Shown: positions 1 through 64,000 of the stretch, one piece after another
How positions within the stretch are numbered: the stretch's first letter is position 1
Layout of the letters: the number at the start of each line of letters is the position of its first letter
Origin: Geosiphon pyriformis
Taxonomy: Eukaryota > Glomeromycota > Glomeromycetes > Archaeosporales > Geosiphonaceae
Reading direction: 5' to 3'
DNA length: 64,000 bases
NCBI GenBank assembly: GCA_016748015.1
Contig: JAAOMT010000040.1
Coordinates: 62,001 to 126,000, forward strand
The notes under the pieces: generated by a model
The model's input: the letters and a program-made list of their open reading frames with translations, nothing else
What the model was told of the DNA's origin: nothing
Database searches by the model: none
Made by a program: the position numbers and the translations under genes

Positions 1-2000
1 ATTGGTTTGGTTCAAGTTCAGTTCAGTTTAATTTAATTAGAACTTTAATACAATATTTTTTTTTAACAAAACTATTTTTTTTTCCAACTTACCAACAATT
101 TTGTTAAAAAAACCCAAATAAATTATAAGTTTATTAATTTTGAGACTAAAAACACTGCTTAAAACCAAATTATCTTTAACAAACTGTTTAAATATATTAA
201 CCAGAAAGCTAACAGGCTTAACAATCAACTCAACTAATACAGAAAGTTTGGCCAGATCAAATTCCAAAGAAAACAACCAAAACAATACCAAAGAGTTACT
301 AATAATAACTAAAGAGAAAACAAAAAGTATTAAAGATAAAAACTCAAAAAAGCTTAAAGAAGCAAAAGCTTTAATATAAAATTTAAAACTTACAAAATAA
401 GAGATAAACATCTTGAAAGGAAAAGATAGAAACACCTTATAATTTACAGCCAAATAGCTTATTTTTTAATATCTAAAACAGTACCAATTTTCAAAAGTTT
501 TCTATTAGATATGGTATTTTTTAGTATATCAGTCTTGATAATTACAGCATCCAAATCAATTTAAGATTCAAACATAATCAGAGCAAACTGAAAATAATAA
601 CCAGAATCAGAAAAGCAAAAAATAAAACACATTTAATTACCAACTTAAAAAATCATATTATTAAGAACAACCAAAAGAAAGATTAACTAACTTGGTCTTA
701 AACCTATCACAAGACAGAATAATCTCATTTTGATTTACCAAAAAAAAAATTTTAACGTTATTTTTATTTATTAAAACTAATCAATGATTCAAAACAAATA
801 CAACAGAGTCCAGTTTTTTAATATAAACAATTACATATTGCCAAATATCAGCAGATTTTAGCACAACACAAATAATTTTACCAAACACACCAAGAACTGT
901 TTTGATATTAGTAATAAATATACCCAAAAGCATATTATATAGTGCAACAGTAGCAGAAAAAGAACCAGACTCAGAAACCACCAAAAACTTGGCAATTTTA
1001 AGAGTTGTTAAACAAACAAAGCTTGTAAACACAACTAAAAAAACAGCTTTCAAAAACTCTTAAAAAGCAAACTTTACATAAAAAAACTTTATATTGTCTT
1101 TTAATACCAATTTTGCATCCAAAAAATCATGTACAGATTGGAAAACAGTCTTAATATAAGTTAATTTGATCTTAAAAATAGTACTAAACACCAGAATAAA
1201 GACTATTTACTTAGCAAATTTTTGATAACTAATAATAGTTTTCCAAACATTATTAATAGCAATACCAAAAACCAGCAGAGAAAATGATTCAGTTTCTATC
1301 TGGTTAGTTCAGTTTTCAAGAACAGGTGACCTTATAAAAGATAGTTGTATTGCTTTTATAATTGGCAAAGATCTACTGGAAAACATCACATTTGGCAATA
1401 TAGTTAGTAATTAATCTTGGCTTATCTTAGATAATATGTCAAATAATATAACAGAAATCTCATTTAAGATCTTATTAACAACCACAAAAAAATTTAGTAT
1501 AATAATAGCAAAAACAAATAACCATTTCCACTTTTTTAAACTTTTGGTTTTTTTGATCATTTTTTTTAAAGAAGAGATATTAGTAGTACTTAGTATAAAA
1601 ACTATGAAAAAAAAACCAATTTGTTAATTAGTCTGTTATTAAAAATTTTTGGCCTCTTTAAAAAGATAGAGACAACATTAGAACTAATTTAAATGTGTTT
1701 CTTTAAGAGAATTTTGACTGATGAAAAACCAGTCAAAGATAAAGAAAATGCTTTAGTAATTACTAAAAGCAGTTTTTCATAATTATTGAATAAAAAAAAG
1801 GCTTCTAAAATGTTTTGTCTAGCTGTATCTACAACAAAAAAAACTTTTCTGGTTGAAACTTTGTAAAATACCAAAGAAAAAAATACTAGTTATAGTTTTT
1901 TTACTCTTTGCTTTGGTTGTAGTCATAAAATTAAAAAAACAAAGAGTTTTTTTAAGTTTTTTTCTTTATTTTTGTTATAGTAAAAAAATCTATAAGAGAA
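1..2000 (-). mobile_element. Decayed LINE relic G (ORF1 region), cut by window start
   Basis: Very AT-rich stretch whose minus strand still carries open pieces of a LINE-type ORF1. The order on the minus strand is: an N-terminal piece near 1689-1874, an RRM-like piece at 781-1053 (ALYNMLLG followed by TVLGVFGKI and IWQYVIVYIKK, reading like beta-alpha-beta RRM text), and a hydrophobic, Leu/Val/Phe-shifted C-terminal piece at 37-453 that resembles the coiled tail of such ORF1 proteins. The protein text is skewed to F, I, L, K and N, as expected when C becomes T throughout. The 5' end appears to lie near 1960-2000 and the ORF2 part would lie left of the window. It belongs to a different LINE family from copies A-D. 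The family call rests on remembered resemblance, not on an alignment. Confidence 0.5.
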
Positions 2001-2518
2001 AGTTTTTTTATTTTTAAATTTAAAAATAAATATTATTTATAATTTAATAAAATATTATTTTTATATTATATTATGCAAAGTTTTAAACAAAAAAAATAAC
2101 TGATTTAAAAAGTTTATTAACATTTTTATTTTATTAATATATTTGCTTTGTAAAAATTATGTTAAGTTTAAAAAATAATCAAATCTCACTTTTTACTTCA
2201 AAAACAATTGGAAAATTCAAAACAATTAAAAAAGCAAAAAAGTGTGCTTGGTGATTAATTCCTACTGTTTTGATAACAATGGAAATAACAGCAACAGTGG
2301 TATTTTTAATAATTAAAAAAGAACATGTAAGAAATAACCACCAATTTCATTAGTGTGACGTCATATGTTCACTTTGTTACGCCCCATATGAAGTGAGTGA
2401 GCGGCGGTTGTATTTCTCGACAAAAACAACCAAATATGAAATATTAATTTATTCTCTATTAGATGAAATAATTTTCGATGTTAAGACAGTTTTCAAAATA
2501 AATCAAGAAACTCCAGAG
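2001..2518. other. 3' flank of citrate synthase gene
   Basis: Transition from AT-rich repeat sequence to the gene island at about 2.34 kb. I see no gene. A perfect CRE-like palindrome TGACGTCA lies at 2356-2363, but it is downstream of the citrate synthase stop codon, so a regulatory role is speculative. The last 100 bases are probably the 3' UTR of the minus-strand gene. Confidence 0.4.
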
Positions 2519-4460
2519 TTATGGGTGTTGTTCAAACATTTTCTTGATTGTGTCTGTTGAATATGACTTTGGTCGTTCAATTGGGAATCCCCTAGGAGAG
2601 AGCATTGTATAATAGAGGTTAGAAATTCCTGAGTTGAGCATAGGAAGAACCTCTGAATAAAGTGGATGGTTATAATGACGCATTTGAACTTACAAAGCTC
2701 TGTCCCATATCAATTGGCTCAGGGCTCCAAGAGCTCGTGATACACCAAACAGCACTGTATAATAGTTCTGTTCGACCAATCCATAATATTGTAGCAATGC
2801 ACCAGAATGTGCATCTACGTTTGGCCATGGGTTTTTTGTTTTCCCGTGTTCGGTCAATACTCCAGGCACAATATTATATAACTGTGATACAAGTTTAAAT
2901 AGCGGATCATTTGGAAGATGTTTTTGAGCAAATTCACGTTGGGCTGTATAACGAGGATCCTTTTGTGGAAATATGGAAAAGTAAAAAGGTTAATGAAATG
3001 GAAAAAACCAAACTCAATATTAAGTTATCTTACAGTTTTTCGAAGCACAGCGTGACCATATCCGGGTACCACTCGTCCCGACTTCAATGTAGCCCATACG
3101 TAATCTTTAACAGTTTCATCGGAGGCATTTGAACCAATTTCTTTTTGCATTTTCAGGATCCAACTAATGACTTCCTGATTAGCAAGACTTTAATAATTGA
3201 AAGCAAATTTTGGTCAGTAAAATAATGAAAGCAAAATGGAATGCTCGTGTATTTTCTTACAAAATTTTTAAGAACTGACCCATGTAATGGACCAGCTAAG
3301 CCGTTCAGCGCCGCGGAGAAAGCAAGATATGGATCGGAAAGTGTGCTGCCCACTAAATGCTATAAAGTCAACTTATGATTAATAATTAAATTATTAGATA
3401 AAACCAAAAAATTACGAGTAAAATTTTTACCGCTGTATGGGCAGAAACATTTCCACCTTCATGATCCGAATGAATAGTAAGGTATAACCTTAATAATTCG
3501 ACGAAATCCTTGTTACTTTCGTATCCCAATACCTTTGCCAAATTATAAGAATAATCCTTGTCCTGGTCGATGGCGGGGACCTTGCCATCTCTGAAGGCGT
3601 TTCGGTAAATCCTTCCGGCAATATTAGGAAGTTTCGCAATGAGGTCCATTGTGTCCTCAAAAGTATGTTTCCAATACTCGTTTTTGTTAACACCTGACTG
3701 GTAGGCTTTTGCAAAATCGGAATCATTCTGCAGTGCAATGACAGCTAAAGAAAATTGAGACATAGGATGCAAGGTACTGGGACATCGATCAATTAGTTCC
3801 TCGACAAAAGATGGGATCCCAGAACGAGCAGCCCATTCAGCCGATAGTTGCCTAACTTGCTGTTCTGAAGGAACTTCACCAGTTACAAGGAGCCAAAATA
3901 GCCCTTCAGGTAGAGGTTCATCACCACCCTCAGCTTTTGGAAGAAGTGTTTGACATTCGGCGATTGTAAGTCCCCGGAATTTGATCCCTTCATCTGGATC
4001 AAGTACCGAACCTTCCCAAATCAATCCCTTAATGCCACGCATTCCTCCATAAGCCATATCAACAGTGACATTGCCCAGACTTTTGGCGCCATGTTCTTTT
4101 TTTACTCGTTTAACTTCCTCTTGCTTTTCAGGGATTATTTGCGCAAGTCGTTCTTTTAAGCTCTTAAGCAAAAACTCATGATTCAATATTTTCTGACTAA
4201 AATTGCGAATTAAAATGAAAATGCTATGGTTACCTTTACTTTTGAACCAGTTATAAAACGGGCGTTCCTGATAGCGCTTACAATCGTCGGACTTGCTTGA
4301 CGATTGTAAAGAGAAACGGACTATTGTGTAGAGCCAGATTTATAAAAACTTGATTTTAACGATATTTTCCGCAATGGTTTTAAACAACTTCATAAAAAGT
4401 ATCAAAACTAACCTTTGAGAAAGTGTGAGCAGTACGAGAATAGGCGCGTATAAAAGACAT
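2519..4460 (-). CDS. CIT1: Citrate synthase, mitochondrial
   Basis: Condenses acetyl-CoA and oxaloacetate to citrate, the entry step of the TCA cycle in the mitochondrial matrix. Seven exons on the minus strand: 4413-4460, 4234-4320, 3431-4192, 3280-3359, 3034-3187, 2694-2959, 2519-2591. They join in phase to 489 residues, close to the usual length of fungal mitochondrial citrate synthase. The first two exons give a basic, Ser/Arg-rich N-terminus without acidic residues, as expected of a mitochondrial presequence. Conserved blocks include [58 protein letters not shown] and [14 protein letters not shown]. The catalytic triad is visible as His325 (PLHG), His371 (GYGH) and Asp426 (NVDAHSG). All introns are GT..AG; the second is only 41 nt. 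Nothing suggests inactivation. The exon 2/3 join uses the TCAG acceptor at 4193-4196, because the AG four bases upstream gives an early stop. Confidence 0.97.
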
Positions 4461-5280
4461 AATTTAAAAAAGGCGATAAACAGACAACCGGAAAAAAAAT
4501 TTCATTATTGACAAGCTGAGTCAACGTTTAAATTTGGTTTAACGTGCCACATTCAAGATAGTAGGATACCCGCAATTACCTTATGATGTCATTAATTTTT
4601 TGTAAATCAGAAATAAAAGTAGTAAGAGTCATTATCTCTCAGAAATTACAAAAGCTAAAAAATTCCCGACATGTCCGAAGTTCGAAACGTGGGCATATTA
4701 GACTAACCTTCACTTTACACGCTATTCACCAATCATCCAAACGGGACTAAGCCTATATAATCGCGGCACAATAACTAGATAAACTAAGGGGTATTCATTA
4801 ACATATGTTCCCCAGCATTTACGCCATGTGTATAAAAAAATGCAAAAATAAAAAGTTTAAATTATATCCCGAAAAAGATAATCAACTAAATGGCCGAAAA
4901 CAACCAAAATTCTAGCGAACAAGCTACTTTCTATGCTCGAACGCCTTAAGTAATAGTAAAGAACTTCTCGTTTTTAAAAAAAGACTTGATCATTGAGTTT
5001 TTTATTACCACTAATTTTGTCCAAAAAGATATACATCCTTCCACCCAGCAATCCCAAAAGTTGCGCAAATTTTTCTAATGACAGCCATCAGCCAAACAGA
5101 AAAAGGTTATTCTTCGCAAAGATGAAACTTGGACGAAAATTGGCGTATTTGTCATTTAGTGCCAAGAGATTAAAATTGGAAACTTTCCTTTTTAAAATAG
5201 AATGCTTGTGCTATTGTCCCTTGAATATCTTAAATCATATAATTAACAGGTTAATAATACAAACATTAATTTAAAGTTAT
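4461..5280. other. Upstream region of citrate synthase; no gene seen
   Basis: Less AT-rich than the repeat sea and directly 5' of the citrate synthase start, so it should hold that gene's promoter and 5' UTR. A CCAAT pentamer occurs near 4730. The longest open frame (4993-5274, plus) has no recognisable domain and I do not call it a gene. Confidence 0.4.
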
Positions 5281-6120
5281 TTTTCTTATTTTGCAAATTG
5301 ATCCAGGTTTATAAACAGTTAATCATCTTTAAAAAGTAAATATTTATTTCAAACTTTAAAGATATGTATTAAAAAGATATCATATCTGAAATCACATCTT
5401 TAATGTAAAGAATATAAATTTAATATTATCGCATATATCTTTAGAGATTTTAAATATTTATTAGAATTTTAAAAAAAATTTTACTTATTAAATGTAATTT
5501 ATATTTTATAGTAAATATATAATTAATAAAGTTTAATTGAAAATTTTTAACTTAAAAAGTTAATATTTATATATTTTTATTAAAACCTTTTATTTTATTA
5601 TTACTTAAAAAATATTTATTGTAATTTTTTTTGGTATTATTAAGATCTTTAAACAATAAAACAACATTTTTAACAATATGGTTCAATCTAATTTTAAAAA
5701 ATTTGGGTTTTTATTACAAAAGTAAAATTGTTTTTAACAGTTTAATAAAAAAATAAATCTGAATTATTAAAAAACCAATAGACTTAATTATAAATTCCAA
5801 GAAATTCAGTCTGGAAATAAGCTTTTTATTAAACATAATAAGATAAAACACAGTAATGGCTTTGGAATAAAAAATTGAATTAACAAATCTATTAATAAAA
5901 ACTTTAACCATAATAAGCCAGTTAAATTAATTAATATTTTAAAAGCAATTATAATAATAAATATTTATATTTACAAAAAATAATTTAATAATAAAAATAC
6001 TTGAATAATAAATTTTATTTATTAATATTTAGTAATAATAACTTTAAAAAAATTAATTAAAAACCAATTAATTAACAATTATTAATCTTGTTAAAAAATT
6101 GGCAAAATTTAAAAAATAAT
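5281..6120. other. AT-rich repeat-derived spacer
   Basis: About 80% or more A+T with almost no CG dinucleotides, like the decayed LINE copies elsewhere in the window. A 65-residue minus-strand open piece (5714-5911) reads like decayed transposon protein, but I cannot place it in a family. The border with gene-island sequence is sharp near 6120. Confidence 0.45.
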
Positions 6121-7405
6121 TTTTAACTATAACGCGCAAGCATTTTTTGCTATCATTCAATCCCAAATCATTGTTTTACTCACTCAAGTATCATCATCAT
6201 CAAACCCGTCTCTGGTTTTTTTAAAACCAAACACGCGTTCTGGCTTCTTAAAGGTTACCGCTCTACAAATAAAGCTTCCTTTTTTTGACCCACGAACTTT
6301 ATCACGTGATTGCAACGTTTTGCACCCAATATTCGCCACATTTGCTTAGGCGCTTTATGTTTTTACAATGGTACTCCGAAACAACTACCTGGGATCCAAT
6401 TGATCAACAGAATAGACTCTGGGTGAGTTCGCAATTGATCCACTGCAAACCATTTTAATGATAAGAAAATGATTAAATATAAAAAAAAAGTCCACATTTG
6501 TGGTGATTTCAAGTTGAGTGGCATCTCATGATGAATTACAGATGTGTATAATAGGGTCAGATTTGTCTGCTAAATTTGAAGATGCTTCGGAACATCCAAA
6601 AGACTACTTATCAGCTGGGTGTTGAACTATTCATTCGCCGTAACTCTGAAGTGCTCTTGTACGTTGTTGCAATGAAGACAATATACGTGACGGTCAAATT
6701 TGTCTTTGGCTTCCTGTGGCACATCCAAAGAGCTATTTTTCAGCTGGGTGTTGAACTATTCGTTTGCCACAGATTCACATGAATGGGTTGGTCTTATTTG
6801 TTTCTGCATAGTTCTTCGAAGACATTGAATTTTTTTGCTCAAGAGATGGAAAGACAACAAGACAAAGATAGGCTATTTTTACTTTTCTTTCTTTCATGCA
6901 GTAGAATTACAAAAAAGACAATGAACACGCCTAGAGAACAAGCCGAGTTGATGAAGAAATCTTTGTCATAATGAGCACGATGGAGAACTATATTTAGAAT
7001 TTGCTTCGGGATTTGGTTGGTTCTTCTCGATCCTTTATTCTTACAAGATTTGTGGCTAAAAATGAGCCTTAGATTGTAGAAGGCAGCCAATACAATTATT
7101 CAGAAACTCTTAACAATCGGGACTGGCGTCGCGAGGTATCGGAGCATCTTTCTTTCAGAAGCAGATTTGGCAAGCGTCATGAATTAAGCATGAGGTAGTG
7201 TCTTTGGAGCGAGGTTTGTATTGATATTTTTTTGTTTTATATAATTCTACTTGTCTTCATATCTATTATTAGGCAAATCAAATCACTGATAGTAAATAGG
7301 CATCGATGGAAACTTTATGCAGGTCTAAATGAAATTAATTTCAAATTTGACTTACTGGACACCTGCCACCAACACAAATGAGGTAGCTCAAATAAAAACT
7401 GTGAA
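6121..7405. other. Upstream region of ERF4-like gene; no gene seen
   Basis: Moderate base composition and a CACGTG E-box near 6304, followed by a diverged tandem duplication (6557-6775, listed separately). Short open frames on both strands (about 60-80 codons) show no domain I recognise. Upstream exons of the ERF4-like gene could lie here, but I could not join any with confidence. Confidence 0.35.
6557..6775. repeat. Diverged tandem duplication, about 129-136 bp period
   Basis: Two units of about 85 bp share CAGCTGGGTGTTGAACTATTC exactly, at 6612 and 6741, preceded in both by a variant of CACATCCAAAAGA and by GTCAAATTTGTC (6557 and 6693). The spacing is 136 bp at the 5' end and 129 bp at the 3' end, so the units differ by a small indel as well as substitutions. 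Both strands read partly open through the units. It looks like a dispersed-repeat fragment that was duplicated; origin unknown. Confidence 0.75.
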
Positions 7406-8630
7406 ATGTTTATATATAATAGTAGTGCTGTCGCTGAAGGTAGCACCAGCCAGTCTGGCACTGCAGAACAGGAAAAAGATAGCATCAACGTACCTAAAGC
7501 AAAAGAGCAAGAAATAGAGGATGTAACTAGTATTAAGCCTACTACGACTATCCCTATGACTACTTCTACCACAAACGGTAACTACTTACCTGACTCGAGA
7601 ATAGAAACAACCGTCAGGACGACGAAGACTATGAGTAATTTCTCAGACACCAATGCCACCACAAACTCATCACCTAACTCCGCTTCATTGCCATATAAAC
7701 CAACCCCTAAAATGACCATACACTCCGAGACAGATAATCAAGATAGTTCCCACTCAAACCCCTTAAATTTTCCCAACACTCCAATAACGTATCCTCATTA
7801 TTCAGAAGATCCTGATATCGACCCAAAACATATCTCGGATATAGCTGAGGATGGAATGCTCGCGTTACGACTCTCTGAAATGAACGGGTCGAGCCCTTCA
7901 GGACAAGGGACTCCAAACCATGAAACAATGTCTTCGTCGAACCGGAGCACTTCTGCAATTGTTCCTAACCCGAAACAGTTAATAAGAATAGAGAGAGATT
8001 ATTCACGCGGAGAATTATGTCAGTTCTATACCGCTTTCCCGTTGGAAATTGATGGACGGGTGAGAAAACTTGTCTAGATATCACCATTCAATGAATTATT
8101 TGTTTGAAAATAATCCACAATATTTATTTTGTAATTTTCACCGATTCTTTCATAGATAAATCCCCTTCAATTTCAAGAGACCATCGCAACTTTGAATGAA
8201 CTATTAGAAAGAGCTCATAGTCCTAAATATAATTGGATGGATAATTTGCTTGCTTGCCTCACCTTATACACCTCAACATTCTGTATAAGATCCCATTATG
8301 ATCGAGTAAGGCAAAAAGTATTCTTTCATTCGACAAATTTTAGGAGCTCATCTGAACTAATATTCTTGTACCCTTTTAGATGGTGGAGGAAATATGTAAA
8401 TTTCTGGACAATGAAAACAAAACCACTTATAATGCTCAAGGGCTCAATTTTCGAAATCCGCAAAAGACAGCCTTTCTATTTGTATCCTTTTTCAATTAGC
8501 ATTAAATTGAAGCTGGGAAACTTTTGCAATATTAAGGAGCGGGTGATCATGCCCAACTTACAGACATTTCATTATTAACTTTTGACTCAAAAAATTTTTC
8601 AATTTATAGCTTGAACTGGAAATATATTAA
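7406..8630 (+). CDS. ERF4: ERF4 / Golgin-A7 family protein (palmitoyltransferase complex subunit)
   Basis: Members of this family partner DHHC palmitoyltransferases (Erf2-Erf4 in yeast, ZDHHC9-GOLGA7 in animals) at ER or Golgi membranes to palmitoylate Ras-type proteins. Four exons: 7406-8059, 8156-8305, 8380-8481, 8610-8630, joining in phase to 308 residues. The C-terminal third carries the family domain: IERDYSRGELCQFYTAFP, then LQFQETIATLNELLERA, LLACLTLYTSTFCIRSHYDR and YNAQGLNFRNPQKTAFL, ending LELEIY. This matches GOLGA7 block by block. The first 190 or so residues are Ser/Thr/Asn/Pro-rich and look disordered, so the protein is about twice GOLGA7 length. The start is the first in-frame ATG after a stop at 7379; a TATATATAATAG acceptor-like sequence just inside makes an upstream first exon possible, so the N-terminus is the uncertain part. 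It is convergent with TIM44. Confidence 0.88.
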
Positions 8631-9919
8631 TGAAAAAGGATACAAAAATCCAAAAAAATTCACTCAGTAAAACCCGACATTGATTTTCTGGCATGATCGA
8701 ACAATTTTAGCATTTTATTAATTTTTTCTTTTCCTTTTCACTTTTTGTCTTTATTCTAACACTTGTTTTTTGTTGGTTTACTCTTTTTGTAACAATATAC
8801 AATGTACATTTGAGATCATATCAGTCTACTTTTCACACTCACATATAGAAAATTTTTTCAAGCACTGCACACATCTAAATCTAATTTTAAACAAAACACC
8901 TTCATTTCAATAACAATCAATTTCAATCACACATGACCAAAATCTTTCTTGGGTTTTTCCTTTGATAGAGAACGTTATCATAGGGAATTTAGAATATGAT
9001 CAGATCAAAAACTAAATCTAATCCCATTTCCAAACTCCTGATGTAATCTTGGGACTATGTTTTAACTTGGCTTAAAACTTTCTTTTTGAAAATTAGCTTA
9101 ATATAATATGCATCAGATTCCACATCATTCACTTAATATAGCTTGAAAATTCTGTAATTTGTGTATCTTCAGCCAGGTCAGTTTCTTGGGATGAAAGAGA
9201 AATTTTAATGACTGAGACAATATTTAAATAAGCCTTCAAGTTATATCAGTAGTGCCTTTTTGCTAAATGGTTTACAGAGGTGGCTTTACCATGGTCTTCA
9301 AAACAAAACTATTTTGTATGGACTAGAGAAAAAATCAGAATTGACTAACGCATACATGCAATTAAGAAAGCAAAGAGGGACGTAAAAAAGTGGATATATA
9401 CAAGCAGGACCAAATTATATGTTTTGAGTGTCCACTGGTTTACTCCACTTACATAAAAATATGAAGGGCTTATCCAATCAATATTGCTCACAAAATTACC
9501 ACTGAATAGAAGCTTACGTTATGTTAAATTTGTTACGGACATGTTTCCAAACCAAATCGCATGCGATTTGCGAAAAAGGTGATGGAATATTGTTTTAAAG
9601 GTTGACTACACCTAATATCCATTTTCGAAAATTTTGGATTCCGTCACTGCTTAAAATAAATTAACTGTATTTCCCTTTTTGGCCTAAAAATTCTATTAAT
9701 GTTCAATGAATGATAAAGTGAAGGTAAACAAGGCGCCGGTATTGTGTTGATGGGGCAAAACCGCATGAAATTTATAGCGTTTGCTGTTAAAATTGATTAC
9801 TGATCCAAGATATCATTCTCTATTACTTTGGTTCTCCTCCCCCTTTTATTTTTACCATATTAGGGTTTGTGAATTGTGTTTAGCCATATCTTGGAAATTA
9901 ATTTGATCAGGTTAGTCGT
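8631..9919. other. Convergent intergenic region between ERF4-like gene and TIM44
   Basis: Holds the 3' UTRs of two converging genes. No open frame above 60 codons and no domain text. One perfect 18-bp palindrome is listed separately. Base composition is gene-island-like rather than decayed-repeat-like. Confidence 0.5.
9553..9570. repeat. Perfect 18-bp palindrome
   Basis: CAAATCGCATGCGATTTG is its own reverse complement and includes three CG dinucleotides in a region otherwise poor in them. It lies between two converging genes, about 350 bp beyond the TIM44 stop codon. It could be a protein-binding site or chance; no second copy was noticed in the window. Confidence 0.6.
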
Positions 9920-11880
9920 TTAGATTTTTAAGAATGCATATGGTCCATACATACCTATAACTCGCCAGCCACTGGTCACTGGATCGGTGAGTCGGTCCTC
10001 CTGTATCGTGAGCACACATGCGTATGTGACTTGCTCAATTTGATCCTCCTTACCATAAACAAGCTCACTCGTTAATCGATCACGAAATACAACAACTTCT
10101 TGAGTGTTAAACGAGATCACCAGTACTGGTACTTCGTTGTCGAGTACTTTGGCAGTGACAAGCTGTCGTTAAAAATAGCTTTAGTTATAATGCAAGGAAG
10201 ACAAATACTTCAAGAGAAAATTTCCTAAAGTACCTCTACGTTTCGGAGATCTAGAATCTTACAATCACTAACCAAACCTTGTTGTGTTTGAGCTTGAAGA
10301 CCATGAGTCAGAACATTGAAAGTCTATCGAATTAAAGGATTCTCATTAGAGTAGAATTGTAATTTACTTGGAAACTATTTTGTTCCCGCTACTTACAGCT
10401 TCCGAACACCATTCTCGCAATGTTTCAACATCACCCTTCAGATAAGCCTCCATAATCTCGGGAACAATATAGGTACGAGCCTCCCTCATAAAATTCTCAA
10501 TATTAAATTGTGGATTTATGAATTTTATTTGCGATATAGCTTTTGCCGTTTCGTTTTCATCAAAAAAGGATCCTGTGAGAAAAATAAAGATCAATAAAAA
10601 ATTAATTGATTTAGATCTTCTAGTTTTAGTAGAGATAAAAGCATACCAAAAGCCTCAGATATCCGATCAGTTACTGCACGCGCATAAGCAACAACAACAT
10701 TATCACTATCCTCGTAATTCCGTTTCAAGCTGAAAATGCCTTTTATATATATAAATGAGGTTTAGTCCTATTTCCAAGAAAAATAGAAATAATAATTGAA
10801 GAAAAATACTCACCTTGCATTACACGGTTTGAATCTCTAAAATTGTTCCAGCTCTCTTTCCATGCAGAATCTTTATGAAGCACTATAGAGGATCCAGCTC
10901 TTTTGAAAAGTGAAACATTCAAAATCGGGACATTTGTTACATATATAATATAAAGCGGTAAATAGAAAAACAAACGTACTCTGGGTCTTCATTCATTTTC
11001 CGAACTTTTGGTCCACCACCATGATCTAGCATCGCTTCTTCCCGTACTTTTCGCCGCGTTTCTTTATCTATAAATCCTCCATAACGTGAGGAACTATCTT
11101 CCACGGTTTCTTTCAAAGTGTTGCGCACCGTACTGTAAACTTTTGTTTGTCTGATGGGTTCAGTGGTGCTAGAGACTTTCTCTGCGAAATCAGAGATCTT
11201 CATTAAATAGACATGTGGTGATTAAGTTTTCTACTTAGTTTATTGAAAAAAATAGAAGATCCAAATGAGGTGAAATGCGTACCTTCTCTTTACTCTCTTT
11301 TACGAATTCAGTTTCTGAGACCTCTTTTAATGTCTCTGATACGGTGGATCCAATCCTTTCTGCTGACTTTTTTAACTCTTCAACGGATTGCTTTATTGCT
11401 TCGGAGCCAATGCTAGTTGTTGTTTCAGCCCCTTCCTTTTAATTTTGAAAATGTAAAGATAGAATGTCCAATTCCCACAAACTTCAGCTTTGGACCTTTC
11501 GCAGGATAGCAACATTGAGCCCATCATTTTAATTCTAATATTTTGTCAAACAAAACACACACCTTAGCCCTTTCATAGACCTTTTTAGCCTTTCTTAAAG
11601 CCTCACTTTCACCCAATGATCCGGCTTGATCTTGCAACAGCTTCATGTTCTGCTGTAGCTCCTTATTCTTTTGAATTTGTGCCTTGAACGTCTCCATGAA
11701 CTTTGCGAAAGCACTTACACTCCTTCTTGGTTGCTCTTTAGCACCAGCAAAGTTACAGCGTTCTATCAGAGGTGAGTTGCGGATGTTGATCGTCATTAAT
11801 AAAGGTTTTAGCCGTGACGGTCTTATGAAGACTGTTGTGTACGAATTCCCCGTCGCAGTCAGTACACGACGGAAAACCAT
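9920..11880 (-). CDS. TIM44: Mitochondrial import inner membrane translocase subunit TIM44
   Basis: Peripheral inner-membrane protein that tethers mtHsp70 to the TIM23 channel and drives presequence import. Eight exons on the minus strand: 11563-11880, 11283-11435, 10980-11197, 10814-10899, 10647-10739, 10397-10572, 10234-10323, 9920-10162, joining in phase to 458 residues, normal for the family. The N-terminus is basic and hydroxylated (presequence-like). A charged, probably coiled-coil stretch follows (KFMETFKAQIQKNKELQQNM). SIVLHKDSAWKESWNNFRDS is the typical TIM44 block before the C-terminal Tim44-like domain. That domain contains RNYEDSDNVVVAYARAVTDR, FMREARTYIVPEIMEAYLKG, LREWCSEA, DCKILDLRNVE and VPVLVISFNTQEVVVFRD, and ends with SGWRVIGMYG. 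Exon 5 begins at an AAAAG acceptor, because the nearby TTTTCAG acceptor breaks the frame. It is divergent from the DUF7918 gene. Confidence 0.96.
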
Positions 11881-12599
11881 TAGAAAAGATTGTGCTTTGA
11901 AAGTTTTAATTCGCTAAAAACTGGCTGAAGCTTCGGTGAAGAAGTATAGGTATATTTTGAAGCAATTCAAATGCGCGAAACAATAATTTTTGGCCAGGCA
12001 AATCTATGACTCAGATGAGTCATTGTCAGTGTAATTTCACAAAAGATTTATCTTTACTTTTTTAATTATAATTAAATTTGTTTAAATAAAGAAACTAAAT
12101 AATTTATTTTGACTTTAATTAATTTGATTAATTTCATTTATTACTATTCAATTATAATTTGAAAAGTCAAATGAAAGAGTTAAATAATTTACCTATATTC
12201 CAATTAATAAGTTTAACTAAAAACCAAGAAAATCTAAATCATTGTATTTAAACAATCTATGCTCAAATATCAAGTTTACAATATAGCATTGATATAAAAA
12301 ATAGTTAAGAGGAAAAGAGGTTTGGCTTTTTTAATAATATTTACATCATATTCTTCTGCACTTTTTTTAAGTTTTTCGACAATGTCTTTGATTTGTTATA
12401 ATAATGCAAGAAAGAAAGAGTTCAGAATTTTAGCCTATTCTGTTATTAATCTAGTTGTACAAACGGACAAATAAGTAGAGTGCCGTATTTGACGCGTTTC
12501 ATAATCCCAATCCAAAACGCGCTTTGCCTTTGAACCTTTGATTTTCCTTTCGAATCACTAATTAACCACGTCCGAAAAGCCAAGAAAAAATCATCCAAG
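11881..12599. promoter_or_regulatory. Shared upstream region of TIM44 and DUF7918 gene
   Basis: About 720 bp separate two divergent start codons, so both promoters must fall here. The middle (about 12050-12320) is strongly AT-rich. A pair of inverted AP-1/Gcn4-type sites is listed separately. I see no gene in it: the open frame at 12446-12640 on the minus strand is antisense to the first DUF7918 exon. Confidence 0.5.
12006..12023. promoter_or_regulatory. Paired inverted AP-1/Gcn4-type sites
   Basis: ATGACTCAGATGAGTCAT consists of TGACTCA at 12007-12013 and TGAGTCA at 12016-12022, two consensus bZIP (Gcn4/AP-1) sites as 8-bp inverted arms around a 2-bp centre. It lies about 130 bp upstream of the TIM44 start and about 580 bp upstream of the DUF7918 start. 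Binding is an inference from the motif. Confidence 0.45.
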
Positions 12600-13725
12600 A
12601 TGTACCTTGACGGGTACACATTAGAAGTATTGGTAAACAACCGGCCATTGCAAGAATATCACGAACCAGTTGGCACAAATCCTGTACGTATTTTGATAAT
12701 TTGGTTGAGCTGTTTTTCGATATTCAAGACGACAATGGTATCCTGGTGGGATATCTGATGTTTTTAGTGTGGATTTTGCCATAATAAAGACAACCACCGG
12801 AACTTCTTACGCCCTTGTTGGTCCGAGTTTGATAAAACATGAATGGTAATAAACTGTTTTATTTATCGTATTATTCTTTGATAGTAAACTATTATTTTCA
12901 ATACATACAATTAGCCCTGAAGATATTTATGTGGCGGTACCCGAAGTAGGAGCGCGATTTTCTGTTAGATTTTCCACAAGAATGGCTTCTTGTTCAACTC
13001 CAATCATGGGAGAAATTTTCCTTGATGGAAAAAACGACTATACCAACACAAACATAAGCGATCCAATAATCCCAGCTATTCGTGACGGATTTTGGAATGA
13101 AAGTCGTGACAAAATGGCTTACTTCAAATTCTCAAGATCAATGTGGAGTAACCCGAAGCCTCACAATAATGCCTCAAATAAAAACAAAGACCCAAAAGAA
13201 AATAGAGGTGGACTCGGAGCTGTATCATTATATTTTTATCGTGGCAAATATCAAATTCAAAGTGTGGTTTCCAAAAAATTTTCTTTGGAACAGACCGCGG
13301 TTCCTGAACATAAAAGCAACAAAGGAATCGAGATCTCAATTTCATTCGACCCTGAACCCGCTGAAGCTCCTCCAAATCTCAAAAATAAGGTGGCCACCAT
13401 GGCCAGAATGGAAAATGAACCAATCGCAGTGCTGCATATTCATTATCGCCCGATACCCTGGATGATTGTTCATGGCCTAATTACCTCCAATCGCATTCCA
13501 AGAAATCTTCTGAGGAGGTTTGATGTTGCTTCTGAACAACATGCCGTACAAAAGTATATTCCCTCTACCTTAAACCCTGTAAAACAAGAAGTGATTAATC
13601 AAGAAATTGAAGTTATTGATTTGACAAGTATGAGTCACAAGAGGAAGTTAAATTTAGAGATAATTGAAATCTTGAGTTCAGATGACGAAGGTCCTCCTCA
13701 AAAAATCGTAAAGACTGAACAATAA
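12600..13725 (+). CDS. DUF7918-type protein with SUMO-interaction tail
   Basis: Function not known. Proposed exons: 12600-12683, 12790-12845, 12915-13725, joining in phase to 316 residues. The third exon is firm; the first two are tentative because the join depends on a weak AAAG acceptor at 12786-12789. The protein opens with a beta-rich start (GYTLEVLVNNRPLQEY), then VAVPEVGARFSVRFS, a GEIFLDG strand and GGLGAVSLYFYRGKY, the layout I associate with fungal DUF7918 proteins. The C-terminal tail carries a classic SUMO-interacting motif, EVIDLTS (VIDLT at residues 280-284), a second hydrophobic-acidic patch IIEILSSDDE (from residue 296), and two SUMO-acceptor consensus sites, VKQE (269-272) and VKTE (312-315). 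A KRK cluster between them could be a nuclear signal. This suggests a nuclear protein engaged with the SUMO system; that is inference. Confidence 0.72.
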
Positions 13726-14429
13726 ATGAGTGGTTGAGTCGAAAAGACAGGCTTTTTAGAGGCATTTTAGGAATCTTCTGATGTTAACTCTCTTTCATCC
13801 TTGTTAATATTTCGTGCGGCATATCTCCTTTTTAATCCTATATGTTCTTATATCAATTTTGAAGTTGAAAATTTTAAATATATTGAAAATGGTTTTACAA
13901 TGTGGTTTTAAATGAATTGTAATATTGATTAATAAGCTTTGGCTGATTTTCGAACATTCCACAATAAAATGCACATTTCATATTATTAAAATTAATTTTG
14001 CTTTTTGACATTTTATAATATTAAAAAAAAGTTTAACAAATATTTTATTGTTAGTGCTTTATTTTGTTTAAAAAACACTTATTAATAATAAAAAATATTA
14101 TATAATTGGCTTAAAACAAATTTATTATTACAAAGTAAGAGTTTTGTTAACAAAATTTTGGCTAAGAATAAGATAAAACAAGATTAAAAATAAAAATTTA
14201 TTTTATGTATTTTTGTTTAAAAACAGGTTTTTGGTGAATTAATAAGCTATTTTAAAAAAAATCAAGTATTTAAGTTTAATAATAACTATAAATTTTAAGT
14301 TTTATAAAATGGTTTTAAAATTAATTAAAAAAAATTATGTATTAATTTATAAAATTTCAAGTTTATTGTTATGTACTATTTTTTCAAAAATTTATTATAA
14401 ATAAAACAGTTTATTTTAGTTTTTGTTTT
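13726..14429. other. 3' flank of DUF7918 gene passing into AT-rich repeat
   Basis: The first 200-250 bases look like ordinary 3' UTR and flank. From about 13990 onward composition becomes extremely AT-rich. A T-rich stretch with TTTTTGTTTT at 14410-14429 resembles sequence at 21209-21229 just beyond the other end of LINE-F and may be its target-site duplication, but both are low-complexity. Confidence 0.4.
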
Positions 14430-17400
14430 TTTATTATTATTAAATGTTTAACAAGTAAAGTTTAACTACTATCTAATACATAAAACCAAACTAAGTGGCT
14501 CAAACTAAATGTAACTTATGCTTTTACTATATGTAATCAACCATTTAAGCCAGATAAGATAACATTAAACATTTATATTAATATATGTATCTTCATTCAA
14601 ATCAAAAAAAAAGACCATTGTTTGCATTTACTAAAACTAACTGCAAAAAACTCTACTAAACTAAGTAATTAAACCATTTTATCTAACAACATAAAGACAA
14701 ACTTGAAATTATACTACTATTCTTAACTAATCCAGTTTTTTCTATGTTTTATTCTATGTTTTGATTTTACAAACCATATTTTAGTCTAATATAATTTTAC
14801 CAAATATTCTACATACTTAATAAGAACAAAAGCTGTTTTTACTTTTTTATTAAAAATTATGACAGCTTTAGCATACTAGTCTTTTAGCATAAATTTTTTA
14901 CAAATTGTTATATACAAATTTACATTTAATAAACATTAAAAAAGCATTTACAAAACAGCAGAGAAAAACAAACAGCAAATATTTATTAATAATATTTATT
15001 TCTTAGAAGCTTCTACCAAAATTTTCTCCTAAATACTACTATTTTTAGCATAAACAAAAACATAATTAAATAATTTTATCTTATTACATAGCAAATACAG
15101 CATATTAAAATATATTTTATTATACAATTTCTTTTTAATTACTATTAATAATTATTTGTATACAATCTCTATTAAGTATATATACTAGTTCATAAACTTT
15201 TTACTAGTAAACCCAAAAAACATATGTGAATCAGAATGCCAGACTCTTATGATAGCTATTTAATCCATCTCTTTAATCAGTACACTCAAAATTATATTAT
15301 AACTAAAGCTAATTTTCTATTAAACATAACAAATAAATCTATATAAATTACAAACAAAATAACAAGTATTACCAAACACAATCATATTTTTAGTTATCAT
15401 AAAACATTTCTAAATTCCAATTGGCAAAGAAAAAGAAGAATAAACAGTTTTATTTACTATTATATCAGTTTGAACATTGTCCAAAATACTTAAATAATCT
15501 TTGACTTTTACCTATATAACAAAAAATTTATTATTCCTAATCAAATTAACAATATGTTTTTTTTTTATTCAGCACTGATTATAAAAGTTTGAAGCAACAG
15601 GCAAAACTTCAAAAATACACACATTAATAGCAAATTAGCTGTTCAGATGTAAAACCACTACATAAAAAAACAGAACATATTTCAAAAACAGTATAATAAC
15701 ATATAACTCAATCATTATAGAAGACAGAAGCTTATGTATTTTAACACCAACATATGTATTTACAGCTGAAAAGTAGGCAGTCACTTTACTAGTAACTCTA
15801 GCAAAACTAACACATTTTAAGAAACTGTTTATATAAACTTTAATAAAATTAGACCAAATTTTAAGCAAGCTTCTCTATACATCAAAGAACTCTTTAGATT
15901 TTAAAATATTAAAACCAAATAACCCATCAGCATTTGCAAAATCAATCATTAAAGAACTCTTATCAATCAAAAATTCAGACATTAACTTAAACCAATAAGG
16001 CACAGAACCCTTTGGATCCAATTTTTTCTATCAATAAAATATTTTTCAATTTAATACATTTTCTTTTTTGTCTAAAAGTCTATTACTAAAAACAATTTTT
16101 AACTGCTTTAAAGAAAAAACAGAGCTATAATATAGGAATTTTCTCAAAATGTTTGATATTGAAAATTTATCAAAATTACAAAACATATTGGACAAATTGT
16201 TTACCAAAGATAGATTATTGTCCAAAAAAATCTTTATTACTTTAACCAAAAAATTGTTTACTGGATTAATATACAACTTAACAAAAAACTACAAAGAGTT
16301 TAAAAAAGACTATTCCAAAATCTACAAATCCAAGAACTTATGTTCAAACAAATGCCCAATACATTAAAAAAAACAATCAATTAAGCCATTTTTTTTTAGA
16401 TTATACTTGTTTAAAAAGCTTTAAACTATACAAAAATAAATAATACAAAGTTTCACTAGAAAAATCACACACCAAACTGGCCTTGGCCTTAAAATTTCTT
16501 CTAATTATTACATCTTATTTATAATACATACTTAGTAAAACAAAACAAAACTGTAACTGATAGCTAATTATAGATTCCAAAACAGCTAAAAATAAATAAA
16601 AAAATTGTTTATCTATAATTGTTTTTTTCAATATCACATTAAAAAAAATCTAACATTAGTATAAACTTAAATCAAACTAAGCTTAAAAAGATTTTTAGTT
16701 AACAAAAAAATCTTAAGTACTTGTGTAATTTATTTTTTTTGGCAATTGAAATTGGCAAATTACTAATTATTAATAAAGCATTCTTAATATTTTGATTGAT
16801 AAAAATAGCCACTGTTTTTTTATTATTAATTAAGATATTATTAACATTAAAAAATTTACTAATAATATTTAAAATATATTTTATAAAAGCTTGGCTATTT
16901 CTAATTCAGATTGTGTTATCAACAAAGACATTAACAGCAAAAAATAATGTTTTTCTCCAACAGTCTTAATTTTGTCAGTTTTGGTCACAAATTTTATATT
17001 AATTTAGTATTTATATAAGTGCTTATATTTTTTGACTTTATACAAAAGTAAATCATAGAAAATTTTTCAAAAAAAAGAAGAGAAAACATTACTTTGATTT
17101 AATTTATCATGTATTTTGTAACTATTTAAAAGCCCAAAGTCAGTTATTACTCTATTGATTCAATTTTTATGTATATTGCCAAAAAACTTAATAAACTGAC
17201 TACATATTTTGATGTGCTACAAGTTAGCTCTCAGATAATATTATCTTACTGAATTATAAGCCTTGATAAAACCAACCAAAGTTTTTTATTTTTCTTTAGA
17301 ACATCTTTAACAACCAATCTAATAACAAAAATATGAGATTAAGTTGAAGTACTTTTTAATACCAAAAAGTTATTACTATAAAAAACATTAAATTTGCTAC

Positions 17401-20400
17401 ATACTAAGAATATCTGATTAGAAAAAATCTTTAACAGAATCTTTCTAGCTGTTTTAATCAGTACAATAGATTAGGTATTTGTTAAAATGTTATTTCATTC
17501 ATAAAATTTGGAAATTATTAAAATTTATGCTTTCTTCTAAGAAACTAGAACTATACTTAAAGTTAAACACAAATTTAATAATTTCAAAAAACAATTTAAC
17601 ATTTTATTACTACAACATTTCTACAGTTCATTTAGAATTCTTGACAACTTAGTGGTCTTACTATTCAGTAAATTATTAATTACCAAAGCTAGCTTTTTTA
17701 TTACACCAAAAAAAACATTATAATCAATATAATCTAAAAGCATATATTAACAGAACTAAAATTCAGGCATTTTCAGGAATATTAAGCACTTTTTTATCTA
17801 TTCTTCTATGATTTGATCAATTTACTTTTTTAGGCTCTACAACCAATTCATTTTCAACCATTAAATAATTCAAAACAACTTTACAAAAAGACTATTTTAG
17901 AATATTTTTTATTATTTGCTTTTTGTTAGAACAGAAATTTTTCATACATTATTCAATTGCTTTCTAAATAGCCATATTTTTAGATGTTTTTAATTCATAA
18001 TACTTGAATTTTTGATATCTTTTCTTAACTATTAACAAATGTTTAATAATTTCTGTTGATCTCATATTATCTTAAATTATATTGACAACTATAGATATTT
18101 TAACACCATCAACAGTTAACCAAACTTTGACAAAATAATCAAATTTTGACAGATTTTTAAAATTCCATTTTTTTACAATCTTAACAATAAACAGTTTCAA
18201 CCTAAAAAATTTTGATAATTGTTTGTTTTTCAAGCAATTATACTTACTATACCAATGTTTAAAAAACACCATATTAACAAATTATATTATAACTTCTTTT
18301 AATGTTTTCCATATTGTATCTAAATTACCATAATACTCTGTTTTCTTAAACATATCTAATACTACCAGCAACTTATTAAAAAAATACTTTTTAAATTGCA
18401 TCCATTTAGCCTACTTGTATCTTTTATCTTAAATTTTTATTGGTTTTTATTAGCTTGCTTACAAATATTATTAAGATAAATATTTAGAAGACTACTCAAA
18501 TCAATTAAGACTAAAATTGTTTTGTAATTCATATCAAAAATTTTTAACACAATATTAATCTTATAGTTTGTGACTGCAAATACCAGGTTTTTATTTACAA
18601 ATATAAAATTTAACACTTTTTTAACACTCCTAAAATTGCTCCAAGTAAAAACTTTGGTTAATAAATATTTATTGAATGTATTAACCAAACTCAGATTCAA
18701 ACAAAACTTAAAACTCATACTTTTTTTCACTCTATTTTTATTGAAATCTCTATCCAAGACCACAAAAGTGCTGAAATTAACTGTCTTAACAATGAAAAAA
18801 TTAATTTTTAATGTCTGTTTAAATCTAACTTCAAAAGAAACACTAGGATACAATTCTAAGATTGTTATTGAAAGTTTATTTTTAAACAAAAGACAAACTG
18901 AAATAATTCTGTCTGAAATTTCATTAACTTTTAAGACATGTCAAACCAAAGAATTGTTCATAATTATAGTCATTCCAATACTAAGAAAATTTTTATCCAA
19001 ACCAGATGTAAAAATTTATATTCTTTTAAACTTATTCATTATTTAAGGCTTAATATTAGGCTTTAATTTAGTTTTTGTGATAATAGAAATCATATTACTT
19101 AAATTAACATATTATTAAACAATATTTGCCTATTTAGCAAGAATATTAATACTCTTAATATTGCATATAGCAATCTTTTATACAAGATCAGTCATCAAAA
19201 AGAAGAAATGTTTAAACCAAGATTAATATTGTCTATCTTGGCTATAAAACCCAAAACTGTATCTAAAAAATTTTGTAAACTGTTTTTTAACTTAAAAATT
19301 ACTAACAAATTCAAAAATACTGCTTTTATAACAGTCTTATTATTAATAAATATACTTGAATTCTTATTTATTATTATATCTGTCTCTTAATTCTATAATG
19401 AAAAAATTACCAATAACTAATATTTAGAACTAAACTGAAAAACTATTGGCCCAAATGCATCCAATTTCTTAGCCAGCTTTTTGACTTATTCTACAAGATT
19501 AATGAGACTATATTCAAGAGTAGCAAACCTATTATTCACTTTTAAAAAAACCAGTAAAAGAGATTTAACATCCAAAAATAAACCAATACTAGAAAAAACC
19601 AAAAACACTACATAAAAAGTAAAATTATCAGCAATTTGAGCCTAAGTTTTCTTGTCAAATAAAACTGGATAAACAATTAGTGTCTGTTTTTTTTATATAT
19701 ATTTGCCAAATAAATTTTATACTAAAAATTGACTACTTATTTATTGTGACTACTTGGATTCTTATTTATTAAACACACACCAAAAACATGACCAAATTGT
19801 TTGTACTAAACACAACTGGCCAAAAAAAAATCAGTTCAACACAAATTCACACTCTTAAAAACTAAAATAAAACCAATAACAGTTTTTTTTGATGTTTTAT
19901 TAGCAAAACAAATTATAACACATCTGTTATGTATATATAAAATTAGATTACAGTCAATAAAACAAGTTTTTCTATCATATAATTTTAACAAACCAAAAAG
20001 ATCATAAACAATAATACCAATTGGCAAAGTATACAACAGTGTCCAATATTAATTTTTAAATACTTATATTTGTTTATTATTAACAGCTTTTGTCACATGA
20101 ACAAAGTTTTTTTTCATGAAAACAGACTATTTAACTGTGTTTAAATTGGTAATATTAGTTAACTTAAACTCCACCAAAACTTTTTGCCAAAAACTAATAA
20201 GTTGTATCTTAATTGATACAATCTTATTAAATTTAGAAAAAACTAATTCTATAGCTAATTTTGAAAGATTAACAGAAATCTTTTTAATAATTACTTCTCA
20301 ATTTGTGTGACTGTTTATTTTTTTATATTATTATTAATTAAGATTTTTTTACAAATAACTATTTTCTTAGTCTTATTCAAGCTAAATTCAGAAGTAAAAA

Positions 20401-21200
20401 ATGATCTAATAATATATGGAAATTTTAAGGAAGTTGACCTTTTCTAAAACCATCAACATAATAAAAAAATTTTTTATATTTAATAACTTATCACCAGCAG
20501 TTTTTCTAGGCACAGCAGAAAACTTAATATCCAACACAAAAAATTTTACTAAATTAAAACTTTGTTTTTCCAAAACACATAATTCTATCAATAGAAATTG
20601 TCTAGAATCATTGAATTTAGGTAGTAAAAGCATTAAAATATTATTGTTATTGCTTAAATTCACAAATAATAGACTTTTGGGAGTTGACTCAAAATGTAAG
20701 TTCAAGTACAAGTTTTTTGTAGTATTGTATCATTTATATTCTTATTAATTATCAAAGCATTTAAATTTGTATAGCTAGTCTTCTTAACAACTATGTTTTT
20801 TATGTTTTTTATATCTAACAAACCACTAATATTACTAGCTTTACTGTCAACTTTGCTTTTTTAAAACACCAGAGGCTTCTTACTTGATTTACCAATATCT
20901 TTAAGTTTTAAAAATTTAACAAACAAGTTAATTATACCAACACTAATATTAGACTTCTTTGGCTTTTTGTAAGATACATTATTAAAATAAACATTCTTTA
21001 TACATTTTTTTTGGTATTTGAACAGGTCTTCAAACCAGTTGAATCTGAATTAGAACTACTAGTAAAAAAGTCTATTAGTTTTATTGCAATAAAATAAGTA
21101 TATTAAAAGAAATAACTAAAAAAAAAAAAAAGAGAAAAAAAAAAGCTATTTTTTTGATAGTTTTATGTTCTTGTTATGACCAGAAAATTAACAAAAAAAA
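14430..21200 (-). mobile_element. LINE-F, full-length but heavily decayed
   Basis: Minus-strand copy of the same LINE family as A, B and D, now almost without CG dinucleotides. The 3' end near 14440-14575 still aligns with the conserved LINE 3' UTR. Identifiable pieces going 5' on the element: an RNase H remnant at about 15690-15790 (YFSA..HKLLSSIMIELY, matching the YFSDLD..GGLVSSTMVELQ block of copy D), a linker piece at 16046-16276 (NNFLVKVIKIFLDNNLSL), and an endonuclease remnant at 18437-18889 (VVLDRDFNKN, TWSNF, ANKNQ then stop). The ATGA junction between ORF1 and ORF2 survives at 19192-19195, and ORF1 remnants extend to about 21050. Total length of about 6.7 kb equals the intact-length copies, so decay was by base change rather than deletion. 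None of it can encode a working protein. Confidence 0.85.
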
Positions 21201-22494
21201 GTTTTTTTATTTATTGTTTTTGTTTTATGTAAAAAAACTTTGTTTTTTATTAAGCTTAAAAGTTTTTAACATAAGTAATTACAATTTATTATTTGTTTTA
21301 AAGTATTAAAAAATATGAATTTTTTGTTAAAAAGTTTTTTTGTAATAATTTAAGTTTGTTTTTATTAAAAATATTTTATTTTTATTTTATTTTTTTAATA
21401 TTAATAAAGTAAAATTTTAAAATTTTAAAAGAATTACTTATATGTTTTTTATATATAATTAGTTATTTAAACTAATTAAAACTAAATTAAATTATAATTA
21501 TAAAGAAAAATTTATTTTAAACAAATATTTTATATATAAAACAACCAAAATATGGCTATTATTAATTATTTTACTTAATTATATGGCAGTATTATTTGTA
21601 TTATTTTTAATCTTAAAAAATTAAAGCTTTTAAAAAGCCAATATTTTTTTAAAATTTTATTAAAAATCAAATTATTATAAAAACATATGTTATTATTATT
21701 ATTAATATTATATTTAATCTGATATTTATTATATTTAATACACAATTCACTTATTTTATTATTAAACAAAACCATCTTTTTTTTGAATTTTAACACATTT
21801 TTTATTTAATTTAAAGATATATTAATTAACTTAATAATCAAAAAAACTAAAATATTAATAAACTTAATAATAAATCTAATTAATAAAACTAATATAATTA
21901 ACTTAAATTTTAAAGAAGCCAAATAAAAACCAATTATAAAATTAACAGCAGTAATAACAAAAATTACTAAAAATACAACAATAAAAAAACCAATATAACA
22001 AAAATTCTAACATAAAACTTAATATTAATAATTTAAAAATTAAAAATCTTAAAATTATTAACAAACTTAAATAAAAATTTATAAAAAAAATTGAAAAAAC
22101 TTATAATTTACAGCCAAATAATTAAAATTTTAGTATTTAATATTTAAAATTTTTTTACTAATATTATTAATAAAAAATTAACTTATTAATTAATAATTTA
22201 ATTTTTTTATTATTAAAACATTTTATTGAGTAAAGTTCAATCACTATTTAATATATAGAATTAGACTAAATAAATAATTTAATTTATATAATATAAAAAT
22301 ATAATTAAATATAATAATTAGATTATATAATATTTTAAATTATATAATATTAAAAAATTTGTTAAAATATTTAATAATTTGTAATTAACTAAAATATATA
22401 TTTAGTTTACTAAAATATTAAAAAAAAATATTTAAGATTATAAAATAGCATTATAATAAGTTATATAAAAAAAAACTTTATTTTTTAAAATTTT
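21201..22494. other. AT-rich repeat-derived spacer with LINE 3'-end relic J
   Basis: More than 85% A+T, no gene. At about 22200-22300 the sequence around ATTGAGTAAAGTTCAATCAC aligns with the conserved LINE 3' UTR on the minus strand, so a short decayed 3' fragment (copy J) lies immediately beside the tail of copy C. Confidence 0.45.
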
Positions 22495-25400
22495 TATTAT
22501 TATTATTATTATTATTTAACAAGTAAGATCCAAATGCTACCTAGCATTATATATCATACAAATGATCTAAACTAGGTGTGAATCATGTACTTTCTACACG
22601 TAACCAGCCATTCGGGCCAGTCAAGATAACACTACACACCTATATGCACAGAGACTGTGTTCTTAATACCCGAAAAGAACAAACAAAGCTTACAAAACCC
22701 AAAACTAATCCCAAAAGCTTCAGCCACACCCAACAACTTAATCACACCAGCCGAAAACACCGAAAACAAACCAGAAATTGATGCAAGAATGGACCCATTA
22801 CGTAGAATCAAACCATGCCTCTCCATAAATGCCTGGTGTTTGGCACGGACTAACCAAATATCATCCCAAAATGCAAGACAAAACTTATGCACAAAGCTCA
22901 CAATCCTTTTAGTACCTTTCTTAGAATCTTTAAAAACCAAGACAAACTCATGAAACCAGTCATCGAAAACAAATCCTTTACACAGAGCAACACCAATTTC
23001 AATCTCAGAAGTACAAGAAGCCAACATCTACAAGACACATGAAGAAGAGTGAGATAGACCAGAAAGAGCCTCCCAAGTTAAAGCATGAGCATCCAACAAA
23101 CAAGCACAATCAGCGGCATCATGAAGACACAAAAAGACATGATCCGAGATTTCAACATCACTACAGAATAGACAGACCACACTGGAGTATCTCCTATCAT
23201 ATAAGCGCTTGCGCACAGCAACAGAAAGCCGAAAATGAAGAGTCTTCATAAAGTAAGTACAACAGCTTGCCATACATATACTGGTGAAACTGAAGGCCAA
23301 GTGAAAATTAGTGTGCCACACCAAAGAAGACTTAAACCAATTGATATCAGCATACAAACTAGCAGCCACAACGTGAGAACCAATTCCAACCTCCCAACAA
23401 GCATGATTAACTGATCGGAAAACATCATAAACAAAGTGTCTAGAATTACCAGAAACTGCCATATCACCAGCACACAGAAACCATTCACTGACTAAATGAG
23501 GCAGACGCCAAGCAGATAGAGCAGTGTTTTTGGCAAGTGCATCAGCATGCTCATTGCCTGAGACATCTGAATGACCTTTTACCTTAACCCAATTCACATC
23601 CAAATTTTTTTGACAAATGATGGTAGCAATGTGGCGACACTCGATCCAACAGCGGTTCCTGAAATCCGAATAAATCAACAAAGACTCTGACCCACATACA
23701 TCCAAAGTGACTTGGCTATCCAAAAACAAGTCAATTGAATGAGAGAAAAAAACACACTCAAGGGCCAAAGTTATGGCTTGCAGCTCCGTTATAGTAGAAG
23801 AAACCAAATCAGACACCCCAACACCCAAACCCAAGTTAATGTCCTCAAAAAAAATGGCAGCACCTGTTTTCACATCAATAGTACCCAGACCAGACAGAGA
23901 CCCATCCGTATATACAGAAAAGCGGACAGCATTAATGGTCTGCAGAGTGTTACAAACTACACCAAAATCATAAGAAAAACAAACATCTAACACAGCATAA
24001 CCATTCAATGAAGAAGAACTTGAGGAGAGGGGAACAACACCACCAAGAAAGCAAACAGAGAGATCAAACCAGAAAGGGATTGGGCCACGAGGGTCCAGCC
24101 TTTTCCAACGCTTAAAAGTCCCCCAGCTGAAAACATTACCATCTCTGCCACAAAGCTGTTTCATGAAAGCAATTCCATAACGCCTGAGCGAAGAAACACA
24201 CTTGAAAAAACAGGGTTCACCAAGAACCAAGAACATAGATGTACTGTACCAACAGCGAAAAGCACAAGTCAGAGAGCCACCCAAAGACAAATCATACCCA
24301 GAAAAAATATGAACCACACCAGCCAGAAAATTGTTTGAGAGATTGACACCAATACGAGATGGAAATAGCAAAAGATGACATGGGCACCAGCTGAGAACTT
24401 GAAGGTCATGAGATCTATGAAAAAAAAGCTGACCCAAAATACCAGCAGAATTTGCAAAAGTAATAGCGGATGCCAATTTACTTTCAGTCTGAATTTGCTC
24501 AAAAGCCTTTAGACCATATAATGAGGAATGGTGCAGTGCATCGTTGGGGAAATCATGGGGCAACCCAGACTTAGATTTAAAAATCTTGCATACCAGAGCA
24601 TCCCATTTGTTACAAACACCCACAGAAATGAAACTGAACTGAGTCCTATAGCAGATGATAGGAAAAAGAACTGCAGACACCAAATACGCACATTGTTTAT
24701 CAGAAACCGTCTTCCTCAAAACCAAATTCACAAAAAACCTCACATCCGCCTGGGCTTTAGCTAAACTGGGCTTTGAAAGACCCTCAGAAGATAAAAAAAT
24801 GCCTAGATAGTGATGAGATTCCCCTTTCTTGGCAATAAAAATAGGCACACCACTGATAGTTAAATAAGGGTCTGATACCCGGCAATTGATAGGGATGGCC
24901 ACCATTTTGTCATTATTTACAGAAATATTGTTAAACCTAAAAAACTTACGAGCAACATCAAGGATGCATTGTGTAGCAGCTTGGCTGCTACCAACCCAAA
25001 TAATATCATTGACAAAAGTGCCGGCAGCAAAAAATGAAGACAGCCCATCCCGAGGATCCGCCCGGCCAGTTTTGGATATAAAATAAGAATTCAACCTGTA
25101 GCCATACACACTATCCTGTCTTTTGACTTCACACAAGAGTGAATTATAGAATATACACCAGAGAAGAGGAGAGAAAACTTTTCCTTGGTCCAGTTCATTA
25201 TGAACACAATACCCATCAGTCAAGCCGAAGTCAGTCATCACTCTGTTAACGCGCCCATTGTGAATGCTACCAAAAAATCTAATAAACTTATCACACATCT
25301 TAATCCTGACCAGATTCCTCCTAAGATGTTCCCAACCAATTGAGTCATAAGCCTTACGCATGTTCTATAAAACCAACCAGAGTTCTTGGTTTTTCTCCAA

Positions 25401-26446
25401 AGCATCTTCAATCACTGAATCTACAGCAAAAATAGGAGACTGCGTAGATGTACCCCTTAAAACTGAAAAATTGTCCCCATGAAGAACATTAAAAGTGCTG
25501 TAAGCTGAAGAAATCTTATTCGAAAGGATTTTGGAAAGAATCTTGTAGACCATTTCAATCAGAACAATAGGATGAGTGTTCGTAAGAACTTCTTCTCATT
25601 CATATGGTTTAGGAATCATAAAAACCCAAACTTCTCTTCAAGATCCAGGAATAGACTCACTAACTAAACATAGATTCAAAAGCACCAGAAGCATATCCAA
25701 AACTGATTTGTCACAATGCTTCCACAATTCGTTAGAGATACCAGAGAGACCAGCCGCCTTTCCATCAAGAAGATCCTTGATGACTGCCAACATCTCATTA
25801 AAACTAATCAGACACATGACACCTGAGAAAGCACCATCAAAAACATGCTCCAGAGGCCGATATTGGCAAACCCAATCCCCAGAGATGTCAGAAACCACCC
25901 TATGCTTCCTGGTCCACCCCTCCATGATTTTATCCACCTTCGATTTAACAAAGTCAGGCTCCAAAACCAACTCATCTCCCACAACCAAATGATCTAAAAC
26001 TACCTTGCGAAAGAGACGCTCCAAAACACTCCTAATAGTGTGACTTTTGTCTAGTTCAAAACTTTCCATCCTTTTATTAATAGCCTGTTTGATCGAAGAT
26101 TCTTCAGTGCATTTGAATTCTAACAACTTAGAAGCACAGTACAACTTCCTCACTTTGGCCAGCGCAGAACGAATGGGATCAAAACCAGAACCTGAAAGGA
26201 ACAGAGATTTCACCATCAATGCACTAGAGGAATCAAGCTTATCTCATGTCTCCAACAACAAAGCAAAATCCCCACCAGAAACCAAGCAAGAATTCCTAAC
26301 CAGCTTAGACACCAGCAGCTCCAGTTTATGAAATCTAGACAAAACCTTATTAAAAACACCATCAAAACTCTTGAACCATTTTTTTTTGAAATTTCCATTC
26401 ACTGAAAGAACCATAATTTTTTGAACAACGTTTCACATTTCATCCA
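22495..26446 (-). mobile_element. LINE-C, 5'-truncated copy
   Basis: Minus-strand element of about 3.95 kb. Its 3' end has the family 3' UTR and a (TAA)n tail (22495-22517 on the plus strand). Similarity to copies A, B and D stops at about 26446, inside the linker between endonuclease and reverse transcriptase, a typical 5' truncation from incomplete reverse transcription. It retains far more CG dinucleotides than A, B, D or F, so it is one of the younger copies here. Possible flanking repeats are short and low-complexity, so no target-site duplication is claimed. Confidence 0.85.
22632..26446 (-). pseudogene. LINE-C ORF2 (reverse transcriptase, RNase H), broken by stops
   Basis: One minus-strand frame runs from the truncation point to the stop at 22632. 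The longest uninterrupted part, 23028-25361 (777 codons), covers the RT palm from MRKAYDSIGW through RNase H to the C-terminal zinc motif. The RT box usually read as [FY]xDD is FVND here, and box A reads NMRKAYD instead of DMRKAYD, both G-to-A changes. RNase H shows VYTDGSLSG, the STITELQAITLALECV glutamate block, a DSQ block and VKGHSDVSGNEHADALA. The C-terminal motif CLFCSDVEISDHVFLC (C-x2-C-x7-H-x4-C) is intact. In-frame stops include 25362-25364 and 23028-23030, both Gln to TAG, plus Trp-to-TGA changes upstream (for example near 25638 and in the 26240 region). I found no frameshift. Confidence 0.88.
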
Positions 26447-26529
26447 TTAAAAAATATTTTTGTCTTAGATTTAAAATAATAATTAATTAATTATTATAAA
26501 TTAACAAAATAAATCTTTATTTGAAAAAA

Positions 26530-29500
26530 AAATTTATAATATAACTTTATTATTATTTAATATAATACAATTGTTCTAAGTTCTAAATTAAATATAATTT
26601 ACATATATGCTATATATAACTAGTTAAGGCTATATTATATAGCTATAATAACAAAAACATTAAAATTAGCATTAGTAAAAAATAAAAACTTAATTCTAAA
26701 TCTAAAACCAATAGCTTGATTTTTAATTATATTTAACAAATACACCAATTCTTTAAAAGTATAAGTTTGAAGTTTTTAAAAAAAAATCCATTAAAATTAC
26801 TAATAAGTACAAAATCAAATCTCTTTAACAAAGCATAATATTTAAAATTAAGCAATTATATACTTTTTCTATGCCCTATAACTAAATTACAAACAAAATT
26901 AACCAATTATAACAAGACAAATTTGCCATTAGTAAAAACTAGCTTGGTTTTAATAATTTAAAAACTAAACACAAAACTTTTATATAAAACAATATAAAAA
27001 CTATTATTATTAATATTAAAAATTAATAACTAAAAAATAACCAAAAAATTTACAATAATATCTGTTAAAAATTTTTAAAAACTTACTTTTTTAGCCAATA
27101 AACTAACATAAATAAAAATTTCAAAACTATAAACAAAGCTATAATTGGATATTTTTATTTCATCATAGTCTAAACACAAGATTTTGGAATAATATTTATT
27201 ATACAATTGTTTTTTAGTAACAATTAGAAGTTAATTATACAGAATTTTCAATATATAAATATGTAAACATATTAAGTTTTTGCTAATAAATTCCAATATC
27301 ATATGTAAATTAAAATGTTATATTAGAAAAAAAACAGTCTAGTTAATATTATTATAAAAAGATATATTAATTATATTAACATTAAAACTTATTTTTTAAA
27401 AGACTCAATTAATAATATTATTTAATAACTTGATAAAACAATAAGTATTACTTAAAATAACTTTGCTATTTGTGATCAAAAACTGCTTTTTAATATTAAA
27501 AAACAACACCAGTTCAGAAAAAATATAGCACTAGTCAAACTATTGGCATATTTATTATTCTAAATACTAAAATATTTCTTAATTTTATTCTATTTTATAT
27601 AAATATTTCTATTCTTAATAATGTTAATAATATGATAATATTCAATTTAATACAGATTGTAAAAGTTTAAACTGAATAAATTCAACTTGGTTTAATATGT
27701 ATTCAAAGCAGCTTGACTATTTAAACATAACAAAACACTTATAAATAATAAAATATATTTAAGAGCCAATATTATAACTTGTAATTTAACCAAAACTAAA
27801 AACAAAAAACCATAAGTTTTAATTCCAATTTTATTTTTTTTATTTTTAAATTAAATTATAGCATCATTTCAAACTTAAAAAAAATCAAAATCTCTTATTA
27901 TACTATTTATAAAAACTGTAAAATTTAATATTAGTTTTTAATAATTTAGAGTAAATAACCACAAAATCTTTTAAATTTAAAACACTTGATCTAGTTAAAA
28001 AATCATTTAATCTAAGAAAAATCAATAAGATTACTAGTAATAATAAAATTAAAAACCAACAAAAACCAAAAAAAACTAGGTTTTAAAAGTCTAAATATTT
28101 TTAATAATAGAACTTTTTTTATAAAAAACATTTACCATAATAATTTAAAAGCTAATTAACAAAAATTATTCTAAAATGCTTAAGAAATTTGATTGTTTTA
28201 AAATACTCTAATTAACCAAAAATATTCAAAACTAGAATATTACTTTTATACCAAAAAGCATTAAATGTATTAATAATAATAAAAACAGATATTAGAGAAA
28301 AAGAACTTATTATTTAAATTATATGCTTATACTCCTTGTTTTTGAGTTAAAGCCAGAGCTGCTAGACAAAAAAATAAAGGCTTAATTTGTTTTTACCAAT
28401 TTTATAAAGTCGAATTAGTAAAAATAGTACAGCCAGAACATTTTTACCAAGAATTAAAAATCTTATAAAACACAAAAAAGCAAACAATACAGACAAAAAA
28501 ATCATTAATAGAAAAGATTCTAAATTTAACAAAAAAATACAATAGATTGCAAAGAGTTCAATTAAATATTTGTAAGTTCATAAGTCTGTGCCTAAACAGT
28601 CTGTTTAGTATTCTAAAAGTATTTATAAAAAACACAATTAATGTAATTTTTTTTTATTTAAATTTGTTCAAAAAACTTTAAATTATAAAGAAAAAAGTAA
28701 TAAATAATTTTATTAAAAAAATTTCAGAATAAGTTTGTCTTTTATTTAAGACATTTCTTAATTAAACAATTTTACTAGTTGTAATAATTTTTGTTAACAA
28801 AACTGAACTATATTTTATAACTTATGATAGGCTATAATACTATAAAAACCAGATATAAGAATTGTTTATTTGAAACTATCTTACATAGAACCAATAATAT
28901 AAAAAATTTGATGTCTTTATTTGCTTTCTTAAAACTAAAACCAGAAAAACTAGCAGTTAACAAAAATATTCCCAAGTATTTATAAGACTTATTAGACTTT
29001 ATAACAGAAACAAAAAAACCATAAATGCTTAATATAATGTTTTTAATTTTTATATTAATAAATATAACAACAGTTTTGTTTATATTAATAATAATGTTTA
29101 TATTATCAAAAAATTTATTAGCAATATTTAAAATGTTCTAAGTAATAGTATAACTGTTTTTAACTTATATTATATTATTAACAAAAGCACTTGTCATAAA
29201 ATAAAAAGTAAAACTAATATTGAACTCTATTTTGCCAGTTTTTGTCATAAATTTAGAGTTTATATAATAACCAAAAACAAATTTATGCTTCTTAATTTTA
29301 CATAAAAAAAAGCATAAAAAATATACTACAAAAAAAAAGAAAAAACTTTATCTTAATTTAAGCTATTTTATATTATATATATATTAAATAAACTAAAATT
29401 TGTTATTACTTAATTAATATGATTATTGTAAATATAATTAAAAAATTGAATAAATTTGTTATATATCTTGATTTTTTTTAAGCTCTTTTTAAGATGTTTT

Positions 29501-30240
29501 TATCTAACAGAATTATAAGTTTTGTATATGTCTTAAAGCACTAATTAAACTTTTCTGTTTTTTTCCAAAGCATTTTTCATAACTAATTTAATAGTAAAAA
29601 TAAGAAACTATGTAGATATATTTTTTAAAACTAAAAAATTATCTTTTTTGAGCATATTGTTACCAGTAAAATTTTAGTTAGTAATTAACATGAAATTATC
29701 TTATAATTTCTATTATTAAATTAGTACATACTATTATTATTTCAATTATCATTTATTATTTAATCAAATTATTAAATATTATTATTCAATTAATAATCCA
29801 AACTCTTATAATACTATTTAGAGACTTTTCATTAGACAATATATGTTACAACAAAAAAATATCATAAAAAAAGACAAAATGTTTAGAAAAATTGTAAGTT
29901 AATTGCATAAATGTTTTAACAAATAAGATTGCTATTTTTTTTTATGATTTTTGACCAATCTAATTAGAAAACTGTTCTAGTTTTCTGTAGTAACTGCTAT
30001 TAATATTTATAATAAAAAACTTTGTAACATGTTTACTATTTGGCTTATTAACTATTAGTAAATACTTTTTATAATAAAAAACTTTAAATTAATCAAAATA
30101 TTCTAATATTTGAATCCTATTTCTCAAACTGTTTGTGCCAATACAATTAAGAATAGAGTTATAGAACTCTATATCTTGAGTAGACAAAAATTAAGAGTAA
30201 GCACTATTTTTATTATGAAAAATTTCTTTTTTTTATCTAT
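26530..30240 (-). mobile_element. LINE-H, decayed 5'-truncated relic
   Basis: AT-rich minus-strand relic. The left end (about 26560-26700) aligns loosely with the LINE 3' UTR. The segment around 29280-29420 aligns with the RT region of copy C near 25110-25230. Similarity fades near 30180-30240, giving about the same extent as copy C. No open frame of note remains. Confidence 0.6.
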
Positions 30241-31269
30241 ATTTATAATATAATAAACATATTTAAGTACTATTAAGTTCAAAATTTTTTTTAGATTAAA
30301 TCTTTGAATATTTTTTAATAACAAAGTCTTTGTTTTTGTTATTGCTCATTATATTAATAACAATTGGAACTTTTAATAAACAATAATTGATTTTGGATTA
30401 ATGAATAAATAACATAATAGAATAAATATTGTAAACAAATTTTTTAAAGTATTAAAAGATTATAGAATTACATCAAAGATACATATATATATTCTTACAT
30501 AAATTTGGGTTAATTAATGGCCAATAATAAGATTGGCATATTATATAGTATATTAGTATTATCTGAAACTCAGAGTTATTATAATGCCTATATCATTAAA
30601 AATTGCATTTTCTTAATATTGGCTTAAGTTGGTTTTTATTATTGCTCCAAAGCTGAATTTTTGGTATTGATATTATCTAAAGCTTAGAGTTATTATAGTG
30701 TTTATATTATTAAAAACTGTATTTTCTTAATGTTAGCTTAATTTATATATTATAAATATAAGCATAGAAATTTGTGTATTAAGTATAAGCTATAGATTTT
30801 AAAGTATTAAAAACAACAAGTTATGCAAAATTTAATTCTTCAAATTATTCTAAATAATATTTACTTAAATATATTAATTAATACTGTAGTTAATAGTATA
30901 TTGGCAATTTTAAATATAACATTTTATATATTATGTATTATATTAAGATTAATATTTTGGTGTAAATACAGAGCAAAAAAAAATAACCAGTTTATTTTTA
31001 AAAAAGAGTATATATATATGTTTAATAAAAGACCATATATTAAAAAATTAAAATTATTTTTATCTTAATTTAAAATCTATTTCTAATATAGAGCTGGCCA
31101 ATTAACTTTAAAATTACATTAATAAAAACCTATTCCAATTAAGTAATCAAGTATCTATAAATAAAAATAAAATCTTTAGTTATAATTTCAGTCATATTTA
31201 GCATCAGATTTTTTTATATTTATTTAGCTGTAAAACTTTGTACTGATTATGTTTTTAAAACATAAAAAG
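30241..31269. other. AT-rich spacer with a diverged direct repeat
   Basis: No recognisable gene. An 81-codon open frame at 30823-31068 has only low-complexity Ile/Leu/Asn text. The notable structure is the direct repeat listed separately. Confidence 0.4.
30556..30744. repeat. Diverged direct repeat, about 75-bp units at 113-bp spacing
   Basis: The units begin at 30556 and about 30669 and share ATTATCT, AGAGTTATTATA, CATTAAAAA/TATTAAAAA and ATTTTCTTAAT in order. Most differences are C/T or G/A, in line with the decay seen in the transposons around it. Confidence 0.6.
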
Positions 31270-33557
31270 ATATTAACATAATTATAAAGACTTATAGTAA
31301 ACAACAAAAATTTGGAGTTATCTAAAAGAAATTAGAATGATATCTAGATGGCAGTATTAAACATCATGTTTTTGAATGTGAATTTAATGGCCAATATAAA
31401 CCAAAAAAAAATCAACATTTAAAATTATCAGAACACCAAATCAAAATATTAAGAATATAGTTAATATGCCAATATTAATTGTACTAAAAACTCATGCAAA
31501 TAAATCTTATTATTTTTGACAATATATATAATTATCTATTATATCTTAATACTAAAAAATATGCTTTAACATATTGAAAAATTTCAGATGACATTCTTTA
31601 AAATATCTAATTTTTTACAGAATGTGTAACTTTATTAATTATTACCCAAAAAAATTATTAAAAGTAAATTTCCAATAGCATTTATTTTTGATTGTGATCT
31701 TACAAATACAATACAAAAATTTAAAATTTATAACAACAAAAAGCACAATACATTTTGCTTGTTAACAATTTTTATAAATTGCAAATCAAATAATTATAAA
31801 TAGATTATAGAGTTTAAAATTGATAAAAATCGGCTTATTTATGTATTTTAGATGTCTTTTATACAAGTTGTTCTTTAGTTAGAGTACCATAATATTGTTT
31901 TAAATGACAATACAACAAAGATTAATCACTATTAAATATTAATTTTTTTTTTATTATAGACAATAATACAAGATTCTATCTTGTTACACAAGTCTTTATA
32001 TTAAATAAAACTGCCAAATTATATAAATAGATTCTAGAATACATAAAAAAAGCAATAATAACAGAACTATTAGTGTTTATTATTAATGCTAATTCTACAG
32101 CAAATACAGTAGTTATTTAAGTATATAAAATAACTTACCAAATTCATTGTATTTTTTATATTAATAAAAACTTATTAAAAATTTTTAAGTTAAAGCTTTA
32201 TAATTAATATGAAAGCTTTGTTTATGATTTTTTTCTATGTCACAATAGTTTATGTAAAAAAATTTTATATAAACAATAATTACAATTTACTAAAACATAT
32301 GTTAATGCTAAAAATTACTTAATAAAAGCTCTTTATTTCAGTCAGCAAGCATAAACTTGTGTATTTACATCAAAAATATTTACTGCAAAAACTCAAACTA
32401 TCTTTCATATTAAAGGCTTTAACAATATTATTAAATATATGTTTTTAGCAAATAACAGTTTTGTAATTTTACTAGTGTATTAGATACAAAACTTAAAAAT
32501 AAGACAGAATAAAACCATTTTTTTGAATATTATATATTCTTATCTTATATAAGAATTATATCAGTTGGCCATAATCTTTTTTTTGGAGTCAATAAACAAA
32601 TAACTCAATATTTCATGCCTTATATTTTATCTATAAAACATTTAAAAATAACACAATATTTATATTTTATTATAAATTAATTATTATTAAATATTAATAT
32701 TTATAATGTGATAAGAGAATTTATTTCTTAGTGTACTTTTTTAAATTATTTATTTAACAATATTTTAATATTTAAAATTTCAGTCTTAATATAATAAGTA
32801 ATTTTATTAAGAATCTGTATAATATAAAACAAATATTATTGAAATCAATAGTTACTGAAGTCAATAGAAAAAACATCAAAGAAATATAGAAAGTTACAAA
32901 CCTATGACCAAAAAACAATAAACATTCATACTTTATTATAATTGTTAATTCTATTACTTATTTTTGTTTATGTTTATTTAATATATCTTATAGTATTGCT
33001 TATTATTATTATTTTTAAGTAATACTACATTCAAATAATATTTTTATAATAGTATATTAATAAAAAAAAACAATAATTTAATCACTAAAGCTTTTTGCTT
33101 TGCAAATTAAAAGGCTGCAAAAAATTTTTCTACCAAAATGGTAATTCTAAATCTTTTAACTATATCTAAAACCATTACCAATGTTTTATGCCTTGCAATA
33201 CAAAGAAAACAAAAATATGGTAAAATATAGGAACTTATATAACAGGCTGTTTAGTTCACTATTAAATATAACAATTATAGTAAAATAATAATATAATTAA
33301 GGCAATTTATTGGCCAACATAAAAAAATAGTGCCTATATTTCAAAATTAAAACCAAATTCTGGAAAACAATCAAGTTAATAATGCTAATAAAAAAAATAA
33401 GCTTAAGCAAGTTGAAAATTTATTAATATCACAACATAAAAAACACTCAAAAACCAAATATTATAAGTTTACTATTGAAAAAAAAAACCATGCACAAAAA
33501 TACATTTGTAATAGATATGATTTTTTAGAACATAATAGTACAAAATATCAAAATTAA
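31270..33557 (+). pseudogene. Decayed FAR1/MULE-type transposase
   Basis: A plus-strand frame with many stops still reads as a Mutator-like transposase of the FAR1 type. The N-terminal DNA-binding part gives DGSIKHHVFECEFNGQYKPKK (about 31345-31410). Later pieces read VDNNTRFYLVTQ, TYQIHCIFYI and ESFVYDFFLCHNSLC, then YVNAKNYLIKALYF, and GFNNIIKYMFLANNSF near the end of the catalytic region. The C-terminus is a degenerate CCHC knuckle, CNRYDFLEHNSTKYQ (33507-33554), in which the second and fourth Cys are Tyr (TGT to TAT), followed by a stop at 33555-33557. One early Arg codon is TGA. Terminal inverted repeats were not found by eye. Family identity is from remembered motif order, not a search. 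Confidence 0.75.
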
Positions 33558-34367
33558 ATAAAATTTAGTTAATTATTTGTTTATTTTTTATTGTGCAATA
33601 ACTAAACATTGTATTTATTTTTAATAAAATTAATAATTCAACTTTAATTTATTCAATAAAAATAAATAATACACATTATTATTACATATTATTTTTTTAA
33701 AATTTAATAAAATTTTTAATTCTAATTAAAGCTATTTTCGAGGTTGTTTTATATAACAGGTTGTTACAACTAGATTTATCTTTATATTTTAATTAGTTAA
33801 TATTATATTGATTTCAATAGAATAATTATTTCAGTAAAAGTTTCTATTATAATTATTAAAACTTTAAAGAAATTTAAATGTTTAATAGAATTTTAAAAGT
33901 TTAATGCTAATATTAGTTTATATGATCTAATTTTTAAGATATAAAAAGTATATAAACTTTATTTTGGTTAATAATAGTTTTTAAAACTTGGTATTTAATT
34001 AATAAATATATTAATTTGATAAGTTTTTTAACACTAATTATTTGGATTTGTTAATAAATATTAAATTGAAAAATTTTTTCAATTTTTAGCTTAATTTAAT
34101 ATATAAACAGACCAATAAAAATAAATAAAAATATAAAATTAGTAATATTAATAGAGTAATTTAAAAAAAGTTTAGCAGTTTGTCTTTGAATATTGCTTTA
34201 CAGATTAAAAATAACTTTAAATTTTGTAAAATAAAAACCAATTTCAATAATATGTAAATATTATTTAACAAAATTTTGCTTTTTGTAATTAATATTGTAT
34301 TTTTAAAAATATGGTCTTAATATAATAACTTGGCCAAAAGTATTATATTTTCTAAATTTTTTAAGTT
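33558..34367. other. AT-rich spacer 5' of LINE-A
   Basis: No open frame with recognisable content. It may include the 3' end of the MULE element, but I could not define its terminus. Confidence 0.4.
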
Positions 34368-34383
34368 AAAATTACTTTTATTT
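34368..34383. repeat. Left target-site duplication of LINE-A
   Basis: AAAATTACTTTTATTT; matches 41222-41237 at 15 of 16 positions, with one A/G difference. It brackets the 5' end and the post-tail end of the element exactly. Confidence 0.8.
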
Positions 34384-34539
34384 TACAAAAAAACAAAAAT
34401 AGAAAACTTCTTTCTCTCCTTCATCCCAAATTCCTGAAAAAGAGTCAAATTTTGAAAGAAGTTTTTTTCTGTTTTTTATATATTGTCTTCCATTATTTCA
34501 CAAGAAACAAACTCTTTTGTTGTTGGTTTGGCTGCCACT

Positions 34540-36402
34540 ATGAGTGGTCCTAGTGTTAAGAGAAGGTCAGCCAGAGTTTTGACCACTGGTTCGGTTGGTG
34601 GTGGTTCAGGTTATAAAATTAAGAAACCTTCTGGTGGTGCTAAGCTCTCAAGTAGTGGTACAACTCTTGAAAGTGGTGGGTCTGGTCGTGTGGTTGGGCA
34701 GTTTAATGGCATGGATACTGATGAAAAAGCTTCCGAAGGTGAAGGAGTACCTAATTCCAAGATGAATACGCCTCAAGCCAAGCATTTCAATAATAGTGCA
34801 ATTATTGGCTCTCCTTTCGGCTCTATTAATTATGACATGGAAGAGAAAGAGGAAGTTTTCCTTCTTCTTTGTAAGTCTTTCTCTTTGGATAAGGTGTAAG
34901 TGGATCCCAAAATTATTAAAACTCAAGTGGAAGTGACCGTAAAGAAATCATTCACTTTGGACATTAATCTTTCGGCTGTAGAAAAGAAATCGGCAACAGC
35001 CAAAACTCAGGTCATAAGAAAATTATTTTCAGGAATCAATGGTTTTGGGGGGGCCACTACCTCTTCAAAATTTGAAGGGATTATCTGATCAACGTTTACT
35101 TCATCAGAAAGCATGGAAAAGGCCGTGTCATTGGCCAGAGAAAATAACATCATAGTAAACAGTGATCTCAAGAGACAAGGAATTTACTCAGATCGAGCCA
35201 TAGTAATCAAGGAAATTTCTATGGATACACCAAAAGAAATGATTGTCACCGCAGTATCCAAGTTTGGAGAAATTAAGTCGATCAAAATCCAGTTGATTGG
35301 TTTATGGCAAAAGACTGTGGTAGAATTTGCTAAACTAGAACAGGCTGTGTCTTTGGCTGCTAGGTGGTTCTTTCTGATTAGTAAAGACTCGGTTTGTGTG
35401 GCTATGATGATAGACAATTGTGAAACTTGGGCATCTAGAGATCAGTTTAAGGCACTTTTGTTCACTTTGCCAGTGGAAACTACTGCTCATGATCTTGGGG
35501 ATCTTCTTGAAGGGGGTGATGGAAAAACTTGTGTCATAAATCGGTCATTGGAGACTGGTAATAGGGTCTGCTGTGCTGTTGTTTGTTTTAATTCTGATGA
35601 GGTTTTGGAGTTAGCTTTTCGCACAGAGCCAATCTTTGGTGGTGTGAAACTCTCATGGGCTAGGCTGGATTTGGTTCACTGTGAACAGTATAAGAAGTTC
35701 AGTCATTCTGCCTTGGAATGTAATACTGAGGTTGCGTCAGTTCTTAAACCTTCAAAGTTTTTTATAAAACCTGCCAACCTAGATACTTGTCTCTAGCTGG
35801 CCAAGTTGTATACAAAGAAAAATGTACCAATCTCTCATCCTGTTGTCTTTGGTGGCAAATCTTGGGCCCAAGTGGTCTCAGTTGCTTCAGTTTCTTATGG
35901 TTTTCATGCTGGTTCTGGTTCCGGTTCCCCACTTTCTGGTGCTCTGAGTTCGGGTGGGGCATCTTCTCCTCTACTTGTGGTCAATTCTTCTTTGGATGCT
36001 CACTTAGTGCTTCTGGAACGCTCTGTGAAGCTTTTGTCTGATCAAATTTTGGACATTTTTTCTTGTCTTGACAATATTGGTTCAATACCCTTGGCACCTT
36101 CCTCTTAAATGGTTCCTTCTGTGGTTGTTTTTCAGTCTCCAACTTCTGTTCCTCTTGTGGTTGCAAACTCTGACTTGGATTTTGACATGGCAGTTGATGA
36201 TTTTGTTGTCCAGCCTATTTTTTTCTCTCCAGGTGTTGCCGATTTGCTCTTAGGTCTGAGTAGTTCCAAAGTCCTGACTTCCAAAGTTGGTGGTCTGAAA
36301 TCGAAGTTGGTTGCCCTCGACATCTTCGTTGGTTTGATTTTGGCTAAGTTAGATCAGTTGTGTGCTGGCTCAGGTTCTTCAGTTATCTCTTCGTCCCAAT
36401 GA
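34540..36402 (+). pseudogene. LINE-A ORF1 (RRM-like, zinc-knuckle RNA-binding protein), four stops
   Basis: A single frame from ATG 34540 to TGA 36400-36402, interrupted at 34897 (TAA, from a Trp codon), 35086 (TGA, from Arg), 35794 (TAG, Gln in copy B) and 36106 (TAA, Gln in copy B). The N-terminus is Ser/Gly-rich and basic. Two RRM-like blocks follow: AIVIKEI to KTVVEFAKLEQAVSLA (about 35190-35370), and ALLFTLPVETTAHDLGDLL to VKLSWARL (about 35450-35670). Next comes a CCHC knuckle in which the second Cys is Tyr (CEQYKKFSHSALEC), then a Ser/Val-rich tail with a C-terminal LKSKLVALD heptad-like stretch. ORF1 proteins of this kind bind LINE RNA. No frameshift is present. Confidence 0.85.
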
Positions 36403-39400
36403 CCAGTTTTATTTGGAAAATTGCCATGTGTAATGTTAGGAGAATGAACAATCCTGCAAAACAGGAGGACATTTTTTGTTGGCATAAGGAATCTGGTAGT
36501 TCGATCTCAATTGTTACAGAAACCAAGTTGTGTTCCAGTTCACAACCATAGATCATGAAAAAGTTTAAGAGTGTTCGGGTTTTTACATCTGGTCTGGATG
36601 TTGGGTTTTATGGAACTGGTGTGGCCATTTTTGTGAACAATTCTCTGGCTTGTCATGTTTCTAAAGTTGAAAAGGTAAAGGGCAGAGTTCTTTCAATTTG
36701 TCTTTTGTTCAAGAACAAGCTTTCTGTGTCTGTCATTGGGCTTTATGCCTGTGTGTCTGGTGGTGACTGTTTTGCTCAGGCTTCTGTTATTAATTCATTC
36801 ATTGCTGATACTGTCAACAAAAGTTCTTTTGTTGTTTTGGGTGGGGACTTCAATGAAGACAATTCAGTCAAGGGGGCGAGTCTTAAAAAATGTTTAGGTT
36901 TGGGTCTGGTTAATGTTTTTGGTGGTTATTCTCTAGCTAGGATTCCTACTTGGAGCAATTCAAGAGGCATTAGCAAGGTTTTGGACTATATTCTAGTTAG
37001 TGACTCTTTGATTTCAGCTGTCATGAATCGTGATGTTAGTTCTGTCTCAGAATTTTTTAACACGGATCACTTGGCTGTCTCGATGTCTATTGGACTGGGT
37101 GGTCTTCTGGATGCTCATTTGACCAGCATCCACAAGCATGCTAATAAGGATCACTGAAAATTTAAGATTAAGGATGCTGATGAGAAAAAGTGGGCACATT
37201 TCAAAGAACTTTCTGAGTGTGCACTGTTGGGTTCTCTGAATAGATTCAAGACGGCTGAGGATGGTAGCAACTTGGATGGAATGTGAGAAGTACTAGCTGA
37301 AGCCATAACTGCTTCTGCTGAAAAAAATTTTTCAAAACATTGGTATAGTGAATTTGATTGTGCTAAGAATAAACTTTCTTCTAAATTTTCCAGATTAGAG
37401 CTGTTGGTCGCCAAGTTATTAAAAGTGCTAAGACTGAATGATGCAGTGGGCTTTAATCATCTGGCTGATACTTGGTTTAAAGCTGACCCTTCCAAAGCTT
37501 CCAAAGTTTGTGGCATGATCGGGAATGGTGTGGGTTTTGCTGACTTGATAAGTCATTTTTCAAAGATTAGAAAGCAATATAGAAAGTCCAAATATTATGA
37601 ATCTGAAGTGGCCAAAAGATCTGCTATCAGAGACACAATTGATAAGCGTATAAAAAAGTTTAATATGAACAAAGGTGGGATGATTCGAAGCATCTTGGAG
37701 CAGCCCTTTCACAAGGTTGTTCTGGACTATTTGGTTGTTGGTGATTCTTTTATTTTGGAACCTAATGAAGTGAAGCTCAAGGTGAATGACATCATGGTTA
37801 ATTGGACCAGAAAGCGGAATGCTCTTCCTGTCCTGTTTGGTCCCTGGGCACAACAATATGCCCTTTTGGCCTATGTTAATGATGGTGCTTTTAGTCTGGT
37901 CATGTGTAATATTACCATGTGTGAGATGTCTTCAGTTATAAGCAATCTTCCTAATAGCAAAGCTGTTGGTTTGTCTGGTATCACCAATGAACTTTGAAAA
38001 CATGCTGGCTGTTTAGTTTTGGAGTGTTTGTTGTCTTTGCTGAATTCTTGTTTGTGTTTTGGTGATGTTTCAGTCCATTGGAAAGAGGCCTGGGTGTCCA
38101 TAATTCCTAAGCCTTATGATTGGGATGGCATTTTGTCAAATACATGGCCTATTGCATTAATTGAGACGGCCAGAAAGATTTTGTCAAAAGTTCTTTCAGA
38201 CAGGATCTCTCTTGCCTGTAGTAAGTTTAATGTTCTCCACAGTAACAACTTTTCTGTTCTCAAAAGCACTTCCACTCAGTCACCAATTTCAGCTGTGGGT
38301 TCAATTGTGGAGGATGTTTTGGAAAAAGGCCGTGAACTTTGGCTGGTTCTTCAAGACATGCGCAAAGCATATGACTCTGTTGGTTGGCCTTATTTGAAAG
38401 CTAGTTTACGCCGTATCAAAATGTGTGGCAAGTTCATCAAGTTTTTTGGCAACATTCACAACAATTGCTTTAACAGAGTCATGACAGATTTTGGCCTATC
38501 TGATGGATACAAAATTCTTGATGGTTTGAATCAGGGTAAAGTTTTCTCATCTCTTCTATGGAGAATTTTTTATGACCCCTTGTTATGTGAAGTTGCAAAA
38601 CAAGATCATTTGTGTGGTTATTGGATCAATTCAAACTTTGTGGCAAAGACTGGAAGGATTGAGACTAGTGGGGGTATAACTTCTTTTTTTACGGCTGGTG
38701 CCTTTGTCGATAACACTATTTGGATGGGAAATGGACAAGCCTCTACACAGCACATTCTTAATATGGCCAGCAAGTTTTTCCTCATCAATAATATTAACAT
38801 AAACAATGAAAAAATGGTTGCCATTCCTATCAACAAAAGAGTGGGGGTTCCTGTTTTGTTTATCAATGGCCAGGCTATCGCTGTTGTCAATCCTGATGTG
38901 AGTCATCGATATTTGGGTATTTTCTTGTCTACTGATGGTTTGTCTAAACTGAGTCTTGCCAAAACCAATTCAGATATTAGGTTCTTCTCAAATATGATTC
39001 TCCGGAAAACTGTCTCTGATAAACAATTCTCTTATCTGGTTTTAGCTGGTTTGCAGCCTATAGTCAGTTATCAGACACAGTTTAGTTTTGTTTCCAAAGC
39101 TGTTTGTCTAAAATGGAACGTTCTGATTAGAAAAAGTCTTAGGTTGAAAGCCAATTTGCTGAGAGACTTTCCCAATGAGGCATTGTACCACCCCTTTCTT
39201 TATGGACTGAAATCTTTTGAACAGTTGCAGGCTAAATGCAAGGTAGCTTCTATTGTGCAATTTGCGAATTCTTCTGGAATTCTTGGCTGTCTGTTCGAAC
39301 ATCAATTTTTGGATTTACAGGTTTTGTACTGGACTCTGCTGAATCCTCTTCAATATCCTGTTAAGCTGAGAGTAAACATTTCAAACAATTTTCTAGTGGG

Positions 39401-41084
39401 TGTAGTTCATATATTTCTTGACAACAAGCTGTTTTTGGATAACAGGCTTCCCTGTGTCTTTCGCTCTCCTGTCCATTTCCCAATGTCATTGGTATTGGGT
39501 GATTCTTTGTATTTCAATGTGGTTCACTCCTTGAAAATTGCTGGTGTGGCATATGGTAACCAACTTCTGGACAAAAAGAGTTCTGTTGTCAGTTGGCGTA
39601 TGTTTTGCTGATGGAAAAGACTTGGTTCTAGAGGCTCCATGCCTTTATGGTTTTTGAAAGCCTTTATTCATTTGAATAATTGTTTGCATGCTCCCCTTTC
39701 TGCGAGTTTAGCTTCTGTCTGTGCTAATGTTTTGGATTCAACATCTTTTGCCAATATTCGTGAGGAGATTCATGGATTGTGGGCTGATAAGATTGATGTT
39801 TATACTGATGGTTTTCTTAGAGGCTTGGGTACGTTTCAGGTGACGTGTGGTGCTGACACTTATTTTCCTAGCTTGAACAAAGGTTTAGGGGTGGAGGTAC
39901 ATGGTGTGCTGTCTTTGACCCTGGCTGAATTACAGGCTGTTGCTCTGGCTCTGGAGTGTGTTTCTGCCTCTGTTTTAGTGGCTTTATACACAGATAGTTA
40001 AGCGGCTATTGATGCATGTGTGGCCGAATTGGGTCTCTTATAGCCGGATTGTTGCAATAGTTGCTGGATAGAAAGGCACCATGTGGTTGATTTGATTAAA
40101 TCCAAAGATCTGACTGTCTGCTGGGTTAAAGTCAAAGGTCATGCTGGCATTGCTGGTAATGTTATGGCTGACATTTTTGCTGAACAAGCTGCACACTCTG
40201 GGGTCTTTCTTCCTGTCAGAATTAATTGTAGATATGTGATTGCTGATGGCAGGCCAGTTTTTGGTAATGCCTGCTATTTTGTACATAACATTTTTCATTC
40301 CATTTGCAAGTTTCAATGAGAAGTGGGTCCTGGCCAAGAGGTTTTGTCTTGTTTGTTTGGTCTGGTTGTCAATTGGAATAGTATCACTCTAGTTTGGCAC
40401 CCTGACTCTCATATGCTCTCTGGGAGTACGTGTCAAGCCACTGTTACTCTTCATATGTATTTCATAAAAGCTGTTCATTTCAAGTTGCCTGTTGCTGTTC
40501 GAAAGAGGCTATATAGTAAGGATTACTCTGATGTGGCATGTCTATTTTGTGGTGATGTGGAACTTCCCGATCATGACTTTACTTGTGTTAAGGATGCTTC
40601 TGTGCAGTCAAATATTTTGGGTGACTTTGGTGGTTTGTGGAAAACTCTAATGGGTCCTGATCTACTATTGCCGTCTTTTGTGTTGTGAGATCTCTCTCTG
40701 GAGGTGTTTGATGTTGGTTTGTATTCAGTTTTTTGCAAGGAATTTGTTCTCAAGAGTTGGATGGATGAGGCCATTGCTTCTCTCAGTGACAAAAAGAAAG
40801 CAGTCTCTGTGATAGTGGATTTCATCTGTTGTTTAGCTAAAAGTCATAGGACGAACCTTTGGTTTTTTAGAACTAAGTTCAAATCTGACATGGAGAGAAG
40901 TGGTTTGATTGGTAATGATGTTGTTGTGGCCAGTGCTCTTGGTGTGGGTGTTCTGTCTTTCTCAGCTAGCATGGTCTGTCTTACTGGTGTGTTGGATTCT
41001 CTTGATGTCAGTTTTGGTTTTAGGGATAGGTTTTTGTTTTTGTCTGGTGCTGTTCATAGGGTTAGTGTTTCTATAAGTGTATAG
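36399..41084 (+). pseudogene. LINE-A ORF2 (endonuclease, RT, RNase H), nine in-frame stops
   Basis: One frame of 1,562 codons from ATG 36399, whose ATGA overlaps the ORF1 stop, to TAG 41082-41084, with no frameshift. APE endonuclease: ISIVTETKL, VVLGGDFNED (about 36835-36860), VLDYILVS, NTDHLAV. RT: KAVGLSGITNEL, WVSIIPKPYDW, DMRKAYDSVGW (about 38355), LNQGKVFSSLLW, and FVDN at 38703-38714 in place of the FVDD of copies B and D. RNase H: VYTDG (about 39799), LAELQAVALALECV, KVKGHAGIAGN. C-terminal zinc motif CLFCGDVELPDHDFTC (about 40539-40586). Stops at 36549, 37155, 37284, 37995, 39609, 39999, 40041, 40317 and 40686; most fall on codons that are Trp, Gln or Arg in sister copies. Confidence 0.9.
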
Positions 41085-41221
41085 TGTTGTCTTGATTGGC
41101 TTGAGTGGCTAGTCACATGTAGCAAATGTGTGAACCATGTTTAGTTGGCTACTTTTTTTTGTAACTTATTCTAGACTTTGGTTGGGCTGCACTCATTAAT
41201 AAAATAAAATAAAATAAAATA

Positions 41222-41237
41222 AAAATTACTTTTGTTT
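41222..41237. repeat. Right target-site duplication of LINE-A
   Basis: AAAATTACTTTTGTTT, directly after the (AAAAT)n tail; pairs with 34368-34383. Confidence 0.8.
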
Positions 41238-42400
41238 AAAATTTTGAAAAACTTTGAATTTTAATAAATAAATAAATCAAGTTTAATTTAAATTTAACAA
41301 TAAATTTTTAAAAGCTTTTGTTCTGTAGTTTTAACAATAGTATAATTAAACAATATTTAATATATTTTAAAAAAATTTATAAAGTTTATAAGATATTTAA
41401 ATTTAAAGCTGTTAAAAATTTATGTATTTAGAATACTATTATTAAATACATAAAAACTTTTACTAATAATAAAAATTTGATAATTAAAAACATATTAAAA
41501 CAGTTTATTAAAAAAATTGCTTTAAATTACTTAGTAAATAATAGAAAGTTAATATTAAAATCTAGTATAATTAAAAACAAAATAGATTTAATTATAAAAA
41601 ATTGAATTAAAAAACATATAATTAAAGATATAATTTTTTTTTACTAACAAAAACAATTTGTTTTTTTGGTTTATGTTAATAATAATGTATTTTCTAATAT
41701 TATAAAACAAATTATTTTAAATAAATTCTTGTGAATTATTAAAAGACTTTTTAAAAAAAACTACAGATTTTTTTAAGATTACTAATAAAATGTAAAAACA
41801 TTGCAATAATTTATTTTGGTTTGGCTTTTAAACATGTTAAATATATATTTACTAAAAAAGACAGTTCTTAATACTTGATAAAAAACATAAATCTCAATAA
41901 TTTCAAAGCTATATAAATAAAAAAATCTGATAAAAAATATTAAACCAATTGCTTTAATTAAAATTATAAAAAAAATTTTGTTGAAAATTCTATCTAATTG
42001 GATTTTTATAGTTTGTAACAAGTTTAAAGTTCTAAAAAAAACAACTTTTTAATATTAAAAGATATATTAATTTAATTTTTTATCTTTATTATTAAAATTG
42101 TTGTTAAAAATACTTTAAAAAAAATTAAAATATATAACAAATTTATCAAGTTTTATAAATATATTTACAATAATTGTACAAATAGAGTTATAATTAACAT
42201 TAAATTAATAAAAATTTATATTGTATATAATAATTTAAATTAAGATAAAATATTTTTATCTTTTTTTTAAAGAGTTTTTTATAATTTTTTTTTGTATAAA
42301 ATTAAAAAAATATAAATTTTTATATAAGTACTAAGTAGATTTTAGATTTGTTATAAAAAACTGGCAAAATTAAATCTAATATAAAATTAATATCTTATTT
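41238..42400. other. AT-rich spacer between LINE-A and LINE-B
   Basis: No gene. An open piece at 41782-42021 (minus) reads like decayed transposon protein, but I cannot place it. Composition matches relics F and H. Confidence 0.4.
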
Positions 42401-42409
42401 AACTGTTAA
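42401..42409. repeat. Left target-site duplication of LINE-B (short)
   Basis: AACTGTTAA, repeated at 49201-49209 directly after the (TAA)n tail of LINE-B. At 9 bp in AT-rich sequence this is suggestive rather than certain; its position agrees with the 5' end expected from copy A. Confidence 0.55.
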
Positions 42410-42591
42410 GATAAATTGTGTCAATACACAATTTTTATTATTCTTTTTTTCTCTCTTACTTCCAAAAAAACCCCAATGAGCACTTTTTCTGAGAAAAGAA
42501 GTTTTTTGTTTTTATCTTGTTAATATTATATCAACATTTCTTTAACTAATAACCCTTTTGTCATAAATTTGAAGGCTGTCTCTAGTAGCAG

Positions 42592-44449
42592 CATGTCTAG
42601 TAAGAAGACTCCTAAAAGTGTGTTTCACAGTTCTGCTGGTGGTTCCTTTTCACAAAGAAAAAAAACTTCTCTTGGAAATATTAAATATTCTGGTGATAAG
42701 AAGGATATCTCTTTGAAGTCTGGTTCTGGTGCTAGTGTATATTTTGATGTAGAGAGCCTATCTGGTGATGATAAAGATATTAGTATGTCTGGTGGTTTTG
42801 ATGGTTCTCTCTTGGATTCGGCTGTTAATACTCTCAAAGTTAAATGGGTGAATACTGGTGCAAATTTTGGTTCTCCTATTGGTTCTTCTAACTTTGAAAT
42901 AGATGAAGAGGTGAAGTCTCTCCCACCACCCCTTAAGAAAAAGATTCCTTTAGATAAGATTTAGATTGATCCCAAGATCATCAAAATTTCTGTAAAAGTG
43001 TCAGTCAAGAAATCATTTGCTTTAGACATCAATCTTTCGGCTGTAGAAAGAAAATTGGCTACATTAAAAACTCAGTTTGTTAGAAAATTTTTTTCAAAAA
43101 TCAATGGTTTTGGAAAGGCCACTACCCTCTCAAAATTTGAAAGAATTATCTGATTGATGTTTATTTCATCAGAAAGCATAAAAAAGGCTGCATCATTGGC
43201 CAGAAAAAATAACATCTTAGTAAACAGTGATCTTAAGAAACAAGAAATTCACTTAGATCGGGCTGTAGTAATTAAAGAAATTCCCATGAATACGCCAAAA
43301 GAAATGATCATCGCTGCAGTATCCGAGTTTGGACAAATTAAGTTGATCAAAATCCAACTTATTGGTTTATGGCAGAAGGCTGTGGTAGAATTTGCCGAAT
43401 TAGAACAGGCTGTGTCTTTGGCTGCTAAGTGGTCCTTCCTAATTGGTAAAAATTCTGTTCATGTTGCTATAGCGGTAAAAGATCGTGATACTTGGGCATC
43501 TAGAGATCAATTCAGAGCACTTTTGTTTACTTTGCCTGTGGGAACAACTGCCCATGATCTCGGTGATTTATTGGATGGAGCTGGTAGGAAAACTTGCATA
43601 ATCAACCATTCCTTGAAGACTGGTAATAGGTTTTGCTGTGCTGTGGTTGGCTTTGAGACTGATGAAATGCTGGAATCTGCTTTTTGCACGGAACTAATCC
43701 TTGGCAGTGTGAAGCTTTCTTGGGCTAGATTGGATTTGGTTCAGTATGGACAGTGTGAGAAATTCAGTTATTCTGTTTTGGAGTGTAATGCTGAGATCAC
43801 TTCTACTTTTAAGTCTTCCAAGTCTTTTAAAAGGGTTGTCTCTGATGAAAACCACCTCCAGTTGGCCCGATTGTATGTGAAAAAAGGTGTGCCTATTTCT
43901 CGACTGGTTGCTTTTGGTGGCAAGTTATGGGCCCAAGTAGTCTTGTTTACACCCTTGTCTAATAATCCTCATTTTGGTTTTAATCCTGGTTTTGGTTCCT
44001 TCTCTTCTAATGCCTCAGGTGTGATTGGTCCCTCTCCTCATATGGTTCCTGTTAGTACATCTTTGGAGGCTTGTTTTGCTTCTTTGGAGCATTCTGTGGA
44101 GCTTCTTGTGGATAAGATGTCTGGTATTGTGAGCAAACTTGAAAATTTGGTCTTGATGCTCCTAGCTCTTGCCTCCTCTTCTCAGAATTTGGTGGTTCCA
44201 GTTGTGGCAAATGTGGAAGTTGATTCAGACATGGCTCTAGATAATCCTAAGCCAGTGCTTCTTCCCTCTTTTTTGGTTTCCTTTAATACTTCAGAATTGG
44301 GTTCAAGTAGTTCAAAAATTTTAACCTCAAAAATGGGCTGTTTGGAGTCAAAGTTGATGGCTCTTGAGGCTTTGGTTTGTTCAGTTTTGGTGAAGTTAGA
44401 TCAGATGTGTATTGGCTCAGGTTCTGCGGTTTCTTCATCATCTCAATGA
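42592..44449 (+). pseudogene. LINE-B ORF1, two stops
   Basis: A single frame from ATG 42592 to TGA 44447-44449, broken only at 42962 (TAG) and 43151 (TGA), the same two sites that are hit first in copy A. The stretch 43154-44449 is open for 431 codons. RRM-like blocks: VVIKEIPMNTPKEMIIAAVS to KAVVEFAELEQAVSLA, and ALLFTLPVGTTAHDLGDLLD to SVKLSWARLD. The CCHC knuckle has lost its first Cys and its His, both to Tyr (YGQCEKFSYSVLEC). The C-terminal part has leucine-rich LESKLMALEALV. No frameshift. Confidence 0.85.
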
Positions 44450-47400
44450 GTAGTTTTGTGTAGAAAATTGTGACATGCAATGTTAGAAGGATAAACAATC
44501 CTGCTAAGCAAGCTAATATTATTCATTGGCACAAAGATATGAACAATGTGATTTTTATAGTTACAGAGACAAAGTTAAGGTGTAAGGTTCACTCTTAGAT
44601 TGCTAATAGGTTTTCAGGTGTGCGTGTTTTTGTCTTTGGCTTGAATTTGGGTTATCTCGGTTCTGGTGTAGTTATCATTATAAATGTTGCTTTGGCCAAA
44701 CACATGTATAGGATTTCTGAAGTTTTTGGTCATTTTTTTGCTATCAAGCTGCTCTTCAAGAACAAACTTTCTGTTTCTGTTTTAGGTTTGTATGCTGATG
44801 CATTTGTGTCAATGCATTTCTCACAAGCTGATAAAATAAATGCTTTGATTGCTGGTGCTGTAAATGAATCTTCTTTCATAATTTTGGGTGGTAACTTCAA
44901 TAAGGATGGTTCTCGTAAGAGTGCCAGCTTCAAGAAATGTGGTGCATTAGGCCTGGTTAACCCTTTCATCAATAATGTATTTCTGAAAACTCCAACATGG
45001 AGTAATTTACGGGGAGTGGTAAAAACAATTGACTATCTGTTTGTGTCTCTCAATTTGGTCAATGCTATAATGGATCGCAATATTCTGGGTGTGGTCAATT
45101 TCTTTGATACTGATCACCAAGCCGTTTCCGTGTCACTTGGTTTGGGTGGTCTTTTGAACACTCATTTGTGTTTTATTCGCAAACAGACCAATAAGGATCA
45201 TTGAAAATACAATTATAATAATGCTGGTGGTGCTTTGTGGTCAAAGTTTAAGGAAGAGATGATGGCTAATGCTGCCATGTTCTTTGATGAGTTTTTGGAT
45301 GTCAAAAGGCATTCAGATCTGGATGTTATGTGGGATGCTATTCACAAAACCTTGTGTTTTTTAGCAGATGTGGTTTTCAAAAAAAAATGGTTTAAGGAAT
45401 ATGATGGTGTCTTTACCAAGATCTCATCCAGGTTTCATAGATTGGAGCTCCTGGTGTCTAAATTGGTTAAAGCTTCCCAGTTAATCGATCGTGATGAGTT
45501 TATTTTGCTGCTGGATACTTGGATTCGGCTTAATTTGGTTAATGCTTCATTGGTAAAATTTTTGTTTCTCTCTGGTTCCCCATTGAATGATATATAGTCT
45601 GTTCTTTTCAAGATCAGAAAATTTTATTGTGCTGGTAAGTTATTAAATTCGAAATGTGCTGAAGAATCTTGTATCAGGTCTGCAATCAATAGGAGGATGG
45701 AAAACTTCAAGTTTAACAAAGATCACACTATCAGGAGTGTCTTGGAATGTCTCTTTTGCAAAGTCATTTTAGATCATTTGGTGGTGGGTAAGGAGTTGTT
45801 CTTGGAGCCTGATCCTGTTAAAAATAAAGTGGATGAGATAATGGAGGGTTGGATGCAGAAGCAAGATGTGGTTCTTGATGTGCCTGAAGATTGGTCCTGT
45901 CAGTATCAGCTTTTGGAACATGTTTTTGATGGTGCCTTTGCTAATGTTATGGACTGTGTTAATTTTGTTGAATTATTTGGTGTGGTTTCAAATCTGTCTG
46001 ATAGGAAGGCTGCTGGTCTCTCGAGCATCTCTAATGAACTCTGGAAGCATTGTGACAATTCAGCTCTTGATATGCTCTTGGTGCTCATCAATTCTTGTCT
46101 TTCTTATGAATCTGTTTCCAGTGCTTGGAAAGAGACTTGGGTGTCGATGATTCCTAAGCCTTATGAATGGGAAGGCATGCTCACTAACACTTGTCCTATT
46201 ACTTTGATTGAGACAGCTTGCAAAATTCTTTCCAAGATTCTTTCTAACAGGATTTCATTCACGTGCAGCAAGCATAACGTACTTTGTGATGACAATTTTT
46301 TGGTTTTAAAAGACACTATGACTCAGTTCCCCATTTTTGCAGTTAGTTTGGTAATCGAGAATGCTATAAAAAAGAACCATGAGCTCTGGCTGGTTTTGCA
46401 AGACATGCAAAAGACTTATGATTCTGTTGGTTGGGACCATCTTAGGAATAGTCTGGTTAGAATCAAAATGTGTAGCAAGTTTATTTGGTTTTTTGGGAGT
46501 ATTTATGGTGGTCGGACCAACCAGATTATGACCAATTTCAGGTTGACAAGTGATTATCATGTGCATAATGGTTTGGACCAAAGGGAGGTTTTCTCATCTC
46601 TCTTTTGGCAAATATTTTATGATCCTCTTTTGTGCAAAGTTAAGAGACAGAAGAGTGTGTGTAGATGCTGGTTAAATTCTCATTTTGTTTTTAAGACTGG
46701 TTATGTAGAATCTCAAGCTGGGTTAACTTCTTTCCTTGCTGCCAGTGCTTTTGTGGATGATATGATTTAGGTTGGTAGTAGTCAGATGGTAACACAACAC
46801 ATTCTAAATGTGGCTAGCAAGTTTTTTAGGGTTAATAACATTTCAATTAACAATGATAAAACTGTAGCCATTTTTATTAACTGCCAGGTTACAAATTCCT
46901 CTCTTTTAATAAGTGGATTACCTATCTCTGTAGCCAATAAGGGGGAATCTCATCAGTATTTGGGTATCTTTTTGTCCACTGAGGGCCTTTTTAAACCCAG
47001 TCTGGCCAAAGCTTACTTGGACATCAAGTTTTTTGCCAATCTTGTGTTAAAAAAGACCATCTTTGATAAACAATTTTCGTATTTGGTGTTTTCAGTTCTT
47101 CACTCTATTGTGAATTACAGAACTCAGTTCAGTTTTGTTCTTCCTAGTATGTGTACCAAATGAGATACTATGATTCACAGGGGTTTGAAATCAAAATCTG
47201 GTCTGCCTTTAGATTTTCTCAATGATGTGCTGCATCACCCCTCATTTTATGACTTGAAAACTTTTGAACAAATCCAGGCTGAGCACAAAGTAGCATCTGT
47301 TGTTTGTTTTGCGAATTTGGTTGGCATTTTGGGTCATTTGTTTGCTTATAGATCTCATGACTTGCAAGTTTTGTGTTGGCATCCAATTCATCCCTTAAAT

Positions 47401-49101
47401 TTCCCTATTTGTATTGGTATTGGTGTTTCTAATAATTATTTGGTGGGCTTGGTTCGTATTTTTCATGATTATAATCTTTCTCTGGATGGCTTCAGAGCCA
47501 ATGCTTTTTGTCTTCAAAATGGAACCCCTATGGTGTCTGTTCTTGATGAGTCTAAATTTGTTAGATGTTTTCTGTCTCTTTGGCATTATGGTATTGTTTT
47601 TGTGGACCAGTTTCAGAACCACAGGGGAGCTAATTTTACTTGGGCAACTTTTAAACATTGAAAGAGATTGGACCCACATGAACCAGTTTCTGTCTGGTTT
47701 GATCTTTCAGTTGCTTTTATTAATATGGTGGCTCCCATCTCTGTTACATCTTCTTCTGTTAATGGGATTGTCACTCGAAATATCCTGGATTCAATTAAAT
47801 TTAATAAGATTTGTGGTCATCTGCTTAATGTCAGTTCTGATAGTATTTTGGTATTTACTGATAGTTTTTTGGCCAGTTTGGGTACTGTTGGTATGCGGGC
47901 TGGAGTGGCCACTTTTTTTAATGGTGTTGATTTGGGTTTAGGTGTTGTAGTTTCTGGTTTGGTGTCTTCTACTATGGTGGAATTGTAGACTATTGCTTTG
48001 GCTCTTGAGTGTGTTCCCCCTTCCAGTTCTGTTCATTTGTTCTCTAACAGTCAGATGGCTTTGGATGCATGCAGATCTGAGCTGGGTCTAGTGGTTCTGG
48101 ACTTTCGAAATCAATGCTGGTTAGAATGCCATCACATTTCCAACTTGATTTATAATAGGAATTTGAACGTCTGTTGGTTTAAAGTCAAGGGACATTTTAG
48201 TGTTGTGGATAATAAGTGAGCAGATGCTCTTGCTGCAGCTGCTTCTACGTCTGACCTTTTTTTTCCTTTGCATTTGGATGAGTACTATATTTTGGCAGGT
48301 AATATAGCCATTTCTGGAAATTCTAGACATTTTGTTCATAACATTTTCTGTTGTATACATCATGTTGATTGAAAGGTTGGCTCTAGTTCTAAAATCTTGG
48401 TCTCCAGTTTGCATGGTAACATAGACTGGCGTAGGTCTTCACCCATGTAACATCTTGATATGTACATGACTGCTGGTTTCACTAGTAAACGTTTTGCTGA
48501 TGCTTGTATTATTGGCTGCCTGTGGCTGTTCATAAATGCCTTTATAGTAGGTCTTATCCCAGTGTTTTGTGGTGAAGTTGAATTTTCCGATCACGTTTTC
48601 TCATGTGGCTCTGATACTGCTATCTGCACCCAGCTGTTGAACACACATGCAGCTATCTAGGGAGCCCTCTCTGGTTTATCTTGGTCGTCGTCACGTCTTA
48701 TACAGCTTATGCTTTCTTGTGCCTCTGATGCTTTAGTGTGTTCAGCGTTTTGTAAGGAGTTTATGTTCAAACTTTGTTTTCAGGAAGTGGTTTCAGTTTT
48801 TGGGAACTCCAAAATTGCTTGTTGTAAGGTAATGGAATTTGTGCAAAATTTCTGTCTTGCTTTTAGGAATGAGGTTTGGTTGGTTCGTGCAAGTCACTGT
48901 GTTTTGATGAAAAAACGTGGTCTGATTTCTAGTAATGGTTCGGTTCTTGATCTGGTGCATGGCCTTTCTTCAGTTTTCTCTGCTGGGGTGATAAGGCTGT
49001 TGGGTATTGTGGAGGCTTTTGGTATTCACTTTGGCTTTCGTACACCTTGTTTATTTTTTTCAGACATTGGAGATTCTGTATCAGTTATTATAGATGCTTA
49101 G
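44446..49101 (+). pseudogene. LINE-B ORF2, about a dozen in-frame stops, no frameshift
   Basis: One frame of 1,552 codons from ATG 44446 (ATGA overlap with ORF1) to TAG 49099-49101. Endonuclease: FIVTETKL, ILGGNFNKDG (Asp of GDFN changed to Asn), TDHQAV. RT: SSISNELWKHC, WVSMIPKPYEW, DMQKTYDSVGW and the catalytic box FVDD intact at 46749-46760, followed by a Trp-to-TAG stop at 46768. The RNase H part begins with VFTDSFLASLGT. The C-terminal zinc motif reads FCGEVEFSDHVFSC with its first Cys lost. Other stops: 44461, 44596, 45202, 45595, 47161, 47659, 47986, 48217, two in 48361-48450, and 48658. Most are Trp, Gln or Arg codons in sister copies. Confidence 0.88.
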
Positions 49102-49200
49102 TGTTGTTCTGATCAGCCTGAGTGACTGGTCACGTATAGAAAATGCATAATTCATGCCTAGTATTTAGACCTCACTCATTAAATAATAATAATAATAAAA

Positions 49201-49209
49201 AACTGTTAA
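49201..49209. repeat. Right target-site duplication of LINE-B (short)
   Basis: AACTGTTAA immediately after the LINE-B tail; pairs with 42401-42409. Confidence 0.55.
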
Positions 49210-49681
49210 TGTTTTTATTAATAATATAATTTGAATTAAAAAAAATTTTTTAATAACAGATAATAAAATAATTTTTGGTAATATGTATTATTTTATTAGA
49301 TTAATAAATAATATAGTTATGTGTTTTTTATAAAAAGTTAATTTGAATTCTAGAGTTATAGTTTTTTATTTGTTATTAATATTAATTAGTACTATATTGT
49401 TTTAATTTACCATTTTAATTTCTATATGGCTATTTAGTATATAAATAAGTTTACTATTGATTTATACATACATATAATAAAAACTTTTTATAAAAAATTG
49501 TTTATTACTGTTAGAAATAGTTGTATAATAACAAATATATAAATATATTGTGTATATATTATAAAAAATAAAGTTTTTAAATCATATTTTTATTTATAGT
49601 TTAAGTTTTTTTGTTTATTAAAAATTGTTAAATAAGTAGTTTTTTTGTTAAAAATCTTTAATTAGTATAAATTTTACATTA
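49210..49681. other. AT-rich spacer between the 3' ends of LINE-B and LINE-D
   Basis: About 470 bp with no gene and no recognisable repeat family. It separates two tail-to-tail LINEs of 6.8 kb. Confidence 0.5.
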
Positions 49682-49694
49682 TTAATAGTATTAT
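49682..49694. repeat. Left target-site duplication of LINE-D
   Basis: TTAATAGTATTAT, identical to 56450-56462 over 13 bp, bracketing LINE-D exactly. Confidence 0.8.
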
Positions 49695-49828
49695 TATTTT
49701 TTTATTAATTTTTAATGAGTGAGACCCAAAAGCCACCTAGTGCAATACATCAAACTAAGTGATCTAAACTAGGTGCTAATCATGCACTTTCTACATGTGA
49801 CCAGTTACTCAGATTGATTAAAGCAACA

Positions 49829-52800
49829 CTACAAATCTATCAGAACAGAAACCATACTATCTATACCAGAAAAAAAGCAGCAATGTTTATGAAAACCAAA
49901 GCAGACACCAACTGTCTTAGCAATCCCAAGCAACCTAATCACTCCAGCAAAAAACATACATGACAAACCACAAGTCACAGGATACACAAAACCATCAAGT
50001 GGAATTAAACTGCCTTTTTTCATTAAAGCCCTATATTTAGCTCTAACCAACCAAATATCCATGTGGTGAGCAGCACCTAATTCTTGAACAAAATCAACAA
50101 TAAATTTTCCCACAACTTTGGCATCACCCAGAATGAATGAAGCTTTCTGAACCCAATCTCTGAACACAAAGTTTTTGCTCATAGTAGTATACAATATATC
50201 ATCAGATGTGCACAGAGAGAGCACCTGTGAGACACGAGATGAATGTAAGCCCAATCCAGAAACACAATACCACTTGGCCAGATAAGACTTGAGAATATCT
50301 ATATGAGCATCAGAATTAAATGTACAAACAAAAAAGTGGTCAGAACTTTCCACTTCACCACAGTGCAGACACAAGACACTTGAGTAGATCTTACTATACA
50401 AACATTTCCATATAGCAATCAGGAGACAGTGGTGGAGAGCCTTTAAAAAATAAAAGTGCAAACTAGCCATAGATTTACTGGTAAAGCTGGTCACCATATG
50501 GAAGTCAGAGTGCTACACCAAAGCAGTATGAAACCAGTCTATATCACCAAGTAAACTGTTATTAATAACATTAAAACCAGGACCAATCTCCTAATGAGCA
50601 TGATTAACAGATCTGAAAATCTTACGAGCAAGATAACAAATGTTCTCAAACACCACCATCCTGTTAGCCTTGATAAATCTCTTCTTAACCAAAACAGGAA
50701 GTGCCAAAAAAGAGTTCACAGCCAGACTGGCTAACTCATCAGCACATTCATTACCTATAACACCTGAATGTTTTTTTACTTTATGCCAAAAAACATCAAG
50801 CTGCTTTCCTTTAACAAAATTGATAATGCTATGCTGCTCCATCCAGCAGTGGTTGTGGAAATTTGAAGACACCAGAGCAGATTCAGTCACACACACATCC
50901 AAGGCAGCCTGACTGTCTGAATAAACCACTACTAAACTGTCAGAGAGAACACACTCCAAAGCCAAAGCAATTGCCTGCAGTTCCACCATAGTTGAAGATA
51001 CCAATCCACCAACCTTAGCACTAATACTCAGATCCAAATCTGAGAAGTAAGCAGCAGCACCACACTTCATTTCACATGAACCTAAATCTCTTAACGATTC
51101 ATTAGTGTAAACACTAACAACCCCCAAATTTGTAGAAGAGAGACACTGGCTCAATCTGGAAACCGTACCCAAGCTGCAAACATCCATAGCCTGCAAATCT
51201 TCAATGCACAAATCATCAGAAATAGAAGATCAATCCAAAAAGTCACAAACCAAAGTGAACCAAAGAGGGACAGAACCCCTTAGATCAAGTTTTTTCCAAT
51301 GACAAAAGTTTTTTCAATCAAAAATCAAACTTTTTTTGGTATATAACTGCTCAGCAAAGACGACCCCAAACTTTTTAAGAGAAAAAGAAACATTATAAAA
51401 CAAAGAAGCTCTCAGAACTATAGATATTGGTGTTCCACCAGAAAAGTGGAATGCAGAAACAGAAAAATTGTCGAGAGACATGTTATAGTCCAAAAAAATT
51501 CTAACAACATCTGCCAAAAAATTATTGACCAGACTAATACACAACCTAATCAAACAACATAGAGGGTGAATAGGTGATCAACCCAAAACCTGAAAATTCA
51601 GAGACCTATGATTGAACAAATAACCAAGAACACCACCAGCATTTGAAAAACACAATACAGAAGCCATTTTGCACTCAGTCTGCAACTGCTCAAAAGATTT
51701 CAAGCCATACAAAAAAGAATGGTAAAGAGCCTTATTCGGAAAGTCTCTTGAAAGACAAGTCTTAAGTCTTAACCTCCTTTTAATCAATGTATCCCATTTT
51801 ATATACACATTCCTAGAAATGAAGTTGAACTGAATCCTATAATTAACAATGAGTTGCAATACAGCTAATACTAGATAAAAAAATTGCTTGTTCAAAATAG
51901 CTTTTTTAAGAGCCAAATTGACAAAAAACTTAACATTCATATACATCTTAACCAAACTGGGTTTGGAAAAACCCTCAGATAACAAATAAATGCCAAGATA
52001 CTGATGAGACTTTTTCCTGTAAGCAATTGAAATCAGCAGACCATTAATTGACAATGATGCATTACTAACTCTCTAATTGATAGGAATAGCCATAGTTTTT
52101 TTGTTATTAATAGAAATGTTGTTTACTCTGAAAAATTCACTTGCTGTGTTCAAGATATACTGAGTGGCAGCCTAACTGCTATCCACCCAAATAGTATCAT
52201 CTACAAAAGCACCAGCAGCCAAAAACAAAGTCAAACTGCCTTGGTTTTCTATCCTACTTGTCCTAACTACAAATTTAGTATCAATTTAGTATTCACACAA
52301 ACTTTTTTGTTTCTTGACCTCACACAAAAGAGGGTCATAAAAGATCTTCTACAACAAAGAAGAGAAAACCTCATCTTAATCAAGACCATCATGTACCTGG
52401 TACCTATTAATTAAACCAAAATCAATTATAACCTAATTAACACAGTCATTGTAAATAGAACCAAAAAATCTAATAAAATGCCCGCACATTTTGATCTGAA
52501 CCAAACTATTATATAAGTGATGTCAATCCACAGAGTCATAGACTTTACACATATTTTGTAGCACAAGCCAAAGTTCATGATCCTTCTCCAAAGTGTTTTC
52601 AACAACCAAACCAATGGCAAAAATAGGAGATTGAGTAGTAATGCCCTTAAACACAGAAAAATTGTTTCCACAAAGTACATTGAATAGACTATATGTTGAT
52701 GAAATCTTGGCAGACAGCAACTTAGAAAGAATTCTATGAGCAGTCTCAATTAAAGCGATCAGTTTAGTATTTGTTAAAACATCCTCTCACTTATAGGGCT

Positions 52801-54507
52801 TGGGAATTATTGATATCCAAGCTTCCTTTTAACAACAGGGAACTGACTCACACACCAAACAAATGTTCAGAAGATCCAGAAGCAAGCTTAGCACAGAACC
52901 ATCACAATGTTTCCAAAGTTCATTTAAAATGCCAAACAAGCCAGCAGCTTTACCATCTGGTAAATCCTTAATCATATGTATCAAGTTATCCAAACTGATA
53001 GCATTTATCACACCAGAAAAAGCATTATCATTAACATAATCCAATGGCAGATATTGATGCTGCCACAAATTAGGAACACTTTTTAGCATGGTCTTTTTTC
53101 TCATCCAGTCCTTCATTATACCATCCACCTTATTCTTAACTTCTACTGAATCCAAAAGCAAACCACCATCAGAAACCAAATAATCCAATACCACTTTGCA
53201 GAATGGACATTCCAAAACACTATGGATTGTGTGGTCTTTGTTAATCACAAAACTCTCTATTCTTCTTTTAATAGCTAATCTAATGCTTGACTTCTCGGCT
53301 TGCAAAGACTCAGCAAGCTTAGAGGCACGATAAGATCTTCTCACACCACAAAGAGCAGAATAGACACAATTCAAACTCACACCAGAACTTACAAGATCCC
53401 AAACAACAAAAGCTTTGTCACTATCTATAGAAACCCAACATCTTAACAGAGACTTAAACCTGTTAAAGTCTGTCTTGTAAGAAGTCTTAACAATTTTCGA
53501 AACCAAAATCTCCAAGTTATGTAACTTGAAAGATTTTTTGGTAAACACCCTATTATAACCTTTAAATCATTTCTTCTTGAAAGCACCATTAGCTGAAAAA
53601 ATCATCACTTTGTGAACAATATCTCACATAGCATCCAGATCAGAGAACTTCATGGCTGTCTCAAACTCGTCCAAGAACATGGCAGTATTGGCTGCAGTAG
53701 TATCCTTAAAATCACTCTATTTTGCTTTATCCGCACTTTTGACATCAAACTTCTAATGATTTTTATTTGCCTGCTTGCATATTAAACTCAAATGAGTATT
53801 AAGCAAACCACTCAGACCCACGAAAGCAGAAACAGCTTTGTGATTGGTATCAAAATAGTTCTCAACATCGGCCACACTACCATCCATTACAGCATTGACC
53901 AAACTTGAAAAAATAAGAATATAATTGAAAGCTTTAGTGATACCATGAGAATTGATCCATGTAGGCATCTTGACAAACTTCCCCTTAGAGAATTAACTAA
54001 ACCCAAATCAAAGCACTTCTTGAAGCTAGCACACTTTCGGGCCCTGTTTTCATTGAAATCACCACCCAAAATAATAAAAGAGAACTTATTTACTGTCTTT
54101 GCAATAAGAGAGTTGATTTTACCAGCCTGAGAGAACCAAACCACTGACAAAGCACCAGCATAGAGTCCCAAAATCAACACAGAAAGATTATTCTTGAAGA
54201 GTAGTTTGAGAGAGAGGAGTCAACCACAAACTTTGGAAACCTTATATATATGTCTTACCAAAGAATTGTCCATGATAATTGCAATACCAAAACCCAAATG
54301 ACTAGAGTCCAAACCAGAAGTGAAAACCTGGACACCATCAAATTTATTCATGATTCATGAGTGGATCTTGCTCCTCAACTTAGTCTCAGTAACAATAGAA
54401 ATCAAATTGTTTATCTCTTTATGCCAACAAATTACATTATCCTGTTTTGTAGGATTATTCATACCCCTAACATTACATGTGGCAATCTTCCAAACTAGAC
54501 TGGTCAT
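49829..54507 (-). pseudogene. LINE-D ORF2, many stops and one frameshift
   Basis: Begins with MTSLVWKIATCNVRG at 54507 and ends with VSVLIDL at 49829. Endonuclease: ISIVTETKL, IILGGDFNEN (about 54050), PTWINSHGI, DTNHKAV. A one-base frameshift falls between about 53960 and 53995, just before PTWINSHG. RT: GKAAGLFGILNELWKHC, NMCKVYDSV (box A Asp to Asn) and FVDD intact at about 52195-52206. RNase H: VYTNESLRDLG (Asp to Asn), STMVELQAIALALECV, VYSDSQAALDV, KVKKHSGVIGNECADELA. C-terminal zinc motif CLHCGEVESSDHFFVC intact. I count at least 15 stops; three of them (AK*SDFK, AM*DIV, KK*FKGY) sit on Trp codons of sister copy B. Confidence 0.88.
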
Positions 54508-56288
54508 TGAGAAGGAGGTTTGGAAAATACACTGCCAGCCAAAACTGAACTTTCAAATCTTGCTGTAAGACTTAGAACTGAAGCAAAAAGTCCTTCTAAC
54601 ATGTTTTCCAATCTTTTTACTTTAGGAGAAGCAGAAAAATCCAAAGTTGTAGCAGTTTTACCACTTGTGGCCTCACCCAAATCCTCTTTCATCACTATAT
54701 TACCCACCCGATCCTGTGATGAGGAGGTTACCAGCAGCTGACATCCAGGACTAGGCTGGAAAACTGTTAGCATAAATGAATCCAATCTCTTAGCCAACTC
54801 ACCAATTTGTCCTACAAGGCTGGCAAGACTGCTTTTCAAAACAGCAAACCTTTTTTCAACATCACTCATATCAGAAAGAGTAGGTTTCATCTCCAAAGAA
54901 GAGCCAAAATTGACTAATACTTTTTGCACAGAGAGAGGAAGAAAAACATTTCCACCAGCAATTTTTACCCAAAAAATCCCACCAAAAGCAACAGAACGAG
55001 CAATTGGAGCTAAACACTTGGCATAGATGGTTGCCAATCTGCTTTTATCTATGTCTGAGAAAGGTCTACGAGAAGGTTTCCCAGAAGAAAGATTCTCACC
55101 CACAGTACAGCCCAAAGATGTATGACCTATTTTCCCATACTCAACACATTTAGAAAAACCCAAAAGAGACCAATACATATTTACACCTCTTAAAACTGGA
55201 TTAGTTCTCATAACAGCATTCAAGAAATTGGCCGATTCAAAACAAACAACAGCATATCTGGCCTGAGCATATATAATAGAATGATGATTTATTGTATATG
55301 TTTTTCCACTCACAGAGCCAATATAATTCCAGATGTCATAAGCAGTCATTTCTATTGGCAGAGTATAAAGCAAAGCCCTATGTTGATTTCTCGTGTTCCA
55401 TAATTCCTTGTCTTGATCAGTTCTGGCCACATGCATAGCATTCTTCCCAATCAGAATAGACCAACAAGCTGTGACTAAATCAGCCTGTTCACTCTTACTA
55501 AATTTAACTATAGCCTTTTGCTACAAACCCACCAACTGTATTTTGATTGACACCACCACACCAAAACCAGATAGTGCAGTGCACACAGCTTCAGTTGATG
55601 TTTCAACAGAAATTTTTTTTAAAACCACAGTCTAATCTGAATGCCCAGATGATTTTTTAAGATCAGAGTTTACTAAGATCTTTGTCTCTTCAGCTTTTTT
55701 AGAAGCCTGTGCCAAACTCAATTCAGAAGTGAATATTGCTCTGATGATCCCAGCAAATTTTGAGGGGGTAGAAGTCCCCCCAAAACCATTGATTTTTGAA
55801 AACAACTTCCTGACTGCTACAAGTTTTTCTTGAGCAGATTTCTTAACAACATTGTCCAAACTGATATCCAAAGTAAAAGATTTCCTAACAGAAACATTGA
55901 CCAAGTTTTTCAAAAGAGAAGAGAGAACTACAAGTTTGTTTAACAGTATGTTATCATTATCATTGTTCAAGAAGTTAATTTTCTCCAGCAGCTTTCTCAG
56001 TACTCTTTTGGTAATAGTTTTTGAACTTTTAGGCATTTGTTCCAAATTCTTTCCAGTGAAAGCTCTATTATCTTCACAATCAAAGCTGGTTTCTTCAACC
56101 AAACACTTTTCCTCCATGTCCATACTATCAGACTCAATGGTATCACTGGTCTCAGAACTCCAAGAACGACTATTTGACACTTTAGTAGTAGGGAATTTTC
56201 AATTACCAATGTTATCCTCCAAAGCACCATCTCTTTTTTTCTTCTTAGGTTTAGTTGACTTGACACCAATGTTGAAACTAAGTTCCAT
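54504..56288 (-). pseudogene. LINE-D ORF1, broken by stops
   Basis: A single minus-strand frame from ATG 56288 (MELSFNIGVKSTKPKKKK, a basic nuclear-signal-like start) to TGA 54504-54506. Stops occur at about 56188 (TGA), 55631 (TAG, Arg in A and B) and 55522 (TAG at the Trp of GLWQK). RRM-like blocks match A and B. The knuckle CVEYGKIGHTSLGC has lost the second Cys to Tyr. A Glu/Lys-rich segment at 55900-56180 is longer than in copies A and B and lacks their DKVxVDPK stretch, so the N-terminal half has diverged in length. Confidence 0.82.
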
Positions 56289-56449
56289 AATAAACTTGTT
56301 CAGAACAGCAATACTAGGATCAATGGTGGTTTTATAATCAAGCAAAAATGATTTAGATTTAGCATGCTGAATGGTGAAAAACTTCTTTCAGAAAAAAATT
56401 TTTGGCTTTTTTTTTGGGGGATTTGGGATGTACGAAAAAAAAAAGTTTT

Positions 56450-56462
56450 TTAATAGTATTAT
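56450..56462. repeat. Right target-site duplication of LINE-D
   Basis: TTAATAGTATTAT, perfect match to 49682-49694, located just beyond the 5' end of the minus-strand element. Confidence 0.8.
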
Positions 56463-57601
56463 AATTGTTAATTTTATGTTTTTTTAATATTAGTTTGTAT
56501 ATAGTTTTATATAAGAAATTTATTTTTGAGAATTAATTAATAAAAACCAAAATAACTTTTAATAATATTAAACCTATTATATTAAAGTTAATTAATTTTA
56601 TGTAGAAGTTAATTATTAGCCATAAAAATTATATATAATTATTTAATTCAAAGTTACAAATAATAATAAAATAAGAAAAAATTTTTAACAGTAATATTAT
56701 ATAATATTGTATATTTGTTACGAATAATTAAAAGTTATACTATTAATTTTGAATTAAAAATTAATTATGTATTTTTTTTTGGTATAGTTATTAATATATT
56801 AGTTAATATAGTTATATAATATTGTTTTAACTGATTGAATAACTAGTTACATATAAAAAATATGTAAATTATATTTAATTTAGAATTCTAAATAGTTGTA
56901 TTGTATTAAATAATAATAAAATTTTACTTATTAAATAAATAAATAAATAAAAAACCAATATATCTAAAATTATAATTAAGCAATTGTAAAATTATTAATT
57001 ATAATTTGATTAAAAAAAATAGTTTTAATAAATTGTATTAATTTTAAGTAATAAAATTATTATTCTATTATAAAATACATTTTTTTAAAAATATAAATTT
57101 TTTTTATACAGTTTTTTTTGAAATTATTATTTTATGTTTTAAGAATTTTTTTGTTAAAATATTGGTAAATTTTTTTAAATTTTAGTAAATTATTTATTAT
57201 TTTGGTAAATTTTTACAAATTTCAATTTAACTGATTAAACTTTATTTAAATTACTTAAAATCTATAAATTTTAGCTTGAATTGGTTAAAATTTGTCTATA
57301 CTACTTGAATTTTAGCTTAAACTGCTTGAACTTTTTATTGTTATATCTTTTTGAATTCTGCATAATTTAATTATAATATTGGTTACACTTGTGGATTAAT
57401 GCAAATTATTTGTTTTAATTGATGTGAAATTTGGAACATTGTGCTAATAATAATTAAATAATTTAATTTGTGAAATGTTAGGTTAATAATAAGAATTTAA
57501 GGATAATTTCATAATAATTTCTGATTTAAATTTTGATTGGCAATACTGTCTTTACTAAAAAAGCTTGCAATAATGGTTACTTTTTTTTTCTTTTGTTTTA
57601 G
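56463..57601. other. AT-rich spacer containing LINE 3'-end relic I
   Basis: No gene. Within it, about 56640-56965 (plus) aligns with the LINE 3' UTR: ACTGATTGAATAACTAGTTAC corresponds to the GAGTGxCTxGTCAC block of other copies, and the piece ends in a (TAAA)n tail at 56930-56953. This is a decayed, 5'-truncated copy (I). The remaining sequence up to 57600 shows nothing recognisable. Confidence 0.5.
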
Positions 57602-58060
57602 TTATGAACATAAAATCGATAAAGTTTGAGATGGAGAACACTGATGAGTATGTGTTTGAAATATAGCAATATTATAATTTTCCAAAAGTTTGTTGGGGCA
57701 CTGCCATGAAAAACATGCCCAAAACATGAGCGAATCACTATAGTTTATTGTTAAAGCAATGAGATTCTTCTCCAAACATGACTTTTGAAATGGATTCATT
57801 AGTATACAATACTTTTTTCCAATTGTCCATTGCCCATTGCCCATTCATTTCGTTCCAAAGCCCCATTTGGTCTTGTGAATTTACTGAAATGAATGGTTTT
57901 TTCTTTGAATGGCAAGAATGAATATTTTCTTTATAAAGAGCTCGTCGGATGATACGCTCTGAAATTTTTTGTTCATTATTAAGTGTAATAAACATTTTTA
58001 ATCATTTCATTAAGTTTTGGCGCCGAGAATCTTGTTTTTACGATTAGTAAGCTGATTGAA
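57602..58060 (-). pseudogene. Tc1/mariner-type transposase relic
   Basis: Minus-strand remnant of a DDE transposase. Reading 57995-57738: a helix-turn-helix-like part (ISERIIRRALYKENIHSCHS), then WNEMNGQWAMDNWKKVLYTNES, which matches the W..KV.FTDES block with the first catalytic Asp changed to Asn. After a frameshift (57844-57602) the text SLMFWACFSWQCPNKLLENYN matches the SVMVWGCFSW block. The third catalytic residue region is missing. It is much less AT-shifted than the LINE relics, so it decayed by indels and truncation rather than by wholesale C-to-T change. Confidence 0.75.
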
Positions 58061-59170
58061 TTAATGGGCTGTAAAAATACGTGTTATGGCTGAATGCAAT
58101 TTATATTTTTGTTGATCGAGCATTTTTGTGTTCTGATTCCTCTTTTTTTTGTTTGGGTAAAATCTTAAAAATTATATTTAAATATTTAAAAACTATAATT
58201 CACGCGATTTCTTAATAATCTGTCCCCTCCCGGTATATCAATAATTTTATTAGTAATAATAGTTTCTTTACAATCAAGTAAATAATTTATTGTATAAATT
58301 TTTTTTTAAAATCATGTGTAATGTAAAAAGGGGGTATTTTGGCAAATGGAGGGCCAAAATACCCCCTTTTACCTTGTATAATTACATAATTTGTAAAAAT
58401 TTTTAATAAAAAAACAAATAATTTTATTTTATTTTTTAATCGTGTTAAACAATTTAATTATTATTCATTATTGTTGTTTGTTATTTTTATTAATAAGAGA
58501 TTTTGATAAATACCTATATTTTTAGCTAGCTAATTTTTCAAAGAATAAGTAGACTCTTAATAAATAGCGAGTCAGACAACCATTGAATTAATGAGATTTC
58601 TATTCCAGGCAAGTTCAATTATAAATATTGATTCAAGCGAATCTTGCGAGATTTTTACCTGTAATCCTGAACCAGGCAAAAAAGCTTTTCGTGCATAGAC
58701 ATCATCAGTCCTGACCGCGATCCCAACCTCTTAAAACTAGTAACGGTTAAAAATATTCCTGAAATGAATTCATAACCATATGTTTTACTGAATAAAATTG
58801 ATTTGGGTGTTGACATGACCAAGCCAGTAAATGATAAAAGCTTTGTTACAAGACCACGAGGACTAAGATGAGAAATAACATATTCTGTGGCTTACGACGT
58901 CACGCGTCGCCACGTGATGAGAGATATTTATTCATAATTGAATAAAAGATCGAGTTACATCACAAAATTGGCAAGCGATTTTGATCCTTTCAAATGAGAG
59001 CGCCAACATACGACTTGGAATCGATTAAAACCACTGCTAAAATATGACAAATCCAGATTCATAAAAAAAAAAAAAGGAATATTTGAGGTCACCCTCAAAA
59101 CATAATTACTAAATATAATTCAGATTAGTGATAAATTTTTGCTCCCTGGTGCGTCCATAGCCATTGAATC
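58061..59170. other. Intergenic, between mariner relic and SUZ-domain gene
   Basis: 3' side of the minus-strand SUZ-domain gene. Composition is gene-island-like from about 58500. Contains the hairpin listed separately and, at about 58897-58917, a GACGTCAC motif close to a CACGTG motif. The stretch 58620-58880 has a partly open minus frame without recognisable domains. Confidence 0.4.
58326..58370. repeat. 18-bp perfect inverted repeat with 9-nt loop
   Basis: Left arm 58326-58343 (AAAAGGGGGTATTTTGGC), loop 58344-58352, right arm 58353-58370 is its exact reverse complement. The GGGGG/CCCCC core is rare in this AT-rich DNA. It looks like the joined ends of a small palindromic (MITE-like) element or a hairpin; it could also be the end of a longer decayed inverted repeat, since pairing outside the arms is poor. 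Confidence 0.8.
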
Positions 59171-60140
59171 TCAAACGTTGACGTTGGTATTGACAGCACC
59201 TTGATTTCGTCGCAATATTTGGGTTGGCTGTTTTTTTTGTTCAATAAGCTCATTTGGTTCTAAAGAAAGTGTCGATTTTCGAATTTCTCTTTGTTGAGTG
59301 GTAAAAGTTGGCGATAATAAAGACACCTTGTGATTATTGGTAGTTTCTCGTGCCACAGATTTAGCAGCGCTTTTTTTCAAAATTTCTTTTTCTTTATCTC
59401 CTTGACTAATAATAACAGTGCCCTCTAGACTGGAATTAAACAATTTCTTTCCCTTATCCTGAGATGAGTCATAATGACTTCTTCCTTGATCACTGTTCTT
59501 TCCTTTGGTCTTTTTCGGTGAATTAATAGCAAGACTCTTGTCATTTATATCTCGATTTGTCCCAAAAATTTTTTGCCGCGCAGCGTAATAATCAGCCTCA
59601 CGCTTTTCCAAAGATCTTTCTGAGGGATCTAAATGTGATTGAGTTCTCCTCATCGAGTCCGACTCTTTTGGTCGTTTTAATACCTGGAGCTTGTATGAAA
59701 CAGTTCGATGAGGTAGACTCGATTAGGAATAAAATATCTCTTAGAGTAGCAAAGAATAGAGAGTTTCGTTAAAACCTACCTCTGGAACATAAGTTGTTCG
59801 TGCCGTATCAGTTCTTATGATTATAGGTTGAACATGGGTATTTCTAAGTACAAAAAGAAAATAGGTGGAAATCAACTTGAATTTAGCGCGATAAAAAGAA
59901 GTCTAAATATATATACATACGCCTCATTCCAAATTTGCTTGTTCTTAGAATGCTCGTCTACAATTTTTATAGGTTTTGGGTCAAACTGAGTATTGATTAC
60001 AAAGAGTATGGTTTGAAAGAAAGGGTGAAAACGAAATAAACCAAATGATGAGAGTAATAGCCACATATTAATGTGATATAGAAATTTACCCCAGCATCTG
60101 CTGCTGCTTCCCAGTCATCCCATGGATCTTCGTGAGCCAT
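59171..60140 (-). CDS. SUZ-domain protein, SZRD1-like
   Basis: SUZ domains bind RNA, and SZRD1-type proteins are small conserved eukaryotic proteins of poorly known role. Four exons on the minus strand: 60090-60140, 59921-59985, 59780-59843, 59171-59683, joining in phase to 230 residues. The N-terminus MAHEDPWDDWEAAADAG matches the acidic SWEEAAD start of SZRD1. The SUZ core runs from about residue 60 to 101: VLKRPKESDS, then LEKREADYYAARQKIFG, the typical REAxYxxARxxIFG text. The C-terminal half is Lys/Ser/Thr-rich, low-complexity and longer than in animal SZRD1. Start choice: the ATG at 60138-60140 opens the conserved N-terminal motif. The gene is flanked by decayed repeats on its 5' side. 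Confidence 0.88.
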
Positions 60141-61008
60141 AACTTATATTAGGGTTGTAATTTTTTAGAGAAAGAGAGAGAGAGGGGTAAAGTATTATGA
60201 TGAAGAAACCGATACTTAATGGTTAGTAAAAGCAAGAGATTGCCTTGTTAGCCAGCGTGATTATTTGTACACACTTTTTTTTCGGCTAAATTCATCAATA
60301 AATGTATGTATCAATTCTAAAAATTTCTAAAAATTAATTGTAATAGTAATAAAAAAGTTTTTACTTGAAATCAGAAAATCAATTATTAAAGTTGTTTTTA
60401 ATTTAAAAAAATAATGATGTTATAAAGAAAATTTTAATTAATTTTTCAAAATTATTTAACATATGTTACAAATATATTAGTTTAATTGAACAAAAAAAAA
60501 CAAATTAACCCAAAATATGTATTTTCAAATAAATTTTAAAATAAAGAATTTATAAGTAAAAATTATATTAAAAACAACAAAAATATTAATAATAGAAAAA
60601 AAACCTAAAAATTAAATTTTTAATTATAAACAATATTGATATTTAAAATATTTTATTAAATTTAAAATTTAATAAAAAAAACCAATAAAAATAAGATTAT
60701 TTTTAAAGTTTAAAATTTATATATATATATATTCAATACATATTATATATAATTAATATAAAAAAACCTTAAATTTAAAAATTTTACTTGATTAAAATTT
60801 TTTAAATTATTATTAAAAACAATAAATTAGTTATAACAGTTATAATTAATGTAAAATAATAAAATTATTATTATTAAAAAAAATCAATAGTAATAATAAA
60901 ATTTATTTTTTAATATTAATTAATTTAAAAGTTTTATTAAGAAATAAATGAATTTTAGCATTCTTCCTTTGCGATATAGTTGGTTTAGAAAAGTTTAGAT
61001 TTTTTTTT
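60141..61008. other. Upstream of SUZ-domain gene, then AT-rich spacer
   Basis: The first 150-170 bases should contain the promoter and 5' UTR of the SUZ-domain gene; a GAGAGAGAGAGAG run lies at about 60171-60185. From about 60300 the DNA is decayed AT-rich spacer without a gene. Confidence 0.45.
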
Positions 61009-61278
61009 TATATTTAACGAGTGAAGCCCATCCCTTATCTAGTACAATACAACAACTACGTGTTCCAAACTAGACGCAGATCACGCACTTACTACATATG
61101 ACTAGCCACTCGGGCTGATCAAGGCAACACTATGAATCTATTCTTACATTAACAACATCTCCGACACCAGAGTAAAAAGAACACGGCAAGCGCGTTCTAA
61201 AAAGCACACCGAACGCTTCATAGACACCCAGCAAATGTACCGTCCCATCCGACAGTGAGACAGACAAACCACGAAAAA
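61009..61278 (-). mobile_element. LINE-E, short CpG-rich 3' fragment
   Basis: A 270-bp minus-strand fragment: the LINE 3' UTR (61009-61129) plus the last 50 or so codons of ORF2 (61130-61278), whose translation (LLGVYEAFGVLF, then SGVGDVVNVRIDS before the stop) aligns with the C-termini of copies A-D. Similarity ends abruptly at about 61278, a severe 5' truncation. It holds 14 CG dinucleotides by my count, against none in the matching part of copy D. It is therefore the least decayed LINE piece in the window, sitting between AT-rich relics. Confidence 0.85.
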
Positions 61279-62109
61279 AATTATAGACTGTATATATAAT
61301 TTATATAATTACAATTAATTGTAACTTATATAATATAATAAAAAATCCAACATAATATAATTTTAAAAATATTTTAACAAAATATTAATAAATTTAAAAA
61401 TAAAGAAAATTATTTATTATATAAATTGTAATTAATTATTTAAAATTATAATTATGTAAAAATTAACAATTATTAAATTTTTTTTCTCTTATATTTTTAT
61501 AATTATAACCAGAATTAAAAATAAAAGAGTTGTAATTCCTTTATTTTCTAAAGCATTTGGTGATATTTTTTTTTATTAATATAATACTTATAATTGTTAA
61601 AACTGCTTAATAGTATTTTATAAAAGTATTTCTTTTAAGTAATATAAAAATAAACCAGTTTTTGCTAATTTTAAACCACTATTTTTGAGTTTAAGTAAAA
61701 GTTTTTTTTATTTAAAGTTTTTTTTTAAGCAATTAATTAAGGCCAGTTCTAATATAATTGTTATTATTGTAAAGAATTTTAGAATTTTTAATAGTAAGCC
61801 AATAATAAAACTATTTTTTCTTTACCATTTTTTTATTTTTGCTTAAATAACCAAAAAAATCTGAAAAACAAAAAAACAAACTTTTCTTTTTCTTTTTTTT
61901 AAAGCAATTAATTTCTTTAAAATACTTAAAAAAAAAATTTTTTTTGATGTTTTTTAAAGTATTACTTGTTTTTTAAAGTTTGTTTCTTCTTTTATAAAAA
62001 GTAAAACATTGATTTTATTTAGTTTTTTTAATATTTTTACCAGTTTTATATAATAACTTTGATTATAATACTTAATTTAAATTTAACTATAAACAATACT
62101 ACTTTTTTT

Positions 62110-62111
62110 AA

Positions 62112-62154
<43 letters not shown>
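62110..62154. repeat. (AAT)n microsatellite
   Basis: About fifteen uninterrupted AAT units. LINE tails in this window are (TAA)n or (AAAAT)n, so it may mark the 3' end of an erased plus-strand copy. Confidence 0.85.
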
Positions 62155-63262
62155 GTAACATATTTATTAAAATTAGTACATGACTAAATTGTTTATTATA
62201 TTAAATTTTGGCTAATATTTACCAATTTTAAAACCAAACCAAATTGTGTTTTTGTATATAATTTTAATTAATTTATTAAATTATTTAATCTTAAAAATTA
62301 AATAAATTAAATAAAAACTAAAGTATTTTTTTTGTTTTTTAATAATATTAATTTTGGTAGTATTTAGAAAACTATTAATAATTATTAAAAAAATTTTAAA
62401 TAAATAATTTTTGTTTTAATATTTAATATTTTTTTTAAAATTAAAGTGACTTTTATTAAAATTATTTTTTAATTTGTGCATAATTTTATTAATTTAAAAT
62501 TAATTTTTAAAAACAATATTAAACAATATTATATAAAATTTGCTTTTTAAATTTTTTTAAATTTTGTTAATTAAATTATGATTGTTAATTTTTAATTTTT
62601 ATTACTTTAAAGATTGTTAAATTTTTTGTAATGTTTATTATTATTGTTATTTTTATTATTGTTTATATAATGTTTTTTTACATTTTTGTTAATAATATTG
62701 TAAATACTTTAAGTATTTTTGGTAAAATTTTCAAGATTAATTTGAATTTTATTAGTTAATAACAATATATTATTTTGTATTTTAAAAGTTTTAAAGCTAT
62801 TAAAACAATTTTTGCTTGTTAATTGATTTTAATAATAAAAAATTGTATTAAAATATATTTTTTAATTAGAAAAAAATTATTATTTTTTATAATATATTTA
62901 AGATTAAATTAATTAATTTTTTTTCTAATTATATTGTATTTAAGATTAATAAATTAAATTTTTAGATTTATAATCACACTTGTTTTATTTTTTATTTTTT
63001 TTACGTTTTTTTAATAATTAAGATATACTAGTATTATTATTATTATTATTTTTGGTTTTTAAAAGAATTTAAATATTAAAAATTATTAAAATTAATACTT
63101 TAAAAAAGAATTATATTTTAAAAAAATTTTAATTATTAATATTGTTTCAAAATATTAAGATTTAAGTTATTTGACTTTAAATTACAAAGCATTTTTATTT
63201 TTATTTTTAAAATTTTTGCTTAAATTTGTAATTAGTTTTAAAATAGAAATAAAATACAACTT

Positions 63263-63287
63263 AAAATAAAATAAAATAAAATAAAAT
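63263..63287. repeat. (AAAAT)n microsatellite
   Basis: Five AAAAT units, the same unit as the LINE-A tail, within AT-rich relic sequence. Confidence 0.85.
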
Positions 63288-63698
63288 TTTTTGATTTTAA
63301 TTTAAGTAAGAAAATAATTAATTTTAAGATAGAAATAAAATACAACTTAAAATAATACTTAAAATAATATATAAATTAAAATCATTAAAAACATATTTTT
63401 AAATAAAAAAACTTTTATTAAAATAATAATACTATAAAAATTAAATACAATCTAATATTAGATTTAATCTTTAAAAAACTGTTAATTAAATAGATAACTT
63501 GATTAAAAATAATTATATTTTTTAAAAGTATATGCATAAAATAACTGCTTAATATATAGGTTTTTTTTTAATAAATTCAGAATAATATAGTTTTAATTAA
63601 CTTAATTCAACTGGTTATATATAGCCAAAGGATAAATTACATCTTTTTTATAATATTTTTTTATTGTATGATTTGAAATAATGATTAGATTACACTTT

Positions 63699-63730
63699 AT
63701 TATAATATAATATAATATAATATAATATAA
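63699..63730. repeat. (TATAA)n microsatellite
   Basis: About six TATAA units in AT-rich relic sequence. Confidence 0.85.
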
Positions 63731-64000
63731 CAATAAAAAATGATAAAAATAATGATAAAAATTATACCATAAGCAATTTAAAAATAAAAACAAAAACATA
63801 TTAATTATTTAAAAAGTAACTAATTTAATAAATAATGTTTATTTGTTTATTTAATTTAGACAAAAAAAAAGGAAAAAAATCCTATTTTACCAATACCGAA
63901 GCCACAAATGCCCAGTAAAGTGGCACTCAGATATTAATATAGTAACTGAAAATTGACACAAACCAAACCACTTATAAATCATGACAACATGCTTCAAATT

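Follow-up and report, generated by a model that had tools for sequence, protein, structure and literature searches.

Long repeats in a presumed arbuscular mycorrhizal fungus carry C-to-T changes in all contexts, with CpG first, in a pattern resembling RIP

The window analyzed here, a stretch of 64,000 nucleotides (contig positions 62001-126000), comes from a 124.7-Mb assembly of 406 contigs, which was searched for further copies of its elements. Gene content and composition suggest an arbuscular mycorrhizal fungus (Glomeromycotina) as host; two rRNA primer patterns had no match, and an EF1-alpha primer matched with 2 mismatches. Fungal genes, including one for citrate synthase, lie at 2-14 kb, and a LINE cluster spans 14 to 56 kb. 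The features are given below in window positions, with the basis of each assignment in brackets.

2001..14000, no strand assigned: internal control, a gene-containing stretch with citrate synthase at 3386-4186, CpG o/e 0.56-1.31, not hypermutated (ORF list, Pfam, composition)
14826..20329, minus strand: AT ghost E, GC 22%, zero CpG in 5.5 kb (purine/pyrimidine scan, composition)
22485..26512, minus strand: LINE-C, a third family with the same mutation spectrum, with RT and RNase H on a 777-aa open stretch (Pfam, copy alignment)
27073..29734, minus strand: AT ghost F, GC 17%, 1 CpG (purine/pyrimidine scan, composition)
35113..35796, plus strand: LINE-A ORF1 remnant, an open stretch homologous to LINE-B ORF1 (ORF list and purine/pyrimidine scan)
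36399..41084, plus strand: LINE-A ORF2, APE endonuclease and reverse transcriptase, 9 internal stops, 0 indels (translation, Pfam, copy alignment)
41085..41230, plus strand: LINE-A 3' UTR with a short A-rich (TAAAA)n-like tail (copy flank comparison)
41361..42334, plus strand: AT-rich LINE fragment adjoining LINE-A, matching at the purine/pyrimidine level only (purine/pyrimidine scan)
43154..44449, plus strand: LINE-B ORF1, 431 aa, weak RRM match (ORF list, Pfam)
44446..49101, plus strand: LINE-B ORF2, single frame, 12 internal stops (translation, Pfam, copy alignment)
49743..55902, minus strand: LINE-D, CpG o/e 0.11 (ORF list, purine/pyrimidine scan, composition)

Across copies A, B and C the layout is that of an APE-type LINE (ORF1, then ORF2 with APE, RT and RNase H), with Pfam matches to RVT_1 in A and B, to the endonuclease/exonuclease/phosphatase domain (Exo_endo_phos, APE-type) in A and to RNase H in C. 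Two ORFs, an APE endonuclease, RT and RNase H domains and a short repeated A-rich tail are features shared with the Tad1/I group of fungal LINEs, which we presume these elements to resemble, the likeness being one of features and not of phylogeny. Homology between LINE-A copies stops near 41222, and the flanks differ in every genomic copy, which shows that the copies are independent insertions. The two ends of the window have compositions of their own. Positions 62001-64000 have a GC content of 10-14%, the minimum of the window, with almost no CpG and no match in the LINE scan; positions 1-2000 are ghost-like in composition (24% GC, one CpG), gave no LINE match in the purine/pyrimidine scan, and perhaps belong to another repeat class.

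ORF2 of LINE-A keeps one frame from end to end, with nine internal stops (36549, 37155, 37284, 37995, 39609, 39999, 40041, 40317 and 40686) and no indel relative to the majority of 30 genomic copies, just as a sequence-only reading of this DNA had described it. The same reading had put the stops of the single-frame LINE-B ORF2 at about a dozen; we count 12, and find no indel inside 45800-48500 relative to 12 copies, the remainder being judged by frame. It had also placed most stops on codons for Trp, Gln or Arg, and at every LINE-A stop most sister copies do have TGG, CAA/CAG or CGA/CGG. Over all family-A copies, which contain 5-16 ORF2 stops each if the terminal one is counted, C>T or G>A changes on such codons explain 281 of 291 stop occurrences. 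The stops might have been ancestral and present in a consensus, but none is shared by half or more of the copies, and they are therefore derived.

Family A, as found by a DNA search of the genome, comprises 30 loci, namely the window copy and 29 others. Over ORF2, the full-length copies differ from LINE-A by 433-578 substitutions and 0-3 gaps. Relative to the family majority, a copy carries about 200-320 substitutions, of which 90-99% are transitions, and all three codon positions are affected. The strong C>T and G>A excess with few indels that the sequence-only reading had predicted is thus found, with 25 indels in the 30 copies (0-3 per 4.7 kb copy), copies that were chosen by alignment score, which favors intact ones.

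The two transitions, C>T and G>A, are about equally numerous per copy in family A. Their direction was assessed by two polarity rules, with column states inferred for counting purposes and no sequence rebuilt. The first rule takes C as original where at least three copies retain C and leans to C>T; by this rule, a copy is changed at 18% of its C sites and 17% of its G sites, reverse transitions amount to 0.3-0.5%, and any transversion to at most 0.35%. The second, a symmetric majority within each of two family-A subfamilies, yields 11.2% for C>T and 9.7% for G>A, 0.7% for T>C and 1.6% for A>G, and 0.02-0.21% for each transversion. Family B, used as outgroup, confirms the polarity: at C/T sites it has C at 78% of those where family A is polymorphic with a C majority and at 17% of those where A is fixed for T, and at G/A sites it has G at 90% versus 20% for the same two classes. 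Family B itself shows 21.6% C>T and 19.2% G>A. In family C, the ts:tv ratio is 19, and 6 copies aligned over 2.3 kb contain no gap (substitutions to gaps 4159:0). Within copies, a search for strand-switch clustering of C>T versus G>A found none (mean z 0.49). Common ancestry was considered as the source of shared mutated sites and rejected, since the copies, apart from the existence of the two subfamilies, are nearly independent.

All contexts are mutated, CpG about three times as often as the rest and CpA least. In family A, the first rule gives rates of 0.40 for CpG, 0.147 for CpC, 0.145 for CpT and 0.116 for CpA, and the symmetric rule gives 29% for CpG and 9% for non-CpG sites; the corresponding rates in family B are 0.45 for CpG, 0.17 for CpC, 0.15 for CpT and 0.13 for CpA. 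A logistic fit identifies a G at +1 as the main factor, with a pyrimidine before the C mildly favored and an A at +1 least favorable. The CpG o/e of family-A copies is 0.24. Deamination of 5mC at CpG only is rejected as an explanation, because non-CpG C>T stands at 9%, versus about 0.17% for C transversions in all, an excess of about 50-fold. RIP indices had been expected to be positive for these copies. Instead, they have an un-RIPped look (TpA/ApT 0.69, substrate index 1.48, composite -0.79), because the order of contexts is CpG > CpC = CpT > CpA and there is no CpA preference. As a detector the standard indices are negative and misleading for these copies, and index-based surveys would overlook this C-to-T process.

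The strength of the transition bias depends on the class of sequence. The ts:tv ratio is 12-19 in the LINE families, 8.2 in a MULE DNA transposon (4 copies, 1.3 kb, 26 substitutions per gap), 3.7 in a 0.4-kb repeat (11 copies, 14 substitutions per gap) and 2.3 in a truncated duplicate of a methyltransferase gene (50:22, 5 gaps per 72 substitutions), a series of few families with a single gene pair at its end. The MULE has 8.4% C>T and 8.6% G>A versus about 1.5% reverse transitions. Long high-copy repeats are thus affected most, DNA transposons included, if more weakly, while short repeats and the gene duplicate stay near the ordinary pattern. A 0.4-kb fragment (L051:225-632, L056-L065) is the start of the MULE match; it occurs in about 20 copies with 77-91% identity and near-ordinary decay. 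Within the window, the CpG o/e is mostly 0.56-1.31 in gene and other non-repeat stretches and 0.06-0.40 in LINEs, and the AT-rich stretch at 14-22 kb has zero CpG in 8 kb. In the gene-like 3' flanks of two genomic LINE copies (L014 and L028), the CpG o/e is back to about 1.0 within the first 600 bp. Given a value of about 0.24 within the LINE itself, this rise suggests that the mutated zone has a sharp edge at these two copies.

Comparison at the purine/pyrimidine level hides transitions and brings older material into view. The minus-strand stretches 14826-20329 and 27073-29734, with 17-22% GC, are co-linear with LINEs over up to 5.5 kb, at a purine/pyrimidine identity of about 0.80, a nucleotide identity of 0.49-0.58 and a transversional divergence of 20%; among the controls, reversed or complemented queries, no match exceeded 0.69. 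These ghosts are older minus-strand LINEs. The continued C-to-T process seems to have turned LINEs into AT-rich DNA between genes. The non-coding DNA of the window has 10-22% GC, and the ghosts suggest that a large part of the AT-rich "intergenic" DNA here consists of mutated transposons.

The recent changes show no imprint of selection. Among changes that are rare within a subfamily, nonsynonymous ones reach 1.01 of the context-based expectation, synonymous ones 1.00 and stop-making ones 0.85. The N/S of recent C>T changes, about 5,100 in number, is 1.01, so the mutations have not been filtered by coding function. When older shared sites are pooled in, N is 0.88 and S 1.25 of expectation, a degree of purifying signal, so some of the C/T variation came down from source lineages, which would themselves have drifted. 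The neutrality of the recent changes also rejects purifying selection as the reason for the absent indels. LINE-A has 259 substitutions, about 11 of them transversions, and the ratio in the duplicate gene would predict about 18 indels, versus none observed. If the expectation is calibrated on transversions, it drops to only 2-3, which makes the scarcity of indels mainly a matter of young copies. The lack of indels is due to the youth of the copies and not to selection. The earlier premise that neutral drift adds frameshifts at a comparable rate was overstated, as local neutral decay produces about 1 indel per 14 substitutions.

A search with PF00145 found about seven C5-methyltransferase loci in the genome. 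Judging by domains and motifs, L033 is DNMT1-like with BAH present; motifs place L035 and L036 as DIM-2-like, L035 with a weak BAH match, and L034 and L037 as DNMT2-like. L031 (C318:786300-791300) is a methyltransferase with exons without visible BAH. The duplicate used above as a control is L032 (C318:819200-823200), a truncated copy of L031 that lies about 30 kb away on the opposite strand and has decayed in the ordinary way. In known RID/Masc1 enzymes motif VI reads EQT or EET (PMC6709928), and AM fungi are said to have all five fungal 5mC enzyme types, RID included (PMC8298701). In our exon-by-exon search, which may have missed a gene, the RID-type motif VI (EQT/EET) was not found, every readable motif VI being ENV.

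Together, the data speak for repeat-directed cytosine mutagenesis that is RIP-like in outcome, a reading to which we assign a probability of roughly 0.57. The outcome resembles RIP with a context preference opposite to that of mould-fungus RIP. In the mechanism that we propose, long repeated elements would be singled out, either by their repetition or by repeat-bound heterochromatin, and their cytosines would become thymines on both strands and in every context, about threefold more often at CpG. A C5-methyltransferase may modify the cytosines, with the DIM-2-like L035 and L036, the DNMT1-like L033 and the BAH-less L031 as candidates. Most of the conversion to T would fall within a brief phase following insertion, as an active step or through failed repair on the way from 5mC:G to T:G. 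Each new LINE copy would thus quickly gain hundreds of C>T and G>A changes, with 5-16 stops per ORF2, and could over time become a CpG-free ghost with 17-22% GC.

The main rival is passive decay, in which very dense 5mC in CG and non-CG positions of repeats would be lost by spontaneous deamination and poor repair, with no mutation machinery at all. It owes this rank to Rhizophagus irregularis, the model AM fungus, where 32.5-49.5% of cytosines are methylated according to LC-MS (PMC8298701) and most TE loci are highly CG-methylated (PMC8647823), so that all-context passive deamination has to be taken seriously. A CpG preference of about threefold is what methylation and deamination would give, and the ghosts show conversion running to completion. 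However, the 50-fold excess of non-CpG C>T over C transversions is far beyond ordinary deamination bias, and the timing of the changes looks unlike that of a steady clock. The pair L021-L029 differs by 362 transitions and 5 transversions, and all 31 family-A pairs with at most 12 transversions (5-12 in 4.7 kb) are separated by 362-459 transitions, no pair by fewer. The load is nearly constant across 3 to 21 transversions per copy, and an error-corrected regression on transversions still puts about 85% of the mean load at zero transversion age. Load and transversion age are weakly correlated (rho 0.38, p 0.057; for private transitions rho 0.50, p 0.009), as passive decay would have it, and this leaves room for a clock-like component. 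The load looks burst-like, with a fast early phase favored over a clock, although the copies may be of one age and were selected for their likeness to A, B and C, a choice that restricts the spread of loads. On balance, we consider passive decay well short of an even chance.

Sequencing artefact, that is, methylation-dependent long-read miscalls that print C as T in methylated repeats, is improbable. It would account for transitions only in presumably methylated DNA, and for closest pairs that are about 99.9% identical in purine/pyrimidine pattern. Miscalls should recur at the same sites, whereas roughly 40% of copies are changed at each CpG and these are different copies from site to site, nearly independently. 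Frames of 4.7 kb free of indels are also unlike noisy long reads, and the ghosts show conversion run to completion over 5.5 kb alongside their 20% transversional divergence. Even less credible is APOBEC-like cytidine-deaminase editing of retrotransposon cDNA or RNA, or reverse-transcriptase error. Either would fit with retrotransposon copies that are hypermutated independently of each other, but cDNA editing changes one strand, and here C>T equals G>A; moreover, the MULE DNA transposon has the same excess, and a CpG preference would be atypical. Ordinary neutral decay under a general mutation bias towards AT, for which the GC-poor non-coding DNA of the window could be cited, deserves hardly any credence, because the duplicated gene has a ts:tv ratio of 2.3 and 1 gap per 14 substitutions versus 12-19 and hundreds of substitutions per gap in the LINEs, and because genes and non-repeat stretches of the window mostly hold their CpG.

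Of the sequence-only proposal of a targeted transition process on repeats, through RIP-like mutation or deamination of methylated cytosine, the spectrum, made up almost wholly of transitions and mostly of C>T and G>A, bears out the transition process and CpG-only deamination is excluded, while a RIP-like burst and the deamination of cytosines methylated in all contexts are not fully separable. The more specific form of repeat-directed mutagenesis, namely that a presumed arbuscular mycorrhizal fungus, outside Dikarya, has an active RIP-like mutation system that is triggered by homology, mutates all contexts with CpG first and is invisible to RIP indices, is put forward tentatively and at somewhat less than even odds.

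Both for Gigaspora margarita and for Mucoromycotina, RIP signatures have been stated as undetected (PMC8647823). Among the more than 1000 genomes screened in a 2025 study, ascomycetes alone were reported to have RIP-like signatures, with CpA preference (PMC12543289), and RIP has been proposed, with caveats, in entomophthoralean fungi (PMC11105155). Our literature search on C-to-T or CpG mutation in AM fungi found nothing. A transition-only process with another context would escape index scans, and might be widespread among early-diverging fungi. If the active system is real, a large share of the extreme AT-richness of these genomes would be accounted for, and the AT-rich "intergenic" DNA of AM fungi may largely be mutated transposons. 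Dating of repeats by ordinary divergence greatly overestimates their ages here. If, as with RIP, the system is also linked to nuclear fusion or meiosis, the mutated repeats would amount to a fossil trace of sex in the genome of a lineage that has long been regarded as asexual. The pattern offers a concrete way of testing AM fungi for repeat defence and a hidden sexual phase.

The targets of classical RIP are repeats longer than about 400-1000 bp, coding or not, and short repeats are spared. It takes place before meiosis, in the dikaryon, in the course of a single sexual cycle. The RID-dependent RIP of Neurospora crassa and other Pezizomycotina, with its DIM-2 branch, is similar to what we describe in that C>T changes occur on both strands and as transitions only, with many stops and AT-rich remnants; the few families compared here suggest a further likeness, in that long repeats of any class are affected and short ones largely spared. 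Of the classical hallmarks, we find the both-strand C>T/G>A transitions but not the CpA target with positive indices: Neurospora RIP prefers CpA (PMC12543289, PMC5381629), whereas here CpA is lowest, CpG highest and the indices negative. Neurospora RIP also needs RID with EQT/EET, and no EQT-type RID emerged from our exon-by-exon search. R. irregularis is comparable in that its methylated fraction consists of repeats and its methyltransferases include DNMT1, DIM-2 and DNMT2 types (PMC8647823, PMC8298701), but these papers deal with methylation and not with mutation, and the nanopore study with CpG only. The nearest case of a CpG type is the RIP-like hypermutation at TpCpG/CpG described for Microbotryum and other members of Pucciniomycotina (Horns et al. 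2012, cited in PMC5381629). As far as the cited account goes, Microbotryum is similar in that transposon hypermutation is centered on CpG and read from copy alignments, but there it is confined to TpCpG and light, at 1.7 of 35 target sites per copy (PMC5381629), whereas the elements studied here are mutated in all contexts and at about 10-18% of all C/G sites in each copy.
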